DNA from: Maribacter sp. | Lineage (GTDB): Bacteria; Bacteroidota; Bacteroidia; Flavobacteriales; Flavobacteriaceae | NCBI RefSeq assembly: GCF_016744255.1 | Contig: NZ_JADGES010000002.1 | Coordinates: 54,047 to 118,046 of the forward strand | DNA: 64,000 bases | Direction: 5' to 3' | Shown here: positions 1 through 64,000 of the stretch, piece by piece | Position numbering within the stretch: the first letter of the stretch is position 1 | Layout of the letters: each line of letters begins with the position of its first letter | Made by a program: the position numbers and the translations under genes | Notes under the pieces: model-generated | The model's database searches: none | Told to the model about the DNA's origin: nothing | What the model saw: the letters and a program-made list of their open reading frames with translations, nothing else

Positions 1-427
1 AAAATCCTTCCTAAATCCTAAAAATGAAGGTACTACAGTGGGGAAAGGGAATGACATAGAGCCTAAGGTTCCCTGCTTTATTGTTAAAAAAGACCAAGTT
101 TTAATGAAATTATCTTCTTTAGATTTTTCTTTTATTGTTGAAGATAATATAAGTGAGCTATTTAAGCTATTCCATGATTATAAAATGAAGGTAGATTTAA
201 TTCAAAATTCCGCTATTAGTTTCTCCGTATGTGTAGATAACCGATTTGGTCGCCTGCAAGAGTTACTTAATACGTTAAAAAGCAGGTTTAAAGTGGTTCA
301 CCAAGAAGGGGTGTCTCTATATACTATTCGCCATTTTAATACCGACGCCATAGCATCTTTACAAAACGGATATGAAATTCTATTAGAGCAACGAGCAAAG
401 GAAACCGTGCAATTAGTGGTAAAATAA
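1..427 (+). CDS. Aspartate kinase, C-terminal fragment (ACT region), 5' truncated by window edge
   Basis: Open frame from window start reads SFLNPKNEGTTVGKGNDIEPKVPCFIVKKDQVLMKLSSLDFSFIVEDNISELF, typical of the aspartokinase C-terminus. Confidence 0.75.
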   Translation, partial: KSFLNPKNEGTTVGKGNDIEPKVPCFIVKKDQVLMKLSSLDFSFIVEDNISELFKLFHDYKMKVDLIQNSAISFSVCVDNRFGRLQELLNTLKSRFKVVHQEGVSLYTIRHFNTDAIASLQNGYEILLEQRAKETVQLVVK

Positions 428-512
428 TCATAAAACTCTTCTTCCTAAATCCAAAGGAAGCTCGTTAGAGTCGTTTTTTGTTATATTTACAGTTCCGAAA
501 TTTTTTAAATCT

Positions 513-2333
513 ATGGGTTTAGTAACTGCAAAGGAAGTAGCAAAAGCTATTAACCTTAGTAAATATGGCTTTCTAGGTACTTCTATTGGATGGTTTCTGA
601 TGAAAGTAACCAGAATATCTAGCATCAATAGGTTTTACAATGACCATAAACATTTAGAGGGCATTGCTTTTTTAGATGCAATTTTGGAATATTATGAAAT
701 AGACTTTGAAATTCCCGAAGAAGACTTTAGGCGCTTACCAAAAGATGGTTCCTATATAACCATATCTAACCATCCATTAGGCGGAATTGATGGTGTATTA
801 CTTATGAAACTTTTGGTTTCTCATCGGTCCGATTTTAAAATTATAGCCAATTTTCTGCTTCATAGAATTGAGCCTATGGAGCCTTATATTTTACCCGTAA
901 ATCCTTTTGAGAATAATAAGGACGTTAAAAGTAGTATTGCTGGTTTTAAAAGTGCAATGACCCACATACGTGCAGGGCACCCTTTAGGGATTTTCCCCGC
1001 AGGAGAAGTTTCTACCTATAAAGACGGTAAATTAATTGTAGACAAACCTTGGGAAGAACCTGCTCTAAAATTGATTAGAAAAGCTGAAGTCCCTGTAGTT
1101 CCCATTTATTTTCACGGAAAAAATAGCTCTTTATTTTATCGCTTATCCAAAATAAGTGATGTGTTTAGAACGGCAAAATTACCTTCTGAGGTTTATTCTC
1201 AGAAAAATCGTCCTATAAAAGTACGTATAGGACAACCTATTTCCGTAAAAGCACAAAAAGAACAAGCTACCCTAGAAGACTTTACCGATCTTTTAAGAAA
1301 AAAAACATACATACTATCGAATGCGTATGAAAAAGAACGCTTAATAGACCAAATACCAACCACTCTAAAAATTCCAAAAGCCCCAAAAAAAATAGCATCC
1401 GCTGTTCCCTCCGAAGTAATGGAAGGAGAAATTGAAAAATTAAGAGAAAAAGACTGCCGCCTATTACAAAGCAAAAATTACGAAGTTTTTTTAGCTCAAA
1501 AAAAAGATATGCCCTTTATTCTAAAAGAAATAGGCAGACAAAGAGAAGTTACCTTTAGAGCCATAGGGGAAGGCACAAATAAAGCTATAGATTTAGATGT
1601 GTTCGACTCTTATTATTATCACTTATTTCTATGGGATAGCGCAGCAAAGTGCATTGTAGGGGCATACAGAATGGGGATGGGTTCTGAAATATTTCCGAAA
1701 CATGGTATAGATGGTTTTTATCTTCAGGATTTATTCCGAGTAGAACCAGAATTATACGGAATGATGGAAGATTCTATTGAAATGGGCAGAGCGTACATAG
1801 TAAAAGAATACCAACAAAAACCTATGCCACTATTTTTACTATGGAAAGGTATTGTACACACTACTTTAAGGCACCCAGAGCATAAGTATTTAATAGGAGG
1901 AGTAAGTATAAGCAATCAATTCTCTAACTTCTCTAAATCGCTTATGATAGAGTTCATGAAGTCTAATTATTGGGATCCATATGTTGCCCAATATATTCAT
2001 CCTAAAAAAGAGTTCAAAGTAAAACTTAAAGATGCCGATAAAGAATTTGTTTTTGATGAAACACAAGCAGATTTAAACAAGTTTGATAGGATTATTGATG
2101 AAGTAGAACCTGGTAACCTACGTCTACCAGTTCTTATAAAAAAATACATTAAACAGAATGCTAAAGTAATTGCCTTTAATGTAGATCCTCTATTTAATAA
2201 TTCTGTAGACGGCTTAATGTATATTAAAATAGCCGACTTACCAGAAAGTACTGTAAAGCCAGTAATGGAAGAATTTCAGGCAGAATTAGAACGTAAAATG
2301 ACAGAAGGGTCTATTATTACAAAGCCCGAATAA
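513..2333 (+). CDS. OlsF-like bifunctional acyltransferase (N-terminal PlsC-type O-acyltransferase, C-terminal OlsB/GNAT-like N-acyltransferase); aminolipid biosynthesis
   Basis: N-terminal NHPLGGIDG (NHxxxxD motif) and FPAGEVS; C-terminal hemolysin/OlsB-like region with EMGRAYIVKEYQ and LWKGI. Confidence 0.75.
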   Translation: MGLVTAKEVAKAINLSKYGFLGTSIGWFLMKVTRISSINRFYNDHKHLEGIAFLDAILEYYEIDFEIPEEDFRRLPKDGSYITISNHPLGGIDGVLLMKLLVSHRSDFKIIANFLLHRIEPMEPYILPVNPFENNKDVKSSIAGFKSAMTHIRAGHPLGIFPAGEVSTYKDGKLIVDKPWEEPALKLIRKAEVPVVPIYFHGKNSSLFYRLSKISDVFRTAKLPSEVYSQKNRPIKVRIGQPISVKAQKEQATLEDFTDLLRKKTYILSNAYEKERLIDQIPTTLKIPKAPKKIASAVPSEVMEGEIEKLREKDCRLLQSKNYEVFLAQKKDMPFILKEIGRQREVTFRAIGEGTNKAIDLDVFDSYYYHLFLWDSAAKCIVGAYRMGMGSEIFPKHGIDGFYLQDLFRVEPELYGMMEDSIEMGRAYIVKEYQQKPMPLFLLWKGIVHTTLRHPEHKYLIGGVSISNQFSNFSKSLMIEFMKSNYWDPYVAQYIHPKKEFKVKLKDADKEFVFDETQADLNKFDRIIDEVEPGNLRLPVLIKKYIKQNAKVIAFNVDPLFNNSVDGLMYIKIADLPESTVKPVMEEFQAELERKMTEGSIITKPE

Positions 2334-2889
2334 GCCAACTTAAATCTCTTTAATATTCTACCTTTTCATAACCCTCCACGCCTAAAACTATCTAAATATT
2401 AGGTAAGAAAAACACTTTAAATAAATCTACTTCGAATCTAAATATATTTGAACTTTAAAGTATCTACCTAAAATAACATGGAATTTTACCGCCCAAATAC
2501 GGTACAATACAACTAAGAAAAGAGGTAATCTAAATTATGTTTGGTTCTGCTAAGAATATAATTCCACATAATTTACAAACGAATTCTATTTTTCCTATTC
2601 TAAAGAATAGAAACACAAAAATGAATAGAATCATGAAAATCTCCAAAAATAATCTAGTAAATCTACATACCAATTAGTATATCTATCTTAAACCTAAGAA
2701 AATAAACCAATTAGAATCTAAAAAATATTACACAACAACAAGATATTCAAGTTAATACAAAATACAAAAACGAAATTATATTTAAATGAAATGTTTTGTA
2801 AAAAATAAAAGTTATTCTTTTAAAACTACTTAACAACACATACCGTTTGGTATATAAATGAAAAACCATATTACTACTACTTTTATACC

Positions 2890-4257
2890 TTAAGAACCAT
2901 AAAATCTATTAACCGCCATAAGTATAAGTCTAGCCCTATTCATTTTAGACTTTTTTATTTTTCTATAGCTTCTATCTAAGTAATACTGCACCTCATAGTT
3001 ACCTGTAAATTCTTTCCGAGCCTTGTACAAATCCAAAACAATTTGCAAGTCTTCTGGAACATAAGTAACCCCAGTATATTGCTGTAATAATTGCAAGTTT
3101 AAAAAACCATATTCCTCTGTAGGCTCTAACATGGTTCCTTCACCAAAATCGTTCCATGTAACCAATTGTACAAAATCAGCAGCCTCATGATGTGTATAAT
3201 TAAGTGTTTCCACAAATACATTGCCATTATTGTGAGGTATTCCCCAATCATGTTGTAAACCCCATCCACCGTCTTCATAAAAGCTGTCGAACCCAGGATA
3301 ACTACTACCTACGGTAACCAAATTATTGTCTAAATACTCCCCATAGTAATAATCATGCGCTAGTAAATGATCTTGCGCCACCCACAAAAATTCTCCAGAG
3401 GCACTACTACCAACCATATTTTGCGCTGCCCATAGGGTTAAAAAATAAGGCTCTTCATTTACCGGGAATACAGAAAAAATACTATCCCAATCTGCTGTGT
3501 TTGTAATAGTATTTGGGCCAAAAACAAATAATAATTCTTTTCCATTATGGTTAAGAAAATTGGGTCGAGATAAGTAACTGTCCTTTATATACTGAAAATC
3601 CATTTGAGCTGCATCTACAACACTTGAAGCAAGTCCAGAATTATAGGTGTCCACTGCAACCCTATCTTCATACATAATAGAAAATTCCATACCTAAATCA
3701 TCTAACCTTGCCATAAATGACTCTGTAGATTGTTTAATTAAATCATAATCATACAGATCCTTACTACCATACCAGTCAAAAATTACTCCATCTATTCCAG
3801 AAAGTTTCATCATTAAAAAATGATATTCTTGCAAATCTGGGTCATTAGAAGAATATGGTCCTATGATAGGATAATAATACGATGCTATTTCTCTCTTCCC
3901 ATCCGCATCAACAATATTTGGGTTTTTATTAGCCATTGTCCAGTGTTGCCCCCAATACCCATCATAATCTAAACTTTGAAACCAAGGCATATAATGCGCA
4001 TATACCTTTTTCGGATTCTCTTTTACAACATCCATTCCAGAGATATCAACAATTCTTCCTGCCTTTGTCATTTTCCGATAAGCATCTTCTTCTTTTAAAA
4101 CCGATAATAAAAGAGAATCCGAAACTACCACAGAATCCAATTCAATACTAAAAACTTGATTATCAGAAGGTTTCTCTTTTAAATTTTCCTTTTCACAAGA
4201 TTGAAAAAAAATAATTATTCCAAGTAAGCATAAAGCAAATTTTGAATTAGACCACAT
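2890..4257 (-). CDS. Lipoprotein, GH71/GH99-like glycoside hydrolase
   Basis: Signal peptide with lipobox-like FFQSC; VYAHYMPWFQ, GIDGVIFDWYG and HDWGIPHNNGN resemble GH71/99-type (alpha/beta)8 enzymes. Confidence 0.6.
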   Translation of the reverse strand: MWSNSKFALCLLGIIIFFQSCEKENLKEKPSDNQVFSIELDSVVVSDSLLLSVLKEEDAYRKMTKAGRIVDISGMDVVKENPKKVYAHYMPWFQSLDYDGYWGQHWTMANKNPNIVDADGKREIASYYYPIIGPYSSNDPDLQEYHFLMMKLSGIDGVIFDWYGSKDLYDYDLIKQSTESFMARLDDLGMEFSIMYEDRVAVDTYNSGLASSVVDAAQMDFQYIKDSYLSRPNFLNHNGKELLFVFGPNTITNTADWDSIFSVFPVNEEPYFLTLWAAQNMVGSSASGEFLWVAQDHLLAHDYYYGEYLDNNLVTVGSSYPGFDSFYEDGGWGLQHDWGIPHNNGNVFVETLNYTHHEAADFVQLVTWNDFGEGTMLEPTEEYGFLNLQLLQQYTGVTYVPEDLQIVLDLYKARKEFTGNYEVQYYLDRSYRKIKKSKMNRARLILMAVNRFYGS

Positions 4258-4417
4258 AACAAATTAATTAATTTTGGAAAGCTATCAAATATGGAAACAT
4301 ATTAAGGTAATTCTTACAAAAATCATAAGTATTAACAATAAATTAACACTTATGATGCAATAAACCTAATAACAACTTAAGCATCTAATAAGTAACTTTA
4401 CTTCTATTTAGAAGACT

Positions 4418-4990
4418 ATGCAAAGATCATTCATAACAGATAAAATATATAAGGGAAAAAATTATACAACCCATAGGTTAGAAAGAAGAGAGTATGAAAA
4501 TTGTACTTTCAACGGCTGCAATTTTGAAAACAGCTTGTTAGACAATCAAAATTTTATGGAGTGTACATTCATAGACTGTAATCTTTCTTCTGTAAATATT
4601 ACCAACACCACTTTTAAAGAAGTTTCTTTTATAAATTGTAAAATATTGGGTGTAAATTTTGAAACTTGCAACACTTTTTTAATAGATTTTGTGTTCCACA
4701 ATTGTACTTTAAACTATGCTTCTTTTTTTGGGCTCACTCTAAAAAACCAACAATTTAAGGATAGTAAACTAATTGAGGTAGATTTTACAAAAAGTGAGTT
4801 AAATGGAGTAGACTTCTCTGGCTGTAATTTAGAGCAAGCAATATTCGACAGAACCAACTTGGAAAAAGCAGACTTCACAACTGCTTTTAACCACACTATA
4901 GACCCAGAGAAAAATGAACTTAAAAAAGCAAAATTTTCTAAAGACGGCCTTTCTGGTTTACTAATAAAGCATCAGTTAATAATAGAATAA
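4418..4990 (+). CDS. Pentapeptide repeat protein (Qnr/MfpA-like)
   Basis: Repeated A(D/N)F-type pentapeptides (CTFNGCNFENS, VDFTKSELNGVDFSGCNLEQAIF) and Qnr-like C-terminus IDPEKNELKKAKFS. Confidence 0.8.
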   Translation: MQRSFITDKIYKGKNYTTHRLERREYENCTFNGCNFENSLLDNQNFMECTFIDCNLSSVNITNTTFKEVSFINCKILGVNFETCNTFLIDFVFHNCTLNYASFFGLTLKNQQFKDSKLIEVDFTKSELNGVDFSGCNLEQAIFDRTNLEKADFTTAFNHTIDPEKNELKKAKFSKDGLSGLLIKHQLIIE

Positions 4991-5011
4991 ATTGCCTACC
5001 TAGAAGTACAG

Positions 5012-5043
5012 ATTATACGATTATTGATTTATAATCGTATAAT
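5012..5043. repeat. 13-bp-stem perfect inverted repeat, 6-nt loop
   Basis: attatacgattat-tgattt-ataatcgtataat. Confidence 0.8.
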
Positions 5044-5075
5044 TTGTAACTTGTTGCAAATGTAAATCCCTATCT

Positions 5076-5564
5076 ATGAAACTCATTCTCTTACTATTAC
5101 TTCTATTTTCCATAAACGTATCTAGCCAAAATACGATACAATTAAAAGAAGGAGAAAAGTCTCCCAAAGCCAGCCTTTCTGATGTTGCTTGGATTTCTGG
5201 ACATTGGAAAGGAGAAGCCTTTGGTGGTACTACAGAAGAAATATGGAGTCCTCCAATGGGCGATTCTATGATGTTTGTTTTTAAACTAGTCTTAGAAGGA
5301 AAAGTACAATTTTACGAAATTGGGCATATTCAAGAAAAAGAAAACACACTTTTACTACAATTAAAACATTTTGGTGGTAATTTAAAAGGTTGGGAGACAA
5401 AAGATGAAACCGTAGATTTTAAATTAATAAAAATGGAAGAAAACAAAGCCTTTTTTGAAGGGTTTACGTTTGAAAAAATTAGTGAAAACGAAATAAATTT
5501 ATATGTTGTAATTAACAGCGATGGAGTTAAAGCAGAAGAAAAATTTAGCTACAAGAGGAAATAA
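5076..5564 (+). CDS. Secreted DUF6265-like protein
   Basis: Signal peptide; LSDVAWISGHWKGEAFGGTTEEIWSPPMGDSMMFVFKLV. Confidence 0.6.
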   Translation: MKLILLLLLLFSINVSSQNTIQLKEGEKSPKASLSDVAWISGHWKGEAFGGTTEEIWSPPMGDSMMFVFKLVLEGKVQFYEIGHIQEKENTLLLQLKHFGGNLKGWETKDETVDFKLIKMEENKAFFEGFTFEKISENEINLYVVINSDGVKAEEKFSYKRK

Positions 5565-5565
5565 T

Positions 5566-5916
5566 ATGAAAAAAGAGTGCTTAGAATGTAGTACAGAAAT
5601 AATGGGTAGAGTGGATAAAAAATTCTGCTCTGATTATTGTAGAAACGCATATAATAACAAAATAAATAAAGACAGCAAAAACCTCATTAGAAATATAAAT
5701 AATCGCCTCCGCAAAAACTACCGAGTTCTAGACAGTTTCCCCCTTAAAGATGGTAAAACCAAAACCACAAGAACAAGGCTTTTAGACCGAGGTTTCGATT
5801 TTGATTTTATCACCAACCTGTATACTACAAAAAAAGGAACTACCTATTTTTTTATATATGACCTAGGGTACTTACCTCTAGATAATGATTACTATATGAT
5901 TGTTAAAAGAGAATAA
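5566..5916 (+). CDS. Small zinc-ribbon (DUF2116-like) flavobacterial protein
   Basis: CLECSTEIMGRVDKKFCSDYCRNAYNN Cys4 motif; ATG at 5566 preferred over upstream alternative start. Confidence 0.6.
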   Translation: MKKECLECSTEIMGRVDKKFCSDYCRNAYNNKINKDSKNLIRNINNRLRKNYRVLDSFPLKDGKTKTTRTRLLDRGFDFDFITNLYTTKKGTTYFFIYDLGYLPLDNDYYMIVKRE

Positions 5917-5919
5917 TAA

Positions 5920-6384
5920 TTACTTATAGTTTTGTCCGCTCAATTTCAAAGCAGCTATCACAATATCTTTACGGCTTATCTGGCCTACTAAAATTCCATT
6001 GTTCATAACAGGAAGCCTACGTCTGTTACCTTTATGAAAAACACCAGCAGCATCAAAAATACTTATGCTATGCTCAATAGTTTCTACATTTTTAGTCATA
6101 AAACGCTCCACGCTTTTGTCCAAAATAGGTTGATTAAAATAACGGCTTTCCGATATTTGTTTCATACAATCTGCCTCCGAGATAATCCCCACTAAAAATC
6201 CATTGTTATCAATAACAGGCCCCCCAGATATATGGTTCTTTGCAAAAAGCTCCATAACCTCTAGTATAGATTGTTCTGGACTAAACGTTAGTAACTTTTT
6301 AGTCATGTAATCTTCAACCAATAACGGAGCATCAAATTCCTTCTTCGTAGTCTTTCTTATCCCTTGAAAACTCTTAATCCCCAT
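5920..6384 (-). CDS. CBS domain-containing protein
   Basis: Two CBS repeats: ISGGPVIDNNGFLVGIISEADC and RRLPVMNNGILVGQISRKDI. Confidence 0.85.
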   Translation of the reverse strand: MGIKSFQGIRKTTKKEFDAPLLVEDYMTKKLLTFSPEQSILEVMELFAKNHISGGPVIDNNGFLVGIISEADCMKQISESRYFNQPILDKSVERFMTKNVETIEHSISIFDAAGVFHKGNRRRLPVMNNGILVGQISRKDIVIAALKLSGQNYK

Positions 6385-6536
6385 ATGCTTTTATTTTTTA
6401 GGTTGATTACTAAAGATAGAAAAATATTGCGAAATTCCTAATTATACCCGTTTTAATGTGTCATTACATTATCATTTATCATATTTAAGCATTAATTTTA
6501 CATTAAACTTGTTCTAAAATAGATTATTCCTTATAA

Positions 6537-8816
6537 ATGAAAAAAAGTACCGCCCTAAGTACCTTAGTTCTTATTACCATAGCCATTTATTGGTCATTTA
6601 AATCTTCTATGCCCTCTTACACAGAAGATAGTAATGCAACTAAAACCGAATTTTCTACGGACCGAGCATTAGAACATGTAAAACACATATCAAAAAAACC
6701 ACATGGTGTTGGCTTCCCAGAACACACCGTAGTTAGAAATTATATCTCTAGCGAATTGGAAAAATTAGGTCTTGAAGTTTCCTTTCAAGAAGGGTATACA
6801 GCTGGAGACTGGGGAAACCTAAGTAAAGTAAATAATATATTGGCTCGCATTAAAGGAAGTGATTCCAAAAAAGCATTGCTTCTATTGAGTCACTATGATA
6901 GTCACCCGCATTCCTCCTTAGGTGCTAGTGACGCAGCTAGTGGCGTAGCAACGATTTTAGAAGGAGTACGTCAATTTTTAGCCAAAGAAAACAAACCTAA
7001 AAATGATATTATTATCCTCATCTCGGATTCTGAGGAATTAGGTCTTAACGGAGCAGATTTGTTCGTAAATAAGCATCCTTGGATTAAAGATATTGGCCTT
7101 GTGCTTAATTTTGAAGCACGTGGCAGTGGTGGCCCAAGCTACATGCTTATAGAGACTAATAGAGGAAATAAGAAACTTATAGAAGAATTTACCAAGGCAA
7201 ACCCCGATTACCCTGTTGCCAATTCTTTAGTCTATAGTATCTACAAAATGCTTCCTAATGATACTGATTTAACCGTTTTTAGAGAAAATGGAGATATTGA
7301 AGGCTTTAATTTTGCTTTTATTGATGACCATTACGACTACCATACTGCCAAAGATAGCTATGCACGTTTAGATAGAAATACATTAGCCCACCAAGGCAGT
7401 TACTTAGTTCCCTTGCTTCATTATTTTTCCAATTCGGATTTAAGTAATCTAAAAAGCCTTAGCGATTTTATCTACTTTAATGTACCTTTCTTTAAATTGG
7501 TGTCTTACCCTTTTGATTGGATTTTACCAATGTTAGTATTAGGAATACTTTTGTTTGTCCTATTACTCTTTCAAGGGTTTAAAAAGAAAACCCTACAAGG
7601 AAACAAAATCTTAACAGGTTTTTTACCTATGTTAATTTCCATTGCCATAAATGGTGTTATTGGATATTTTAGTTGGAGTATCTTAAAAACACTTTACCCG
7701 CAGTACAACGATATGTTACATGGATTCACTTATAACGGCCATGCTTATATAGCAGCTTTTGTTTCTTTATCTATTGGCGTCTGTTTTTGGGTATATTATA
7801 AATTTCATAAAATAACAACCCCAAACCTCTTAATAGCCCCGCTATTTTTGTGGTTACTTCTTTGCGCTGGTGTTTCGGTATATTTAAAGGGCGCTAGTTT
7901 CTTTATTATTCCAGTTTATGCCTTGTTAGCGGCTCTATTTGTTACGCAAAATCAAAAAATGCCGAACGGTTTATTACTCGTCTTTTTAGCATTACCTGCG
8001 TTATGGATTTACGCTCCTTTTATAAAAATGTTTCCCATAGGATTAGGTTTAAAAATGATGGTGGCTTCTACCGTACTAACTACTTTAACTTTTATTTTAT
8101 TATTACCCATATTTGCGTTCTACAAGAACAAGCGTTTTTTAGCCATACTATCTTTTATTGTATTTTTAGGATTCTTCTTCTATGCCCATTTAAATTCTAA
8201 TTTTAACAAAGAAAATTCTAAGCCAACTAGTCTATTGTATGTGCTAGACACCGATACAAATGCTGCCAAATGGGTAACCTATGAGCACCAATTATCTCCC
8301 TGGACATCTCAATATTTAGGAAAAACAAAAAAGACTCCAGAAGCTGGATCCAAGACTTTGAGCAGTAAGTATGGCACAAACTTCACCTTTACAGTTGCTG
8401 CTCCCTTAAAAAATATTAAACCCCCAGTAATTGAGAAAACAAAGGACACCATTATTGGTAATCAAAGATTTATAGATTTATGCATTACACCACAGCGTAA
8501 TGTAAATAGATTAGAACTTATTACAAATGACATAGAAATACAAAGTGCAGAAATAAATGGAGTTCCTTTATCCAATTATTTTCTAGAAAACAGAAAAAGA
8601 AACAAGCTAATAACACACTATATAACAGACAATGCCTATACAGAAGTTAGATTAAGTTTTCCTAAAGATGAACATTTAGAGCTTACTCTTTTTGAAGCTT
8701 CTAATGATTTACTAGACAATCCCCTTTTTAGTATTCCGGAAAGACCCAAAGATAATATTCCGATGCCTTTTATATTAAATGATGCTATAGTGATAACTAA
8801 AACCATTAAATTTTAA
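6537..8816 (+). CDS. M28 family metallopeptidase with C-terminal multi-TM region (PFF1/ERMP1-like architecture)
   Basis: LLSHYDSHPHSSLGASDAASG, ISDSEELGLNGA, FIDDHYDYHTAKDSY metal/catalytic motifs followed by several TM segments. Confidence 0.85.
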   Translation: MKKSTALSTLVLITIAIYWSFKSSMPSYTEDSNATKTEFSTDRALEHVKHISKKPHGVGFPEHTVVRNYISSELEKLGLEVSFQEGYTAGDWGNLSKVNNILARIKGSDSKKALLLLSHYDSHPHSSLGASDAASGVATILEGVRQFLAKENKPKNDIIILISDSEELGLNGADLFVNKHPWIKDIGLVLNFEARGSGGPSYMLIETNRGNKKLIEEFTKANPDYPVANSLVYSIYKMLPNDTDLTVFRENGDIEGFNFAFIDDHYDYHTAKDSYARLDRNTLAHQGSYLVPLLHYFSNSDLSNLKSLSDFIYFNVPFFKLVSYPFDWILPMLVLGILLFVLLLFQGFKKKTLQGNKILTGFLPMLISIAINGVIGYFSWSILKTLYPQYNDMLHGFTYNGHAYIAAFVSLSIGVCFWVYYKFHKITTPNLLIAPLFLWLLLCAGVSVYLKGASFFIIPVYALLAALFVTQNQKMPNGLLLVFLALPALWIYAPFIKMFPIGLGLKMMVASTVLTTLTFILLLPIFAFYKNKRFLAILSFIVFLGFFFYAHLNSNFNKENSKPTSLLYVLDTDTNAAKWVTYEHQLSPWTSQYLGKTKKTPEAGSKTLSSKYGTNFTFTVAAPLKNIKPPVIEKTKDTIIGNQRFIDLCITPQRNVNRLELITNDIEIQSAEINGVPLSNYFLENRKRNKLITHYITDNAYTEVRLSFPKDEHLELTLFEASNDLLDNPLFSIPERPKDNIPMPFILNDAIVITKTIKF

Positions 8817-9622
8817 TGCAGAATATTGGAATTATAGGATGCGGTTGGTTAGGATTACCTTTAGCCAAATCGTTACTAAAAGATGGTTTTACAGTTCATG
8901 GTACCACCACCTCTTCCGACAAAATAGAAACCTTAAAAAATGCCGGAATTAAAGCCTATAATATTTCTCTTTTTGAAGATAGAATCGAAGGACCAATCTC
9001 TGACTTTTTACATTCTTTAGATATTATAGTCATAAATGTTCCTCCTCGCTTAAGAGGAAAAAAACAGGAGAGTTTTGTAAAAAAAATGTCCCTCCTAAAA
9101 AACAAGATTAAAACCAGTCTATGTTCTAAAATTATCTTTGCTAGTAGCACTGCTGTTTATGGAAATACTACAGGGATTATTAATGAAAAAACTACAGTCT
9201 CTCCCAACACAGAGTCTGGTAAGCAATTAGTACTCTCTGAAAATATGCTTTTAGAAGATTCCAGTTTACAAACTACCATAATCCGTTTTGGCGGATTAAT
9301 AGGTCCTAATAGACACCCAATAACAATACTTTCTGGTAAAACAGAATTAAAAAATGGGAATGCCTCCGTAAATTTAATCCACTTAGAGGATTGTATTTCT
9401 ATATTAAAAGAAAGTATAACTAATAATTGGAGCAACGAACTTATTAATGCAGTATACCCAAGCCATCCTACAAAAAAGGAATATTACACCCAGGAAGCTA
9501 TAAAAAGAGGTATAGTCCCTCCAAAGTACGCAGATTCACCACAGGACGACTCTAAAAGGGTAAGCTCCTACTTCCTTACAAATGTTAAAAACTACCATTT
9601 CCACACATCAATCTTCACTTAA
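8816..9622 (+). CDS. NAD(P)-dependent epimerase/dehydratase, YeeZ-like SDR
   Basis: IGIIGCGWLGLPLAKSLLKDGFTVHGTTTS Rossmann motif; ASSTAVYG. Confidence 0.8.
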   Translation: MQNIGIIGCGWLGLPLAKSLLKDGFTVHGTTTSSDKIETLKNAGIKAYNISLFEDRIEGPISDFLHSLDIIVINVPPRLRGKKQESFVKKMSLLKNKIKTSLCSKIIFASSTAVYGNTTGIINEKTTVSPNTESGKQLVLSENMLLEDSSLQTTIIRFGGLIGPNRHPITILSGKTELKNGNASVNLIHLEDCISILKESITNNWSNELINAVYPSHPTKKEYYTQEAIKRGIVPPKYADSPQDDSKRVSSYFLTNVKNYHFHTSIFT

Positions 9623-9744
9623 GACACCACAAACAAAAGAGGTTTTACAACAAATACGTAGATTTTATGTTAATTAATAAATTGATTATAAGTTAGTTAT
9701 AGATTAAACACATAACTTTACTTAAATGATTAAATATAAAAGCC

Positions 9745-10119
9745 ATGGAAAATTCAAATCTAAAAGGGAGAATTTTAATGGATGTAGAAAATCTAATTTC
9801 CCGTAGTTGTACCGACCAAACCAACACTTTAAATTTTAAAAGGTTGCACATTGCACTACTTAAAAAATATTATAATGCTGCAGATGTATCTATAGATTAT
9901 TATAGACATCGTGTAAAAATGGATATTGTTATCGACGATAAACAATATAATCCTAAAACTGCAAATGTTAACCTACCTGTAGTACATGCTAATTTATTTT
10001 TTAAAAACTTAAAAGAATTTTTAAAATCTTGCATTGACAAAGACTCTAAAAGTCTTGGCTTTTATGCCACCTTATTACGATCTTTTACACAGCAAGAAGT
10101 AAAATTAAGTATTGCATAA
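9745..10119 (+). CDS. Hypothetical protein
   Basis: ORF followed by a strong terminator hairpin. Confidence 0.5.
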   Translation: MENSNLKGRILMDVENLISRSCTDQTNTLNFKRLHIALLKKYYNAADVSIDYYRHRVKMDIVIDDKQYNPKTANVNLPVVHANLFFKNLKEFLKSCIDKDSKSLGFYATLLRSFTQQEVKLSIA

Positions 10120-10130
10120 TTCTAATTTAA

Positions 10131-10165
10131 AAGAAAAGAGATGTTTAACGCATCTCTTTTCTCTT
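10131..10165 (+). terminator. Rho-independent-like terminator
   Basis: gaaaagagatg-tttaacg-catctcttttc followed by tctttt. Confidence 0.75.
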
Positions 10166-10245
10166 TTACATCCCTTATTTAAGGGTTTTATTAACAGAAT
10201 ACTAGAAATAATTTCAATAGATTAGCAAACCAAAAATGAACAAAA

Positions 10246-10941
10246 ATGAAAAAAGTACTTTTTGTATTTGCATGTCTAATAGGATTTTCTGCAATTGCAC
10301 AAACCAAAACAGAATTACAAAAACATTATGAAGCTTTTTATAATGAAATGCGTCAACAAGGTGATGTTAGTGGCGTTATAAATGCACTAACACATTTAAA
10401 CGTTATATCTCCTTCTAAACAAAGGAAAGATACCTTAGCATACATTTATGCCAATGACAATCAACACTTACAAGCATTAAATACTATTGGAATTGAAAAG
10501 TTAGATTCCGATTCTGATTTAGCAGTGCAGGTAAAAGCAATTTCTTTAAAAGCTTTAAACCAACCAAAGAGAGCTTTAGAACAGTTTGAAGTATTAAACA
10601 AAAGAACGCCAAACGCTTATTTAGCATACGAATTAGCAGATTTAAAAATACAAACAGGAGATAAGGTTGGCGCATCTACACATATTGATTATGGTATTAT
10701 AAATGCAAAAACAGAAATGAAATATGCATTTTACGAACGCCAACAACCATATGAAGTCCCTTTAAAAGCTGCTTTTCTTCATTTAAAAGCTCTTATAACT
10801 TATAATAATGATAAAAAGAATATTGATGCCTCTGTTGCTTTACTAGATGAGGCTTTAGTATTAGACCCTAACTTTAATTTAGCAAGTTTAAGCAAACAAG
10901 CTTTAGTTTCTAGAAAAGAGGCGCCAGAGGAAAAAAAATAA
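10246..10941 (+). CDS. Secreted TPR-like protein
   Basis: Signal peptide MKKVLFVFACLIGFSAIAQ; helical repeats (ALNQPKRALEQFEVLNKRTPNAYLAYELADLKIQTGD). Confidence 0.6.
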   Translation: MKKVLFVFACLIGFSAIAQTKTELQKHYEAFYNEMRQQGDVSGVINALTHLNVISPSKQRKDTLAYIYANDNQHLQALNTIGIEKLDSDSDLAVQVKAISLKALNQPKRALEQFEVLNKRTPNAYLAYELADLKIQTGDKVGASTHIDYGIINAKTEMKYAFYERQQPYEVPLKAAFLHLKALITYNNDKKNIDASVALLDEALVLDPNFNLASLSKQALVSRKEAPEEKK

Positions 10942-10950
10942 TTTCTATTA

Positions 10951-10989
10951 AACAAAAGAGAGAGAAGTAAAATTTCTCTCTCTTTTGTT
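10951..10989. terminator. Bidirectional terminator between convergent genes
   Basis: aacaaaagagagagaa-gtaaaat-ttctctctcttttgtt. Confidence 0.8.
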
Positions 10990-11011
10990 TACATACTTTT
11001 ACTCCCGTTTT

Positions 11012-11512
11012 TTAATTTCCCTCTTCTTCTAGTATTAAGGAATTATCTAACGGATTATTTATCTCCACATTAAACTGAGTTCTCATTGCATTATTTGCCT
11101 CTAACAACTCTCGGGTAGATACTTCTGTAGGCAATCTATACTCTAGATCCGCCTTTAATTTTAGCATATAGGTAAGTACTACTTTTTGTCTACTTTTTAT
11201 TTGCGGAACATTATAATCCTCTGGGTATTTAGACTTTAAAAGAAGTTTTTGCTTTTCTATTAAGTCTTCTAATGCTATAGCCAAATCCTCTAAATTCTCA
11301 GCTTTATAAAGTACCTCTACACTTGTATCAAAAGCATTGTATTCTGGCCATGACTCTAGAATAGAGTTTGCTTTTGCATTAACCATTGCCTTTTTAATCC
11401 ATTCTTTTGTGTCTAAAGTCGACACATCATCAGCTATACTAGCCTGGATACTCTTCTCTTTACAAGACATAAAACAAAGCACCATAAAACAAAAAAGAAT
11501 TATTTTTCTCAT
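11012..11512 (-). CDS. Hypothetical lipoprotein
   Basis: Signal peptide/lipobox MRKIILFCFMVLCFMSC. Confidence 0.6.
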   Translation of the reverse strand: MRKIILFCFMVLCFMSCKEKSIQASIADDVSTLDTKEWIKKAMVNAKANSILESWPEYNAFDTSVEVLYKAENLEDLAIALEDLIEKQKLLLKSKYPEDYNVPQIKSRQKVVLTYMLKLKADLEYRLPTEVSTRELLEANNAMRTQFNVEINNPLDNSLILEEEGN

Positions 11513-11578
11513 AGAACGAATTTACAAATTAATAGGAGAGATTTTTATATGGTTAACACACCTTAACAAAACTACAGC

Positions 11579-13228
11579 TTAAAACGAAGAATGCTTAATT
11601 ACTTCTTTTTCTATAGTTTCTCTAAAAACATTTATTTGTTCTGCAGAATAGTTAAAAGAAACTCCAAAAACGGTTAAAATTTTCTCTAAATATTTTGTTA
11701 CACTTTCTATATCAAAATACAACATACCTGTTCTTCTAAAAAAGAAATCCATTGGTGTAACTACCATTTCATTTTGTATACAAAAATCTAACTCTGCCAA
11801 TATTAAATTTTCATTTTTATCGTCTCCAGATTTTGTTTTAAAAACAGCTATAATCTGCTCAGATTGTCTCCCGTATGTAGTGGTTAAATACCATGCGGTA
11901 TAGGGTTCAAAACCATATTGCTCTAAATCTTGAGTTAATTTTTTTACATACTTTTTAACCTGCTTATATTTTTTCCAAGGGCCACCAACCAAAGGAATTT
12001 TATGGGTAAACACTTCTTTGTATTCAATATGGGTAGTTCTTTCTAATTTTTTTTGAAGTTTATTCACCACCTTTTCTGCCATTTTTCTGTAGCCAGTAAG
12101 TTTTCCGCCTGCCATACTAATTAACCCAGAATCGGAAATAAATATTTCATCCTTTCTGGATAGCTCTGAAGGAGACTTCCCTTCTTCATGAATTAAAGGT
12201 CTTAATCCTGCCCAGGAAGAAATAATATCTTTCCGCACTAAATTAACAGTAGGAAACATGTTATTTATAGCATTTAATAAATAATCCGCATCTTCTATTG
12301 TTGTTCTTACTTCGTTTTTATCTAAAGTATAATTAGTATCCGTAGTACCTGCATATGTAACTTTTCCTCTTGGAATTGCAAACATCATACGCCCGTCTGG
12401 AATATCAAAATACACCGATTGTTTCAACGGTAATTTCTCTCTTGGAAACACTAAATGCACTCCTTTTGTTAAATGTAATTGTTTTCCTTCTTTAGAATGG
12501 TTAACCTCTCTAAGTTCATCTACCCAGGGTCCAGTTGCGTTTATAATAAATCTAGAATTTATGCTATATGCTTCTCCACTAATCTTATCTATAACCTTTA
12601 CACCTGCTACCTGCCCTTCATTATAAATAAACTCCTCTACTTGCGTATAATTTAACGGCGTACCTCCATAACCAATAGCCGTTTTTATGTTTTCTAATGT
12701 AAGCCTAGCATCGTCTGTTCTATATTCTGCATAATACCCGGAACCTTTTAAAATATCCTCTGGCAATAATGGCTCTAGCGCTAAAGTTTCTTCTTTATTT
12801 TTCATCTTACGCTTGTCTTCCTCCTCTACATCTGCCAAAATATCATAGACCTTAAGGCCAATCGAAGTCATCCATTCGCTATAGGAACCATTTTTAATTA
12901 ATGGAAGAAGCATTTTTTCGGGAATCACCAAATGCGGTGCTAACCTGTGTACAATAGCTCTTTCTTTACCTACTTCTTTTACTAAAGAAAGCTCAAACTG
13001 TTTTAAATAACGAAGACCACCATGAATAAGTTTAGAGGATCTGCTACTAGTACCAGAAGCAAAATCTTCTTTTTCTACTAATGCAACTTTCATTCCTCTA
13101 GAAGATGCATCTAAAAGAATTCCTGCCCCTGTAATTCCGCCACCAATAACGACCAAATCGTACTCGGTTTGCTCTAGCTCCGTAACAATCTTACTTCTAT
13201 TATGGTTTGTGAATTTTATATTTTTCAT
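11579..13228 (-). CDS. glpD: Glycerol-3-phosphate dehydrogenase/oxidase
   Basis: DLVVIGGGITGAGILLDASSRGMKVALVEKEDFASGTSSRSSKLIHGGLRYL. Confidence 0.92.
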   Translation of the reverse strand: MKNIKFTNHNRSKIVTELEQTEYDLVVIGGGITGAGILLDASSRGMKVALVEKEDFASGTSSRSSKLIHGGLRYLKQFELSLVKEVGKERAIVHRLAPHLVIPEKMLLPLIKNGSYSEWMTSIGLKVYDILADVEEEDKRKMKNKEETLALEPLLPEDILKGSGYYAEYRTDDARLTLENIKTAIGYGGTPLNYTQVEEFIYNEGQVAGVKVIDKISGEAYSINSRFIINATGPWVDELREVNHSKEGKQLHLTKGVHLVFPREKLPLKQSVYFDIPDGRMMFAIPRGKVTYAGTTDTNYTLDKNEVRTTIEDADYLLNAINNMFPTVNLVRKDIISSWAGLRPLIHEEGKSPSELSRKDEIFISDSGLISMAGGKLTGYRKMAEKVVNKLQKKLERTTHIEYKEVFTHKIPLVGGPWKKYKQVKKYVKKLTQDLEQYGFEPYTAWYLTTTYGRQSEQIIAVFKTKSGDDKNENLILAELDFCIQNEMVVTPMDFFFRRTGMLYFDIESVTKYLEKILTVFGVSFNYSAEQINVFRETIEKEVIKHSSF

Positions 13229-13251
13229 AAGATATTAGGCTATTTAAATCA

Positions 13252-13283
13252 AAAAAGCCTCTACATTTCTGTAAAGGCTTTTT
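13252..13283 (-). terminator. Terminator downstream of tRNA-Asn
   Basis: aaaaagcct-c-taca-tttc-tgta-a-aggcttttt hairpin. Confidence 0.7.
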
Positions 13284-13292
13284 GTGTATCTG

Positions 13293-13366
13293 CTCCCCCT
13301 CTTGGGCTCGAACCAAGGACCCTCTGATTAACAGTCAGATGCTCTAACCAACTGAGCTAAGGAGGA
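13293..13366 (-). tRNA. tRNA-Asn(GTT)
   Basis: Minus strand TCCTCCTTAGCTCAGTTGGTTAGAGCATCTGACTGTTAATCAGAGGGTCCTTGGTTCGAGCCCAAGAGGGGGAG; cloverleaf folds, anticodon GTT. Confidence 0.95.
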
Positions 13367-13447
13367 GTGTTATTTTTACTTTAGTATCCTAAAGCGGCTG
13401 CAAATATAAATGTTTTTTCTACTTCACCAAACAATTTTTTATTGTTT

Positions 13448-14803
13448 TTATTTAATTAACCATTTGTACAAATCATTACCGTTGGCAAACAACAATAAAG
13501 CTATTAAAATAAAGAATCCTGTCATCTGTGCATACTCCATAAATTTATCGCCAGGTTTTCTTCCTGTAACCATTTCATACAGTAAAAACATTACGTGTCC
13601 ACCATCTAAGGCTGGTATGGGTAATATGTTCATAAAAGCTAAAATAATAGATAAGAAAGCTGTTGCATTCCAAAAAACTGGCCAATTCCAAGCATCTGGA
13701 AAAATACCTGCAATAGCAGCAAAGCCACCTACTCCTTTATACGCACCTGTAGAAGGGTTGAATATTTTTTTCATCCCCTTAATATAATTAGATAATGTTT
13801 CTATACCCTTGTTTATTCCTGCTGGTATAGATTCTACAAAAGAGTATTTTACAGTTTCTAACTTTAACATCCCTTTTGCCTCCATATCATCTAAACCAAG
13901 TAAACCCGGAATAAAACCTATTGTAGCAGTATCACTTATAACAACAGCAAATTGCTTTTCAATATTCCCTTCTCTTTTTACCCTAAGAGATACTTCTTTG
14001 CCTTTATATTGCTCTAGAATAGGCTTAACCTCATCAAAATAAGTAATCTTTTTATCGCCAATACCTATAATTTCATCATTAGCTTGAATGCCTGAATTTT
14101 TATTTGCAGATTCTTCTGAGACTTCGGCAATAATAAATGGTCTTCTAAGACTTAAGAAACGCATTTTATCTTCATCCTTAATTAAAGTAGCTATAAAATC
14201 CTCTGGAATTTCTTGCTCAAAAGTATTACCATCTCTTTTAATAGTAATAGTATTACCGTAAGCAATATCTCCCATAATAGCGCTAAACTTCTCTACCTGG
14301 TTTCCATCTACAGCTAGGATTAAATCGCCTGTTTTAACTCCTAATTTATCTCCTATAGTAGATTCTGTTACCCAGAAACCATCTTTTAAACTATCTGCCT
14401 TTATATACTCATCTCCATACGACCAAGCCATACCAATATAAATAATTACAGCTAGAATAAAATTAACGGTAACCCCTCCTAACATAATAATTAATCGCTG
14501 CCAAGCTGGTTTACTTCTAAACTCCCAAGATTTTGGCTCTTCTTGCATGGCTTCTGTATCCATGCTTTCATCAATCATTCCGGAAATTTTTACATAACCT
14601 CCTAATGGCAACCAACCAATTCCATATACGGTTTCGCCAATCTTCTTTTTAAATAAGGAAAATTTTATATCAAAAAACAGGTAGAATTTCTCTACTCTTG
14701 TTTTAAATATTTTTGCAGGTATAAAATGCCCTAATTCGTGCAGAACTATCAATAAAGATAGACTTAAAAAGAATTGTATGGTCTTAATTAAAATTGGATT
14801 CAT
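13448..14803 (-). CDS. rseP: Site-2 protease RseP (M50) with PDZ domains
   Basis: LIVLHELGHFIPAKIF (HExxH), NILPIPALDGGH; start at MNPILIKT preferred. Confidence 0.9.
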   Translation of the reverse strand: MNPILIKTIQFFLSLSLLIVLHELGHFIPAKIFKTRVEKFYLFFDIKFSLFKKKIGETVYGIGWLPLGGYVKISGMIDESMDTEAMQEEPKSWEFRSKPAWQRLIIMLGGVTVNFILAVIIYIGMAWSYGDEYIKADSLKDGFWVTESTIGDKLGVKTGDLILAVDGNQVEKFSAIMGDIAYGNTITIKRDGNTFEQEIPEDFIATLIKDEDKMRFLSLRRPFIIAEVSEESANKNSGIQANDEIIGIGDKKITYFDEVKPILEQYKGKEVSLRVKREGNIEKQFAVVISDTATIGFIPGLLGLDDMEAKGMLKLETVKYSFVESIPAGINKGIETLSNYIKGMKKIFNPSTGAYKGVGGFAAIAGIFPDAWNWPVFWNATAFLSIILAFMNILPIPALDGGHVMFLLYEMVTGRKPGDKFMEYAQMTGFFILIALLLFANGNDLYKWLIK

Positions 14804-14965
14804 ATTGTATTTTGTAATTAAAAATCGGCTCAAAAATACATCTTTACAAAGTCTTAAAAAAAGAAACTATCTGAAGCTCCTTATTTTTATGAAATAATTG
14901 GCTACAATATATATTGCATTTTTTTGATGTCTTTACAAGACTAGTGTACCTTTGTAAAAAAAAAT

Positions 14966-15640
14966 ATGCTTTCTTTTTTTAGCAAATACAAGTTCTTTGG
15001 AGTGGTTATGTTAATCCTATCGGGTATCATTGTATATCTATTTTACAATGCCCTATTGCCAAAAAAGACACTCCCAATATACCAGCCAGCTATGGTAAAC
15101 TCAGAGTTGGTAGATAGCACCCTACAGCACGTTAAAAAATACCATACTATCGCCAACTTCTCGCTAACGAACCAAAATGGAGAAACGATAACGCAAGAAA
15201 ATTATAACAATAAAATTTATATAGCCGATTTCTTTTTTACTACTTGTCCTACTATTTGCCCTATTATGACCAAAAATATGGGAGGCATACAGTCTAAAAT
15301 CCTAAATGATGACGATGTTCTTTTACTTTCGCACTCCGTTACACCCATAATAGATAGTGTAGCGCAGCTGAAAAAATATGCTTTGGAAAAAGGAGTAAAC
15401 GATTCTAAATGGAATTTAGTTACTGGAGATAAAAAAGAAATCTATAAGCTAGCCAGAAAATCTTATTTAGCAGTAAAAGACGATGGTGATGGTGGCCCTT
15501 TTGATATGGTACACACAGAGAACTTTATTCTAGTAGATAAAGAAAAACGTATTCGCGGTTTTTATGATGGTACTAAAAAAGAAGACATTGAAAAACTAAT
15601 GACAGATTTAGCAATTCTAAAACAAGAATACCAAGAATAA
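14966..15640 (+). CDS. SCO1/SenC family protein
   Basis: FFFTTCPTICPIMTKNM (CxxxC) and downstream conserved His region. Confidence 0.88.
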   Translation: MLSFFSKYKFFGVVMLILSGIIVYLFYNALLPKKTLPIYQPAMVNSELVDSTLQHVKKYHTIANFSLTNQNGETITQENYNNKIYIADFFFTTCPTICPIMTKNMGGIQSKILNDDDVLLLSHSVTPIIDSVAQLKKYALEKGVNDSKWNLVTGDKKEIYKLARKSYLAVKDDGDGGPFDMVHTENFILVDKEKRIRGFYDGTKKEDIEKLMTDLAILKQEYQE

Positions 15641-15797
15641 ATCCTTGTAAACAAAATATACCAAGTAAGCCTAAGAGGGCTTAAAAAGAATTCGTTTTTA
15701 CTATTTTGATACACCCATAGTAGTAATAAAATTACTGGATAGAATAAATTTTCCCTAACCGCTTAAAAACTCATCTTTTTCTCTTATTTTTGTCCTT

Positions 15798-15816
15798 ACT
15801 TAAAATCAATCTAAAT
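15798..15816. promoter_or_regulatory. Candidate DtxR/Fur-type iron box upstream of feoA
   Basis: ACTTAAAATCAATCTAAAT, imperfect 19-bp dyad (6/9 arm positions) just upstream of feoA start. Confidence 0.35.
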
Positions 15817-15824
15817 AAAAATTA

Positions 15825-16067
15825 GTGGTTACAGTCGCGCATTTAAAGAGAGGAGAAAAAGGAATAATAAAAGATTTTGCACATGATTACCTTCCTATTA
15901 AACTACTAGAACTAGGTTGCTTACCTGGTAATCTGGTAGAACTAGTGCAAATAGCGCCCCTTAAAGACCCTATATATATAAACGTTAATGGTTCGCACAT
16001 AGCTATTAGAAGGTCTATGGCTTTAAAAATTGAATTAGATTTAGTTCCGGAACCTGTAAATCTATGA
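15825..16067 (+). CDS. feoA: FeoA domain ferrous iron transport protein (GTG start)
   Basis: LELGCLPGNLVELVQIAPLKDPIYINVNGSHIAIRRSMA; 4-nt overlap with feoB. Confidence 0.88.
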   Translation: MVTVAHLKRGEKGIIKDFAHDYLPIKLLELGCLPGNLVELVQIAPLKDPIYINVNGSHIAIRRSMALKIELDLVPEPVNL

Positions 16068-18301
16068 GTAAACAAATTAATGTAGCGCTTATAGGAAACC
16101 CTAATACTGGAAAAACTTCTGTTTTTAACCAATTAACTGGTCTTAACCAAAAAGTTGGTAATTATCCTGGTATTACTGTTGAAAAAAAAGAAGGCCTCTG
16201 TAAATTACCCCGAGGTATTAAAGCACACATACTAGATTTACCTGGTACATACAGCTTAAACACAACTTCTTTAGATGAAAGTGTAGCAGTAGAGCTACTG
16301 CTAAACAAGAACGATAAAAACCACCCTGATCTTGCCATCGTAATTTCTGATGTAGAAAACCTTAAAAGAAACCTTCTACTTTTTACCCAAATTAAAGACC
16401 TTAAAATACCCACCATTTTAGTCATAAATATGGCAGACCAAATGGTAAAAAAAGGTATTGTAATAGATATAGCGCTTTTAGAAAAAAAGTTAGATACTAA
16501 AATTGCTTTAGTAAGTTCTAGAAAAGGAACGGGTATAGATAAACTTAAAGAATTAATTACTGATTATAAAAACCTATCCTCAAAACCCTGTGTAGATACC
16601 ACAAAAATTGATATAGATTATTTTAGCAGATTACAACAAACTTTCCCTAAAGAAGATTTATATAAACTATGGCTAGTTATTACGCAAGACGTAAATTTTA
16701 TGCCTATAGAAAAGAAGTTGATGGCAGACACTTCTTCTTTTGCTACTAAATCTAAATCGGAACTTAAGAGGTTACAACAAAAAGAAACCATTTTAAGGTA
16801 TAAGTTTATTAATGAAATTTTAAAAGAAGCCTATTATGTAGATACTAATGCTGCAACAGGAGCAAGAGCTACATTAGACAAAATGTTAACACATAAAGTA
16901 TTTGGCTACCTTATCTTTTTTCTTATTCTACTTACCATTTTCCAAGCTATTTATGATTGGAGTAGCTTACCTATGGATTTTATTGACGAGTCTTTTGCGT
17001 ATGCTAGCGAATGGGTTAAAAATACGCTGCCCGCAGGAGCTTTCACCAATTTAATTGCAGAAGGAATAATTGCAGGCATCGGTGGAATAGTCATATTTAT
17101 TCCCCAAATAGCCTTCTTATTTTTGTTCATTGCTCTTTTAGAAGAAACTGGTTATATGAGTAGGGTTGTTTTTTTAACAGATCGCATAATGCGCCCTTTT
17201 GGATTAAGCGGAAAAAGTATTGTCCCTTTAATTTCTGGAACCGCTTGCGCCATACCCGCAGTAATGGCCACACGAACTATTGAAAACTGGAAAGAACGTT
17301 TAATAACCATTCTTGTAACTCCTTTTACCACTTGTTCTGCTCGTTTACCTGTATATTTAATAATTATCTCTTTAGTTATTCCCGAAGGAAGATTTTTAGG
17401 CTTAAGCTACCAAGCACTAACTTTAATGTTACTTTATCTATTAGGTTTTGGTGCTGCTATAGTCTCTGCAATGATTTTAAATAAAATATTAAAAATTAAA
17501 AGTAGATCCTTTTTTGTAGTAGAAATGCCCAATTACAAACTACCACTGTTTAAAAATGTAGCATATACGGTATGGGAAAAAACTAAAAGTTTCGTTTTTG
17601 GCGCTGGTAAAATAATACTTGCCATCTCTATAATTATATGGTTCCTAGGTTCTTATGGAGTATCTGACAACTACAAAAATGCAGAGACTATTATTGAAAG
17701 TAAAATAGAAGAACATGGTTTATCTTCCTTTAACCAACTGAGTGTAACGGAAGATTTAGCAATTTATAAAGCAGAACTCTTACAAAGTCCTGCAAAAACA
17801 ATATTCCAACAGAAACCAGAAGTATTGAACGATTCTTTACTTTTAAAAGAAACACATCTTATAGAACAAGCCAAAAACCAAGAAATTGCTAGTTTTAAAT
17901 TAGAAAACTCCTATATGGGATATTTAGGAAAAGCAATAACTCCTATTGTAGAGCCTTTGGGATACGATTGGAAAATTGGTATTGCGGTACTAACTTCCTT
18001 TGCTGCCAGAGAAGTATTTGTAGGCACCCTTGCAACTATCTATAGCGTTGGTAGCGATGAAGAAGACACCATTAAAAACCGTATGGCAGCAGAAATAAAT
18101 CCTGCAACTAAAAAGCCCCTGTTTAACCTAGCGTCTGGAATTTCTCTACTACTCTTTTATGCATTTGCAATGCAATGCATGAGTACTCTAGCTGTTGTAA
18201 AAAGGGAAACCAACACTTGGAAATGGCCTGCAGGACAATTAGTGTTTATGACGATTTTTGCTTACATTGTTGCATTAGCTGCTTACCAAATACTAAAGTA
18301 A
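16064..18301 (+). CDS. feoB: Ferrous iron transporter B
   Basis: GNPNTGKTSVFNQLTG G1 motif, DLPGTYSL, C-terminal permease with gate motifs. Confidence 0.95.
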   Translation: MSKQINVALIGNPNTGKTSVFNQLTGLNQKVGNYPGITVEKKEGLCKLPRGIKAHILDLPGTYSLNTTSLDESVAVELLLNKNDKNHPDLAIVISDVENLKRNLLLFTQIKDLKIPTILVINMADQMVKKGIVIDIALLEKKLDTKIALVSSRKGTGIDKLKELITDYKNLSSKPCVDTTKIDIDYFSRLQQTFPKEDLYKLWLVITQDVNFMPIEKKLMADTSSFATKSKSELKRLQQKETILRYKFINEILKEAYYVDTNAATGARATLDKMLTHKVFGYLIFFLILLTIFQAIYDWSSLPMDFIDESFAYASEWVKNTLPAGAFTNLIAEGIIAGIGGIVIFIPQIAFLFLFIALLEETGYMSRVVFLTDRIMRPFGLSGKSIVPLISGTACAIPAVMATRTIENWKERLITILVTPFTTCSARLPVYLIIISLVIPEGRFLGLSYQALTLMLLYLLGFGAAIVSAMILNKILKIKSRSFFVVEMPNYKLPLFKNVAYTVWEKTKSFVFGAGKIILAISIIIWFLGSYGVSDNYKNAETIIESKIEEHGLSSFNQLSVTEDLAIYKAELLQSPAKTIFQQKPEVLNDSLLLKETHLIEQAKNQEIASFKLENSYMGYLGKAITPIVEPLGYDWKIGIAVLTSFAAREVFVGTLATIYSVGSDEEDTIKNRMAAEINPATKKPLFNLASGISLLLFYAFAMQCMSTLAVVKRETNTWKWPAGQLVFMTIFAYIVALAAYQILK

Positions 18302-18303
18302 AG

Positions 18304-18456
18304 ATGGAGATATTACAAAACATTTTGGTTTACCTAACTCTTGCCGTAGCAGTTGGTTTTATGATGAAAAAATTTTTCCTTCCCAAACCAGTGAAGTCAC
18401 AAAAGAAAGGTTTTGAAAAATCTTGCGGACAAAGTGGTTCTTGTGGTTGCAATTAA
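18304..18456 (+). CDS. FeoB-associated Cys-rich membrane protein
   Basis: Single TM plus SCGQSGSCGCN C-terminus directly downstream of feoB. Confidence 0.75.
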   Translation: MEILQNILVYLTLAVAVGFMMKKFFLPKPVKSQKKGFEKSCGQSGSCGCN

Positions 18457-18641
18457 ACAATAAATAATTTCTCTTCTACTCAATTTATTATCCCTTCCTA
18501 GTAACAAAACCCTTTTGTACTCGTCTATATTTTAATTATAGTTCTTAAAAAAAAGATAAAACTGTACTAAAGAAAATAAAAATAGACCTTCTTTCTATTT
18601 ATCATTGCTTTAGTTTGTAGTATCAATCAACACAAACTTGT

Positions 18642-20183
18642 ATGGAAAAAATTACTTTTTGGCTTTTATCTATTGTTATAACCACCATTTTTTCTAGCAC
18701 GCAAGCACAAACTTTAACAGCCACAGTTGTTGACTCTACGAGTCAAAAACCAATTCCATACGTTACCGTTAAACTAAAAAATAAAGGAGTAATTACCAAT
18801 GAAGAAGGTCGTTTTAGTTTTCTACTAAATAATGAAATTAAGGCAACTGACTCTTTATTCATCTCCTGTATTGGTTACGCTACTTTAGGGAAACCCATCA
18901 ATGAATTTCAAGAAAACACTATTTATTTGCAACCTATGGCTATTGAGCTTAACCCTGTTATAGTATCTAACAAACAATATACTGCAGAAGAAATCATAGA
19001 CATGGTTGAAGATAATTTAGAAAAAAATTACAACAGTAACTTAAGTAAAAAAAGGCTGTTTTTTAGAGATTCTTATTACCAGAGTTTTAATAAAATGGAC
19101 TATACTTTTGTAAAATCTACCATAGACGCTTTTAATAAAAATTTCCTAGATAGCGTTTTAAATTCTGTCCCTAAAAGAAGTAGTTATTACACAGAAGTTT
19201 TGTGCGATTTGTATGGAAATAATGAAGAAGACAATCAGAAAATGGAGCTTATAAAAGCATCAGAGCTTTACGACAAAAGCAAACAGCTCGATTTTACGAA
19301 CCTAGAAGATAGATTTAATGAAATAGTGCGTAAAAATGTAAAACCCAATTCTTATTTTAAAATAAAATCTGGTCTATTTGGCACTAAAGTAGATGGGGAA
19401 GATTTTGATGAAATTTTTGAAACCGAAGTAGATTCCTCAGATGCAGCTGCTTTAAAGAAAGAAATAGAAAAAAAGAAAAAAGAAGAAATAGACCGAAAAG
19501 CCAACTTCTCTAAATATAGAAGAAACTCTTTAGCTAGAATGATGCAAAATCTGTTTTACATGGAAGATTCTAAGCTAAACTTCATTCATAAATCTAGAAA
19601 ATACAATTTTACTCTTAAAGAGTTTACTTATATCGGTGATGATGCCATATACATAGTGGATTTTAAATCTAAAGGTTCTGCCGACTACAGCGGTCAGCTT
19701 TATATAAATTCGGATGATTTTGCAATTATACGAGTAGATTATGAGAACATAAAATCCCTTAAAAAATTCAGTTTATTAGGTTTAAATATGAACCGATATT
19801 TAGATAAAGGGAAAATGTTCTTTATCAAGGAAGAAAACGGAAAATACAATTTGCGTTATTTAGAGGAAGAGGAAGGAACCCGAGTTGGTATAAAAAGACC
19901 ATTAAAAATTATTGAAAAAAACAAACACGTAAAAGGCAGGAATAAACAGAATGAGTTGTCCTTAAAATTAGATATAGCAACAACAGGTATAAATAAACAT
20001 GAGGTAATTGTCTTTAACTCCGAAAACATTACCCAAGCAGCCTACGATGCTTATACGGAAAACAATACCGTTCTACCCAAATATATGCCTAATTACAATC
20101 CCGAGTTTTGGAAAGGATATACTATAATTGAACCAAACCAAGCTATACGAGAGTTTACTTCAGATGATGTTAGTATAGAATAA
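18642..20183 (+). CDS. CarboxypepD_reg-like domain protein
   Basis: VVDSTSQKPIPYVTVKLKNKGVITNEEGRFSFLL N-terminal domain. Confidence 0.7.
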   Translation: MEKITFWLLSIVITTIFSSTQAQTLTATVVDSTSQKPIPYVTVKLKNKGVITNEEGRFSFLLNNEIKATDSLFISCIGYATLGKPINEFQENTIYLQPMAIELNPVIVSNKQYTAEEIIDMVEDNLEKNYNSNLSKKRLFFRDSYYQSFNKMDYTFVKSTIDAFNKNFLDSVLNSVPKRSSYYTEVLCDLYGNNEEDNQKMELIKASELYDKSKQLDFTNLEDRFNEIVRKNVKPNSYFKIKSGLFGTKVDGEDFDEIFETEVDSSDAAALKKEIEKKKKEEIDRKANFSKYRRNSLARMMQNLFYMEDSKLNFIHKSRKYNFTLKEFTYIGDDAIYIVDFKSKGSADYSGQLYINSDDFAIIRVDYENIKSLKKFSLLGLNMNRYLDKGKMFFIKEENGKYNLRYLEEEEGTRVGIKRPLKIIEKNKHVKGRNKQNELSLKLDIATTGINKHEVIVFNSENITQAAYDAYTENNTVLPKYMPNYNPEFWKGYTIIEPNQAIREFTSDDVSIE

Positions 20184-20279
20184 TACTCTCTAAATTGTTA
20201 AAAATATCTTAAAAGGCTAGACATGCTGTAACAGTTATTGATTTTGCAAGTCTCTTAAGACACATCCATCAACTAACAC

Positions 20280-22934
20280 ATGAAAATCAACTACTTAATA
20301 GTTTTTTTTGCTATTTCCTTTTTTCACACTCTTGTATACCCTCAAGATTCTACCGCTACAATTATACAAAAAACATACACGACTAAGGCATTAGCCAATA
20401 CTTTGCCTCCAGACATCGATGGTATTCTAAATGATTCCAGCTGGGGCTTAGTAGAATGGGCAGGTGATTTTATAGAAAGTAGACCCGACGAAAACACACC
20501 TCCCAACTATCAAACTAAATTTAAAATAGTATACGATAAAAATTTTCTATATCTAGCCGTTCGTTGTTTTGACAATGAACCTCAAAAAATAGTAAAAAGA
20601 TTATCCAGAAGAGATGGTTTTGAGGGAGATTGGGTAGGTTTCTTTTTTGATAGTTACCATGATGAACGTACTGCATTTTCATTTATAGTTACTGCTGCAG
20701 GTGTAAAAGGCGATGAATTCTCTTCTAACAATGGAAATGATTCTGATGAAAGCTGGAACCCTATTTGGTACACCAAAACAAAGATTGATGACAAAGGGTG
20801 GACAGCAGAATTAAAAATACCCTTAAGCCAATTAAAATTTGGCAAATCTGGTGAACAAGAATGGGGACTGCAATGCATGCGTAAATTCTTTAGAGATGAA
20901 GAACGCTCTCTATGGCAGCGTATACCACAAGACACACCTGGTTTTGTAAGTGAATTTGGAATATTAAAAGGCTTACTAAATTTAGAACCCCAAAAACAAC
21001 TAGAAATACAGCCCTACACTATTACTAAGTTAGAAACTTATGAGCCCGAAGAGGGCAACCCATTCTTAGACGGTAACGATAGTAAAATTACGGTAGGATT
21101 AGATGCTAAAATAGGCATCACTAATGATTTAACCTTAGACCTAACTATTAACCCAGATTTTGGACAAGTAGAAGCAGATCCTTCAGCAATTGCCTTAGAC
21201 GGTTTTCAAATATTTTTTAGGGAACAACGACCATTTTTTGTAGAAAACAAAAATATCTTTGATTATAGAGTATCTCGTTCAGAAGCTGGCAATACTTTTG
21301 GCTCGGATAATGTTTTTTACTCTAGACGTATTGGTAGAAGTCCACAGGGGTATCCAGACATTGAAGATAACGAATATGTAGACCAACCAGAAAATACTGC
21401 AATTCTAGGAGCGGCAAAATTTAGCGGCAAAACTAAAAATGGCTGGTCTATTGGAGTATTAGAAAGTGTAACCGCCCAAAAATACGCTACTATAGATAAT
21501 AATGGCACTCGAAGAAAAGAGCTTGTAGAACCCTTGACAAATTATTTTGTTGGTAGATTACAAAAAGATTTCAATGATAAAAACACCTTCGTAGGAGGCA
21601 TATTTACAGCAACAAATAGAGACAAATTATCCGAAAATTTAGACTTTATACATCATTCTGCATATACCGGTGGTTTAGATTTTAAACACCAATGGAACGA
21701 CCGAGATTGGTATGCTGGGGGCAATATTCTTTGGAGCCATGTTAAAGGGAGTAAAGAAGCCATACAGAATACCCAAGAATCTATTGCCCATTTATTTCAT
21801 AGAGAAGGTGCCAGTTACCTTTCTGTAGACCCTTCTAAAAATTCATTAACAGGCACAGGTGGTAACGTACAATTAGGAAAAGTAGGTAACGGACATTGGA
21901 AATTTGAAACTGGCGCTACTTGGAGATCACCAGAACTAGAATTAAATGATGTGGGTTTCCAAAGAAAAGCAGATGATATTAGACATTATACTTGGGTTGG
22001 GTACCAAACCCTAAAACCCGATAATACCTTTAGAAAAGTAGGCATTAATTATAATCACTGGAGTGTATGGGATTTTGGAGGGAATAATAATAGTATTCGC
22101 TTTAATACAAATAGCTGGCAAAACTGGAAAAACAACTGGTTTACGAATCTTGGTTTTAACTACGAACCCGTACAATACTCTAACTCTGCATTACGAGGTG
22201 GCTCTAGATTAAAGCTTGCTAAAGAAATTGGGTTCTTTAACGGTGTTAGAACTGATTCCAGAAAAAAAACTCGTTTTAACATCTTTCACAATGGTCGGAA
22301 AGGAACAGATGACTCATACAAATCTTACAATATTGAATTTGGCGTAACCTACCAACCTTTTAATTCTTTTAGCATTTCTGTATCGCCCGAATATGGTACT
22401 TACACAAACAAACTACAATTCATTGAAAACATAGAAGTAGCAAATGACACCAAATATGTAAATGGTACTATCGACCAAAAGACGCTAAGTATGTCTATAC
22501 GTCTTAATTATACTATTAACCCTAATTTATCTATACAATACTGGGGGCAGCCTTTTATTTCTAGAGGTAGATATTCTTCTTTCAAAGAAGTAATAAACCC
22601 AATGGCAAATGATTTTGATAATAGAATATCTACGTTTACCGATAATCAAATTACTCTTCAGAATGATACCTATTCTATCGATACTAACTTAGATGGAGCA
22701 ACAGATTTTAGTTTTGACAATCCAGATTTTTCATTTATACAGTTTAGATCCAATCTGGTAGCTCGTTGGGAATATATTCCAGGTTCCGAAATATTCTTAG
22801 TGTGGTCCCAGGACATATCTCAATCTGGAGATCCAAATAGCGGCCTTTATAGTAGCTTAGAAGATGGAGTTTTTGGAAATGAAAAACCAAAAAATATTTT
22901 TCTTATTAAAGCAACCTATCGCTTTGTTTTATAA
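20280..22934 (+). CDS. DUF5916 protein with CBM9-like N-terminus and outer-membrane barrel C-terminus
   Basis: PPDIDGILNDSSWGLVEWAGDFIESRP; LTINPDFGQVEADPSAI; REQRPFFVENKNIF. Confidence 0.8.
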   Translation: MKINYLIVFFAISFFHTLVYPQDSTATIIQKTYTTKALANTLPPDIDGILNDSSWGLVEWAGDFIESRPDENTPPNYQTKFKIVYDKNFLYLAVRCFDNEPQKIVKRLSRRDGFEGDWVGFFFDSYHDERTAFSFIVTAAGVKGDEFSSNNGNDSDESWNPIWYTKTKIDDKGWTAELKIPLSQLKFGKSGEQEWGLQCMRKFFRDEERSLWQRIPQDTPGFVSEFGILKGLLNLEPQKQLEIQPYTITKLETYEPEEGNPFLDGNDSKITVGLDAKIGITNDLTLDLTINPDFGQVEADPSAIALDGFQIFFREQRPFFVENKNIFDYRVSRSEAGNTFGSDNVFYSRRIGRSPQGYPDIEDNEYVDQPENTAILGAAKFSGKTKNGWSIGVLESVTAQKYATIDNNGTRRKELVEPLTNYFVGRLQKDFNDKNTFVGGIFTATNRDKLSENLDFIHHSAYTGGLDFKHQWNDRDWYAGGNILWSHVKGSKEAIQNTQESIAHLFHREGASYLSVDPSKNSLTGTGGNVQLGKVGNGHWKFETGATWRSPELELNDVGFQRKADDIRHYTWVGYQTLKPDNTFRKVGINYNHWSVWDFGGNNNSIRFNTNSWQNWKNNWFTNLGFNYEPVQYSNSALRGGSRLKLAKEIGFFNGVRTDSRKKTRFNIFHNGRKGTDDSYKSYNIEFGVTYQPFNSFSISVSPEYGTYTNKLQFIENIEVANDTKYVNGTIDQKTLSMSIRLNYTINPNLSIQYWGQPFISRGRYSSFKEVINPMANDFDNRISTFTDNQITLQNDTYSIDTNLDGATDFSFDNPDFSFIQFRSNLVARWEYIPGSEIFLVWSQDISQSGDPNSGLYSSLEDGVFGNEKPKNIFLIKATYRFVL

Positions 22935-23303
22935 AAAAGAGTATAGAAGCAAGCCCCAACCTAACACTAAAAACAAGCCTCCAAGAGGCGTAATTGGCCC
23001 TAAAAATTTTAGCGGTTTCCCTTTTGCAGAGCTTATGCAAAGACCATAAATACTGAATGAGAATAGAAAGACTCCTATGATTATAGAATAAATCATGGTT
23101 TGTTCCAAACTAGTTTCTAGTTTTAAATTAAACCCTAGAATTAACAGTAACAATGCATGATACATTTGATATTTAACACCAGTTTCAAAACTTTTTATTT
23201 GATCTTCGTTAAAAATCTTTTTCAATGCATGAGCGCCAAATGCACCCAAAATAATTGCTAACGCTCCAAATAACGCTCCGAAAAATTGAGCTAAAAACAC
23301 CAT
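22929..23303 (-). CDS. DUF423 family membrane protein
   Basis: GALFGALAIILGAFGAHALKKIFNEDQIKSFETGVKYQMYHALLLL. Confidence 0.85.
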   Translation of the reverse strand: MVFLAQFFGALFGALAIILGAFGAHALKKIFNEDQIKSFETGVKYQMYHALLLLILGFNLKLETSLEQTMIYSIIIGVFLFSFSIYGLCISSAKGKPLKFLGPITPLGGLFLVLGWGLLLYSFL

Positions 23304-23416
23304 AATTTCTAATTTAAGAAACGAATATAAGTATATCGTAAGAAAGAGCTATTGAAAGTTTCTCTCGTAATTATACCTATTTGCGACTATAATATTTTGC
23401 TTAACTACTTAAATAG

Positions 23417-23848
23417 TTATTTAGAACCATCCAATTTTCTTTTAAAAAGAGACAAAAGCTCTACCGTTTCTATACTATCCTTGTAATTAAAAAATAATTT
23501 TAGGGAATCTTGGTATACTATTCTAATTTTTTGATGTTCAAAATTATCGACAAAGACATGCACTTTCTTATCGGTAAGCGAATCTTTAAACTCTCTATAC
23601 AATCCATTACCCTTAGACAAGGCCGAAAATCCATTTAAACGCTCCATATCGGGTATTCTCTCTACCATTGACACACTATCAACCTCAATGAATTTTATCT
23701 CTTTATAATAAATCCCAGAGACCATTTTTATACTATCTAGCTCTATTTTTGTCCAGTTTTTATAATGTACGGCAAAGGCTAATAAACATGCTGCTAATGT
23801 TATTAGTAGAATTAAATTCCACAACCAATGTCTCTTTTTATTCGCCAT
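23417..23848 (-). CDS. Hypothetical single-TM protein
   Basis: ORF with N-terminal TM, in line with upstream S9 peptidase gene. Confidence 0.45.
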   Translation of the reverse strand: MANKKRHWLWNLILLITLAACLLAFAVHYKNWTKIELDSIKMVSGIYYKEIKFIEVDSVSMVERIPDMERLNGFSALSKGNGLYREFKDSLTDKKVHVFVDNFEHQKIRIVYQDSLKLFFNYKDSIETVELLSLFKRKLDGSK

Positions 23849-23853
23849 ATATA

Positions 23854-25893
23854 CTATTCCTTTGTTTCATTATACGTATTAAACCATGATAAAGTATGTG
23901 CAATCTTTGTAATTAAATTACTCGGCCTGTTTGCTATACCATGACTTGCTCCTGGAATTTCTACTAAAACAGTTTCTATCTTTCTTAATTTTAAGGCGTG
24001 GTATAATTGTTTTGCTTCGCTAGGAGGTGTTCGTAAATCATTCATCCCCACCATTACCATAGTAGGGGTTTCAATATTACCAACGAGCGAAAGTGGTGAA
24101 AATTTCCAATAGCCTTCAAAATTTTCCCATGGTTGCCCTGGGTATCTAGAATTTGCATACCCAAAATAATTATCGGCTACAAGGGTTTTACTAATCCAGT
24201 TCATAACTGGTTTTGCAACTACAGCTGCCTCAAATCTATTATTTTTTCCTATCATCCAAGCCGACATAATACCCCCTGCACTACCTCCTGTAACATATAA
24301 TTTATCTTCCTGAGCTATTCCTTTTTCTATGCAGAAATCTACGCCATCCATAACATCATTATAATCTTCTCCTGGGTAATTATTGTACAATAAATTGGCA
24401 AACTCTTCTCCATAACCAGTGCTTCCTCTAGGATTTGGGTAAAAAACAATATATCCTGCAGAAGCATACAATTGCATTTCTGCAGAAAAACGATCTCCAT
24501 AGTTAAGAATAGGTCCTCCGTGATTTTCTACTAAAAAAGGATATTTTCTTGTTGCATCATAATTTGGAGGGTATACTACCCAGCCTTGAATATCTCTCTG
24601 ATCTACGGAAGACGTATACCATACTTCTTCTACTTTTCCTAAATTTTTATAGGTAAACAAAGCGTTATTTAAAGCTGTTATTTTCTTTACTTTCTTTGAT
24701 TTTGGATTCACTATTGCTAATTCCGAAGGGTATTCGGGGCGCGTCTGTGTATAGGCTATTGTTCCATTTTTAGAAACCGTAAAAGAGCCTCCTGCATACG
24801 GTCTACCAATAGAAGTTCCCCCTTTATTATCTGCCAATTTAGAAACTTTTCCCTGCAGCGTAATATGCCCTATTTTACTATTGCCTTTATCATCATAACC
24901 AAAATAAAGCCCAGAACTTTTACTATCCCAAATAATATTAGAAACACTCCTGTCTAAATCATTAGAAATAACTTTAGAATTACTTCCATCCACATTCATT
25001 ATATGTAATTTTCTAACCTGGAATGCCTGTACTTTATCTTCAAAACCAATATATGCTATTCGTTTTCCGTCTGGAGAAATAATAGGGTTTGCATCTGGGC
25101 CTTTTCTATTGGTTAAGGCCTTAATATCTCCATTAATAACCCCAACTTCATAGACTTCGCTATTTCTAAAATCGTACTCCCAATCTTCATTTCTATTACC
25201 AGAAAAATAAATTTTGTCTCCTTTTAGAGACCAACTTAAATTTCCTCTATGATGAAAGTCTCCTGTTGTAATTTGACGTATTGCTCCTCCTATTGCTGGT
25301 ACCACGAATAGGTGATTAAATCCCGTAGGAATGTAACCTCTCCCATCTGCCTCATGATACAATCTATCCGTAATTCTTGGTTTATCTGCCCATTTAGCTC
25401 CTTTTGGTTTTTTTGGCATTTTAGCCAATACAGGAGGGGCTTTAGGCATATGCATAGTAAATGCCAATTGGACACCATCTGGCGACCATGTTAATGAACT
25501 AGGATTAAAAGGCAACTGAGAAATTTTTGCGATTTTACTAGAAGCAAGCCAGTACATATAAATTTCTGAGCCTTCTTCGGTACTACTTACAAAAGCCAAC
25601 CTATCTCCAGAAGGAGACCACCTAGCACTAAATTCTGATACTTCTCTAGAGGTTAGTTTTTGGTGTTTTGTACCATCTGAATTAATAAGCCAAAGTTGCC
25701 CTACGGATTTATCTTTCATAATATCAAAGCCCATTCTTCTATATACCACCATATTTCCATTAGGTGAAATTTGAGGGTCTGACACATATTCTAAATCATA
25801 TACATCTAAATAAGAGAATAATTTTTCTTGTGCTGTTATGTTAGTAGCCCATAACTGGCTTAACAAAAAGAGTATTAAAAAGGGTCTTTGCAT
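23854..25893 (-). CDS. S9 family prolyl oligopeptidase/dipeptidyl peptidase
   Basis: Signal peptide, TolB-like beta-propeller repeats, YVTGGSAGGIMSAWM catalytic Ser motif, GASHGI His. Confidence 0.9.
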   Translation of the reverse strand: MQRPFLILFLLSQLWATNITAQEKLFSYLDVYDLEYVSDPQISPNGNMVVYRRMGFDIMKDKSVGQLWLINSDGTKHQKLTSREVSEFSARWSPSGDRLAFVSSTEEGSEIYMYWLASSKIAKISQLPFNPSSLTWSPDGVQLAFTMHMPKAPPVLAKMPKKPKGAKWADKPRITDRLYHEADGRGYIPTGFNHLFVVPAIGGAIRQITTGDFHHRGNLSWSLKGDKIYFSGNRNEDWEYDFRNSEVYEVGVINGDIKALTNRKGPDANPIISPDGKRIAYIGFEDKVQAFQVRKLHIMNVDGSNSKVISNDLDRSVSNIIWDSKSSGLYFGYDDKGNSKIGHITLQGKVSKLADNKGGTSIGRPYAGGSFTVSKNGTIAYTQTRPEYPSELAIVNPKSKKVKKITALNNALFTYKNLGKVEEVWYTSSVDQRDIQGWVVYPPNYDATRKYPFLVENHGGPILNYGDRFSAEMQLYASAGYIVFYPNPRGSTGYGEEFANLLYNNYPGEDYNDVMDGVDFCIEKGIAQEDKLYVTGGSAGGIMSAWMIGKNNRFEAAVVAKPVMNWISKTLVADNYFGYANSRYPGQPWENFEGYWKFSPLSLVGNIETPTMVMVGMNDLRTPPSEAKQLYHALKLRKIETVLVEIPGASHGIANRPSNLITKIAHTLSWFNTYNETKE

Positions 25894-25954
25894 TGGTTTT
25901 ATTTTTATTAGTCACCCTAAACTTAACCAATAGTGTAGATTAATACAACAATAT

Positions 25955-27412
25955 TTAGTATTTGGTTTTTTTGCCCGTGGCATTCATGGCTATAGCTTTC
26001 TTAAACACAAAATTTCTAGGTATTTTATATAACGAAAGTTTCTTGGCGCAGTACTCCAGAATTTGTGCTTTCATAGCATCTTCCTTATCGTCTTTATTAA
26101 TTACAACAATAGCCTGTAACGCTTCCCCTTGTACCTCATCTATTACTCCAACAATACTACAATCTATAACACCAGGCACCTCTAAAACTACTGCTTCTAT
26201 TTCCTTAGGACTTACTCTTTTTCCTCCAACTTTTAAAATTGCCTTTTTTCTGTCTACTAAATAAATAAAATCCTCTTCATCTTTTTTAGCAATATCTCCT
26301 GTATACAGCCACCCATCTACCAATGTTTCTTCCGTAGCTTTATTATCTTTATAATAACCAAGCATAATATTATCTCCTTTGGCTATTAATTCCCCTTCTT
26401 TATTTACAGCTACTTCCATTCCTTTTTCATCGACGATTTTCAATTCTACATTGGGAATAGCCTTACCTATAGATTTTATTTTACTTGGTAGATTTTCTGG
26501 AGCTAAATATGACAAACGCGCAGTGGCTTCTGTTTGTCCATACATTATGTAAAAATTTATCTCTGGAAAAGCATTTGTAAATTCATCGATAAAATTACTA
26601 TGCAATTTACCTCCTGCTTGGGTAACATATTTTAAATACGGAAATTTAGTATCTTTAAAGGTTTTCGATTTTTTTAATAAAATTTGAAAGTGACTTGGAA
26701 CCCCTGCAAAACCGGTACATTTATATTTCTGCATATCGGATATTACAGTGCCTAGAAAAATAAAATTATTATTCAAAACAATAGAACCTCCGACTTTTAA
26801 ATGGGTATGTAAAAGAGACAAACCGTAGCAATAAAAGAAAGGTAAAACAACACACATAACATCTTTAGAAGTAAGTTTTAAATACCCAAGAATAGATTCT
26901 GTGTTTGTTATTATATTTTTATGAGACAACATTACTCCTTTAGGTAAACCTGTTGACCCAGAAGTAAATATTATTTCTGCAACTTTGTTACTATCTAAAA
27001 AAGCATCAAAATTAATTACTTTTTGCTCTTGTATAATCTGCTCTACATCCTCCTCTACCAGACAATTTTCTAAGGATTGATTCAACTTTTTAGCCAATGC
27101 TTTTGTTGTAACTACTAAACTACAGTTTGTAGAACCTAAAACATACTCCAAGGTTGCTTGTTCAACACCGTAATTAAGAGGAATACAAATATTTCCTGAT
27201 TTTAAAATTGCTAAATACGCTGTTATAAAAAAAGTAGAATTGGGAGCAATTAATACTATAGCCTTCTCTTTGCCAACACTTTCTTTAAAATAAGATGCAA
27301 CTTTTAAACTATTGGCATATAATTCTGAAAAAGAGATTGCCTCTTTAGACCCTAGAACAAATTCTTTTTCTAGATTTTTAGAACCGCTAAAGAGGTAATC
27401 AAAAACATTCAT
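25955..27412 (-). CDS. Acyl-CoA/acyl-ACP synthetase-like AMP-binding ligase
   Basis: IIFTSGSTGLPKGVMLSHKNI, YGQTEATARLSYL, YLVDRKKAILKVGGKRVSPKEIE. Confidence 0.88.
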   Translation of the reverse strand: MNVFDYLFSGSKNLEKEFVLGSKEAISFSELYANSLKVASYFKESVGKEKAIVLIAPNSTFFITAYLAILKSGNICIPLNYGVEQATLEYVLGSTNCSLVVTTKALAKKLNQSLENCLVEEDVEQIIQEQKVINFDAFLDSNKVAEIIFTSGSTGLPKGVMLSHKNIITNTESILGYLKLTSKDVMCVVLPFFYCYGLSLLHTHLKVGGSIVLNNNFIFLGTVISDMQKYKCTGFAGVPSHFQILLKKSKTFKDTKFPYLKYVTQAGGKLHSNFIDEFTNAFPEINFYIMYGQTEATARLSYLAPENLPSKIKSIGKAIPNVELKIVDEKGMEVAVNKEGELIAKGDNIMLGYYKDNKATEETLVDGWLYTGDIAKKDEEDFIYLVDRKKAILKVGGKRVSPKEIEAVVLEVPGVIDCSIVGVIDEVQGEALQAIVVINKDDKEDAMKAQILEYCAKKLSLYKIPRNFVFKKAIAMNATGKKTKY

Positions 27413-27427
27413 AATTCTCTGTTTATC

Positions 27428-28408
27428 CTAAAAAATAGGCTTCATTCTTAAATACTCTGTTGTTTTCTGTTTACGAACAAAACTCTTAAAAATATTCTCA
27501 ATTTCAGGAGTAGACCTTTCCATTACTTTCCCTACTTCTTCTGCGGAATATTGGTTTTCCCAACCATACCATATTAAATCCATTTCTTTAAAAGGCATCT
27601 GATAAAAGAAATCTTCTTGGGTTTGTTCTGCAGTATATGTATCCGTGGTTGGTGTTCTACTAATAATTTCTTTGGGAACACCTAAATACTCGGCCAACTG
27701 ATATACTTGCGTTTTATATAAATGACCAATAGGCATAACATCTGCTCCTCCGTCTCCGTACTTTACAAAAAAGCCTTGTTCTACTTCGTGCTTATTTGGT
27801 GTTCCTATAACCGCATAATGCATTCTTTCTGCATGATAGTATAACATAGACATTCTACTTCTTTGCTTAAAATTTGTTGCTGCAACAATTTGTAAATACT
27901 CCTTTGCTGGTAATAATTTACTAACTACTTCTCCATCTGGTCTAATTACGGTAATCGAAAAAACGGCTGGAATATTATCCGCAATATTCTGTTTTATTTC
28001 AATTTTTGCTTTATCTGCTTTTGGATTAAAATCTTTTATTACTCTCCCAATTGCTTCATCTCTTCTTTCATAGCAATTAAACCCACGTAATGCTCCTGTA
28101 ATATTTTCTTCTAAAGTAACGACCCCAAAAGTATCCGCTAATTCTAATGCCAACATTTTACTATCATCACTAGAATCTTGCTCTGGGAGCATAATACCTA
28201 ACACCTTTTTTGGGCCAAATGCCTTTGCCGATAATGCCAACACTACAGAAGAATCTATACCTCCGCTAATACCAACAATAGCCCCTCTACGTTGTAAATT
28301 TGCTCCTACATCTTCTTGTAACTTTTTTATAATATCGTTACAAAGATTCTCTATATCCTTTATTACTAAAATGTCTTTAGAAAAAGGTTCTTTTATCATT
28401 GTTTCCAT
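27428..28408 (-). CDS. NadE-like NAD(+) synthase family protein (PP-loop, no nitrilase domain)
   Basis: GAIVGISGGIDSSVVLALSAKAFGPKKVLGIMLPEQDSS; GTPNKHEVEQGFFVKYGDGGADVMPIGHLYKTQVY; function in this operon uncertain. Confidence 0.8.
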   Translation of the reverse strand: METMIKEPFSKDILVIKDIENLCNDIIKKLQEDVGANLQRRGAIVGISGGIDSSVVLALSAKAFGPKKVLGIMLPEQDSSDDSKMLALELADTFGVVTLEENITGALRGFNCYERRDEAIGRVIKDFNPKADKAKIEIKQNIADNIPAVFSITVIRPDGEVVSKLLPAKEYLQIVAATNFKQRSRMSMLYYHAERMHYAVIGTPNKHEVEQGFFVKYGDGGADVMPIGHLYKTQVYQLAEYLGVPKEIISRTPTTDTYTAEQTQEDFFYQMPFKEMDLIWYGWENQYSAEEVGKVMERSTPEIENIFKSFVRKQKTTEYLRMKPIF

Positions 28409-28426
28409 AAAACTTATTTTTTTCTA

Positions 28427-30403
28427 CTATTGAATTATTACTTTATCTAATTGCAATATATCTTTATCTTCTATAGATCCCCGTGACCTTTTTATAAAAG
28501 TATCGTATACTATTTGAGTAGATAAAATACCTGTAATTGCCATATTATCTATTTCGGATACCGGATGATTAGACCTCATTTTCTTTAACAGGTTACCCAC
28601 ATGGTTCTCGTTAAACAATCCAAATTCTTTTATCTTCTCTACCTCTAAAAGACTTTTTAAATATAAGGGTAAGCCTTCTTGCGCAAAGGCAGATCTAATA
28701 GGTGACCTATACGCCTGTTTTGGTCTATTACGTATCTCTTCTGGTAGTTTACCTTTCATCATCTTCTTTAAAAGATACTTTTCGTTAAGTCCTTTTAATT
28801 TATATTCTGATGGTAATTGCATACAAAAATCTATAATTCTATGGTCTAGAAAAGGGTATCTTCCTTCAATAGAATGAGCCATAGCCATGCGATCCCCTTG
28901 CGATGACAGCAAGTACCCAGACATAAAAAGACACATTTCTAGCCATTGAGCTTTACTTAGAGAATCTACATTGTTTAGTTTTTTTACTAGCTCCTTCTCG
29001 AGTCTATCAATAGGGTCATTCCCTTTTATTTTATCTTTTATTTTTTGCGATAAATAACTAGTTATATGCGCTGTATTATGCCAGCGTAATACATGGGAGT
29101 AAATCGGAGATTTAACATCGGATAATTTATACCCAAAAAACAACTTTAACGCTGTAATATTTACACTTTTCATCCATGGGAGATAAGGATACAGTTTTTT
29201 TAAAAGTAATGGCCTTAAATTAGAAGTAGGGTCTTTAGACCAGAATTTTCTAATTTTAGATTCTTTAAATATATTATACCCTCCACAAATTTCATCTGCG
29301 CCTTCCCCTGTAACTACTACCTTAATGTTGTTTTTTTGTACTAGCCCAGCTAGTAAATTCATTGGCGCAGGAGACGTTCTTAAAATAGGAGCTTCTGTAT
29401 GCCAAATGACATCCGGAAAAACTCGCGCTATATCTTTATAACTACTTTTTATACTGGCGTGGCTTGTTTTAAAATAGTCTACAGCTATTTGCTGATAGTC
29501 CGACTCATCAAACTCCTTTTCATTAAAACCTATTGAAAAAGTTTTTAATTTATTCGTAGAAACTTCTTTTATCGTGGCAGTAATAATACTAGAATCTAGT
29601 CCTCCGCTTAAATATGCTGCAACGGGAACATCTGCTCGTAACCTTATACGCACAGCATCTTTAAAAATAGCATCTAGTTTTTCTGATGCTTCTTCTAGAC
29701 TTCCTTTAAACTGTCTTTTGGGTGTATAGATTGGCACCTTCCAATATCTAGATTCTTTGATTCCACCTGAATTTACAATTAGACTATGCCCTGGTTTTAA
29801 TTCATAAACATCTTTAAATAGGGTATGTGGAGGAATGGCTGTCCAAAACGTAAAATACTCTTGAAGGGCTTTAGATGAAATCTTTAAATTTAACTCTGGG
29901 TATTCTAAAAAAGCTTTTATTTCTGATGCAAAAACGAAAGCTCCATTTACCTGGGTATAAAAAAATGGACGAATCCCAACTCTATCTCTGGCTAAAAACA
30001 ATTCCTCCTTAATAGTATCCCATATAGCAATTGCAAACTGACCATTTAATTGGCTGATAAAATCTGGACCGTATTCTTGATACAAATGCACAATAACCTC
30101 CGTATCACTAGTAGTTTTAAAAGTATGCCCTTTTTGTACTAATTCTTCTTTTAATTCTGGGTGATTAAATATTTCTCCATTAAAAACAATCCATAGAGAC
30201 TCCTCTTCATTAGATAAAGGCATTGTACCTGTTTCTAAATCGACTATGCTTAACCTTACACTGCCTAAACCAATTTTATTAGATAAATAAACCCCACTTT
30301 GGTCTGGTCCTCTATGCTTAATTCTAGTAAGCATTTTGGTGAGAATATTTAAGCGTGTATCCTTGCTGTCGCTACATTGGTAAAAACCTGCGATACCACA
30401 CAT
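28427..30403 (-). CDS. Asparagine synthase (glutamine-hydrolysing)-like amidotransferase
   Basis: MCGIAGFYQC N-terminal nucleophile Cys, PVAAYLSGGLDSSIITA. Confidence 0.88.
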   Translation of the reverse strand: MCGIAGFYQCSDSKDTRLNILTKMLTRIKHRGPDQSGVYLSNKIGLGSVRLSIVDLETGTMPLSNEEESLWIVFNGEIFNHPELKEELVQKGHTFKTTSDTEVIVHLYQEYGPDFISQLNGQFAIAIWDTIKEELFLARDRVGIRPFFYTQVNGAFVFASEIKAFLEYPELNLKISSKALQEYFTFWTAIPPHTLFKDVYELKPGHSLIVNSGGIKESRYWKVPIYTPKRQFKGSLEEASEKLDAIFKDAVRIRLRADVPVAAYLSGGLDSSIITATIKEVSTNKLKTFSIGFNEKEFDESDYQQIAVDYFKTSHASIKSSYKDIARVFPDVIWHTEAPILRTSPAPMNLLAGLVQKNNIKVVVTGEGADEICGGYNIFKESKIRKFWSKDPTSNLRPLLLKKLYPYLPWMKSVNITALKLFFGYKLSDVKSPIYSHVLRWHNTAHITSYLSQKIKDKIKGNDPIDRLEKELVKKLNNVDSLSKAQWLEMCLFMSGYLLSSQGDRMAMAHSIEGRYPFLDHRIIDFCMQLPSEYKLKGLNEKYLLKKMMKGKLPEEIRNRPKQAYRSPIRSAFAQEGLPLYLKSLLEVEKIKEFGLFNENHVGNLLKKMRSNHPVSEIDNMAITGILSTQIVYDTFIKRSRGSIEDKDILQLDKVIIQ

Positions 30404-30423
30404 AAGCTATTTATATCTATGAG

Positions 30424-30681
30424 TTATTCCTTGCCGACTTTACTCTCAATAAAATCTGAGATACTATCAATAGATTTAAAATTATCTACTACCAATTCGG
30501 CATCATTAGTCTCTATACTAAACTCTTCTTTAATATACTCTATAAGGAATAATAACCCCATAGAATCTAATAATCCGGCTTCGAAAATTAAGGTGTTATC
30601 TTGGATATCTTCTGTATCTCCAAAGGTCGATTCTATAATGTATTCTCTAATTTTATCTCTTGTTTCTGTTGTTGTAATCAT
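30424..30681 (-). CDS. Acyl carrier protein
   Basis: LIFEAGLLDSMGLLFLIEYIKEEFSIE with DSM phosphopantetheine site. Confidence 0.85.
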   Translation of the reverse strand: MITTTETRDKIREYIIESTFGDTEDIQDNTLIFEAGLLDSMGLLFLIEYIKEEFSIETNDAELVVDNFKSIDSISDFIESKVGKE

Positions 30682-31282
30682 AATCTGGGACGTTTTGGTT
30701 TTTAGTTAATAAATCTATTTTTTGGGTAAGTAGGTTTTTGGATCTATTTGTTAATTTTTTAATGGGGTTTCCGTAGTATATCGTCCATGACTTTAAGTTA
30801 GTAGAAACTACGGCAAGGGCACCAATAGCAACTCCTTCTTCTATAGTTACATTTGGTAGAATTACACTGCCTGCACCAACTATAACGTGTTCTTGTATTA
30901 ATACTTTACCTTTTTTATAATTTTTATATTTATTAGGGGTTGTTGGGTTTGTTAAAGTATTCCCTGAGTAATCATCTGTTTTACTATAAATTTTGACTCC
31001 TTGAGACAGTCCACTAAAATCTTGAATTTCTATCCCATCGGTAGCCAACAAATGACTAAAAGAACCAATATGAACATAAGAACCTATATTTAAAAATCCT
31101 TGTTCCGTAATAATAAAAGAACAGTGCTCATCAATAATTACATTACTTCCAATAGACAAATTAGTAATACCTACAATGGTACAATTCTTTGCAACCTTTA
31201 CATTTTTACCCACTTCTTTTACTCCAAAAGATTTTAAATCTTCTTCGGTATAATAGTCCGTAATAAAAGGGTTTTTAGTCAT
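30653..31282 (-). CDS. Left-handed beta-helix (hexapeptide) acyltransferase
   Basis: Hexapeptide repeats: VIVGAGSVILPNVTIEEGVAIGALAVV, IYYGNPIKKL; start at MTKNPF preferred. Confidence 0.85.
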   Translation of the reverse strand: MTKNPFITDYYTEEDLKSFGVKEVGKNVKVAKNCTIVGITNLSIGSNVIIDEHCSFIITEQGFLNIGSYVHIGSFSHLLATDGIEIQDFSGLSQGVKIYSKTDDYSGNTLTNPTTPNKYKNYKKGKVLIQEHVIVGAGSVILPNVTIEEGVAIGALAVVSTNLKSWTIYYGNPIKKLTNRSKNLLTQKIDLLTKNQNVPDYDYNNRNKR

Positions 31283-31310
31283 GGATTTAATTTGAAAAAT
31301 TAAACACCGC

Positions 31311-31355
31311 AACAACAAAATAAAAGAATTATTAAAATCCTCTTATTTTGTTGTT
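31311..31355. repeat. Inverted repeat with 13-bp arms in leader of acyltransferase operon
   Basis: aacaacaaaataa ... ttattttgttgtt, about 19-nt spacer, about 29 nt upstream of start codon. Confidence 0.75.
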
Positions 31356-31400
31356 TTGAATTTAAAATAACAAGATAAAGTTATGGTTTTACGCCCCTCA

Positions 31401-31424
31401 ATTAAATGATATATATCATTTAAT
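31401..31424. promoter_or_regulatory. 24-bp perfect palindrome, candidate operator
   Basis: attaaatgatat|atatcatttaat. Confidence 0.6.
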
Positions 31425-31452
31425 ACCAGTAAATAACATTTTTATTTAAAAC

Positions 31453-31490
31453 AAAAAAGTCCCTGTATTAGTAAAACACAAGGACTTTTT
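31453..31490 (-). terminator. Terminator between Pel-like operon and acyl/amide operon
   Basis: aaaaagtccctgt-attagtaaa-acacaaggacttttt. Confidence 0.7.
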
Positions 31491-31569
31491 AAAAAGAGTA
31501 AATTACAATTACTTCATAAAAACAAGAAATAACATAGTATCTTAAATTTCACTATTTAATACGACAGGT

Positions 31570-34500
31570 TTATTTAAAATTATACGATAATCCAAATTGA
31601 ATAACATTAGAAAAGAAGTTCTTTATTGTGTAAAACTCATAGCCTGCATTTATTTTAGTAAAGTCCGTTATTTTATAAGACATGTTCCCTGTATATCTCT
31701 CGAAATTAGGCTCGTCTTTCTCCATAAACATTCCAAAATCAGCAGTTAAGTTAAACTTGCTTTTCTCTGAACCTAAAACAACCAAAGCACCAGCACCTGC
31801 GTATACTCTTTCTTTAGCCATCCAATAAGGATAGCCAGATTTACGATCTGTACTCCCTATTCCTGCAGCTCCCTCGATTAATGGTAAAAACTTAAGTTTA
31901 TCTAAACCTATAAGTTTATATTCTAATCTACCCAATAGCATATGGTCATTCTCTTTGTCTGTATAATAGTTAGATTCTAAAGACAATATTGGTTTAATTT
32001 GTTTCCCAATAGCCATTTCTTTATAGCCCGTAAACTGAATTCTATAGATACCTAAAGAATGTCCTGGTCCAGACATCACCGGAAAGGCATCTAATTGAAA
32101 GGCCGTAAAATTCTTTTTCTTAGAATAGTTAACTCCTGCACTTCCCTGAAAAAAGAAATCCCCAAAATTATCTCTTTCTACTCGTCCTCTCAGAGCATAC
32201 TTATATTTTTTATTAGACTTATTGGTAAACCCATATTCTAATCCCATTAAGTCATGTCCAATATTTTCATTATTTGATGGAAAACCATTCAATTTAAACA
32301 TAGTGCTTTGCGTAACGGAAAAACTATGCATGTTTCCATTGGCATTGTGGGTATTGTAATTTACAATATTAGATAATACGGTTGGCTTTAATTTATCGTT
32401 AATACTAAAAGACCCAAAGCTTATAGACGACCCTCTTTCTTGCCTCATCTTTTTGGCTATTTGTTCCCCAATTTCTAGATCTAACAAATCGCCATATTGC
32501 CTAAATATTTCCACTTGCTCTTTAAGCTCTAGATTTTTAACTTCTTTGTTTAGTGCTCTCTTGTATTTTTCATTAATTTTTTCACTAGGAACACTAAATG
32601 CTACTTTTGCAGATTCTTTTACTTCCCCTTCATAAAGCAATAACGTTGCCATAAATAAACGTATTTCATGGTCTTTAGAATTTCTAGCGATATATCTCGT
32701 AAACGTACTTTTTAGTCCCGAAATATCTTTTACTTCATAAAGCCAAGACATTTTATCTTTTATAGTAATTTCGTCGGTACATTCTGCCCATTCCAACGCT
32801 TTTTTATAATTACCATAATCGGCATAAGTTTTAGCAATTTTTGTTGCTAAATGTTTTAATTCTTTAGAACAACTTTTGTTACTCTTAAGCTCTTGTGTTG
32901 CTTTTTTAGGGTTATTCGCTAACAATAAAGCTATATAGTATGGGAAATTTTTCTTTTTCATCTTTTCGAAATTCGAAGAGCTCATTGTCCAAAAATCGAT
33001 TGTTTCCTGATCTATATTACTTGCGCATTTCTGCCATTCTAAAGCCTTACTGAATCTTAAATTATCTGCAAAAGTCCAAGCGATTATCGTTGCTAATTCT
33101 TTATAATCTTTATCACATGGATTTAAAACCAAAAGTTCTTCCACTAAATCTTCATAATCATTATCTATTAAGTGATTTATATAAAGTTTAGAGTTTTTAG
33201 AATTTGGCTGTATAGTTACTAATTTTTTTAATACTTCTCTAATCTGTTTATGGTTTGGTTTTGTGTTAAAATAATCTACGTACTCTGATAAAACATTAAT
33301 GTCTTTAGATTTCCATTCTATTTGTCTGGTAAGCCATACTTTACGTTCTGCATCATTAGGGTACCCTACTATGTCATTAACTTTCCTAGAAATGTCTGCA
33401 TTATTTTTGGACTTAAATCTTAAGTAGTAGCTATTTAGCTCTTTCCAAACTTTATTTTCTCTTTTCTGCCATGCCATGTATTCGGCATATTCCAACCATA
33501 TATCGGAGCTTGCATTAGGGTTCGTTTTAAAATTTTCTTCGATTAAATCTGTTGCCTTATTTAATTCTCCATCGACTACATACCTATTCACTAAATCGGC
33601 CATTGGAGTCATTAATTTTTTATTTTTTAAATACAGCTCATAATCTTTAGTTACCACTGATAATACTACATTGTTAGGTTTATAAACAGCTCTCGATTTA
33701 CCGAATAAATCAGGAACAGAAATAGATGAATTTCCTGATTTTATCGAGTATAAAAAACCATCTAACATAGCTGTTTTCTTAATTTTTAGTTCCTCTTCAG
33801 TTAACAAATCATCTACTAGAGGAACATTAGCCTCATCTACGTACATTAACCAAAAATTACTCTTTTCTTTATTTCTGGCATTACTACTTTCTACCTCATA
33901 CATTCCATCAAAATTAGAATGCCTATAATAAGCATAGCGCCAATCCATAGTGCGTTCTGCTGCCTTACTAGCATTTAAAAACCTTGAAAAAGGGTGGTCC
34001 CTTTTGTACTCAGAAATATGATCATTAAAAGTATCGTACATCCCTTTTTTACCATTTTTAGAATACCAGTTTAGTTTGTGCTTATTTCTATAACTAAAAT
34101 GACCACTAGTCAACGCATTAGATTTATCAGGGATTTGATATACATCATCTGGGTGCACAAAATGTGTCCATACTCCCGTACACAAATACATAGACTCTAT
34201 AGCCCAAATATTAGCGGTTTCTAAAACATAACCACTACTTATTCTAGGGAAATCGAAAAACTTGTCATTATACGGGTCTGGCCCAAATTCTCTATCACCA
34301 CCTTCTTCTAATGTCCCTAAATAAACACTTTGCAAATACTTAATACTTGGTATTCCTTTGTTTAATTTAACCAAACCAATACTATCTATATAATTTGATG
34401 GAGGTACGTAGGATACGGGTAAGTTTTTAAAATCTAATACTTTCCATTTTTTTTCAGCAGCATCTAAGGCGGTAACCATATATTCTGGGTTCTTCCAATC

Positions 34501-35574
34501 TTCCTTTAATAGCGAAACATGGTTATATCCATGAAAACCAAGTTCATGCCCATTTTTAATAACATCCCTACCAATCCAACTGCTTAATTTTTGCAATGAG
34601 CCTTCTTTAGTAACCGTATTCCTATCCCATTCTGTAAAAGTAAAAGGTGGAACAACAACCGCGTTATAATCGAAAGTAACATAAGCTGTATATTCTATAT
34701 TTTGCTTTAGTGCTAGTTTTTTCATATCGGGCCACCAGACGTCTTTTACGTAATCTGTTACCGTAATATTTAGTTCTGACTTAATTGGTTCCTTATAAAT
34801 ATTATATGTTGGTGAAGGAAAATCATCTAAAAAGATAGTAGCTACATTAGCAATAGGATAAGGAATACCTTCTAAACCTTTAAGAATGCTAGAGAACATA
34901 AATCCACGCATACTCTTGTTCAATAGAGTAGATGAATTAAAAAACATTACCCTTCCTTTACCTATTTTATTTTCTAATAACACAGGGTAATCAGTATTGT
35001 TTGTAGCACTAATTAAAACTTGAGTGTTATCGGAAAAATTACGCCCACTAAATCCTAAATGAAGACCCCCATCATTATACTTAAAACCTTGTTTCCCCGG
35101 AAAAACAGGAGACTTAAAACTATATCCTTGTGCTGTTTTATTTGTTTCCCAATTGGCATCTGGGTTAAGGCCTATTAAAAATGCTATTCTTTCATCTTTA
35201 ATTGCTTTCGTTACATATAAAGTACCTCCTTTTGCTACAAAATTTAAAATAGCCTTTAAAGCTAGTTTATTTAAAGGAGCTGTTTCATATATACATAAAA
35301 CTCTTGTTGTTGGAGCTATTTCTTGATTCTCATTAAAATCATTTATAAAAATATTTTTGTATGGTATTTTAGTATATTCTAGTGCCTTATTTAAATTTTT
35401 ACTTTCTAAGATATTACTATACTCATTTTTACTAACCAAAAATTGAACAAGGGGTAGTTCCCTACTCTTTTCTGGCATACTAAATTCGTGTGTAAATCTA
35501 TAAATATCTCTTTGGCATCCTAATAGAAAGCCCACCAAAATGGTTAGAAAGCCAAGCTTTATTTTATTGATCAT
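31570..35574 (-). CDS. PelA/PelB-like fusion: DUF2194 (polysaccharide-deacetylase-like) + helical/TPR-like repeats + C-terminal outer-membrane beta-barrel
   Basis: Lipobox LLGC; NodB-like FLDDFPS and HELGFHGYNH (HxxxH); middle helical repeats (FSKALEWQKC..., YKKALEWAEC...); final ~285 aa amphipathic beta-strands ending IQFGLSYNFK. Confidence 0.7.
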   Translation of the reverse strand: MINKIKLGFLTILVGFLLGCQRDIYRFTHEFSMPEKSRELPLVQFLVSKNEYSNILESKNLNKALEYTKIPYKNIFINDFNENQEIAPTTRVLCIYETAPLNKLALKAILNFVAKGGTLYVTKAIKDERIAFLIGLNPDANWETNKTAQGYSFKSPVFPGKQGFKYNDGGLHLGFSGRNFSDNTQVLISATNNTDYPVLLENKIGKGRVMFFNSSTLLNKSMRGFMFSSILKGLEGIPYPIANVATIFLDDFPSPTYNIYKEPIKSELNITVTDYVKDVWWPDMKKLALKQNIEYTAYVTFDYNAVVVPPFTFTEWDRNTVTKEGSLQKLSSWIGRDVIKNGHELGFHGYNHVSLLKEDWKNPEYMVTALDAAEKKWKVLDFKNLPVSYVPPSNYIDSIGLVKLNKGIPSIKYLQSVYLGTLEEGGDREFGPDPYNDKFFDFPRISSGYVLETANIWAIESMYLCTGVWTHFVHPDDVYQIPDKSNALTSGHFSYRNKHKLNWYSKNGKKGMYDTFNDHISEYKRDHPFSRFLNASKAAERTMDWRYAYYRHSNFDGMYEVESSNARNKEKSNFWLMYVDEANVPLVDDLLTEEELKIKKTAMLDGFLYSIKSGNSSISVPDLFGKSRAVYKPNNVVLSVVTKDYELYLKNKKLMTPMADLVNRYVVDGELNKATDLIEENFKTNPNASSDIWLEYAEYMAWQKRENKVWKELNSYYLRFKSKNNADISRKVNDIVGYPNDAERKVWLTRQIEWKSKDINVLSEYVDYFNTKPNHKQIREVLKKLVTIQPNSKNSKLYINHLIDNDYEDLVEELLVLNPCDKDYKELATIIAWTFADNLRFSKALEWQKCASNIDQETIDFWTMSSSNFEKMKKKNFPYYIALLLANNPKKATQELKSNKSCSKELKHLATKIAKTYADYGNYKKALEWAECTDEITIKDKMSWLYEVKDISGLKSTFTRYIARNSKDHEIRLFMATLLLYEGEVKESAKVAFSVPSEKINEKYKRALNKEVKNLELKEQVEIFRQYGDLLDLEIGEQIAKKMRQERGSSISFGSFSINDKLKPTVLSNIVNYNTHNANGNMHSFSVTQSTMFKLNGFPSNNENIGHDLMGLEYGFTNKSNKKYKYALRGRVERDNFGDFFFQGSAGVNYSKKKNFTAFQLDAFPVMSGPGHSLGIYRIQFTGYKEMAIGKQIKPILSLESNYYTDKENDHMLLGRLEYKLIGLDKLKFLPLIEGAAGIGSTDRKSGYPYWMAKERVYAGAGALVVLGSEKSKFNLTADFGMFMEKDEPNFERYTGNMSYKITDFTKINAGYEFYTIKNFFSNVIQFGLSYNFK

Positions 35575-37550
35575 AAATCAAAAATTAAATCATTTAATCT
35601 AGAAGCATTTTCCTTATTTACGATTTCGTAAACGGTTAAAAAATTATCTTCAAAATATACTTTTACCTTTCGCCCTCTATTTTTTAGAATATCTATTTGA
35701 TATTCTATTTGAATAGCTGTTTCTTTTTTAATCTTAAAGTTTTTATCCTTAGAATTTACATTGTTTTTGGGCACAAAAACAAAAACACTATTTGGTAATA
35801 TATTACCAGAATTCTTTTTCATTAATTCCTCATCTCCCTTGATGGTTTGATAGATAGAATCTTGTTTAGCATATGCGCTTGTAAAAATATTATAATTAAT
35901 AAAATGATGTTCGCTCTTCCCTATGCTCTGTCCATAATTTTGATTTACCACAGCATAAGAGTATGGTAAATAATTACTAGACAAATCATTATAAATTAAA
36001 AGAATATCGGTTTTAAGCTCATCTGTCTTTTCAAAATTATACTTAGAAAAACTATTGGTAAAATACGATGCTAATACTAATAAAGTGAATACAGATGCTA
36101 TACTTATAGCCTTTGACTTTCGATTTTTAGGGATAGAGATTCTAAAATAGCTTATTACAATACCACAAAATACACCCATTAGAATAACAATTAATACGGA
36201 AAGAATTTGATAATATAAATCTACATCAATCCAAGGCCATTCTAACCATTTTAAAGCTATCACCATGTTTAAAAAAACAATAAAAACCATTGCTGGAGTC
36301 CATTTTTCTTTGTCCTTTACAAATAATGGTATTAATCCCAAAAGCGTAATTACGCCAAGGATTGCATATACTAATACCAAATTATCTATGGTTATAACCA
36401 ATTGTGGAAAATACGTATACACATCTACCAATATCATACTTTCCTTTATAAAAGTAACAAAAGAAGTATCTAATAACCAACATGCTATTGCATGTATTGT
36501 CATTACCAAAATAGTTGCCAATAAATAACTAAGCATGCTTCTTAAAATATATGGCAGTCCTTTTTTTGTAAAAAACAACAATGCTATAATTAAAAAAAGA
36601 GGCATAATGATAACACCAACAAATAAACTAACAAAAGCCAATGCAGTATAAATAACAAATAATGTTATAAAATATTTACGTTTATCTGTACTAAGTAATT
36701 GAGGTATAACCGTAAAAAGCATCGCAGGAAATGCAAACCAAACAGCCATATACAAAGCATTGTGCTCCAATAAAAGGTTTATGTTTATCGGAAGGTACTT
36801 ATAGAAAAAACCAAAGAATAAAACACCAATCATTGGCGCTAAAAACTTTGAGTTCGTAATCTTTACTAATACCCAATACATAACTAAGCTAACCCCAAAC
36901 GTTTCTAATAGGCCAAAAGAATGAACTGCCATTTCTTCGCTTATACCTGTAATTTTACTGTAAAAATTAATAATAGCGTTTTCTCCTAGCAATGTAAATC
37001 CAGGGCTAAACCAAATATTTTCATTAAAATTTTTGACAAATTCTAGATTCTGAATCCATAAACCAGAAAGTGTATATAGGTCATTTTTTAAGAAAAGATA
37101 TCTAGAAATAAAGCAAGCCGATGATACTGCAAAAGCAGTAACAACCATAAAATTTATCTTTTTAGGAAGAAAAAAATTGATGGTTTTTTTAAATTGTTTA
37201 GAAAAATTTGGTTTCTCTTCCATAAACCTAAAGAAGGTAAGTAAAAAGGCTTTCCGTTTTTTCTGTATTTGGCTAGCAGAATTTCTTAAACTTCCTAAAT
37301 CTAAATACAGAAAAAATAACAACCCAAAAAACAAGGATATTAAAGAAAAAACATCATACATTTTTAACTGCACCAACACAAAAACCAATAGTAATATAAT
37401 ACTTCCAAATATAATAGAACGCTTAATTACATAATCTAAATTGTATGTCTTAATTGGCTGCCGTGTAACTATTTGGTGCACCACCAGAACTCCCAGAAAA
37501 AGAAGAAAAATTCTAAAAGGCCCTAAAAGTATATTATCTAGAAATACCAT
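35571..37550 (-). CDS. Polytopic membrane protein of Pel-like locus (possible GT-C-like fold), with C-terminal extracytoplasmic domain
   Basis: About 10+ hydrophobic segments; 4-nt overlap with downstream DUF2194 gene. Confidence 0.6.
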   Translation of the reverse strand: MVFLDNILLGPFRIFLLFLGVLVVHQIVTRQPIKTYNLDYVIKRSIIFGSIILLLVFVLVQLKMYDVFSLISLFFGLLFFLYLDLGSLRNSASQIQKKRKAFLLTFFRFMEEKPNFSKQFKKTINFFLPKKINFMVVTAFAVSSACFISRYLFLKNDLYTLSGLWIQNLEFVKNFNENIWFSPGFTLLGENAIINFYSKITGISEEMAVHSFGLLETFGVSLVMYWVLVKITNSKFLAPMIGVLFFGFFYKYLPININLLLEHNALYMAVWFAFPAMLFTVIPQLLSTDKRKYFITLFVIYTALAFVSLFVGVIIMPLFLIIALLFFTKKGLPYILRSMLSYLLATILVMTIHAIACWLLDTSFVTFIKESMILVDVYTYFPQLVITIDNLVLVYAILGVITLLGLIPLFVKDKEKWTPAMVFIVFLNMVIALKWLEWPWIDVDLYYQILSVLIVILMGVFCGIVISYFRISIPKNRKSKAISIASVFTLLVLASYFTNSFSKYNFEKTDELKTDILLIYNDLSSNYLPYSYAVVNQNYGQSIGKSEHHFINYNIFTSAYAKQDSIYQTIKGDEELMKKNSGNILPNSVFVFVPKNNVNSKDKNFKIKKETAIQIEYQIDILKNRGRKVKVYFEDNFLTVYEIVNKENASRLNDLIFDL

Positions 37551-37555
37551 TTAAA

Positions 37556-38365
37556 CTACATTTTAAATTTTGGAATAGACTGTAAATCTATTTGTGCAAC
37601 AAATGCTGAAAAACCAAGTTTTAGACTCTCTTGTAGAATCTTTTTTTTCATTTTAGCTGTTTCTGCATATTCAATAACATAAATTGGCCTTGTGGTTTTT
37701 TTTCTTGCCAATTTTAAGCTTTTAACCATTTCTTTTTTAGTATTTACATCTCGTAAGGCATACTCTTTCTTCTTAAAATCATAGGCACTTATAACAGACT
37801 CTACAACAATAGCATCTGTAATCTTCTTAAGTTCATTAGTTATAAAAAGACCTGCATTCTGAACCAAATAAAGCTCTTCATTATCCTTTTTAATTTTATT
37901 TAAAAATGTAATAAATTCATCCTTTTGATCGTGTAATTTTCCCCATTTAGATACATTATCTAGGTTATCTAAAAACAATCCTTGGATTCCTTTTTGTTTT
38001 ATTCTACTAATTACTTTTAGTAAAATCTCTTGGGCTTTTTTGTCTTTAATATTTATAAAATGACTATTCCAAATATCATTTTTTCCTAAAGTAAAAGGCT
38101 CTATATGTCTATAAAAAGAAACGTATTCGTTAGCTTCTGATAAACTTATATAAGCGACTACTTTTTTATTATTCTTGTTAAAAATTTCTATTTCAGAAGA
38201 AGTATAATGTTCCGATTCTATAACAACTAATTCATACCCCTTTATTAATTCTGGATCTACTTTACCATAACAAACAAAGAGCTTGTCTACCAAGGTGTCC
38301 TTAGGCTGTAATTGAGATATACCTAGAAATGGCAATAAAAGGTATATTATATTAATAGGCCGCAT
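37556..38365 (-). CDS. GH114/GH166-like (PelA hydrolase-like) secreted protein
   Basis: ELVVIESEHY, KVVAYISLSEANEY, IQGLFLDNLDN, YLVQNAG; TIM-barrel TM1410-type motifs. Confidence 0.7.
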   Translation of the reverse strand: MRPINIIYLLLPFLGISQLQPKDTLVDKLFVCYGKVDPELIKGYELVVIESEHYTSSEIEIFNKNNKKVVAYISLSEANEYVSFYRHIEPFTLGKNDIWNSHFINIKDKKAQEILLKVISRIKQKGIQGLFLDNLDNVSKWGKLHDQKDEFITFLNKIKKDNEELYLVQNAGLFITNELKKITDAIVVESVISAYDFKKKEYALRDVNTKKEMVKSLKLARKKTTRPIYVIEYAETAKMKKKILQESLKLGFSAFVAQIDLQSIPKFKM

Positions 38366-39959
38366 AATAATGGTAATCTAGTTTTTTAAAGAAAATAATA
38401 ATTTCTCTTAAAGTTAAAATCATAAACAATCCTGCTCCTACCAACATACCAACAACGCTATACTCATAGCTTATTGTTCTAGATAAGATAAAACCTACAA
38501 CCAAATTAACTAAGCAAGCAATTATTATAGAACGTAATGGTCCTTTTGGGCTATCTAATGTGAACAAATACAAAGAATTAAGCATTCCCCATGTAAGTAA
38601 CAAATAACCAATACCACCAAGAACACAAACCTTGATACTTATAAAGTCTAGAGTTTCTCCAAAATTAGCTTCATAACCCCAAGGTTGGGTAATTAATAAA
38701 TAGATAAATGTGGTAGTTACTAATGCTGTAAGGATGAGCAATGAGATATGTCCTAGATACATTCTAAAAAGACTTTTATTAAAAACCTTCTTATTAATCA
38801 ATAATGTATTTCGTTGTTTTATATCTAGAAACTTGCTAAAAGATGCAATAGCATACTCTAATACTCCTGCTAGCATAAAAAATATGAGAATTGCAATATC
38901 CATCCCTATTTCATAATCTTTCTCATATAAAAATATAAACTGATGTGTTAAATCTATATCAGCAGACCAAGCTAAAAATCTATCCATAAAAATAAAAACA
39001 TATATAAGGGTACCGTAAAAGAAATACCTATAGTTTTTATAAATAACCATTAACTTCTTTGGTCTCAAATTTTCTGCAGTATAAAAGCCCTTTTTTCTAT
39101 TAAAAAAGAATTCTAAAAATAGTTTAGAAACTATAATAGCCACTCCAATGCCTGCCCAATGTGTAACATAAGTATTTGTGTTAGTATATAATTTAAGGAA
39201 CAACGCAATCGCTGTAGCAAGGAGTATTGCTAATGAAATAACCCAGCGCTGTCTTATGGTATGAAAAGGTGCCGACACTAAGAGTAGCAACCCTATTAAA
39301 AAAGCATACACACATGTAATTAGTATAAAAGAAAAAGGGTATAGATTAAACAGGAAATTTACGGCAGCAATACTTAAAAATGTTAATAGTAAACCCTTAA
39401 TTCCGGATTTAATTAACTTATTGACTACCATTTTGGCTTTCTTAAACTCTTGGTGGTGCCAATAAAAGGATGCTTGCCTCCCTAATACCTGAACATACCC
39501 TCCGGAAACAATTAAACCAATTATAACTCCAAAAACTACAGATGTAGATTGTACAATATTGAATCCTATAAAAGCCCATAAAGAATATCCAAAAACAATT
39601 ATAGATGCTATTTGTAAAAAAATAGGGAGTAGATGAAATATCCCTAAAGGATAAAACTGCACTAACAGCTTTGTTTTCATCCATAAATAGCTAGATACTG
39701 GAACTAGCGCATTTTTTTTCTTTGCCTTTCTTAATTCACTTTCGTTTTTTAATGTGTCTGTGTTTCTTCCTTTTAAATCTTTAAATACGTGCTTGGCCAA
39801 ATCGGAAAGGGAAACAAACCCGTAATCTTCAAAAACGTCTTTATCTCTAATCCCGAAAGATTCTAATGTCGCCAAAACGACCATTACACTAACTGGATTA
39901 CCAATTTTATGGATTACCAATTCTGTTATACTTTCAATATTTTCTTGAATATTTTTCAT
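38352..39959 (-). CDS. PelG-like MOP-superfamily membrane protein
   Basis: Approx. 12 TM segments after ~100-aa cytoplasmic N-terminus; GGYVQVLGRQASFYWHHQEFKKA; adjacent to pelF-like gene. Confidence 0.6.
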   Translation of the reverse strand: MKNIQENIESITELVIHKIGNPVSVMVVLATLESFGIRDKDVFEDYGFVSLSDLAKHVFKDLKGRNTDTLKNESELRKAKKKNALVPVSSYLWMKTKLLVQFYPLGIFHLLPIFLQIASIIVFGYSLWAFIGFNIVQSTSVVFGVIIGLIVSGGYVQVLGRQASFYWHHQEFKKAKMVVNKLIKSGIKGLLLTFLSIAAVNFLFNLYPFSFILITCVYAFLIGLLLLVSAPFHTIRQRWVISLAILLATAIALFLKLYTNTNTYVTHWAGIGVAIIVSKLFLEFFFNRKKGFYTAENLRPKKLMVIYKNYRYFFYGTLIYVFIFMDRFLAWSADIDLTHQFIFLYEKDYEIGMDIAILIFFMLAGVLEYAIASFSKFLDIKQRNTLLINKKVFNKSLFRMYLGHISLLILTALVTTTFIYLLITQPWGYEANFGETLDFISIKVCVLGGIGYLLLTWGMLNSLYLFTLDSPKGPLRSIIIACLVNLVVGFILSRTISYEYSVVGMLVGAGLFMILTLREIIIFFKKLDYHYYAAY

Positions 39960-39994
39960 GTAATGAGAGGACAGCCTTCGCTTCCGTACGGATA

Positions 39995-41512
39995 CTAAAT
40001 TGTTTGATTTTCTATTAAACTCGTAGTTTTAACACTTAAATTTTGGTATGTTTTTTCAAAAGAATTTATAAAGGTTTCTATAGTAAAATTTTCTAATACT
40101 TTCTGGCGGGCATTCTCACCCATCCCTTTTCTTAGTTTTTCATTATGCAAAAGTTTTATCACATTTTGTGCTATTTCTTTATGGTCTTTAGGTTTGCAAA
40201 CTAAACCACAGGTATCATCTATTGCTTCTGTAACCCCTCCTACATCTGTAGCAACTACAGGTATTCCGGAGCTCATAGATTCTATTACGGTAAAAGGGAA
40301 TCCTTCTGAAATAGAGGTTAGTATAGATATATCTCCTTCGGAATAAATTAACTCTGGCTTATTATGAAATCCTTTTAAAAAGAAATTATTTTCTAGCTTT
40401 AATTCTTTTATTAATTCTTCACATTCTATCGTGTATTCTGGTACTGCATCTTTGTTACCATATATTAAATACTGCACATTGGGTATTGTTTTTACCACTT
40501 CATTGCAAGATTTAATCATGGTTAAAATATCTTTTAAATCGAAAATTCTTGCAGCTGCAACAACAGTTGGAATATTTTTTAAGTGTTCTGGTTTTGGTCT
40601 TGGAATAAATACGTTTTCATCCACTCCATTATAAATAACTTCTATTTTTGATAGTTCTGCTCCATAAAATTTTTCCCACGACATATTGAATTTACTAACC
40701 GTGCTAATTTTTGACGCATGCGAATAAACCAATTTTGTAATACATTCTGAAAAATTAATAAGCATTTTTTTTAAGAAATAAGAATAGTCGGCAGCGCTAA
40801 TAGCAATTAAACGTTCTCTGATAAAAACACCATGTTCTGTTACTAAAATTGGCGTATTGTATTTATATTTTAATACTAAAGCAGGAATAACCGCTATTCC
40901 AGAAATTGTAATATGAGAAATATCCATTTTAGGAACCTCTATGGCCATTGGAATAAGAAAACGATAAATCCAACGCATAGCTGTCGTCATATCTTCCAAG
41001 GATATTACATTTAACTCTTCTGGGGGCAATACTTGCGACACAACGTCACAGAAAGTATACCAGACTGCTTCGCTGGTCATTGTAGTTTTATAATCATATT
41101 TCTGAAAAAAACGCCACATTTTATAGAAACTGGCATTTACATTTTCTAAAGATTGATTTTCAGAATATATTTCTTCGATAAATGATTTAAAATTTGGAAC
41201 AAAAGAGCTTGTAATAATATCGTCTGATGTAAACTCTCTTGCCTTGAGTATTGCAGAGTATTTTATATTATAATCTACACAATCAAAAGGTTCTTCTGGA
41301 GACCACATTGGAACCTGTATGATATTTTTTACATTTTTACTTAGTGGGTATTTAGGGGTTACTTCTACGCCTGCGTTAATAGAATATAATGTAAAATCAA
41401 TACCCCTTGTCTTAGTGCACAAATCATGAGCCCATGTAGAAACTCCTCCTCCGCTATAAGGGTATGTGCCTTCCGTAATAAGAAGCACATTAATATTATT
41501 GGTTAGTGTCAT
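39995..41512 (-). CDS. pelF: PelF-like GT4 glycosyltransferase
   Basis: LLITEGTYPYSGGGVSTWAHDLC (DUF3492-like N-terminus) and SEGFPFTVIESMSSGIPVVATDVGGVTEAI. Confidence 0.85.
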   Translation of the reverse strand: MTLTNNINVLLITEGTYPYSGGGVSTWAHDLCTKTRGIDFTLYSINAGVEVTPKYPLSKNVKNIIQVPMWSPEEPFDCVDYNIKYSAILKAREFTSDDIITSSFVPNFKSFIEEIYSENQSLENVNASFYKMWRFFQKYDYKTTMTSEAVWYTFCDVVSQVLPPEELNVISLEDMTTAMRWIYRFLIPMAIEVPKMDISHITISGIAVIPALVLKYKYNTPILVTEHGVFIRERLIAISAADYSYFLKKMLINFSECITKLVYSHASKISTVSKFNMSWEKFYGAELSKIEVIYNGVDENVFIPRPKPEHLKNIPTVVAAARIFDLKDILTMIKSCNEVVKTIPNVQYLIYGNKDAVPEYTIECEELIKELKLENNFFLKGFHNKPELIYSEGDISILTSISEGFPFTVIESMSSGIPVVATDVGGVTEAIDDTCGLVCKPKDHKEIAQNVIKLLHNEKLRKGMGENARQKVLENFTIETFINSFEKTYQNLSVKTTSLIENQTI

Positions 41513-41650
41513 GTTGTTTTTTTCCTCTTACTATTTTTGGCAAAACAAAGCCAAAGAAAATATATAAAACTGATATGCCAGTTTATTTTGGCTAAAGCAT
41601 GGGAATTAATCTACAAAAGGCATATACATTACCCTTATCGATAAAACACT

Positions 41651-42670
41651 CTATTCATCATAGTTCTCAAAATACTCAAAGGCGTCTATAATATCTAGAT
41701 AAACACCATCAAACCCCGTAGAAAGAATCTTATCTAGGTAAGCGTCTTCACTTCCATAAATAACATTTTGCCAGTCTTTTTCCCAATAGCGAACTTTATA
41801 ATTTCCTTCCCAATTTTTATTCTCTTTATCTAACCAAACTGGGGCATTAGTCTTCCAATCACTATTCCAATAATATCTATAGTCCTCTGCTTCGCCTATA
41901 GACATGTAGCACATAACCAATCTTTGCCCTCCATCGGGTTTGGTTTTTAGCTCTTCAATAGAAAGTCTTGAAAATGGCGTTCCATCATTAAAAAACATAT
42001 CTAAAAAAACCACATCGTAATTAGAATTTCCTATTTCGGTTAATAAGTCATTTTTAGTATCATAATCTTCGTAATTAAGAATAAATAAAAAATTCTCTGC
42101 ATCACTCAGTGAAGACACATCCCGACTACTCAATTTATTAAAAGTTGTAGGCGTTGGGGGTATTAATGTTAAATCTCTTTCTGTTGCTACAAAAGGTGTA
42201 AAATTTAGGGCATAATTTTGCTCATAGGAATTCGTTATTTTTTTGCTTGAGGAGCAGTAATCAATCACAAAAATAGAATTATTATAATTTTGAGACACTT
42301 GCAATAAGCTTACATTATAATCTGTTACCTCCTGTGTTGTTGCTACATTATCTTTTTTATAGCCATAAAACAAGTTTTCTTGTCCATTCCCATCTATAGC
42401 CTCCAAGTAACTTTCACTTGGAGCTCCATCTGCTGTACCTGTTTCTGTTACTAATTCAATTCCGTTTTGGGGTATTATAGAAAAATCTGGATTTACTCCT
42501 TTAGCGTGTTTACTTAAACCAATTACAAAAGAGCGCATATCTTCTCTAAAGTCTCTACTCTCTAGCCGAGGAATAGCATTTTGTTCTAAATCCGTTGTGC
42601 TTGTGCCTTTATTATTCTCACAACCAGTATTCAAAAAAAATAAAAACAAAAATAACTTTATAAAACCCAT
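41651..42670 (-). CDS. GH114-like lipoprotein (endo-alpha-1,4-polygalactosaminidase family)
   Basis: Lipobox LNTGC; NYDVVFLDMFF, RLVMCYMSIGEAEDYRYYW, FDGVYLDIIDAFEYF. Confidence 0.78.
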   Translation of the reverse strand: MGFIKLFLFLFFLNTGCENNKGTSTTDLEQNAIPRLESRDFREDMRSFVIGLSKHAKGVNPDFSIIPQNGIELVTETGTADGAPSESYLEAIDGNGQENLFYGYKKDNVATTQEVTDYNVSLLQVSQNYNNSIFVIDYCSSSKKITNSYEQNYALNFTPFVATERDLTLIPPTPTTFNKLSSRDVSSLSDAENFLFILNYEDYDTKNDLLTEIGNSNYDVVFLDMFFNDGTPFSRLSIEELKTKPDGGQRLVMCYMSIGEAEDYRYYWNSDWKTNAPVWLDKENKNWEGNYKVRYWEKDWQNVIYGSEDAYLDKILSTGFDGVYLDIIDAFEYFENYDE

Positions 42671-42829
42671 CTTATTTATAGTTTATAAACTGCAACAAAT
42701 ATAGCGCATATTTATAGTAGAAGTATATGGCGCTTACATAAAACACCACCTGCAAGTTGCAGATAATACACAACGTTATGTTAATTTTCTCTTACAACTC
42801 TAAAAAATTCTATCTTTACTCTATATTAT

Positions 42830-43231
42830 ATGATAAAACTAGTTTCTATAGTAACTTCTTTACTCATTTTAATTCAGAGTTTTCAATTTAGTTTTGTTGA
42901 GCTAATGGAAATGGACGAATTAATAGAGCACGCCGAGTTTCATGCAAATGAATATGGGGATAATTTTCTAGTGTTTTTATCTAAACATTATGGGGAGCTA
43001 AAAGCGGAACACGATAAAACCAGTCACGGAGAAAAAAAAGAACACGAAGAATTACCTTTTCAACATGCGGCACATGCCCCTTCATTATCTGTTTTTGTAA
43101 TTACGTATAGTAGTAACTATAACACTCCCTCTTTTTTAGAACAAGAATACAAAACCACAAACTACCATTATATAGATTCTCATTCTATATATAAAAAAGA
43201 GGGTCTCTTACAACCTCCCAGACAGGCATAA
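42830..43231 (+). CDS. His-rich secreted protein preceding Czc efflux genes
   Basis: N-terminal signal/TM; HDKTSHGEKKEHEELPFQHAAHAP. Confidence 0.55.
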   Translation: MIKLVSIVTSLLILIQSFQFSFVELMEMDELIEHAEFHANEYGDNFLVFLSKHYGELKAEHDKTSHGEKKEHEELPFQHAAHAPSLSVFVITYSSNYNTPSFLEQEYKTTNYHYIDSHSIYKKEGLLQPPRQA

Positions 43232-43300
43232 CATAATCTTTTTTTTAATTGCACAACCCTTCTTTAGGGCGTGTATTGTCTCATGATTATTTTATGAATT

Positions 43301-46300
43301 ATGCTTTCACACATTATTAGTTTTAGCCTTAAGAATAAGCTTATTATTCTGTTATTTACGGTTTTTGTAATAAGTTTTGGTTTCTATTCCTTAACCCAAA
43401 TCTCTATTGGTGCGGTACCCGATGTTACCAATAATCAGGTACAGGTAATAACCACTTCCCGAAACTTATCTACCCAAGATATGGAACAGTTTATTACATA
43501 TCCTGTAGAATTAGAAATGGCCAATTTACCAGGCGTAGAAGAAATACGTTCTATATCTAAATTTGGCCTTTCTGTCGTTACTGTTGTCTTTAAAGATAAT
43601 ATGGGCACTTTTTTACCTAGACAGCTTCTTGCGGAAAAAATAAAATCGGCTTCCGAAAAAATCCCGGAAGGGTTTGGAACTCCAGAAATGGGCCCTATAA
43701 CTACAGGCTTAGGAGAAATATACCAATATATTTTAGATGTTAAACCCGGTTATGAAGATAAATATGATGCTTCCGATTTAAGAACCATACAAGATTGGGT
43801 TGTTAAAAGGCAGCTTTCTGGAATCCCTGGTGTTGTTGAAGTAAATACTTGGGGTGGTTTTCTAAAACAATACGAAGTAGCAATTAATACGCAGAAACTA
43901 AATGCTATGGGTATTACAACGCAAAATATTTTTACAGCACTAGAAACTAATAATAGTATTGCAGGAGGTGGTTATATTGAAAAAACAAATCAAGCCTATT
44001 TTATACGAGCTGAAGGTTTAATTACCAATTTAGAGGATATAAAAAACATAGTTATTACATCTAAAAATGGACTTCCAGTTTACGTTAAAGACGTTGCCAC
44101 CGTAGGTTTTGGAAGTGCCAATCGTTTTGGAGCTATTACAGGAAATGGAGAAGGAGAAAAAGTTCTTGGCCAAGTAATGATGCTTAAAGATGCAAACTCC
44201 AAAAAAGTGATTGATGCTGTAAAAGAAAGAGTAGAATCTATTTCTAGTTCTTTACCAGAAGGTGTTTACATCAATGCTTTCTTAGACAGAAGCGAACTTA
44301 TTGCAAAAACAACCTTTACCGTAACCGAAAACCTAATTCTTGGTTGTCTCATCGTAATTTTTGTGGTAGTTCTTTTATTAGGGAACTTACGTTCTGGTTT
44401 GGTTGTAGCATCTGTTATTCCATTATGTTTACTTTTTGCTTTATCCTTAATGTACATCTTTGGAGTCGATGCCAATTTAATGAGTTTAGGCGCTATAGAT
44501 TTTGGAATAATCATAGATGGCGCAGTAATAATAGTAGAATTTATTGCCTTCCAAATAACCTCCAAAAAAGAAGAATTAGAACTATTATCTAAGGATAATC
44601 TACAAAAGGTTAAAGATGAAATCACCTTAAACAGCTCCTCCAAGATGATGAATTCTGCCATTTTCGGACAGCTTATCATTTTAATAGTCTTTATTCCTAT
44701 ACTTTCTCTAACTGGTGTGGAAGGGAAAATGTTTAAACCAATGGCATTAACCTTTAGTTTTGCTTTAATCGGCGCCATGATTTTCTGTTTTACCTACGTT
44801 CCTGTTGCTGCTTCCATCTTCTTAAAACCAACAAATATCAATTCTAAAAATCCTTCTATTAGGCTAATGAATTGGGTTTATAAAATATACGCCCCAATAA
44901 TTGACTGGGCATTAAATAAGAAAAAAACTGTTTTAGGTATTGCTTCTGCACTATTAGTTATGACTATTATTCTTTTTTCATCCATGGGCGGAGAATTTGT
45001 TCCTACTCTAGATGAAGGCGATTTTGTAATTCAGCCTGTTCTTAAAACAGGAACCTCTCTAAGCAAGACTGTAGAAACCACAACCCAAATAGAAAAAATA
45101 CTATTAAATAATTTTCCTGAAGTAAAACAAGTGGTCTCTAGAATAGGCGCTGCTGAAGTTCCTACGGATCCCATGTCTATGGAAGAAAGTGATGTAATCA
45201 TAACACTTAAACCTAAAAAAGAGTGGACCTCAGCTAGCTCCAAAGATGAGTTAGCAAATAAATTTAAAGAAGCACTGGCAATCCTTCCTGGTATGGAAGT
45301 AGAATTTACGCAACCTATAGAAATGCGGTTCAATGAACTTATAACAGGTGTTAGAGCAGATATTGCTATTAAAATCTTTGGAGAAGATTTAAATGTTCTT
45401 AGCCAAAAAGGAAATGAGCTTAAATCTTTAATAGAAAATGTAGAAGGCGCAGCAGATATCTCCGTAGAAAAAATTATTGGCCTTCCACAAATGAAGGTAA
45501 AATATGATCGGGCTAAAATTGCTCGTTACGGATTAAATATAAAAGATCTAAACGAAATGGTATCCATGGGTTTTGCTGGTCGTATAGTTGGTAATGTCTA
45601 TGAAGGAGAGAAAAGGTTTGATCTTGTAGTTCGTCTAGAAAAACAAAATAGAAAAAGCATTACTAATCTTAAAAACCTCTATGTTGATCTTCCTAATGGG
45701 GGTAAAACCCCCTTAAATGAGTTGGCAAGTATCACCTACGAAAAAGGCGCTGCCAAAATCTCTAGGGATGATACACGAAGAAGAATAGTAGTAGGTATAA
45801 ATGTTAGAGATAGAGACTTGCAATCCGTTGTCGACGATGTGCAACTTATTGTAAAAGAAAAAATTAAACTCCCTGTAGGATACAACATAACCTATGGTGG
45901 CCAATTCCAAAATTTACAAAGTGCAACTTCCAGATTACTATTAGCCGTTCCGGTAGCATTAATCTTAATTTTTGTGCTTCTATATTTTGCATTTAAATCT
46001 GCAAAAGAAGCTTTAATCATCTATTCTGCCATTCCCCTTTCAGCTGTTGGCGGTGTACTCCTACTTTGGATAAGAGATTTACCTTTTAGTATATCGGCAG
46101 GTGTAGGTTTTATAGCTCTATTTGGTATTGCTGTATTAAACGGAATAGTATTAATTGAACATTTTAAAGAACTAAAAAAGCAAAAATTCGAAAGCATGGA
46201 GGCATTAGTAAAACAAGGTACAAAAGACAGATTAAGGGCTGTTTTATTAACTGCCCTAGCAGCAGCATTCGGGTTTCTACCGATGGCCATCTCTACCAAT

Positions 46301-47632
46301 GCTGGAGCAGAAGTACAACGTCCATTAGCTACCGTAGTAATTGGTGGTTTAATAACGGCTACCATATTGACTCTAGTAGTATTGCCCGTGCTTTTCGCCT
46401 ATTTCAATGGACCGAAAAATAATAAGGTAAACTCTTCTAAAATTTCTTCTATTGGCACCCTGTTACTTCTATGCTTTTTTCTTTTTCCTAAATCTGGAAT
46501 ATCGCAAGAAAAAGACATGGATAAACTTATAAGCCTAGGGTTAGAAAACAATGCAGAACTCCAATCTTTTGCTCTTAAAAAAGAGCAAGCAAATGCACTT
46601 ATAGGAACAGCTTTTAATTTTGATAAAACTCAAGTATATTATGCATACGATGAGAACAATTTAGCAAGTAATAATGAAGCTTTAAGGATTTTTGGAGTAC
46701 AACAAGACTTCCTCTTCCCTACTCTTTATTTTGCTCAAAAAAAATGGAATAAAGCGGCATCTGATTCAGAATCTATTCAATATAGTATTCAGAAAAAACG
46801 TCTTATACAACAAATAACTTCTAGCTACCAAGCATTGCTCTATGAAAAAGAAAAAAAATCTATTTATAGAAAACTAGATAGTTTATACACCAATTTTTCT
46901 GCCATGGCACAAAGAAGGTTTGAGCTTGGCGAAACCAATTATTTAGAAAAAATAACTTCCCTTTCTAAGCAAAAACAAATAGAACTTAAGCTAGAACAGG
47001 CAGAACAAGAAGTTTCCATAGCCTACAACAATCTAATTAAAATTATACAGCCTAAGGACAGTATTTATTTGGCTACTGTTTCTTTATCTAAATTAAGGTT
47101 AAATCTACCCGTCTCTAATTCTAACATAGAGTCTAAATTTTATGAAAGTAGAATAATGCTTTTCCAAGCCAAGAACCGGTATGAAAAACAGCAATTACTA
47201 CCAGATATTAGTTTGGATTATTTTCAAGGTACCGCTCCTAATTTAAAAGGTTCTTTAAAAGGATATTCCATAGGACTAAAAATACCTTTATTTTTCAATG
47301 GGCAGTCCTCCAAAATAAAAGCATCGAAAATCGGAGCGTCTATTGCCGAGGCAGAATCACAACAATACCAAAAGGAACTAAAAGGGTTACAAAACAACTT
47401 AATGGTAAAATACCATACACAACAAAAAGCCTTAGATTATTATGAAACCGAAGGAAAAGTATTAGCTACTGAAATATTAAAAACAGCCAGCCTAAGTTTT
47501 AAAAATGGTGAAATTGATTTTTTTCAATACATACAAAGCATAGAAAATTCTTATACCATAACCCTAGAATATTTAAATAAACTGAATCAGTATAACCAAA
47601 CCGTTATTACTCTTAATTATTTATCTCTTTAA
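43301..47632 (+). CDS. CusA/CzcA heavy-metal RND pump fused to C-terminal TolC-family outer-membrane factor
   Basis: IGAVPDVTNNQVQVIT, FGIIIDGAVIIVE (RND); after ~aa 1040 a hydrophobic segment then TolC-like coiled coil (LISLGLENNAELQSFALKKEQA...). Confidence 0.9.
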   Translation: MLSHIISFSLKNKLIILLFTVFVISFGFYSLTQISIGAVPDVTNNQVQVITTSRNLSTQDMEQFITYPVELEMANLPGVEEIRSISKFGLSVVTVVFKDNMGTFLPRQLLAEKIKSASEKIPEGFGTPEMGPITTGLGEIYQYILDVKPGYEDKYDASDLRTIQDWVVKRQLSGIPGVVEVNTWGGFLKQYEVAINTQKLNAMGITTQNIFTALETNNSIAGGGYIEKTNQAYFIRAEGLITNLEDIKNIVITSKNGLPVYVKDVATVGFGSANRFGAITGNGEGEKVLGQVMMLKDANSKKVIDAVKERVESISSSLPEGVYINAFLDRSELIAKTTFTVTENLILGCLIVIFVVVLLLGNLRSGLVVASVIPLCLLFALSLMYIFGVDANLMSLGAIDFGIIIDGAVIIVEFIAFQITSKKEELELLSKDNLQKVKDEITLNSSSKMMNSAIFGQLIILIVFIPILSLTGVEGKMFKPMALTFSFALIGAMIFCFTYVPVAASIFLKPTNINSKNPSIRLMNWVYKIYAPIIDWALNKKKTVLGIASALLVMTIILFSSMGGEFVPTLDEGDFVIQPVLKTGTSLSKTVETTTQIEKILLNNFPEVKQVVSRIGAAEVPTDPMSMEESDVIITLKPKKEWTSASSKDELANKFKEALAILPGMEVEFTQPIEMRFNELITGVRADIAIKIFGEDLNVLSQKGNELKSLIENVEGAADISVEKIIGLPQMKVKYDRAKIARYGLNIKDLNEMVSMGFAGRIVGNVYEGEKRFDLVVRLEKQNRKSITNLKNLYVDLPNGGKTPLNELASITYEKGAAKISRDDTRRRIVVGINVRDRDLQSVVDDVQLIVKEKIKLPVGYNITYGGQFQNLQSATSRLLLAVPVALILIFVLLYFAFKSAKEALIIYSAIPLSAVGGVLLLWIRDLPFSISAGVGFIALFGIAVLNGIVLIEHFKELKKQKFESMEALVKQGTKDRLRAVLLTALAAAFGFLPMAISTNAGAEVQRPLATVVIGGLITATILTLVVLPVLFAYFNGPKNNKVNSSKISSIGTLLLLCFFLFPKSGISQEKDMDKLISLGLENNAELQSFALKKEQANALIGTAFNFDKTQVYYAYDENNLASNNEALRIFGVQQDFLFPTLYFAQKKWNKAASDSESIQYSIQKKRLIQQITSSYQALLYEKEKKSIYRKLDSLYTNFSAMAQRRFELGETNYLEKITSLSKQKQIELKLEQAEQEVSIAYNNLIKIIQPKDSIYLATVSLSKLRLNLPVSNSNIESKFYESRIMLFQAKNRYEKQQLLPDISLDYFQGTAPNLKGSLKGYSIGLKIPLFFNGQSSKIKASKIGASIAEAESQQYQKELKGLQNNLMVKYHTQQKALDYYETEGKVLATEILKTASLSFKNGEIDFFQYIQSIENSYTITLEYLNKLNQYNQTVITLNYLSL

Positions 47633-47641
47633 TACACTATT

Positions 47642-48823
47642 ATGAAATTATATACATACTCTCTATACAGTTTACTTTTAATTTTCACTTTAAGTGGTTG
47701 TGGAAATTCGGAAAAAAATACAACCTCAAAAACTTCTGAAAAAAGTTCGTCGATAGAAAACGAGGAACATAGAGACAAAATTCTTGAAATTACCAAAGAG
47801 CAATTTAATAACGCCAAAATGGAAATAGGCAAGTTAACAAAACAACCTTTTCCTGAAACTATTACCACTAGCGGTATGATAGATGTTCCCCCAGAGAACA
47901 AAGCTGTTGTTAGTGCTACCATGGGCGGGTACATAAAATCTACACCTTTATTAGTTGGTGACCAAGTAACAAAAGGACAGTCATTAGTTACTATTGAAAA
48001 TCCAGAATTTATAACTCTACAGCAAGAATACTTAGAAATTAAAGAGCAGTTAACTTATTTAAAATCCGAGTATGACCGCCATAAAATTCTCTTTGCAGAA
48101 AATATTACATCACAAAAAAACTACTTAAAAACGGAAAGTGAATACAAAACTGCAAAAGCTAAATACAATGGTTTTAGAAAACAGCTTAGTATGCTAAACA
48201 TTTCATCTTCTAATGTAGACAAAGGAATAATTACTACAGTAGCATCTGTTTACGCTCCTATTAGTGGTAGTGTTACTAAAATGAATGTTACTAAAGGCAC
48301 CTATGTCTCTGCTGCTGCTGCTATTTTAGAAATAATAAATAACGAACACCTCCATGTAGAACTCACGGTGTATGAAAAAGACATCTTAAAAATTAAAAAA
48401 GGCCAAGAAATTCTTTTTAAAATACCCGAAGCTTCTAAAGAGGTTTTTAAAGCCAAAGTACACCTGATAGGCAAATCTATTAATGCAAATAGAACTATTA
48501 CAGTGCACGGTCATATGGAAGATGAATCCGAAAATAATTTTTTAACTGGAATGTTTTTAGATGCTAATATCATTACTAGCACCACCAAAGAAATGGGTCT
48601 TCCAGAAGATAGTATTATTGAACAAGATGGCAAATATTTTGTCCTTCGGTTAATGCCCCAAACCGATTCTTATCATTTTAAAATGATAGAAGTAAACAAA
48701 GGAGACACCAGTAATGGATACACGGCTATAAAACCTAATAAAAATTTAACCGAGGATTCTCAATTCCTCACTAAAGGAGCTTTTAATTTAATAAGTGAAG
48801 AAGGCGGTGGTCATAGTCATTAA
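47642..48823 (+). CDS. CzcB-like RND periplasmic adaptor lipoprotein
   Basis: Lipobox LSGC; GDQVTKGQSLVTIENPEF lipoyl-like; VYAPISGSVTKMNVTKGTYV. Confidence 0.9.
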   Translation: MKLYTYSLYSLLLIFTLSGCGNSEKNTTSKTSEKSSSIENEEHRDKILEITKEQFNNAKMEIGKLTKQPFPETITTSGMIDVPPENKAVVSATMGGYIKSTPLLVGDQVTKGQSLVTIENPEFITLQQEYLEIKEQLTYLKSEYDRHKILFAENITSQKNYLKTESEYKTAKAKYNGFRKQLSMLNISSSNVDKGIITTVASVYAPISGSVTKMNVTKGTYVSAAAAILEIINNEHLHVELTVYEKDILKIKKGQEILFKIPEASKEVFKAKVHLIGKSINANRTITVHGHMEDESENNFLTGMFLDANIITSTTKEMGLPEDSIIEQDGKYFVLRLMPQTDSYHFKMIEVNKGDTSNGYTAIKPNKNLTEDSQFLTKGAFNLISEEGGGHSH

Positions 48824-48834
48824 TTTTTTACCCT

Positions 48835-49659
48835 CTATCCCAAACCAACATCTAGGGTCATCATCACAATAAAACCGCCGATAAAGCCCATTACAGCAAT
48901 ATCGGTATATTTATCTTGTTGTGTTTCAGGAATAACTTCTTCTACTACAACAAAAATCATAGCGCCTGCTGCAAAAGAAAGTGCATATGGTAAAATAGGT
49001 TGAAAAGTAAGTACCGCCCAAGCGCCAATAACTGCTGCTACAGGTTCTACTAAGGCAGACGCCTGTCCAAACATAAAGCTTCTAGTTCTACTTAATCCTT
49101 GTCTTCTTAATGGCATTGCTACTGCGAAACCTTCTGGAAAATTCTGGAGCCCAATACCCAAAGCTAATGCCACGGCTCCACCAATCGAAGCACCATCAAA
49201 ACCAGCTGCAACTCCTCCAAATAAAACTCCTACAGCTAAACCCTCTGGAATATTATGTAAGGTTATGGCAAGAGTTAGTAATATAGATCTATGCCATGGC
49301 GTTTTTATGCCTTCTTTTTCGCTTTCTTTAAAATTAATATGTAAATGAGGCAATACTTTGTCTAATCCAAAAAGAAACAGAGCTCCTAATAAAAATCCAA
49401 CTGCAGCTGGTATAACTTTTACAAAACCTTCTCCCGGACTCATTTCTATTCCTGGCGCTAAGAGACTCCAAAAACTAGCCGCCACCATTACGCCACCAGT
49501 AAAACCGAGCATACCATCTAAAACTGCTCTGTTTAAAGTTTTGAAGAGAAAAACTAAGGCCGCTCCTGCTGCCGTTAATGCCCACGTAAATATTGTGGCA
49601 TAGAATGCTGCTAATATGGGATCTATAGATCCTAAATATGTTACTACTTGTTCCATCAT
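48835..49659 (-). CDS. ZIP family metal transporter
   Basis: ITLHNIPEGLAVGVLFGG, GLQNFPEGFAVAMPL. Confidence 0.92.
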   Translation of the reverse strand: MMEQVVTYLGSIDPILAAFYATIFTWALTAAGAALVFLFKTLNRAVLDGMLGFTGGVMVAASFWSLLAPGIEMSPGEGFVKVIPAAVGFLLGALFLFGLDKVLPHLHINFKESEKEGIKTPWHRSILLTLAITLHNIPEGLAVGVLFGGVAAGFDGASIGGAVALALGIGLQNFPEGFAVAMPLRRQGLSRTRSFMFGQASALVEPVAAVIGAWAVLTFQPILPYALSFAAGAMIFVVVEEVIPETQQDKYTDIAVMGFIGGFIVMMTLDVGLG

Positions 49660-50315
49660 TATTCTATAATTCTTAAATATAAGTTAGATGCTATTTGATC
49701 CGATATATGAATATCTATATCTCTAATTTTTATATGTAAAGAGCCATCAAACTCTTCTTTATCAACAATCAATATTGTATCCCCCAAAGCAATGTTATTT
49801 TTGTCTAGAAATTTTAAAAACGGAGGTGAAGAGTCTTTTACTCCAACACAAATACCTTCTTTTCCTATAGGTACTTCATTTAACAATCTCTTAATCGACT
49901 TTTTAAATTCTCCATTTTTAGAAGGTATTGGATCCCCATGCGGGTCAATTTGCGGGTATCCCAAATGTTTATCTAGCATATCTACAAGCTTCTCACTTTT
50001 TATATGCTCTAATTGCTCTGCTACTTCATGCACCTCATCCCAAGAAAATTCTAATTTCTCTACCAAAAACACCTCCCACAATCTATGTTTTCTTACTATA
50101 GACAAGGCTATCTTTAAACCATATTCCGAAAGAGTTACTCCTTGGTATTTTTTATAATTCACAAGACCTTTTTCCGACAATTTCTTAATCATATCGGTAA
50201 CCGAAGATGGTTTTGTTTCCATCCTCGCTGCAATAGAATTTGTAGAAACACTACCCGATTCTCCCTTTCCTAAATGGTATATTATTTTAATATAGTCTTC
50301 CTCTGAAAGCGTCAT
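49659..50315 (-). CDS. DtxR/MntR family metal-dependent regulator
   Basis: EDYIKIIYHLGKGESGSVSTNSIAARMETKPSSVTDMIKKLSEKGLVNYKKYQGVTLSEYG; C-terminal FeoA/SH3-like domain. Confidence 0.92.
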   Translation of the reverse strand: MTLSEEDYIKIIYHLGKGESGSVSTNSIAARMETKPSSVTDMIKKLSEKGLVNYKKYQGVTLSEYGLKIALSIVRKHRLWEVFLVEKLEFSWDEVHEVAEQLEHIKSEKLVDMLDKHLGYPQIDPHGDPIPSKNGEFKKSIKRLLNEVPIGKEGICVGVKDSSPPFLKFLDKNNIALGDTILIVDKEEFDGSLHIKIRDIDIHISDQIASNLYLRIIE

Positions 50316-50360
50316 TAAATTTTCATTTAAAACAAAAATACATTTTTATTATTAAAAACA

Positions 50361-50384
50361 AATATTTAGTTTTGTCTAAATTTT
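50361..50384. promoter_or_regulatory. Candidate DtxR/MntR operator in mntR/TonB-receptor divergent region
   Basis: aatatttag-ttttgt-ctaaatttt inverted repeat (8/9 arm match). Confidence 0.5.
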
Positions 50385-50407
50385 AATTTTTGCAAACATA
50401 AATATTT

Positions 50408-52696
50408 ATGAATCATATCCTCAAATCGTTCCTTATTAGCATTGTATTTCTATACAGTTGCCAAATTTTAAATGCTCAAGAATCGCAAATAAAAGGAATT
50501 GTATCCGAAAACAATACCCCAGTAGCCTTTGCTAATATTCTTTTAAAGGGCACTTTAAAAGGCACTGCAAGTGATGAAAATGGTAATTTTACTATAAAAA
50601 ACATTACCCCAGGAAGCTATACTTTATACGTATCCGTACTAGGCTACTTGCCCTATTTTCAAAAAATAGCAATTAAAGAAAATGAAAATAAAACCTTTTC
50701 CATTGAACTAAAAGCTTCTTCTGAGCAACTAGAGGAAACCGTTGTAACAGGAACCCTAAAACCCGTTAAAAGATTAGAGAGCCCTGTACCCGTGGAAGTT
50801 TATAGCCCTACATTTTTAAAAAAGAACCCAACTGCAAGCATTTTTGAGGCTTTGCAAAACGTAAATGGCGTTCGTCCACAAATAAATTGCAATGTCTGTA
50901 ATACTGGAGACATACATATTAATGGTTTAGAAGGCCCATATACTTTAGTTTTAATTGATGGAATGCCTATTGTTAGTGGACTAGGAACGGTTTATGGTCT
51001 TTCTGGAATACCAAATTCCCTTATTGAACAAATTGAAATTGTAAAAGGACCAGCTTCTAGTTTATATGGAAGTGAAGCCGTTGGTGGTTTAATAAATATT
51101 ATTACAAAACGTACCGAAGATGCACCTATATTTTTTGCAGATGCTTTCGCCACAGGTTGGGGAGAATATAATCTAGATATAGGAACAAAAATAAAAGCAG
51201 GTAAGAAAGCTGATGCCTTATTAGGGGTTAACTATTTTAACTATGATAATCCTATAGATAATAATAACGATAATTTCACCGACTTAACCTTACAAGAACG
51301 TATTTCTGTATTTCAAAAATGGAATTTTAAACGGAAAGAAAATAAAATTTTATCACTAGCAGGGCGTTTTTTTCTTGAAAATCGTTGGGGCGGTGAAATG
51401 CAATGGACACCAGAGTTTAGAGGTGGAACAGATATTTATGGAGAAAGTATCGAAACAACTAGATGGGAAATACTAGGTAAATACCAACTCCCAATAGAAG
51501 AAAAAGTTCTTTTTTCATTTTCTTATAATGACCATCATCAAGATTCTTTTTATGGAGACATTCCTTATTTAGCAGATCAAAGAATTGGCTTTGCACAACT
51601 TACTTGGGATAAGCCAATAGGGAAACACGATTTACTTTTTGGAACTTCGCTACGTTATAATTATTACGATGATAACACTTCAGCAACAGCAAATAACGCA
51701 GAAAATAATCCTGATGAAATAATTATTCCAAGTTTATTTGTACAAGATGAAATTAAGTTCAATAAAAAACATTCTTTACTATTAGGTGCTAGGTATGATT
51801 ATGATGAAAGACATGGCTCCATTTTTACCCCCAGAACTGCTTATAAATGGAAAGTTTCCAACAATGGAATTCTACGATTAAACGCTGGTACTGGATTTAG
51901 AGTGGTGAATTTATTTACAGAAGAACATGCTTCTTTAACAGGGTCTAGAGAAGTTATAGTTGCCAATGAACTAAAACCTGAGAAATCCGTAAACGCTAAT
52001 TTAAACTACCTTCAAAAATTCTATAGTGACAATGGAACTTTTGCAAGTTTAGATGCTTCTCTTTTTTACACCCATTTTAACAATATTATCTTACCAGACT
52101 ACGACACCAATCCTAACCAAATAATATACGACAACCTAGACGGAAAATCGGTTTCTAAAGGGATAAGTGCCAACGTAGATATTGTTTTCCCTAACCATCT
52201 AAAACTTCTTTTGGGAGCCACATTTATGAATGTTAGCAATACCAGAAATGGCGTAACAGAAAGACAAATATTAACCGAAAGTTATTCTGGTACTTGGGGT
52301 ATTTCTTATGAAATAAAACCTATCAAATTAAATATAGACTATACAGGTAATATATACGGTCCAATGCGTTTACCCATATTAGGAGAACTAGACCCTAGAA
52401 GTGAGTATTCCCCTGTTTGGAGTATACAAAATATTCAATTCACCTTTAAAGGGTTACCAAAAATGGAAATCTATAGTGGCATTAAAAATCTTTTAAACTG
52501 GACTCCAAACCGTGGTAATCCTTTTATAATAGCACGATCCAATGACCCCTTTGATAAAGACGTAACGTTTAATACCAATGGTGATGCTATCCCAACGGCT
52601 AACAACCCTTATGGCTTAACTTTTGACCCAGCTTATGTATATGGGCCAAATCAAGGTATTAGAGGTTTCTTAGGAGTTCGGTACATCTTAAACTAA
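50408..52696 (+). CDS. TonB-dependent receptor with CarboxypepD_reg-like N-terminus
   Basis: Plug domain NCNVCNTGDIHINGLEGPYTLVLIDGMPIVSG, EIVKGPASSLYGSEAVGGLINIITKR; terminal barrel. Confidence 0.92.
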   Translation: MNHILKSFLISIVFLYSCQILNAQESQIKGIVSENNTPVAFANILLKGTLKGTASDENGNFTIKNITPGSYTLYVSVLGYLPYFQKIAIKENENKTFSIELKASSEQLEETVVTGTLKPVKRLESPVPVEVYSPTFLKKNPTASIFEALQNVNGVRPQINCNVCNTGDIHINGLEGPYTLVLIDGMPIVSGLGTVYGLSGIPNSLIEQIEIVKGPASSLYGSEAVGGLINIITKRTEDAPIFFADAFATGWGEYNLDIGTKIKAGKKADALLGVNYFNYDNPIDNNNDNFTDLTLQERISVFQKWNFKRKENKILSLAGRFFLENRWGGEMQWTPEFRGGTDIYGESIETTRWEILGKYQLPIEEKVLFSFSYNDHHQDSFYGDIPYLADQRIGFAQLTWDKPIGKHDLLFGTSLRYNYYDDNTSATANNAENNPDEIIIPSLFVQDEIKFNKKHSLLLGARYDYDERHGSIFTPRTAYKWKVSNNGILRLNAGTGFRVVNLFTEEHASLTGSREVIVANELKPEKSVNANLNYLQKFYSDNGTFASLDASLFYTHFNNIILPDYDTNPNQIIYDNLDGKSVSKGISANVDIVFPNHLKLLLGATFMNVSNTRNGVTERQILTESYSGTWGISYEIKPIKLNIDYTGNIYGPMRLPILGELDPRSEYSPVWSIQNIQFTFKGLPKMEIYSGIKNLLNWTPNRGNPFIIARSNDPFDKDVTFNTNGDAIPTANNPYGLTFDPAYVYGPNQGIRGFLGVRYILN

Positions 52697-52732
52697 GAAC
52701 TATATAATAACGCCTGAGCTAAGTATAGTGGG

Positions 52733-52762
52733 GAAGTAAGGAAACTTTTCGTTTCCGACTTC
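52733..52762. repeat. Stem-loop downstream of TonB receptor
   Basis: gaagt-aa-ggaaac-ttttc-gtttcc-g-acttc; T-rich tract follows ~20 nt later. Confidence 0.5.
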
Positions 52763-52972
52763 GCACTAAGCCGAAGCTTATTGTTTTGCTTTTTCTTTTT
52801 TGTTCCAAAGCTAAATACAATAGATTCGGCGACCTTATAAAATTACGCAAAACTTGGGATTTAGTACCAATCACCGTATTAATTTTAGTTCTGTTGACAG
52901 TAGTATTTGTCACGTCAAGTTGCTTTCAAATAATTCCAATTTGATAATATTCATAATTCTAAAGTTTCTTAA

Positions 52973-53321
52973 TCAGGACTTTTTTAATAATGATTCTGGA
53001 TTGATAATGAAATATAATCCGACTAAAATTACGGAATAATATAGCCAATTATAGTTTTCCAAAATCATTGAGCCAATCAAGATTAAAATATTGGCAATTT
53101 GTCCAATAATATAAAAACTCTTTTTTTGATGAGATTAAGTATGATATTACATTGACTAAGCTAAATCCAATTATACTACTAGATATGAAAACAATTATGC
53201 CAGTTCTATCGCCACTCAAATCGCCTTTAACTATAGAACCAATTATATTTGCAATTGTTTGGATAATAGCAAAAACTAGTGGTGCAGAAGTCATTGAAGC
53301 CACTACATTCTTTAAAAACAA
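52973..53321 (-). pseudogene. Frameshifted small membrane protein gene
   Basis: Frame 1 MFLKNVVASMTSAPLVFAIIQTIANIIG...NVISYLISSKK; removing one base from A7 run (53121-53127) continues SFYIIGQIANILILIGSMILENYNWLYYSVILVGLYFIINPESLLKKS*. Confidence 0.6.
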
Positions 53322-53334
53322 TAACGGGAAAAAA

Positions 53335-54309
53335 TTAAACTTCTCTTTGCATTAAGCCTTCTCCAAATTCTCTAAGAACTTTTTTATTTTCCGTAGGAAT
53401 ATTGAGCTCTTCTAGAACTTTAAATGCCTTTTGTGTATACTCCGATATTGCCGATTTAGCATCTGTAACAGCACCTGTATCCATAAACACTTCTTTTACC
53501 GTGTCTATTTTGTGGGTAACATCATTAGGTTGTATAGAATATAAATCTGTTAACTCTCTTACTTGCGATTTTGTACCCAATTCTAAAGCCCTTAAATACA
53601 AGTATGTTTTTTTGTTTTCTATAATATCTCCTCCTACTTGTTTCCCAAAAGTTTCTGGATTACCAAAGGCATCTAAATAATCATCTTGCAATTGAAAAGC
53701 GATACCAAGATTTCTACCGAAATCATAAATTCTATTCTGGTCTTCTTGCGAAGCTTTAGCAATTATACCCCCCATTTTCATGGCTGCACCAACTAAAACT
53801 GCAGTTTTATAATCAATCATTTTTAAGTACTCTGGAATAGTAACATCGTCTCTGGTTTCAAAATCCATATCGTACTGTTGACCCTCACAAACTTCTATGG
53901 CTGTCTTAGTAAATAATTGTGCTAACGCCCTAAACGTTTCACTCTCATAATTTTCAAAAAGCTGATATGCATTTATAAGCATTGCATCTCCAGAAAGTAT
54001 TCCCGTATTTATGTTCCATTTTTCATGAACAGAAGGCATTCCTCTACGTAAAGGAGCATCGTCCATAATATCATCATGCACCAAAGAGAAATTATGAAAA
54101 ACTTCAATGGCTAATGCTGCATCCAAAGCTTTGGTAAAATCTGTATTAAAAATTTCGGCAGTCATCAGAGTTAGAACAGGTCTTAACCGCTTTCCTCCCA
54201 ACTCTAAAATATAAGTAATGGGGTCATAGAGATTTTTAGGCTCTTTGGTAAAAATTTTCTCTTCTAAATACGTAACAAAATGAGTGCGGAAATAATCTAC
54301 AGAATGCAT
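53335..54309 (-). CDS. Polyprenyl (geranylgeranyl/farnesyl-type) diphosphate synthase
   Basis: GGKRLRPVLTLM, LVHDDIMDDAPLRRG, LQDDYLD. Confidence 0.92.
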   Translation of the reverse strand: MHSVDYFRTHFVTYLEEKIFTKEPKNLYDPITYILELGGKRLRPVLTLMTAEIFNTDFTKALDAALAIEVFHNFSLVHDDIMDDAPLRRGMPSVHEKWNINTGILSGDAMLINAYQLFENYESETFRALAQLFTKTAIEVCEGQQYDMDFETRDDVTIPEYLKMIDYKTAVLVGAAMKMGGIIAKASQEDQNRIYDFGRNLGIAFQLQDDYLDAFGNPETFGKQVGGDIIENKKTYLYLRALELGTKSQVRELTDLYSIQPNDVTHKIDTVKEVFMDTGAVTDAKSAISEYTQKAFKVLEELNIPTENKKVLREFGEGLMQREV

Positions 54310-54476
54310 GTTTGCAATTTTTTTTCAAAAATACATCCATTTTACCAAATGACCTCCAAACAAATTCATAGGACTTAAAAAGAATGAAATTTTCTAAAAA
54401 AATTAAAAAAAATGCAATAGTTTTAAAAAACCTCGTCTTTATAGTTGCATGCTGGTTGTTAAACCAAAAAGATACA

Positions 54477-55022
54477 ATGCCCGATACAGATAATGACAAA
54501 AGGCTTAAGCTATTTTTTTATAACGAATATCCTTCGTTAAAAGCCTATGTACATTCTAAAATTAAAGATACAGCAGACAGAGGTGCAGAAGATATTATAC
54601 AAGAAGTTGCTCTAAAAATCTTCTCAAGATCCAAAAATGCCTCTCCCATTACCAATGTTACTGGCTTTGTATATAATGCGGTGAAAAATAAAATTATAGA
54701 TACGTTACGAACCAAAAAAAACAATTTGTCATTTGAAGAAAAAACAGAATTAAAACTTCTAGAATTCTCTGAACTCATTTATGAAAATTCAACTGAAATA
54801 TATTCTGACAAAATGAAATTAGAGTTAAAAAAGGCAATTAGCGACCTAAAACCAGAGTATCAAAGTATAATTATAGCTATAGATTTTGAAGGCTATAGTT
54901 ATAAAGAAATTGCGTGGGATACAGGAATACCAGAAGGCACTCTTATGTCTAGAAGACATAGAGCACTATCTATATTGGCAAAAAAATTAATGCAACAAAA
55001 ACGTACAGCACATTTAATATAA
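54477..55022 (+). CDS. Sigma-70 family (ECF-type) RNA polymerase sigma factor
   Basis: GAEDIIQEVALKIF (region 2), DFEGYSYKEIAWDTGIPEGTLMSRRHRALSIL (region 4); ATG at 54477 preferred. Confidence 0.85.
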   Translation: MPDTDNDKRLKLFFYNEYPSLKAYVHSKIKDTADRGAEDIIQEVALKIFSRSKNASPITNVTGFVYNAVKNKIIDTLRTKKNNLSFEEKTELKLLEFSELIYENSTEIYSDKMKLELKKAISDLKPEYQSIIIAIDFEGYSYKEIAWDTGIPEGTLMSRRHRALSILAKKLMQQKRTAHLI

Positions 55023-55028
55023 AAAATT

Positions 55029-55424
55029 ATGGAACAATACATTAAACATAAAATTAGAAGTAAAAATATTGGAACCATTGTAGGCTGGGTACTATTTGGT
55101 ATTATAGCAGCAATAGCTTTTGCTCTCCTTCTTGGTTTTGGAGTTATGTGGTTATGGAATTGGCTTATGCCAGAAATATTTGGCTTAACTACCATAGGGT
55201 ATTGGCAAGCTATTGGCCTTTTTGCTTTAGCAAAAATACTATTTGGATGCATTGGTGGAAATAGCTCTAGCAAAAAGAAAGAAAAAGAAAAGTCATTTTC
55301 CAACAAAAATGAAAAAGAATGCGGAGATTTTTCCAAATGGAAGCAATATGACCAATTCTGGAAAAAAGAAGGAGAAAATGCCTTTAACTCCTTTATTAAT
55401 CGAACTCCTGAAGAAGAAGAATAA
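55029..55424 (+). CDS. Small membrane protein adjacent to sigma factor
   Basis: Two TM segments, charged C-terminus; 6 nt downstream of sigma gene. Confidence 0.55.
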   Translation: MEQYIKHKIRSKNIGTIVGWVLFGIIAAIAFALLLGFGVMWLWNWLMPEIFGLTTIGYWQAIGLFALAKILFGCIGGNSSSKKKEKEKSFSNKNEKECGDFSKWKQYDQFWKKEGENAFNSFINRTPEEEE

Positions 55425-55476
55425 AAACTGGATACCAAACGCAAATCCTAATAATGTTAAATAAATACAAAACTTT

Positions 55477-55504
55477 GGAAACTTTTAATGTTTTTAAAGT
55501 TTCC
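55477..55504. promoter_or_regulatory. Candidate TetR operator
   Basis: GGAAACTTT-N10-AAAGTTTCC perfect 9-bp arms just upstream of the TetR gene. Confidence 0.5.
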
Positions 55505-55527
55505 GTGTGCTATCTTCACAGTCTCTT

Positions 55528-56133
55528 ATGAAAGATTTAATATTAAAGAAAGCTACCGATATGTTTTTAAACCTAGGGTTTAAAAGTGTTACCATGGATG
55601 ATTTGGCCAATGAAATAGCTATTTCCAAAAAGACTATTTATTCCCATTTTAAGAATAAAAGTGAACTAGTCCAAGAAGTAACCATGGATATGTTTTGTAA
55701 TATATCTGAGGGTATTGATTCCATTTGTGCTTTAGAAAAGAACCCTATTGAAGAACTTTATGATATTAAAAAGTTTGTTCTACTACATTTAAAAGATGAA
55801 AAATCATCTCCACAGTACCAATTACAGAAATATTATCCTAAAATACACAACACCATTAGGCAAAAGCATTTTGAAGTAATGCAAGATTGCGTAGTTATAA
55901 ATATTAAAAGAGGAATAGACCTTGGTATTTATAGAGAAAACCTGAATATTGAATTTGTTTCCAGAATATACTTTTCTGGTATAACCAATATAAAAGACCA
56001 ACAACTTTTCCCTTTAGAGATATTTCCTATCCGAACCCTTATGGATGAATACCTGGAATACCATTTAAGAGGTATAGTAACGCCAAAAGGAAGAAAAATA
56101 TTAAACACAATCATCAATTCAAATCATAATTAA
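55528..56133 (+). CDS. TetR family regulator
   Basis: ILKKATDMFLNLGFKSVTMDDLANEIAISKKTIYSHFKNKSELV HTH. Confidence 0.92.
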   Translation: MKDLILKKATDMFLNLGFKSVTMDDLANEIAISKKTIYSHFKNKSELVQEVTMDMFCNISEGIDSICALEKNPIEELYDIKKFVLLHLKDEKSSPQYQLQKYYPKIHNTIRQKHFEVMQDCVVINIKRGIDLGIYRENLNIEFVSRIYFSGITNIKDQQLFPLEIFPIRTLMDEYLEYHLRGIVTPKGRKILNTIINSNHN

Positions 56134-57474
56134 ATGCGAACTAAATTATTACTATTACTAACCTTAGCTTATGTATCCGTAAGCTATTCCCAAGATAAAA
56201 CAAACAGTTTTACTTTGGATGAAGCTGTTTCTTTTGCTCTAAAAAATAACTATAGTGCAATTAACGCAGAAAGAGATATTATCGATGCCCAAAAACAAAA
56301 ATGGGAAACCATTGCTGGTGGCTTACCTCAAATTAGTGGAGCAATTAGCTACCAAAACCAATTAAAGCAGCCTGTATCTCTAATTCCAGGAGAATTTGCT
56401 GGTGGAGAAGCTGGCACTTTTATTCCCATAGTTTTTGGACAAGCACAAACTGCCTCTGCCACAGCAACCTTATCTCAACAAATTTTCGACGGCTCTTATA
56501 TTGTAGGTGTGCAAGCTTCCAAAGTATTTTTAAGCTACAGCGCTAACAACAAAGAAAAAACCCGATTAGAAGTTAGGAAGGCTGTTACCCAAGCCTATGG
56601 TAATGTACTCCTTGCAAACGAGAGTGTTTCTATTTTTGAAAAGAACAAAAATACTCTAGAAAAAAACCTCGAGGAAACCACTAAAATATATGAAAACGGA
56701 TTAGCCGATGAAGAAAGTGTGGAACAATTACAAATTACACTTTCATCCATAGACCATCAATTAAAAAATGCGGTTAGATTAAAAGACATTACTTTACAAA
56801 TGTTAAACCTAGTAATGGGGATTGCTATTGATGCTCCTACGAAACTAGAGGATAACCTAGATGCATTAACCCAAAAGCAAATTAAATTAGATTTACTAGA
56901 GTCTAACCTTACCATTGAAAATAATGTTGACTATAAACTAGCCACTAATTTAAATGAGCAACGTTTTTACGAGCATAAACTTGCTAAAAGTAAAGCATTA
57001 CCAACCTTAAATGCATTTGTTAACTATGGTACTACTGGCTATGCAGATGATTTTAACTTTCTGCAAAGCGACCAACAATGGTTCGACTCTTCTATTCTGG
57101 GTTTCGATTTAAACATTCCCATTTTCAGCTCCTTAAAAAGAAGCGCCAGTACCCAACGTGCTAAAATTGCTCTGGAGAAAGCAAAAACACAGTTAAAAGA
57201 AGCAGAACAACAAATACGCTTACAATTAGAAAATGCTAAAAGCGATTACATTTTAGCAATTGATCAATACCAAACAGCAAAAGATAATTTAGGCCTTGCG
57301 GAACGCATTGAAAAAAAGAATCAGATTAAGTATTTCGAAGGATTAGCAACTAGCTTTGAGCTTAGACAAGCCCAAACACAATTATATACTACCCAACAAG
57401 AGTATTTACAATCTATGATAGAAGTTATCAATAAGAAAACCGAATTAGAAATTATTCTTAATGCCGAATCCTAA
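56134..57474 (+). CDS. TolC family outer-membrane efflux protein
   Basis: FTLDEAVSFALKNNYSAINAERDIIDAQ; coiled-coil repeats. Confidence 0.9.
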   Translation: MRTKLLLLLTLAYVSVSYSQDKTNSFTLDEAVSFALKNNYSAINAERDIIDAQKQKWETIAGGLPQISGAISYQNQLKQPVSLIPGEFAGGEAGTFIPIVFGQAQTASATATLSQQIFDGSYIVGVQASKVFLSYSANNKEKTRLEVRKAVTQAYGNVLLANESVSIFEKNKNTLEKNLEETTKIYENGLADEESVEQLQITLSSIDHQLKNAVRLKDITLQMLNLVMGIAIDAPTKLEDNLDALTQKQIKLDLLESNLTIENNVDYKLATNLNEQRFYEHKLAKSKALPTLNAFVNYGTTGYADDFNFLQSDQQWFDSSILGFDLNIPIFSSLKRSASTQRAKIALEKAKTQLKEAEQQIRLQLENAKSDYILAIDQYQTAKDNLGLAERIEKKNQIKYFEGLATSFELRQAQTQLYTTQQEYLQSMIEVINKKTELEIILNAES

Positions 57475-57505
57475 TCAAAAAACATCAACATATAAATCAA
57501 TCCAA

Positions 57506-58669
57506 ATGAAAAGAATTATTTATCTAGCAGCTTTTGCTATATTATTGTCCGCTTGCGGTGGTAAGGAACAATCCGTTGAATCCGTAATAAGTACTAATAA
57601 TATTGCCAAAATAAAAGAGAAGAAAGCAGCAATAGAAAAAGAACAAGAAGTAGTAACTGCAAACTTGCAAATGCTTAAAGATGCATTGGCCGAGTTAGAC
57701 ACAGTAAAGAAAATTCCTTTAATATCTACATTCTTAGCGAAACAAGAAGTTTTTAACCACTATGTAGAACTCCAAGGTAATGTTACCACAAAGAACTTAC
57801 TTACCATAACTCCAGAAATGAGTGGAATTCTTAAAACCGTTACCGTTAAAGAAGGACAACGCGTAAGTAAAGGGCAGACCTTAGCTATACTAGATGATGG
57901 TGGAATAGGCCAAGAACTTGCTCAACTACAAATACAAGCAGATTTGGCTAAAACAACTTTTGAACGTCAAGAGCGCTTATGGGAACAAAAAATAGGTAGC
58001 GAAATGGACTTTTTACAAGCAAAATCTAACTACAATGCCCAATCCAAAGCCATTAATCAATTACAACAACAACTTGCTAAAACAGTAGTAAAAGCTCCTT
58101 TTTCTGGAGTCATTGATGATGTAATTACGGAACCTGGTAATGTAACGGCTGCTGGGCAAACGCCTCTTTTTTTATTAGTTAATTTAAACCGTATGTACAT
58201 TGAAACAGATGTACCCGAAAGTCATATATCTAACATTAAGAAAAACAAAGCTGTACTTGTAGATATTCCAGTTTTAAATAAAGAAATCTCCACTAAGGTT
58301 GCACAAGTTGGCAGTTATATTAACCCTGCAAACCGTACTTTTAAAATAGAAGTTAATGTTCCTAATCCAGACAAAACCATTAAGCCAAACCTAACAGCAA
58401 AGCTTAAAATTAATGACTATACCAGTGAAAATGCTGTTTTAATACCGCAAAGTATTATTTCTGAAAATGCCAAAGGACAACAGTATATTTATGTGCTTAA
58501 AAACAAAGAAAACAATCATGGTGAAGCAACTAGAGTAATTATTAAAACAGGCAAAACTCAAGATGATCTTATTGAAGTTTTAAGTGGAATAGAAGTTGGA
58601 GAAGAAATTATACAAGAAGGCGCCAGAACTGTAAAGAATGGCCAAACTGTTGAAGTAATTAATTCATAA
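57506..58669 (+). CDS. HlyD/AcrA-like RND periplasmic adaptor lipoprotein
   Basis: Lipobox LLSAC; VKEGQRVSKGQTLAILDDG; VKAPFSGVIDDVITEPGNV. Confidence 0.9.
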   Translation: MKRIIYLAAFAILLSACGGKEQSVESVISTNNIAKIKEKKAAIEKEQEVVTANLQMLKDALAELDTVKKIPLISTFLAKQEVFNHYVELQGNVTTKNLLTITPEMSGILKTVTVKEGQRVSKGQTLAILDDGGIGQELAQLQIQADLAKTTFERQERLWEQKIGSEMDFLQAKSNYNAQSKAINQLQQQLAKTVVKAPFSGVIDDVITEPGNVTAAGQTPLFLLVNLNRMYIETDVPESHISNIKKNKAVLVDIPVLNKEISTKVAQVGSYINPANRTFKIEVNVPNPDKTIKPNLTAKLKINDYTSENAVLIPQSIISENAKGQQYIYVLKNKENNHGEATRVIIKTGKTQDDLIEVLSGIEVGEEIIQEGARTVKNGQTVEVINS

Positions 58670-58678
58670 AAAAAACTC

Positions 58679-61600
58679 ATGAGCAAAAATAAAATAATGC
58701 ATAAAGAGTTTAAACTCTCTTCTTGGGCAATAGAAAATAAGACTACGATATACGTATTAATTATTCTATTTTTAATACTAGGTGTATCTGCTTTTTATAG
58801 CATGCCAAGAGAAAACTTCCCAGAAGTAAATGAAACCAAAATCTATGTAAGCTCTGTTTTTCCTGGAAACACAGCAGAAGACATAGAAAAACTAATTACA
58901 GATCCATTAGAGGATAAACTAAAAACAGTGAGTAATGTGGTAGAAACTACATCTACCTCACAAGAAGATTATTCCTTAGTTGTTGTTGAGTTTGATGAAG
59001 GGCTAACGGTTGACCAAGCAAAGCAAAAAGTAAAAGATCAGATAGATACAGAAACTTCTAGTGAAGACTGGCCCACTTTTAATGATGCCAAAGTAGAACC
59101 TAATGTGTTTGAGCTGAGCATGTCTGAAGAAATGCCAATTCTAAACATTAACATTTCTGGAGATTACCCTGTTGAGAAGTTAAAAGAATACGGAGAATAT
59201 TTGCAAGATGAAATTGAAAACTTGCAAGAAATTAAGCAAGTAGACATCCGTGGAGCCCAGGATAAAGAAGTTGCTGTAGAAGTAGACATTTATAAAATGA
59301 TGTCTGCCAAAGTAAGTTTTGACGATATTAGAAATGCAATTGCTGGGGGTAATGTTACCATGTCTGCTGGAAATTTAATTACAAGTGGGCAAAGAAGAAC
59401 CATACGAATTTTAGGCGAAATTGATACCCCTGCAGATTTAGAAAACTTTGTAGTTAAATCGGAGAATGAAAATCCTATATATCTTAAGGATTTAGCTACT
59501 ATAACATTTAAAGAAAAAGATAGAACTACCTACGCTAGAGAATTTGGAAATAGAGTAGTAATGCTAGACGTTAAAAAACGTGCTGGTAAAAATATGATTG
59601 ATGCTACCTCTCAGGTTCGCGATATTGTCGAAGATGCAATAGAAAATGAATTCCCAAAAGATCTACATATTACTATCGCAAATGACCAATCTTCTGTAAC
59701 TATTACACAAGTAGACGATTTGGTGAATAACATCATCTTTGGAATAATACTGGTAGTAACGGTATTAATGTTCTTCTTAGGTTTTAAAAACGCTGTGTTT
59801 GTTGGTTTTGCGATACCCATGTCCATGTTTATGTCCATATTAATCTTAAATGCATTTGGGTATACCTTGAATGTTATGATTCTTTTTGGATTAATTATGG
59901 GGCTAGGTATGCTGGTTGATAACGGTATTGTAGTGGTTGAAAATGTGTATCGCCTTATGGATGAAGAAGGCATGGGAAGAGTTGAAGCTGCCAAAAAAGG
60001 TATCGGAGAAATTGCCTTCCCCATCATCATCTCTACCGCAACAACTGTCGCAGCCTTTATTCCTTTAGGATTATGGCCCGGAGTAATGGGAGAATTTATG
60101 ATTCTATTACCCATAACACTTTCTACCGTACTAGGATCTTCCCTTTTTGTTGCAATTTTCTTTAACTCGGTACTAGTATCACAATTTATGAGTGTGGAAG
60201 ATGTAGACATGCCCATGAAAAAAATAATCATTACAACTGCAGTAATGGTTACTATAGGTCTAATTATTGTTTTTACCGGAGGCACATACAGAGGACTTGG
60301 AACATTGATGATTTTTACTGCTGTAATGCTTTGGATGTATAGACTATTCCTAAGAAATTGGGCTAATACTTTCCAAAATAAAGCACTTCCATGGTTAGAG
60401 AGAATGTATGAAAGAACACTAAGATGGGCACTTACCGGATTAACTCCTTATATCTTAACCGTAAGTACATTTGCTCTATTAATAATCTCTTTCATGGCAT
60501 TTGGCTGGTCTTTAGGTACCCAAAGAACTAAAGTGGAATTTTTCCCAGACAATAAGCCTAATCAGATTATTGTATACATAGAATACCCAGAAGGGACAGA
60601 TATTGAAAAAACCAATCAGATTACAGAGTCTATTGAAAAAAGAGTCTATAAGGTTTTAAACGCCCCTCTTTATATGGATGGCGACTATAATTTCATGGTT
60701 GAAAGTGCTGTTTCTCAAGTAGGAGAAGGAGCAGGAAACCCAAATACAGATGGCGGTTCCTCTGCAGAAATGCCGCATAAAGGTAAAATTACTGCTTCCA
60801 TGCGAGAATTTAAATATCGCCGTGGTTTAGATAGTGAAGAATTACGCCAAAAAGTACAAGAAGCACTTGTTGGCATTTACCCAGGAGTTTTAATTTCTGT
60901 AGAAAAAGATGCTAATGGCCCACCTGTTGGTAATCCTATAAACATTGAGATTGAAGGCGATGATTATGCGGAACTTATCCATGAAGCTGAAAAAATGCGA
61001 AACTTTATTAATACCAAGAATATTGCTGGTATCGATGAATTAAAAATTGATGTTAATAGAGACAAACCATCGATGCTCGTTGAAGTAGACCGTAAAAAAG
61101 CTGGTGAATTAGGAGTTAGTGCATCCCAAGTGGGTAGCCAATTACGTAATTCTATCTTTGGAACAAAAGCAGGAACCTACAAAGAAGAGGGAGAAGACTA
61201 TGACATCTACGTTCGTTTTAATGAAGAAAACAGATATAATAAAAGTGCTTTATTTAACCAGAAAATAACTTTTAGGGACATGGCTTCTGGTCAGATTAAA
61301 GAAGTGCCTGTTTCAGCAGTAGCAAAACAAGGTAATAATTCTGGTTTTAGTGCTATTAAGCATAAAGATGCACGCAGGGTAGTTACTGTGTATTCTGCAC
61401 TATCCCCTGGATATACTGATGCCGCAGCAATAGTTGGTGTTATTCAAAAAGAAATGAAATCTTATAAAAATTTACCAAGTAATATTAAGATAGATTATAC
61501 GGGGCAAATTGAAGAACAAAATAAAGAAATGGCATTCTTAGTTGGAGCTTTCTTTACCGGTTTAGGGTTAATTTTCTTTATTTTAATATTCCAATTTAAC

Positions 61601-62167
61601 TCGGTAAGTAATCCTTCTATTATAATGCTAGCCATATTCCTTAGTTTAATTGGAGTATTTGGAGGATTAGTAATTTCTGGATCTGCGTTTGTTATTATGA
61701 TGACTATGATGGGGATTATATCCTTGGCAGGTATTGTTGTTAACAACGGGGTAGTACTACTAGATTACACCCAATTACTAATTGATCGTAAAAAAATTGA
61801 ATTAGATTTAGACAAGGATGAATATTTAGAAAACATAGACCTTTTTGAAGCCATTGTAAAAGGAGGAAAAGCGCGTTTACGCCCAGTACTATTAACTGCA
61901 ATTACAACCATTCTTGGTTTAATACCATTAGCAATAGGACTTAATATAGATTTCTTTTCTTTAATGAATGACCTCGATGCTAAAGTTTATATTGGAGGAG
62001 ATAACGTAATATTTTGGGGGCCACTAGCATGGACGGTAATTTACGGCTTACTAATTGCCACCTTCTTAACATTAATCGTTGTACCAATATTCTTTAATCT
62101 TATCTATAGAGTCAAGGTTAGAATAAGAAACGGCAGATCTAATAATAAATCTAAAGTTGTTGTTTAA
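58679..62167 (+). CDS. RND multidrug efflux permease
   Basis: MPRENFPEVNETKIYVSSVFPGNTAEDIEKLITDPLED; GLIMGLGMLVDNGIVVVENVYRLM. Confidence 0.93.
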   Translation: MSKNKIMHKEFKLSSWAIENKTTIYVLIILFLILGVSAFYSMPRENFPEVNETKIYVSSVFPGNTAEDIEKLITDPLEDKLKTVSNVVETTSTSQEDYSLVVVEFDEGLTVDQAKQKVKDQIDTETSSEDWPTFNDAKVEPNVFELSMSEEMPILNINISGDYPVEKLKEYGEYLQDEIENLQEIKQVDIRGAQDKEVAVEVDIYKMMSAKVSFDDIRNAIAGGNVTMSAGNLITSGQRRTIRILGEIDTPADLENFVVKSENENPIYLKDLATITFKEKDRTTYAREFGNRVVMLDVKKRAGKNMIDATSQVRDIVEDAIENEFPKDLHITIANDQSSVTITQVDDLVNNIIFGIILVVTVLMFFLGFKNAVFVGFAIPMSMFMSILILNAFGYTLNVMILFGLIMGLGMLVDNGIVVVENVYRLMDEEGMGRVEAAKKGIGEIAFPIIISTATTVAAFIPLGLWPGVMGEFMILLPITLSTVLGSSLFVAIFFNSVLVSQFMSVEDVDMPMKKIIITTAVMVTIGLIIVFTGGTYRGLGTLMIFTAVMLWMYRLFLRNWANTFQNKALPWLERMYERTLRWALTGLTPYILTVSTFALLIISFMAFGWSLGTQRTKVEFFPDNKPNQIIVYIEYPEGTDIEKTNQITESIEKRVYKVLNAPLYMDGDYNFMVESAVSQVGEGAGNPNTDGGSSAEMPHKGKITASMREFKYRRGLDSEELRQKVQEALVGIYPGVLISVEKDANGPPVGNPINIEIEGDDYAELIHEAEKMRNFINTKNIAGIDELKIDVNRDKPSMLVEVDRKKAGELGVSASQVGSQLRNSIFGTKAGTYKEEGEDYDIYVRFNEENRYNKSALFNQKITFRDMASGQIKEVPVSAVAKQGNNSGFSAIKHKDARRVVTVYSALSPGYTDAAAIVGVIQKEMKSYKNLPSNIKIDYTGQIEEQNKEMAFLVGAFFTGLGLIFFILIFQFNSVSNPSIIMLAIFLSLIGVFGGLVISGSAFVIMMTMMGIISLAGIVVNNGVVLLDYTQLLIDRKKIELDLDKDEYLENIDLFEAIVKGGKARLRPVLLTAITTILGLIPLAIGLNIDFFSLMNDLDAKVYIGGDNVIFWGPLAWTVIYGLLIATFLTLIVVPIFFNLIYRVKVRIRNGRSNNKSKVVV

Positions 62168-62186
62168 TTAAGCAACTATTAATTGT

Positions 62187-62225
62187 AAAAAAGGGGTCAT
62201 ATTTATAATCTGACCCCCTTTTTTA
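62187..62225 (+). terminator. Terminator of TetR-RND operon
   Basis: aaaaaggggtca-tatttataatc-tgacccccttttt. Confidence 0.8.
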
Positions 62226-62466
62226 TATACCTAATTTGAAACTATACTCTATACATGTCAAAGTATTAAAACAAATAATTGCTATAGAATAAGACGATAT
62301 CTTATCTTTTAAATAATTAACAACTCTAAAGAGCACTATTACTTCTTGTGAATTCTCTAAAATAAACCAATGCTTATAAAAGCAAAAAATCCAAAAAGTA
62401 GTAACTTTCTGGATTGTTCTTAACAACTCGTAATGGTCTTTTAAAACGCTGGCCTATAAATCAAAC

Positions 62467-62817
62467 TTATTTATTCAATACAACAGCCTCTGCATTATTC
62501 CATTGCGTAATATTTGCAATCTTATTATCTGTAAAATCTACTTCTTTAAGCTTTTTTCCTTCCCAGAAAAACCATTTTCCCATTTTTACGCCATTAGTAT
62601 ATTGCCCCATAGCAATTTTCTTGCCCTCTTCGTTATACATTCTCCACTCTCCTTGTAATTGCTCGTTTACAAAGAAACCCGTTTGAGAAATTTTACCATT
62701 TTCATGGTAGTACGTTACTTTTACCATTTCTCCTTCTACTTCATAAGTAGGTGTAGTATCTTGTGCATACATGCCGACAGAGGCTATAAGTGCTAAAAAT
62801 AAGATTGCTCTTTTCAT
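62467..62817 (-). CDS. Secreted MORN/YwqK-like repeat protein
   Basis: YYHENGKISQTGFFVNEQLQGEWRMYNEEGKKIAMGQYTNGVKMGKWFFWEG. Confidence 0.75.
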   Translation of the reverse strand: MKRAILFLALIASVGMYAQDTTPTYEVEGEMVKVTYYHENGKISQTGFFVNEQLQGEWRMYNEEGKKIAMGQYTNGVKMGKWFFWEGKKLKEVDFTDNKIANITQWNNAEAVVLNK

Positions 62818-63040
62818 AATTATATATTTAAATCAACATTTTATTTACAATAACATAACAAATATAGCAATATTTATAATATGCAAAACTTTATAGTAAC
62901 CTTTAATTTACATTAAATTTACATTAAACTCGTAATTAGCTTACTGTTAGTTATTTATAATTTTTAAACCTCACGCCATCAGTCGTTACAAAAACAAAAA
63001 AATCCGTTGTATTTAATCCTGTTAAATTGCGGATACTTCT

Positions 63041-63048
63041 TAAATTTG
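63041..63048 (+). promoter_or_regulatory. Bacteroidetes -7-like element upstream of aspS
   Basis: TAAATTTG fits TAnnTTTG, 21 nt upstream of the start codon; no clear -33 identified. Confidence 0.4.
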
Positions 63049-63069
63049 CCAACAAAATCAAAAACGGTT

Positions 63070-64000
63070 ATGTATAGGAGTTATACTTGTGGAGAATTAA
63101 GAGATACCCATATAGGAGAAGAAATTACTTTATCTGGATGGGTTCAAAAAACTAGAGATAAAGGTTTTGTAGTTTGGATAGACATAAGAGATCGCTACGG
63201 TATTACACAACTTATTTTTGATGAGGAACGTACTTCTAAAACATTACTAGAACAAGCAAGAAGCTTAGGTCGAGAATTTGTAATTCAAGTTAAAGGAACA
63301 GTAATAGAGAGGGCTTCTAAAAATGCAAACATACCTACCGGAAATATTGAACTTTTAGTAAAAGAACTTACGGTACTAAACGAATCTAAAACACCTCCTT
63401 TTACTATTGAAGATGAAACCGATGGTGGTGAAGATATTCGTATGAAATATCGATACTTAGACATCCGTAGAAATCCGGTAAAAAACAACCTTATTTTCAG
63501 AAGTAAGGTAGCTATGGAGGTACGCAAGTATCTTGCAGACGCAGACTTCATAGAAGTAGAAACTCCATATTTAATTAAATCTACTCCCGAAGGTGCTCGT
63601 GATTTTGTTGTACCTAGCAGAATGAATGAAGGGCAATTTTATGCACTTCCGCAATCGCCACAAACATTTAAGCAATTGCTTATGGTTGGGGGTATGGACA
63701 AATACTTTCAAATTGTAAAATGCTTTAGAGATGAAGATTTACGTGCAGATCGCCAACCAGAATTTACACAAATAGATTGTGAAATGGCCTTTGTAGAACA
63801 AGAGGATATTTTGAATGTATTCGAAGGGCTTACCAAACACCTATTAAAAGAAATTAAAGGGGTTGATATTGCCTCTTTTCCTAGGATGACGTATGATGAT
63901 TCCATGGCAAAATATGGTAACGACAAACCAGATATTCGTTTTGGAATGGAATTTGGCGAATTAAACACTGTTGCCCAAAACAAAGAATTTGGTGTTTTTA
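63070..64000 (+). CDS. aspS: Aspartyl-tRNA synthetase, 3' truncated by window edge
   Basis: [90 protein letters not shown]. Confidence 0.95.

Follow-up and report, generated by a model that had tools for sequence, protein, structure and literature searches.

The five genes analyzed here raise two questions: what they make together, and whether their product belongs to the Pel-like polysaccharide locus beside which they lie. They are part of a stretch of 64,000 nucleotides from a Maribacter genome, the whole of which is referred to as the window. The original prediction read them as an operon that activates a carboxylate, amidates it and transfers the resulting acyl group, possibly to decorate a GalN-type polymer of the neighbouring locus or to build a separate small molecule.

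Layout and distribution of the cassette

The predicted gene content and positions were confirmed: all five open reading frames are encoded on the minus strand, and domain searches back the family of each. They comprise an AntD-like LbetaH acyltransferase of 209 aa (30653..31282, Hexapep family match), a stand-alone acyl/aminoacyl carrier protein (ACP) of 85 aa (30424..30681, PP-binding over cut-off, with the attachment motif DSMG and S40), an AsnB-like glutamine-dependent amidotransferase of 658 aa (28427..30403, GATase_7 and Asn_synthase), a NadE-like ATP-pyrophosphatase of 326 aa (27428..28408, NAD_synthase, subfamily NF002048/PRK00876) and an AMP-forming acyl ligase of 485 aa (25955..27412, AMP-binding and AMP-binding_C). 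The spacing is as compact as had been claimed, with an overlap of 29 nt between the LbetaH and ACP genes, followed by gaps of 20, 18 and 15 nt. The LbetaH gene starts with the ATG at 31282, and since its homologues, including the orthologues, begin at this same position, a longer version from the TTG at 31318 is unlikely. Directly upstream of this start lies a very stable leader hairpin with 20-bp arms (31311-31355, minus strand, fold z -4.9), for which no Rfam match was obtained. It was rejected as a shared regulator, since 13 of 15 relatives have no comparable hairpin before their LbetaH gene, and those of the other two are unrelated in sequence.

To determine how widespread the gene set is, one genome per species was scanned, which delivered 214 relatives of the NadE-like protein, and the best 80 of these 214 loci were inspected together with flanks of up to 10 kb. 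These best 80 loci are labelled Bacteroidota, except for one unplaced bin and one Chlorobiota bin. In nearly all of them the AsnB and ligase genes adjoin the NadE-like gene, and the ACP gene usually does so as well. Of 56 scored loci, 49 retain the order ACP-AsnB-NadE-ligase, which puts the arrangement far beyond chance. Proteins over the NF002048 cut-off are rare and patchily distributed (2 of 395 Bacteroidia, 11 of 400 genomes of the host family, 1 of 8 in the host genus). Plasmids of Sinorhizobium meliloti, Mesorhizobium, Nitratireductor, Shinella and Azospirillum carry operons of these four genes in other orders, and the NadE subfamily also occurs in a Methanosarcina control genome. A function in anti-phage defence was considered and rejected: PADLOC matched none of the five proteins and no relative was present in viral contigs. 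Matches to phages were weak (<32% identity), and the annotated ones are labelled NAD synthetase.

The putative amidation pair and its partner proteins

The AsnB-like protein reaches 523 bits with TIGR01536 (cut-off 267). It retains the Cys2 start of the glutaminase as well as the synthetase motifs SGGLDSS and TGEGADE, which are near-invariant among 72 homologues, and its closest solved structure is the hydroxyamidotransferase 7ylz, with AsnB next. The NadE-like protein exceeds the cut-offs of both NF002048 (422 against 313 bits) and TIGR00552 (167 against 63.65 bits), and its predicted model adopts the NAD synthetase fold, with 2e18, 1xng and the NMN synthetase 3fiu as best matches. If 87 members of this subfamily are compared with 27 canonical NadE proteins, the ATP-site motifs are kept, while TGNK is changed to TPNK and a large family-specific insert is present. 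Missing as well are the nicotinate-side residues of canonical NadE, where PTDGL..D.R.DED is replaced by PT.DTY...Q.QE.F. The simplest reading of these sequences is that the enzyme would take an acid other than that of canonical NadE.

The two enzymes appear to be linked in their evolution. Distances among AsnB proteins and among NadE proteins correlate with a Mantel value of 0.89, whereas each correlates with the ligase at only 0.55-0.61, and the former value suggests that the two enzymes act together. Of the three large core genes, that of the ligase shows the lowest conservation. We infer that the AsnB and NadE proteins may represent the constant chemistry of the cassette, and the loaded acid its variable part. 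Furthermore, six Bacteroidota loci have variant cassettes that include a PrmC-type N5-glutamine methyltransferase, and such an enzyme is also encoded next to a Mesorhizobium cassette. The substrate of PrmC is the side-chain amide of glutamine, which hints at a carboxamide in the cassette product, yet is no proof of it.

With regard to the ligase, the closest models are PRK06187 and the XrtA ligase model TIGR03098, both below cut-off; some loci encode, near NadE, a ligase that shares only 27-29% identity with that of the window and lies nearer to the XrtA ligase model. The closest solved structures of the ACP are PltL, PigG and DltC-type carrier proteins, and its DSMG motif is present in 53 of 57 homologues. 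Two more small carrier proteins were observed outside the window, about 11 kb apart on one contig (G000:C28:16158 and 26907), and possibly belong to another acyl-carrier pathway.

Among solved structures, PDB 3vbi and its variants come closest to the LbetaH protein, with 44% identity over 179 aa (E 1e-45; profile E 3e-59). We take the entries 3vbi-3vbp, which carry the PDB label 'Galactoside O-acetyltransferase', to be AntD, the dTDP-anthrose N-acyltransferase of Bacillus cereus. According to the citation of Kubiak and Holden (2012) in PMC8141488, AntD is an N-acyltransferase of D-anthrose biosynthesis. The deposited variants alter one Ser (to Ala, Thr or Cys) and one Asp (to Asn), and in the window's LbetaH the aligned residues are S93, which is invariant among 15 orthologues, and D103, which is conserved in at least 90% of them. 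Homology to AntD thus covers the full length of the protein and includes both probed active-site residues. Against an amino sugar as acceptor counts that members of the LbetaH fold use many acceptors.

An LbetaH orthologue is encoded directly before the ACP in many flavobacterial cassettes. Among 28 flavobacterial loci, LbetaH is present in 13 and a protein of 220-270 aa with predicted GNAT fold in nine, while none contains both (hypergeometric 7e-4, with shared ancestry ignored). Such mutual exclusion is expected of interchangeable transferases. Other loci encode FemAB-like proteins (three loci) or DltB-like MBOAT proteins. The rhizobial operons lack LbetaH, and several of them possess a family of about 360 aa instead (L129, L130, L133 and L134), which has no Pfam or NCBIfam match, shows no relation to the Azospirillum GNAT in BLASTP and is possibly an acyltransferase. 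Judged from gene content, the pattern appears to be that of one acyl donor module combined with swappable terminal transferases.

Candidate products and the adjacent Pel-like locus

Carboxylate activation, amidation and acyl transfer, as originally predicted, are consistent with the gene content, in which an acid-activating ligase and its dedicated carrier protein are joined by ATP-dependent amidation enzymes and by the LbetaH transferase. Our main reading, to which we assign a probability of roughly 55%, is that the cassette constitutes a portable acyl-ACP module with amidation, which N-acylates a 4-amino sugar of a surface glycan and has spread horizontally. As to chemistry and order of steps, the AMP ligase would adenylate a carboxylic acid and load it onto the dedicated ACP. 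Two ATP-dependent amide bonds would be made on this acid or its precursor, one by the AsnB-like enzyme at the expense of glutamine, the other by the NadE-like enzyme from ammonia or an amine, resulting in an acyl-ACP that bears a carboxamide. From this donor, the AntD-like LbetaH protein would then acylate a nucleotide-linked 4-amino-4,6-dideoxy sugar at its free amino group, and the acylated sugar would enter a surface polysaccharide or glycoprotein whose synthesis is encoded elsewhere in the genome. A more far-reaching version is a tentative possibility. It holds that AsnB and the NF002048 NadE-like protein form a two-enzyme amidation unit, which together with ligase and ACP would make a new class of carboxamide acyl decorations on surface sugars, with an N-methyl carboxamide in variants through the PrmC-like methyltransferases; Bacteroidota and Alphaproteobacteria would share one portable module with a swappable terminal LbetaH, GNAT, FemAB or MBOAT protein.

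The genomic neighbourhood supports a link to polysaccharides in general. Of 49 cassette loci whose flanks were complete, 28 have a polysaccharide marker, versus 1 of 40 other 20-kb windows of Bacteroidia genomes (Fisher p 9e-9), with identical profiles and thresholds employed for both. As caveats to this comparison, the loci share ancestry, cassette loci served as seeds for the profiles, and the spacing of the control windows was chosen by hand. Among flavobacterial cassettes, the type found in the window, the tie is weaker (markers in 7 of 23). The cassette of Flavihumibacter soli is adjoined by FdtA-like proteins and a DegT aminotransferase, and that of another locus (L103) by a WecE-type transaminase. 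Against the main reading, the islet in the window is not adjacent to nucleotide-sugar genes; in its favour, the source genome provides for 4-amino sugars, with a PseC over cut-off. At L178 (G000:C178), we observed the pseudaminic-acid genes PseB and PseC, both over cut-off, a cytidylyltransferase-like gene and an apparent PseA-type amidotransferase.

Widespread occurrence without any polysaccharide locus had been named as an argument against the original prediction, and it applies in part: 21 of the 49 loci lack a marker within about 10 kb, while the class as a whole is still enriched near polysaccharide genes. These 21 loci favour an alternative that we consider rather doubtful, namely that the cassette makes a diffusible small molecule such as an amidated acyl or peptide-like metabolite, with LbetaH or GNAT performing the final acylation. 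The same alternative is favoured by the four genes standing alone in S. meliloti pSymB and several Mesorhizobium plasmids, and by the resemblance of the ACP to PltL and PigG, which are carriers of small-molecule pathways. However, the strong enrichment of polysaccharide genes argues against it, as do the similarity of the window's LbetaH to a nucleotide-sugar N-acyltransferase as its nearest relative and the lack of an exporter, a resistance gene or a regulator within the cassette block.

We consider it improbable that the cassette decorates the GalN-type polymer of the adjacent Pel-like locus, which encodes PelF, a PelG-like protein, GH114, a membrane protein and DUF2194 (31570..41512, minus strand). 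In the window both are adjacent on the same strand, amino groups would be available on GalN residues, and the cassette class tends to sit near polysaccharide loci. However, the pairing was seen nowhere else. A neighbourhood survey for co-occurrence with PelF and DUF2194, as the original prediction had proposed, found it in 0 of 80 loci (the best 80 of 214) and in 0 of 33 genomes. Among these best 80 of 214 loci, no homologues of DUF2194, GH114, the PelG-like protein or the membrane protein were detected, and PelF matches were partial glycosyltransferase matches of low identity; DUF2194 is over cut-off in none of the 33 named cassette genomes. Four Bacteroidia genomes have DUF2194 over cut-off, and only that of the window possesses the cassette, while the three others lack it. 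Cassette and Pel-like locus thus do not travel together.

In representatives of two other genera of the family (G392 and G375) and in the congeners G817, G819 and G820, the Pel-like locus is found in the same place and directly followed by the gene of an S9 peptidase. The gap between DUF2194 and peptidase comprises about 100 bp in G392, 72 bp in G375 and 81 bp in G819, whereas it measures 5.7 kb in the window. The DUF2194 protein of G819 is 84% identical, and the alignment picks up again at the peptidase promoter region, which is conserved. This empty site in relatives (72-100 bp versus 5.7 kb) demonstrates that the cassette is an inserted islet. It extends from the DUF2194 stop to the peptidase start (25894..31569), a span that includes the ancestral promoter region of about 40 bp before the peptidase start. 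No convincing direct repeats flank the insertion, and no base-composition signature was found, the islet having 32.5% G+C, equal to the window. While the cassette does lie just downstream of the Pel-like operon, as had been stated, a hairpin resembling an intrinsic terminator (31454..31490, minus strand; AAAAAGTCCTTGTG..TACAGGGACTTTTT, then a T-rich tail) separates it from DUF2194. Most likely, the cassette has its own transcription unit, and its position next to the Pel-like genes appears to be due to chance insertion. In addition, AntD-type enzymes act on nucleotide-linked 4-amino-6-deoxy sugars and are not known to act on polymers, which also counts against decoration of the Pel-like product.

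The Pel-like locus has features of its own over 31570-42670 (minus strand). Its DUF2194 protein carries a long C-terminal extension and two GH114-type proteins are encoded; among relatives, DUF2194 and the membrane protein diverge faster than PelF and PelG, and the position of the locus is conserved. At 43301-47632 (plus strand) the window contains an ORF of 1443 aa whose sequence resembles a fusion of a CusA-type RND pump with a C-terminal TolC-like outer-membrane factor.

Service in asparagine or NAD synthesis only, which would have spoken against the original prediction, is not indicated: the source genome carries canonical NadE and AsnB genes elsewhere, and thus the cassette genes are unneeded for bulk synthesis of either compound. 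Least probable of all is that the pair are redundant NAD and asparagine synthases that were carried along: both do exceed the generic cut-offs (TIGR00552 and TIGR01536), yet canonical copies are already present, the nicotinate-side loop and TGNK of the NadE-like protein are replaced and a large insert is added, and the pair co-varies and stays with ACP and ligase across phyla.

Comparison with known systems and significance

The cassette has features in common with several known systems and also differs from each of them. Its link to AntD consists in the 44% identity of LbetaH and in the conservation of the two residues, Ser and Asp, that the deposited variants change. However, the acyl donor of AntD is acyl-CoA, whereas the cassette encodes a dedicated ACP and, alongside it, ligase, AsnB and NadE-like genes. 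D-alanylation by the Dlt system (ligase DltA, carrier DltC and the MBOAT protein DltB) likewise employs a ligase and a small carrier to supply an activated acyl group, and DltB-like MBOAT proteins are encoded near some cassette loci. In contrast, the cassette ACP scores 24 bits against a DltC cut-off of 68, DltB and DltD are absent among the cassette genes, and Dlt has no counterpart of the AsnB and NadE-like genes. The ligase TIGR03098 and the amidotransferase TIGR03108 of the XrtA/PEP-CTERM system belong to the same two enzyme families, which in that system also occur in exopolysaccharide loci. However, the cassette proteins remain below cut-off (300 of 592 bits for TIGR03098 and 456 of 817 bits for TIGR03108), and the NadE-like and LbetaH genes fall outside the matched model set.

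Similar conclusions apply to the single enzymes. NH3-dependent NadE and the Francisella NMN synthetase (3fiu) share fold and ATP site with the NadE-like subfamily, while the latter differs in its substrate loop, its insert, its operon partners and its rare and patchy occurrence. The NAGGN amidotransferase AsnO (TIGR03104) is also an AsnB-like enzyme that amidates a small acid, but at 375 bits the cassette protein is below the cut-off of 570, and no partners of the NAGGN pathway are found among the cassette genes. In the literature searched, which covered few subscription journals, no published account of the gene set was found. Its novelty is consequently provisional: the constituent families are known, while their combination is apparently undescribed.

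Taken together, the database names NAD(+) synthase, asparagine synthase and acyl-CoA ligase mask a conserved mobile pathway behind housekeeping labels, and this pathway spans Bacteroidota, rhizobia, including S. meliloti with its pSymB, and Azospirillum. The genetically tractable S. meliloti offers a compact set of four genes for direct tests of the chemistry. If the cassette indeed places a new acyl group on surface glycans, this would bear on the variation of the cell surface toward phages, hosts and predators.
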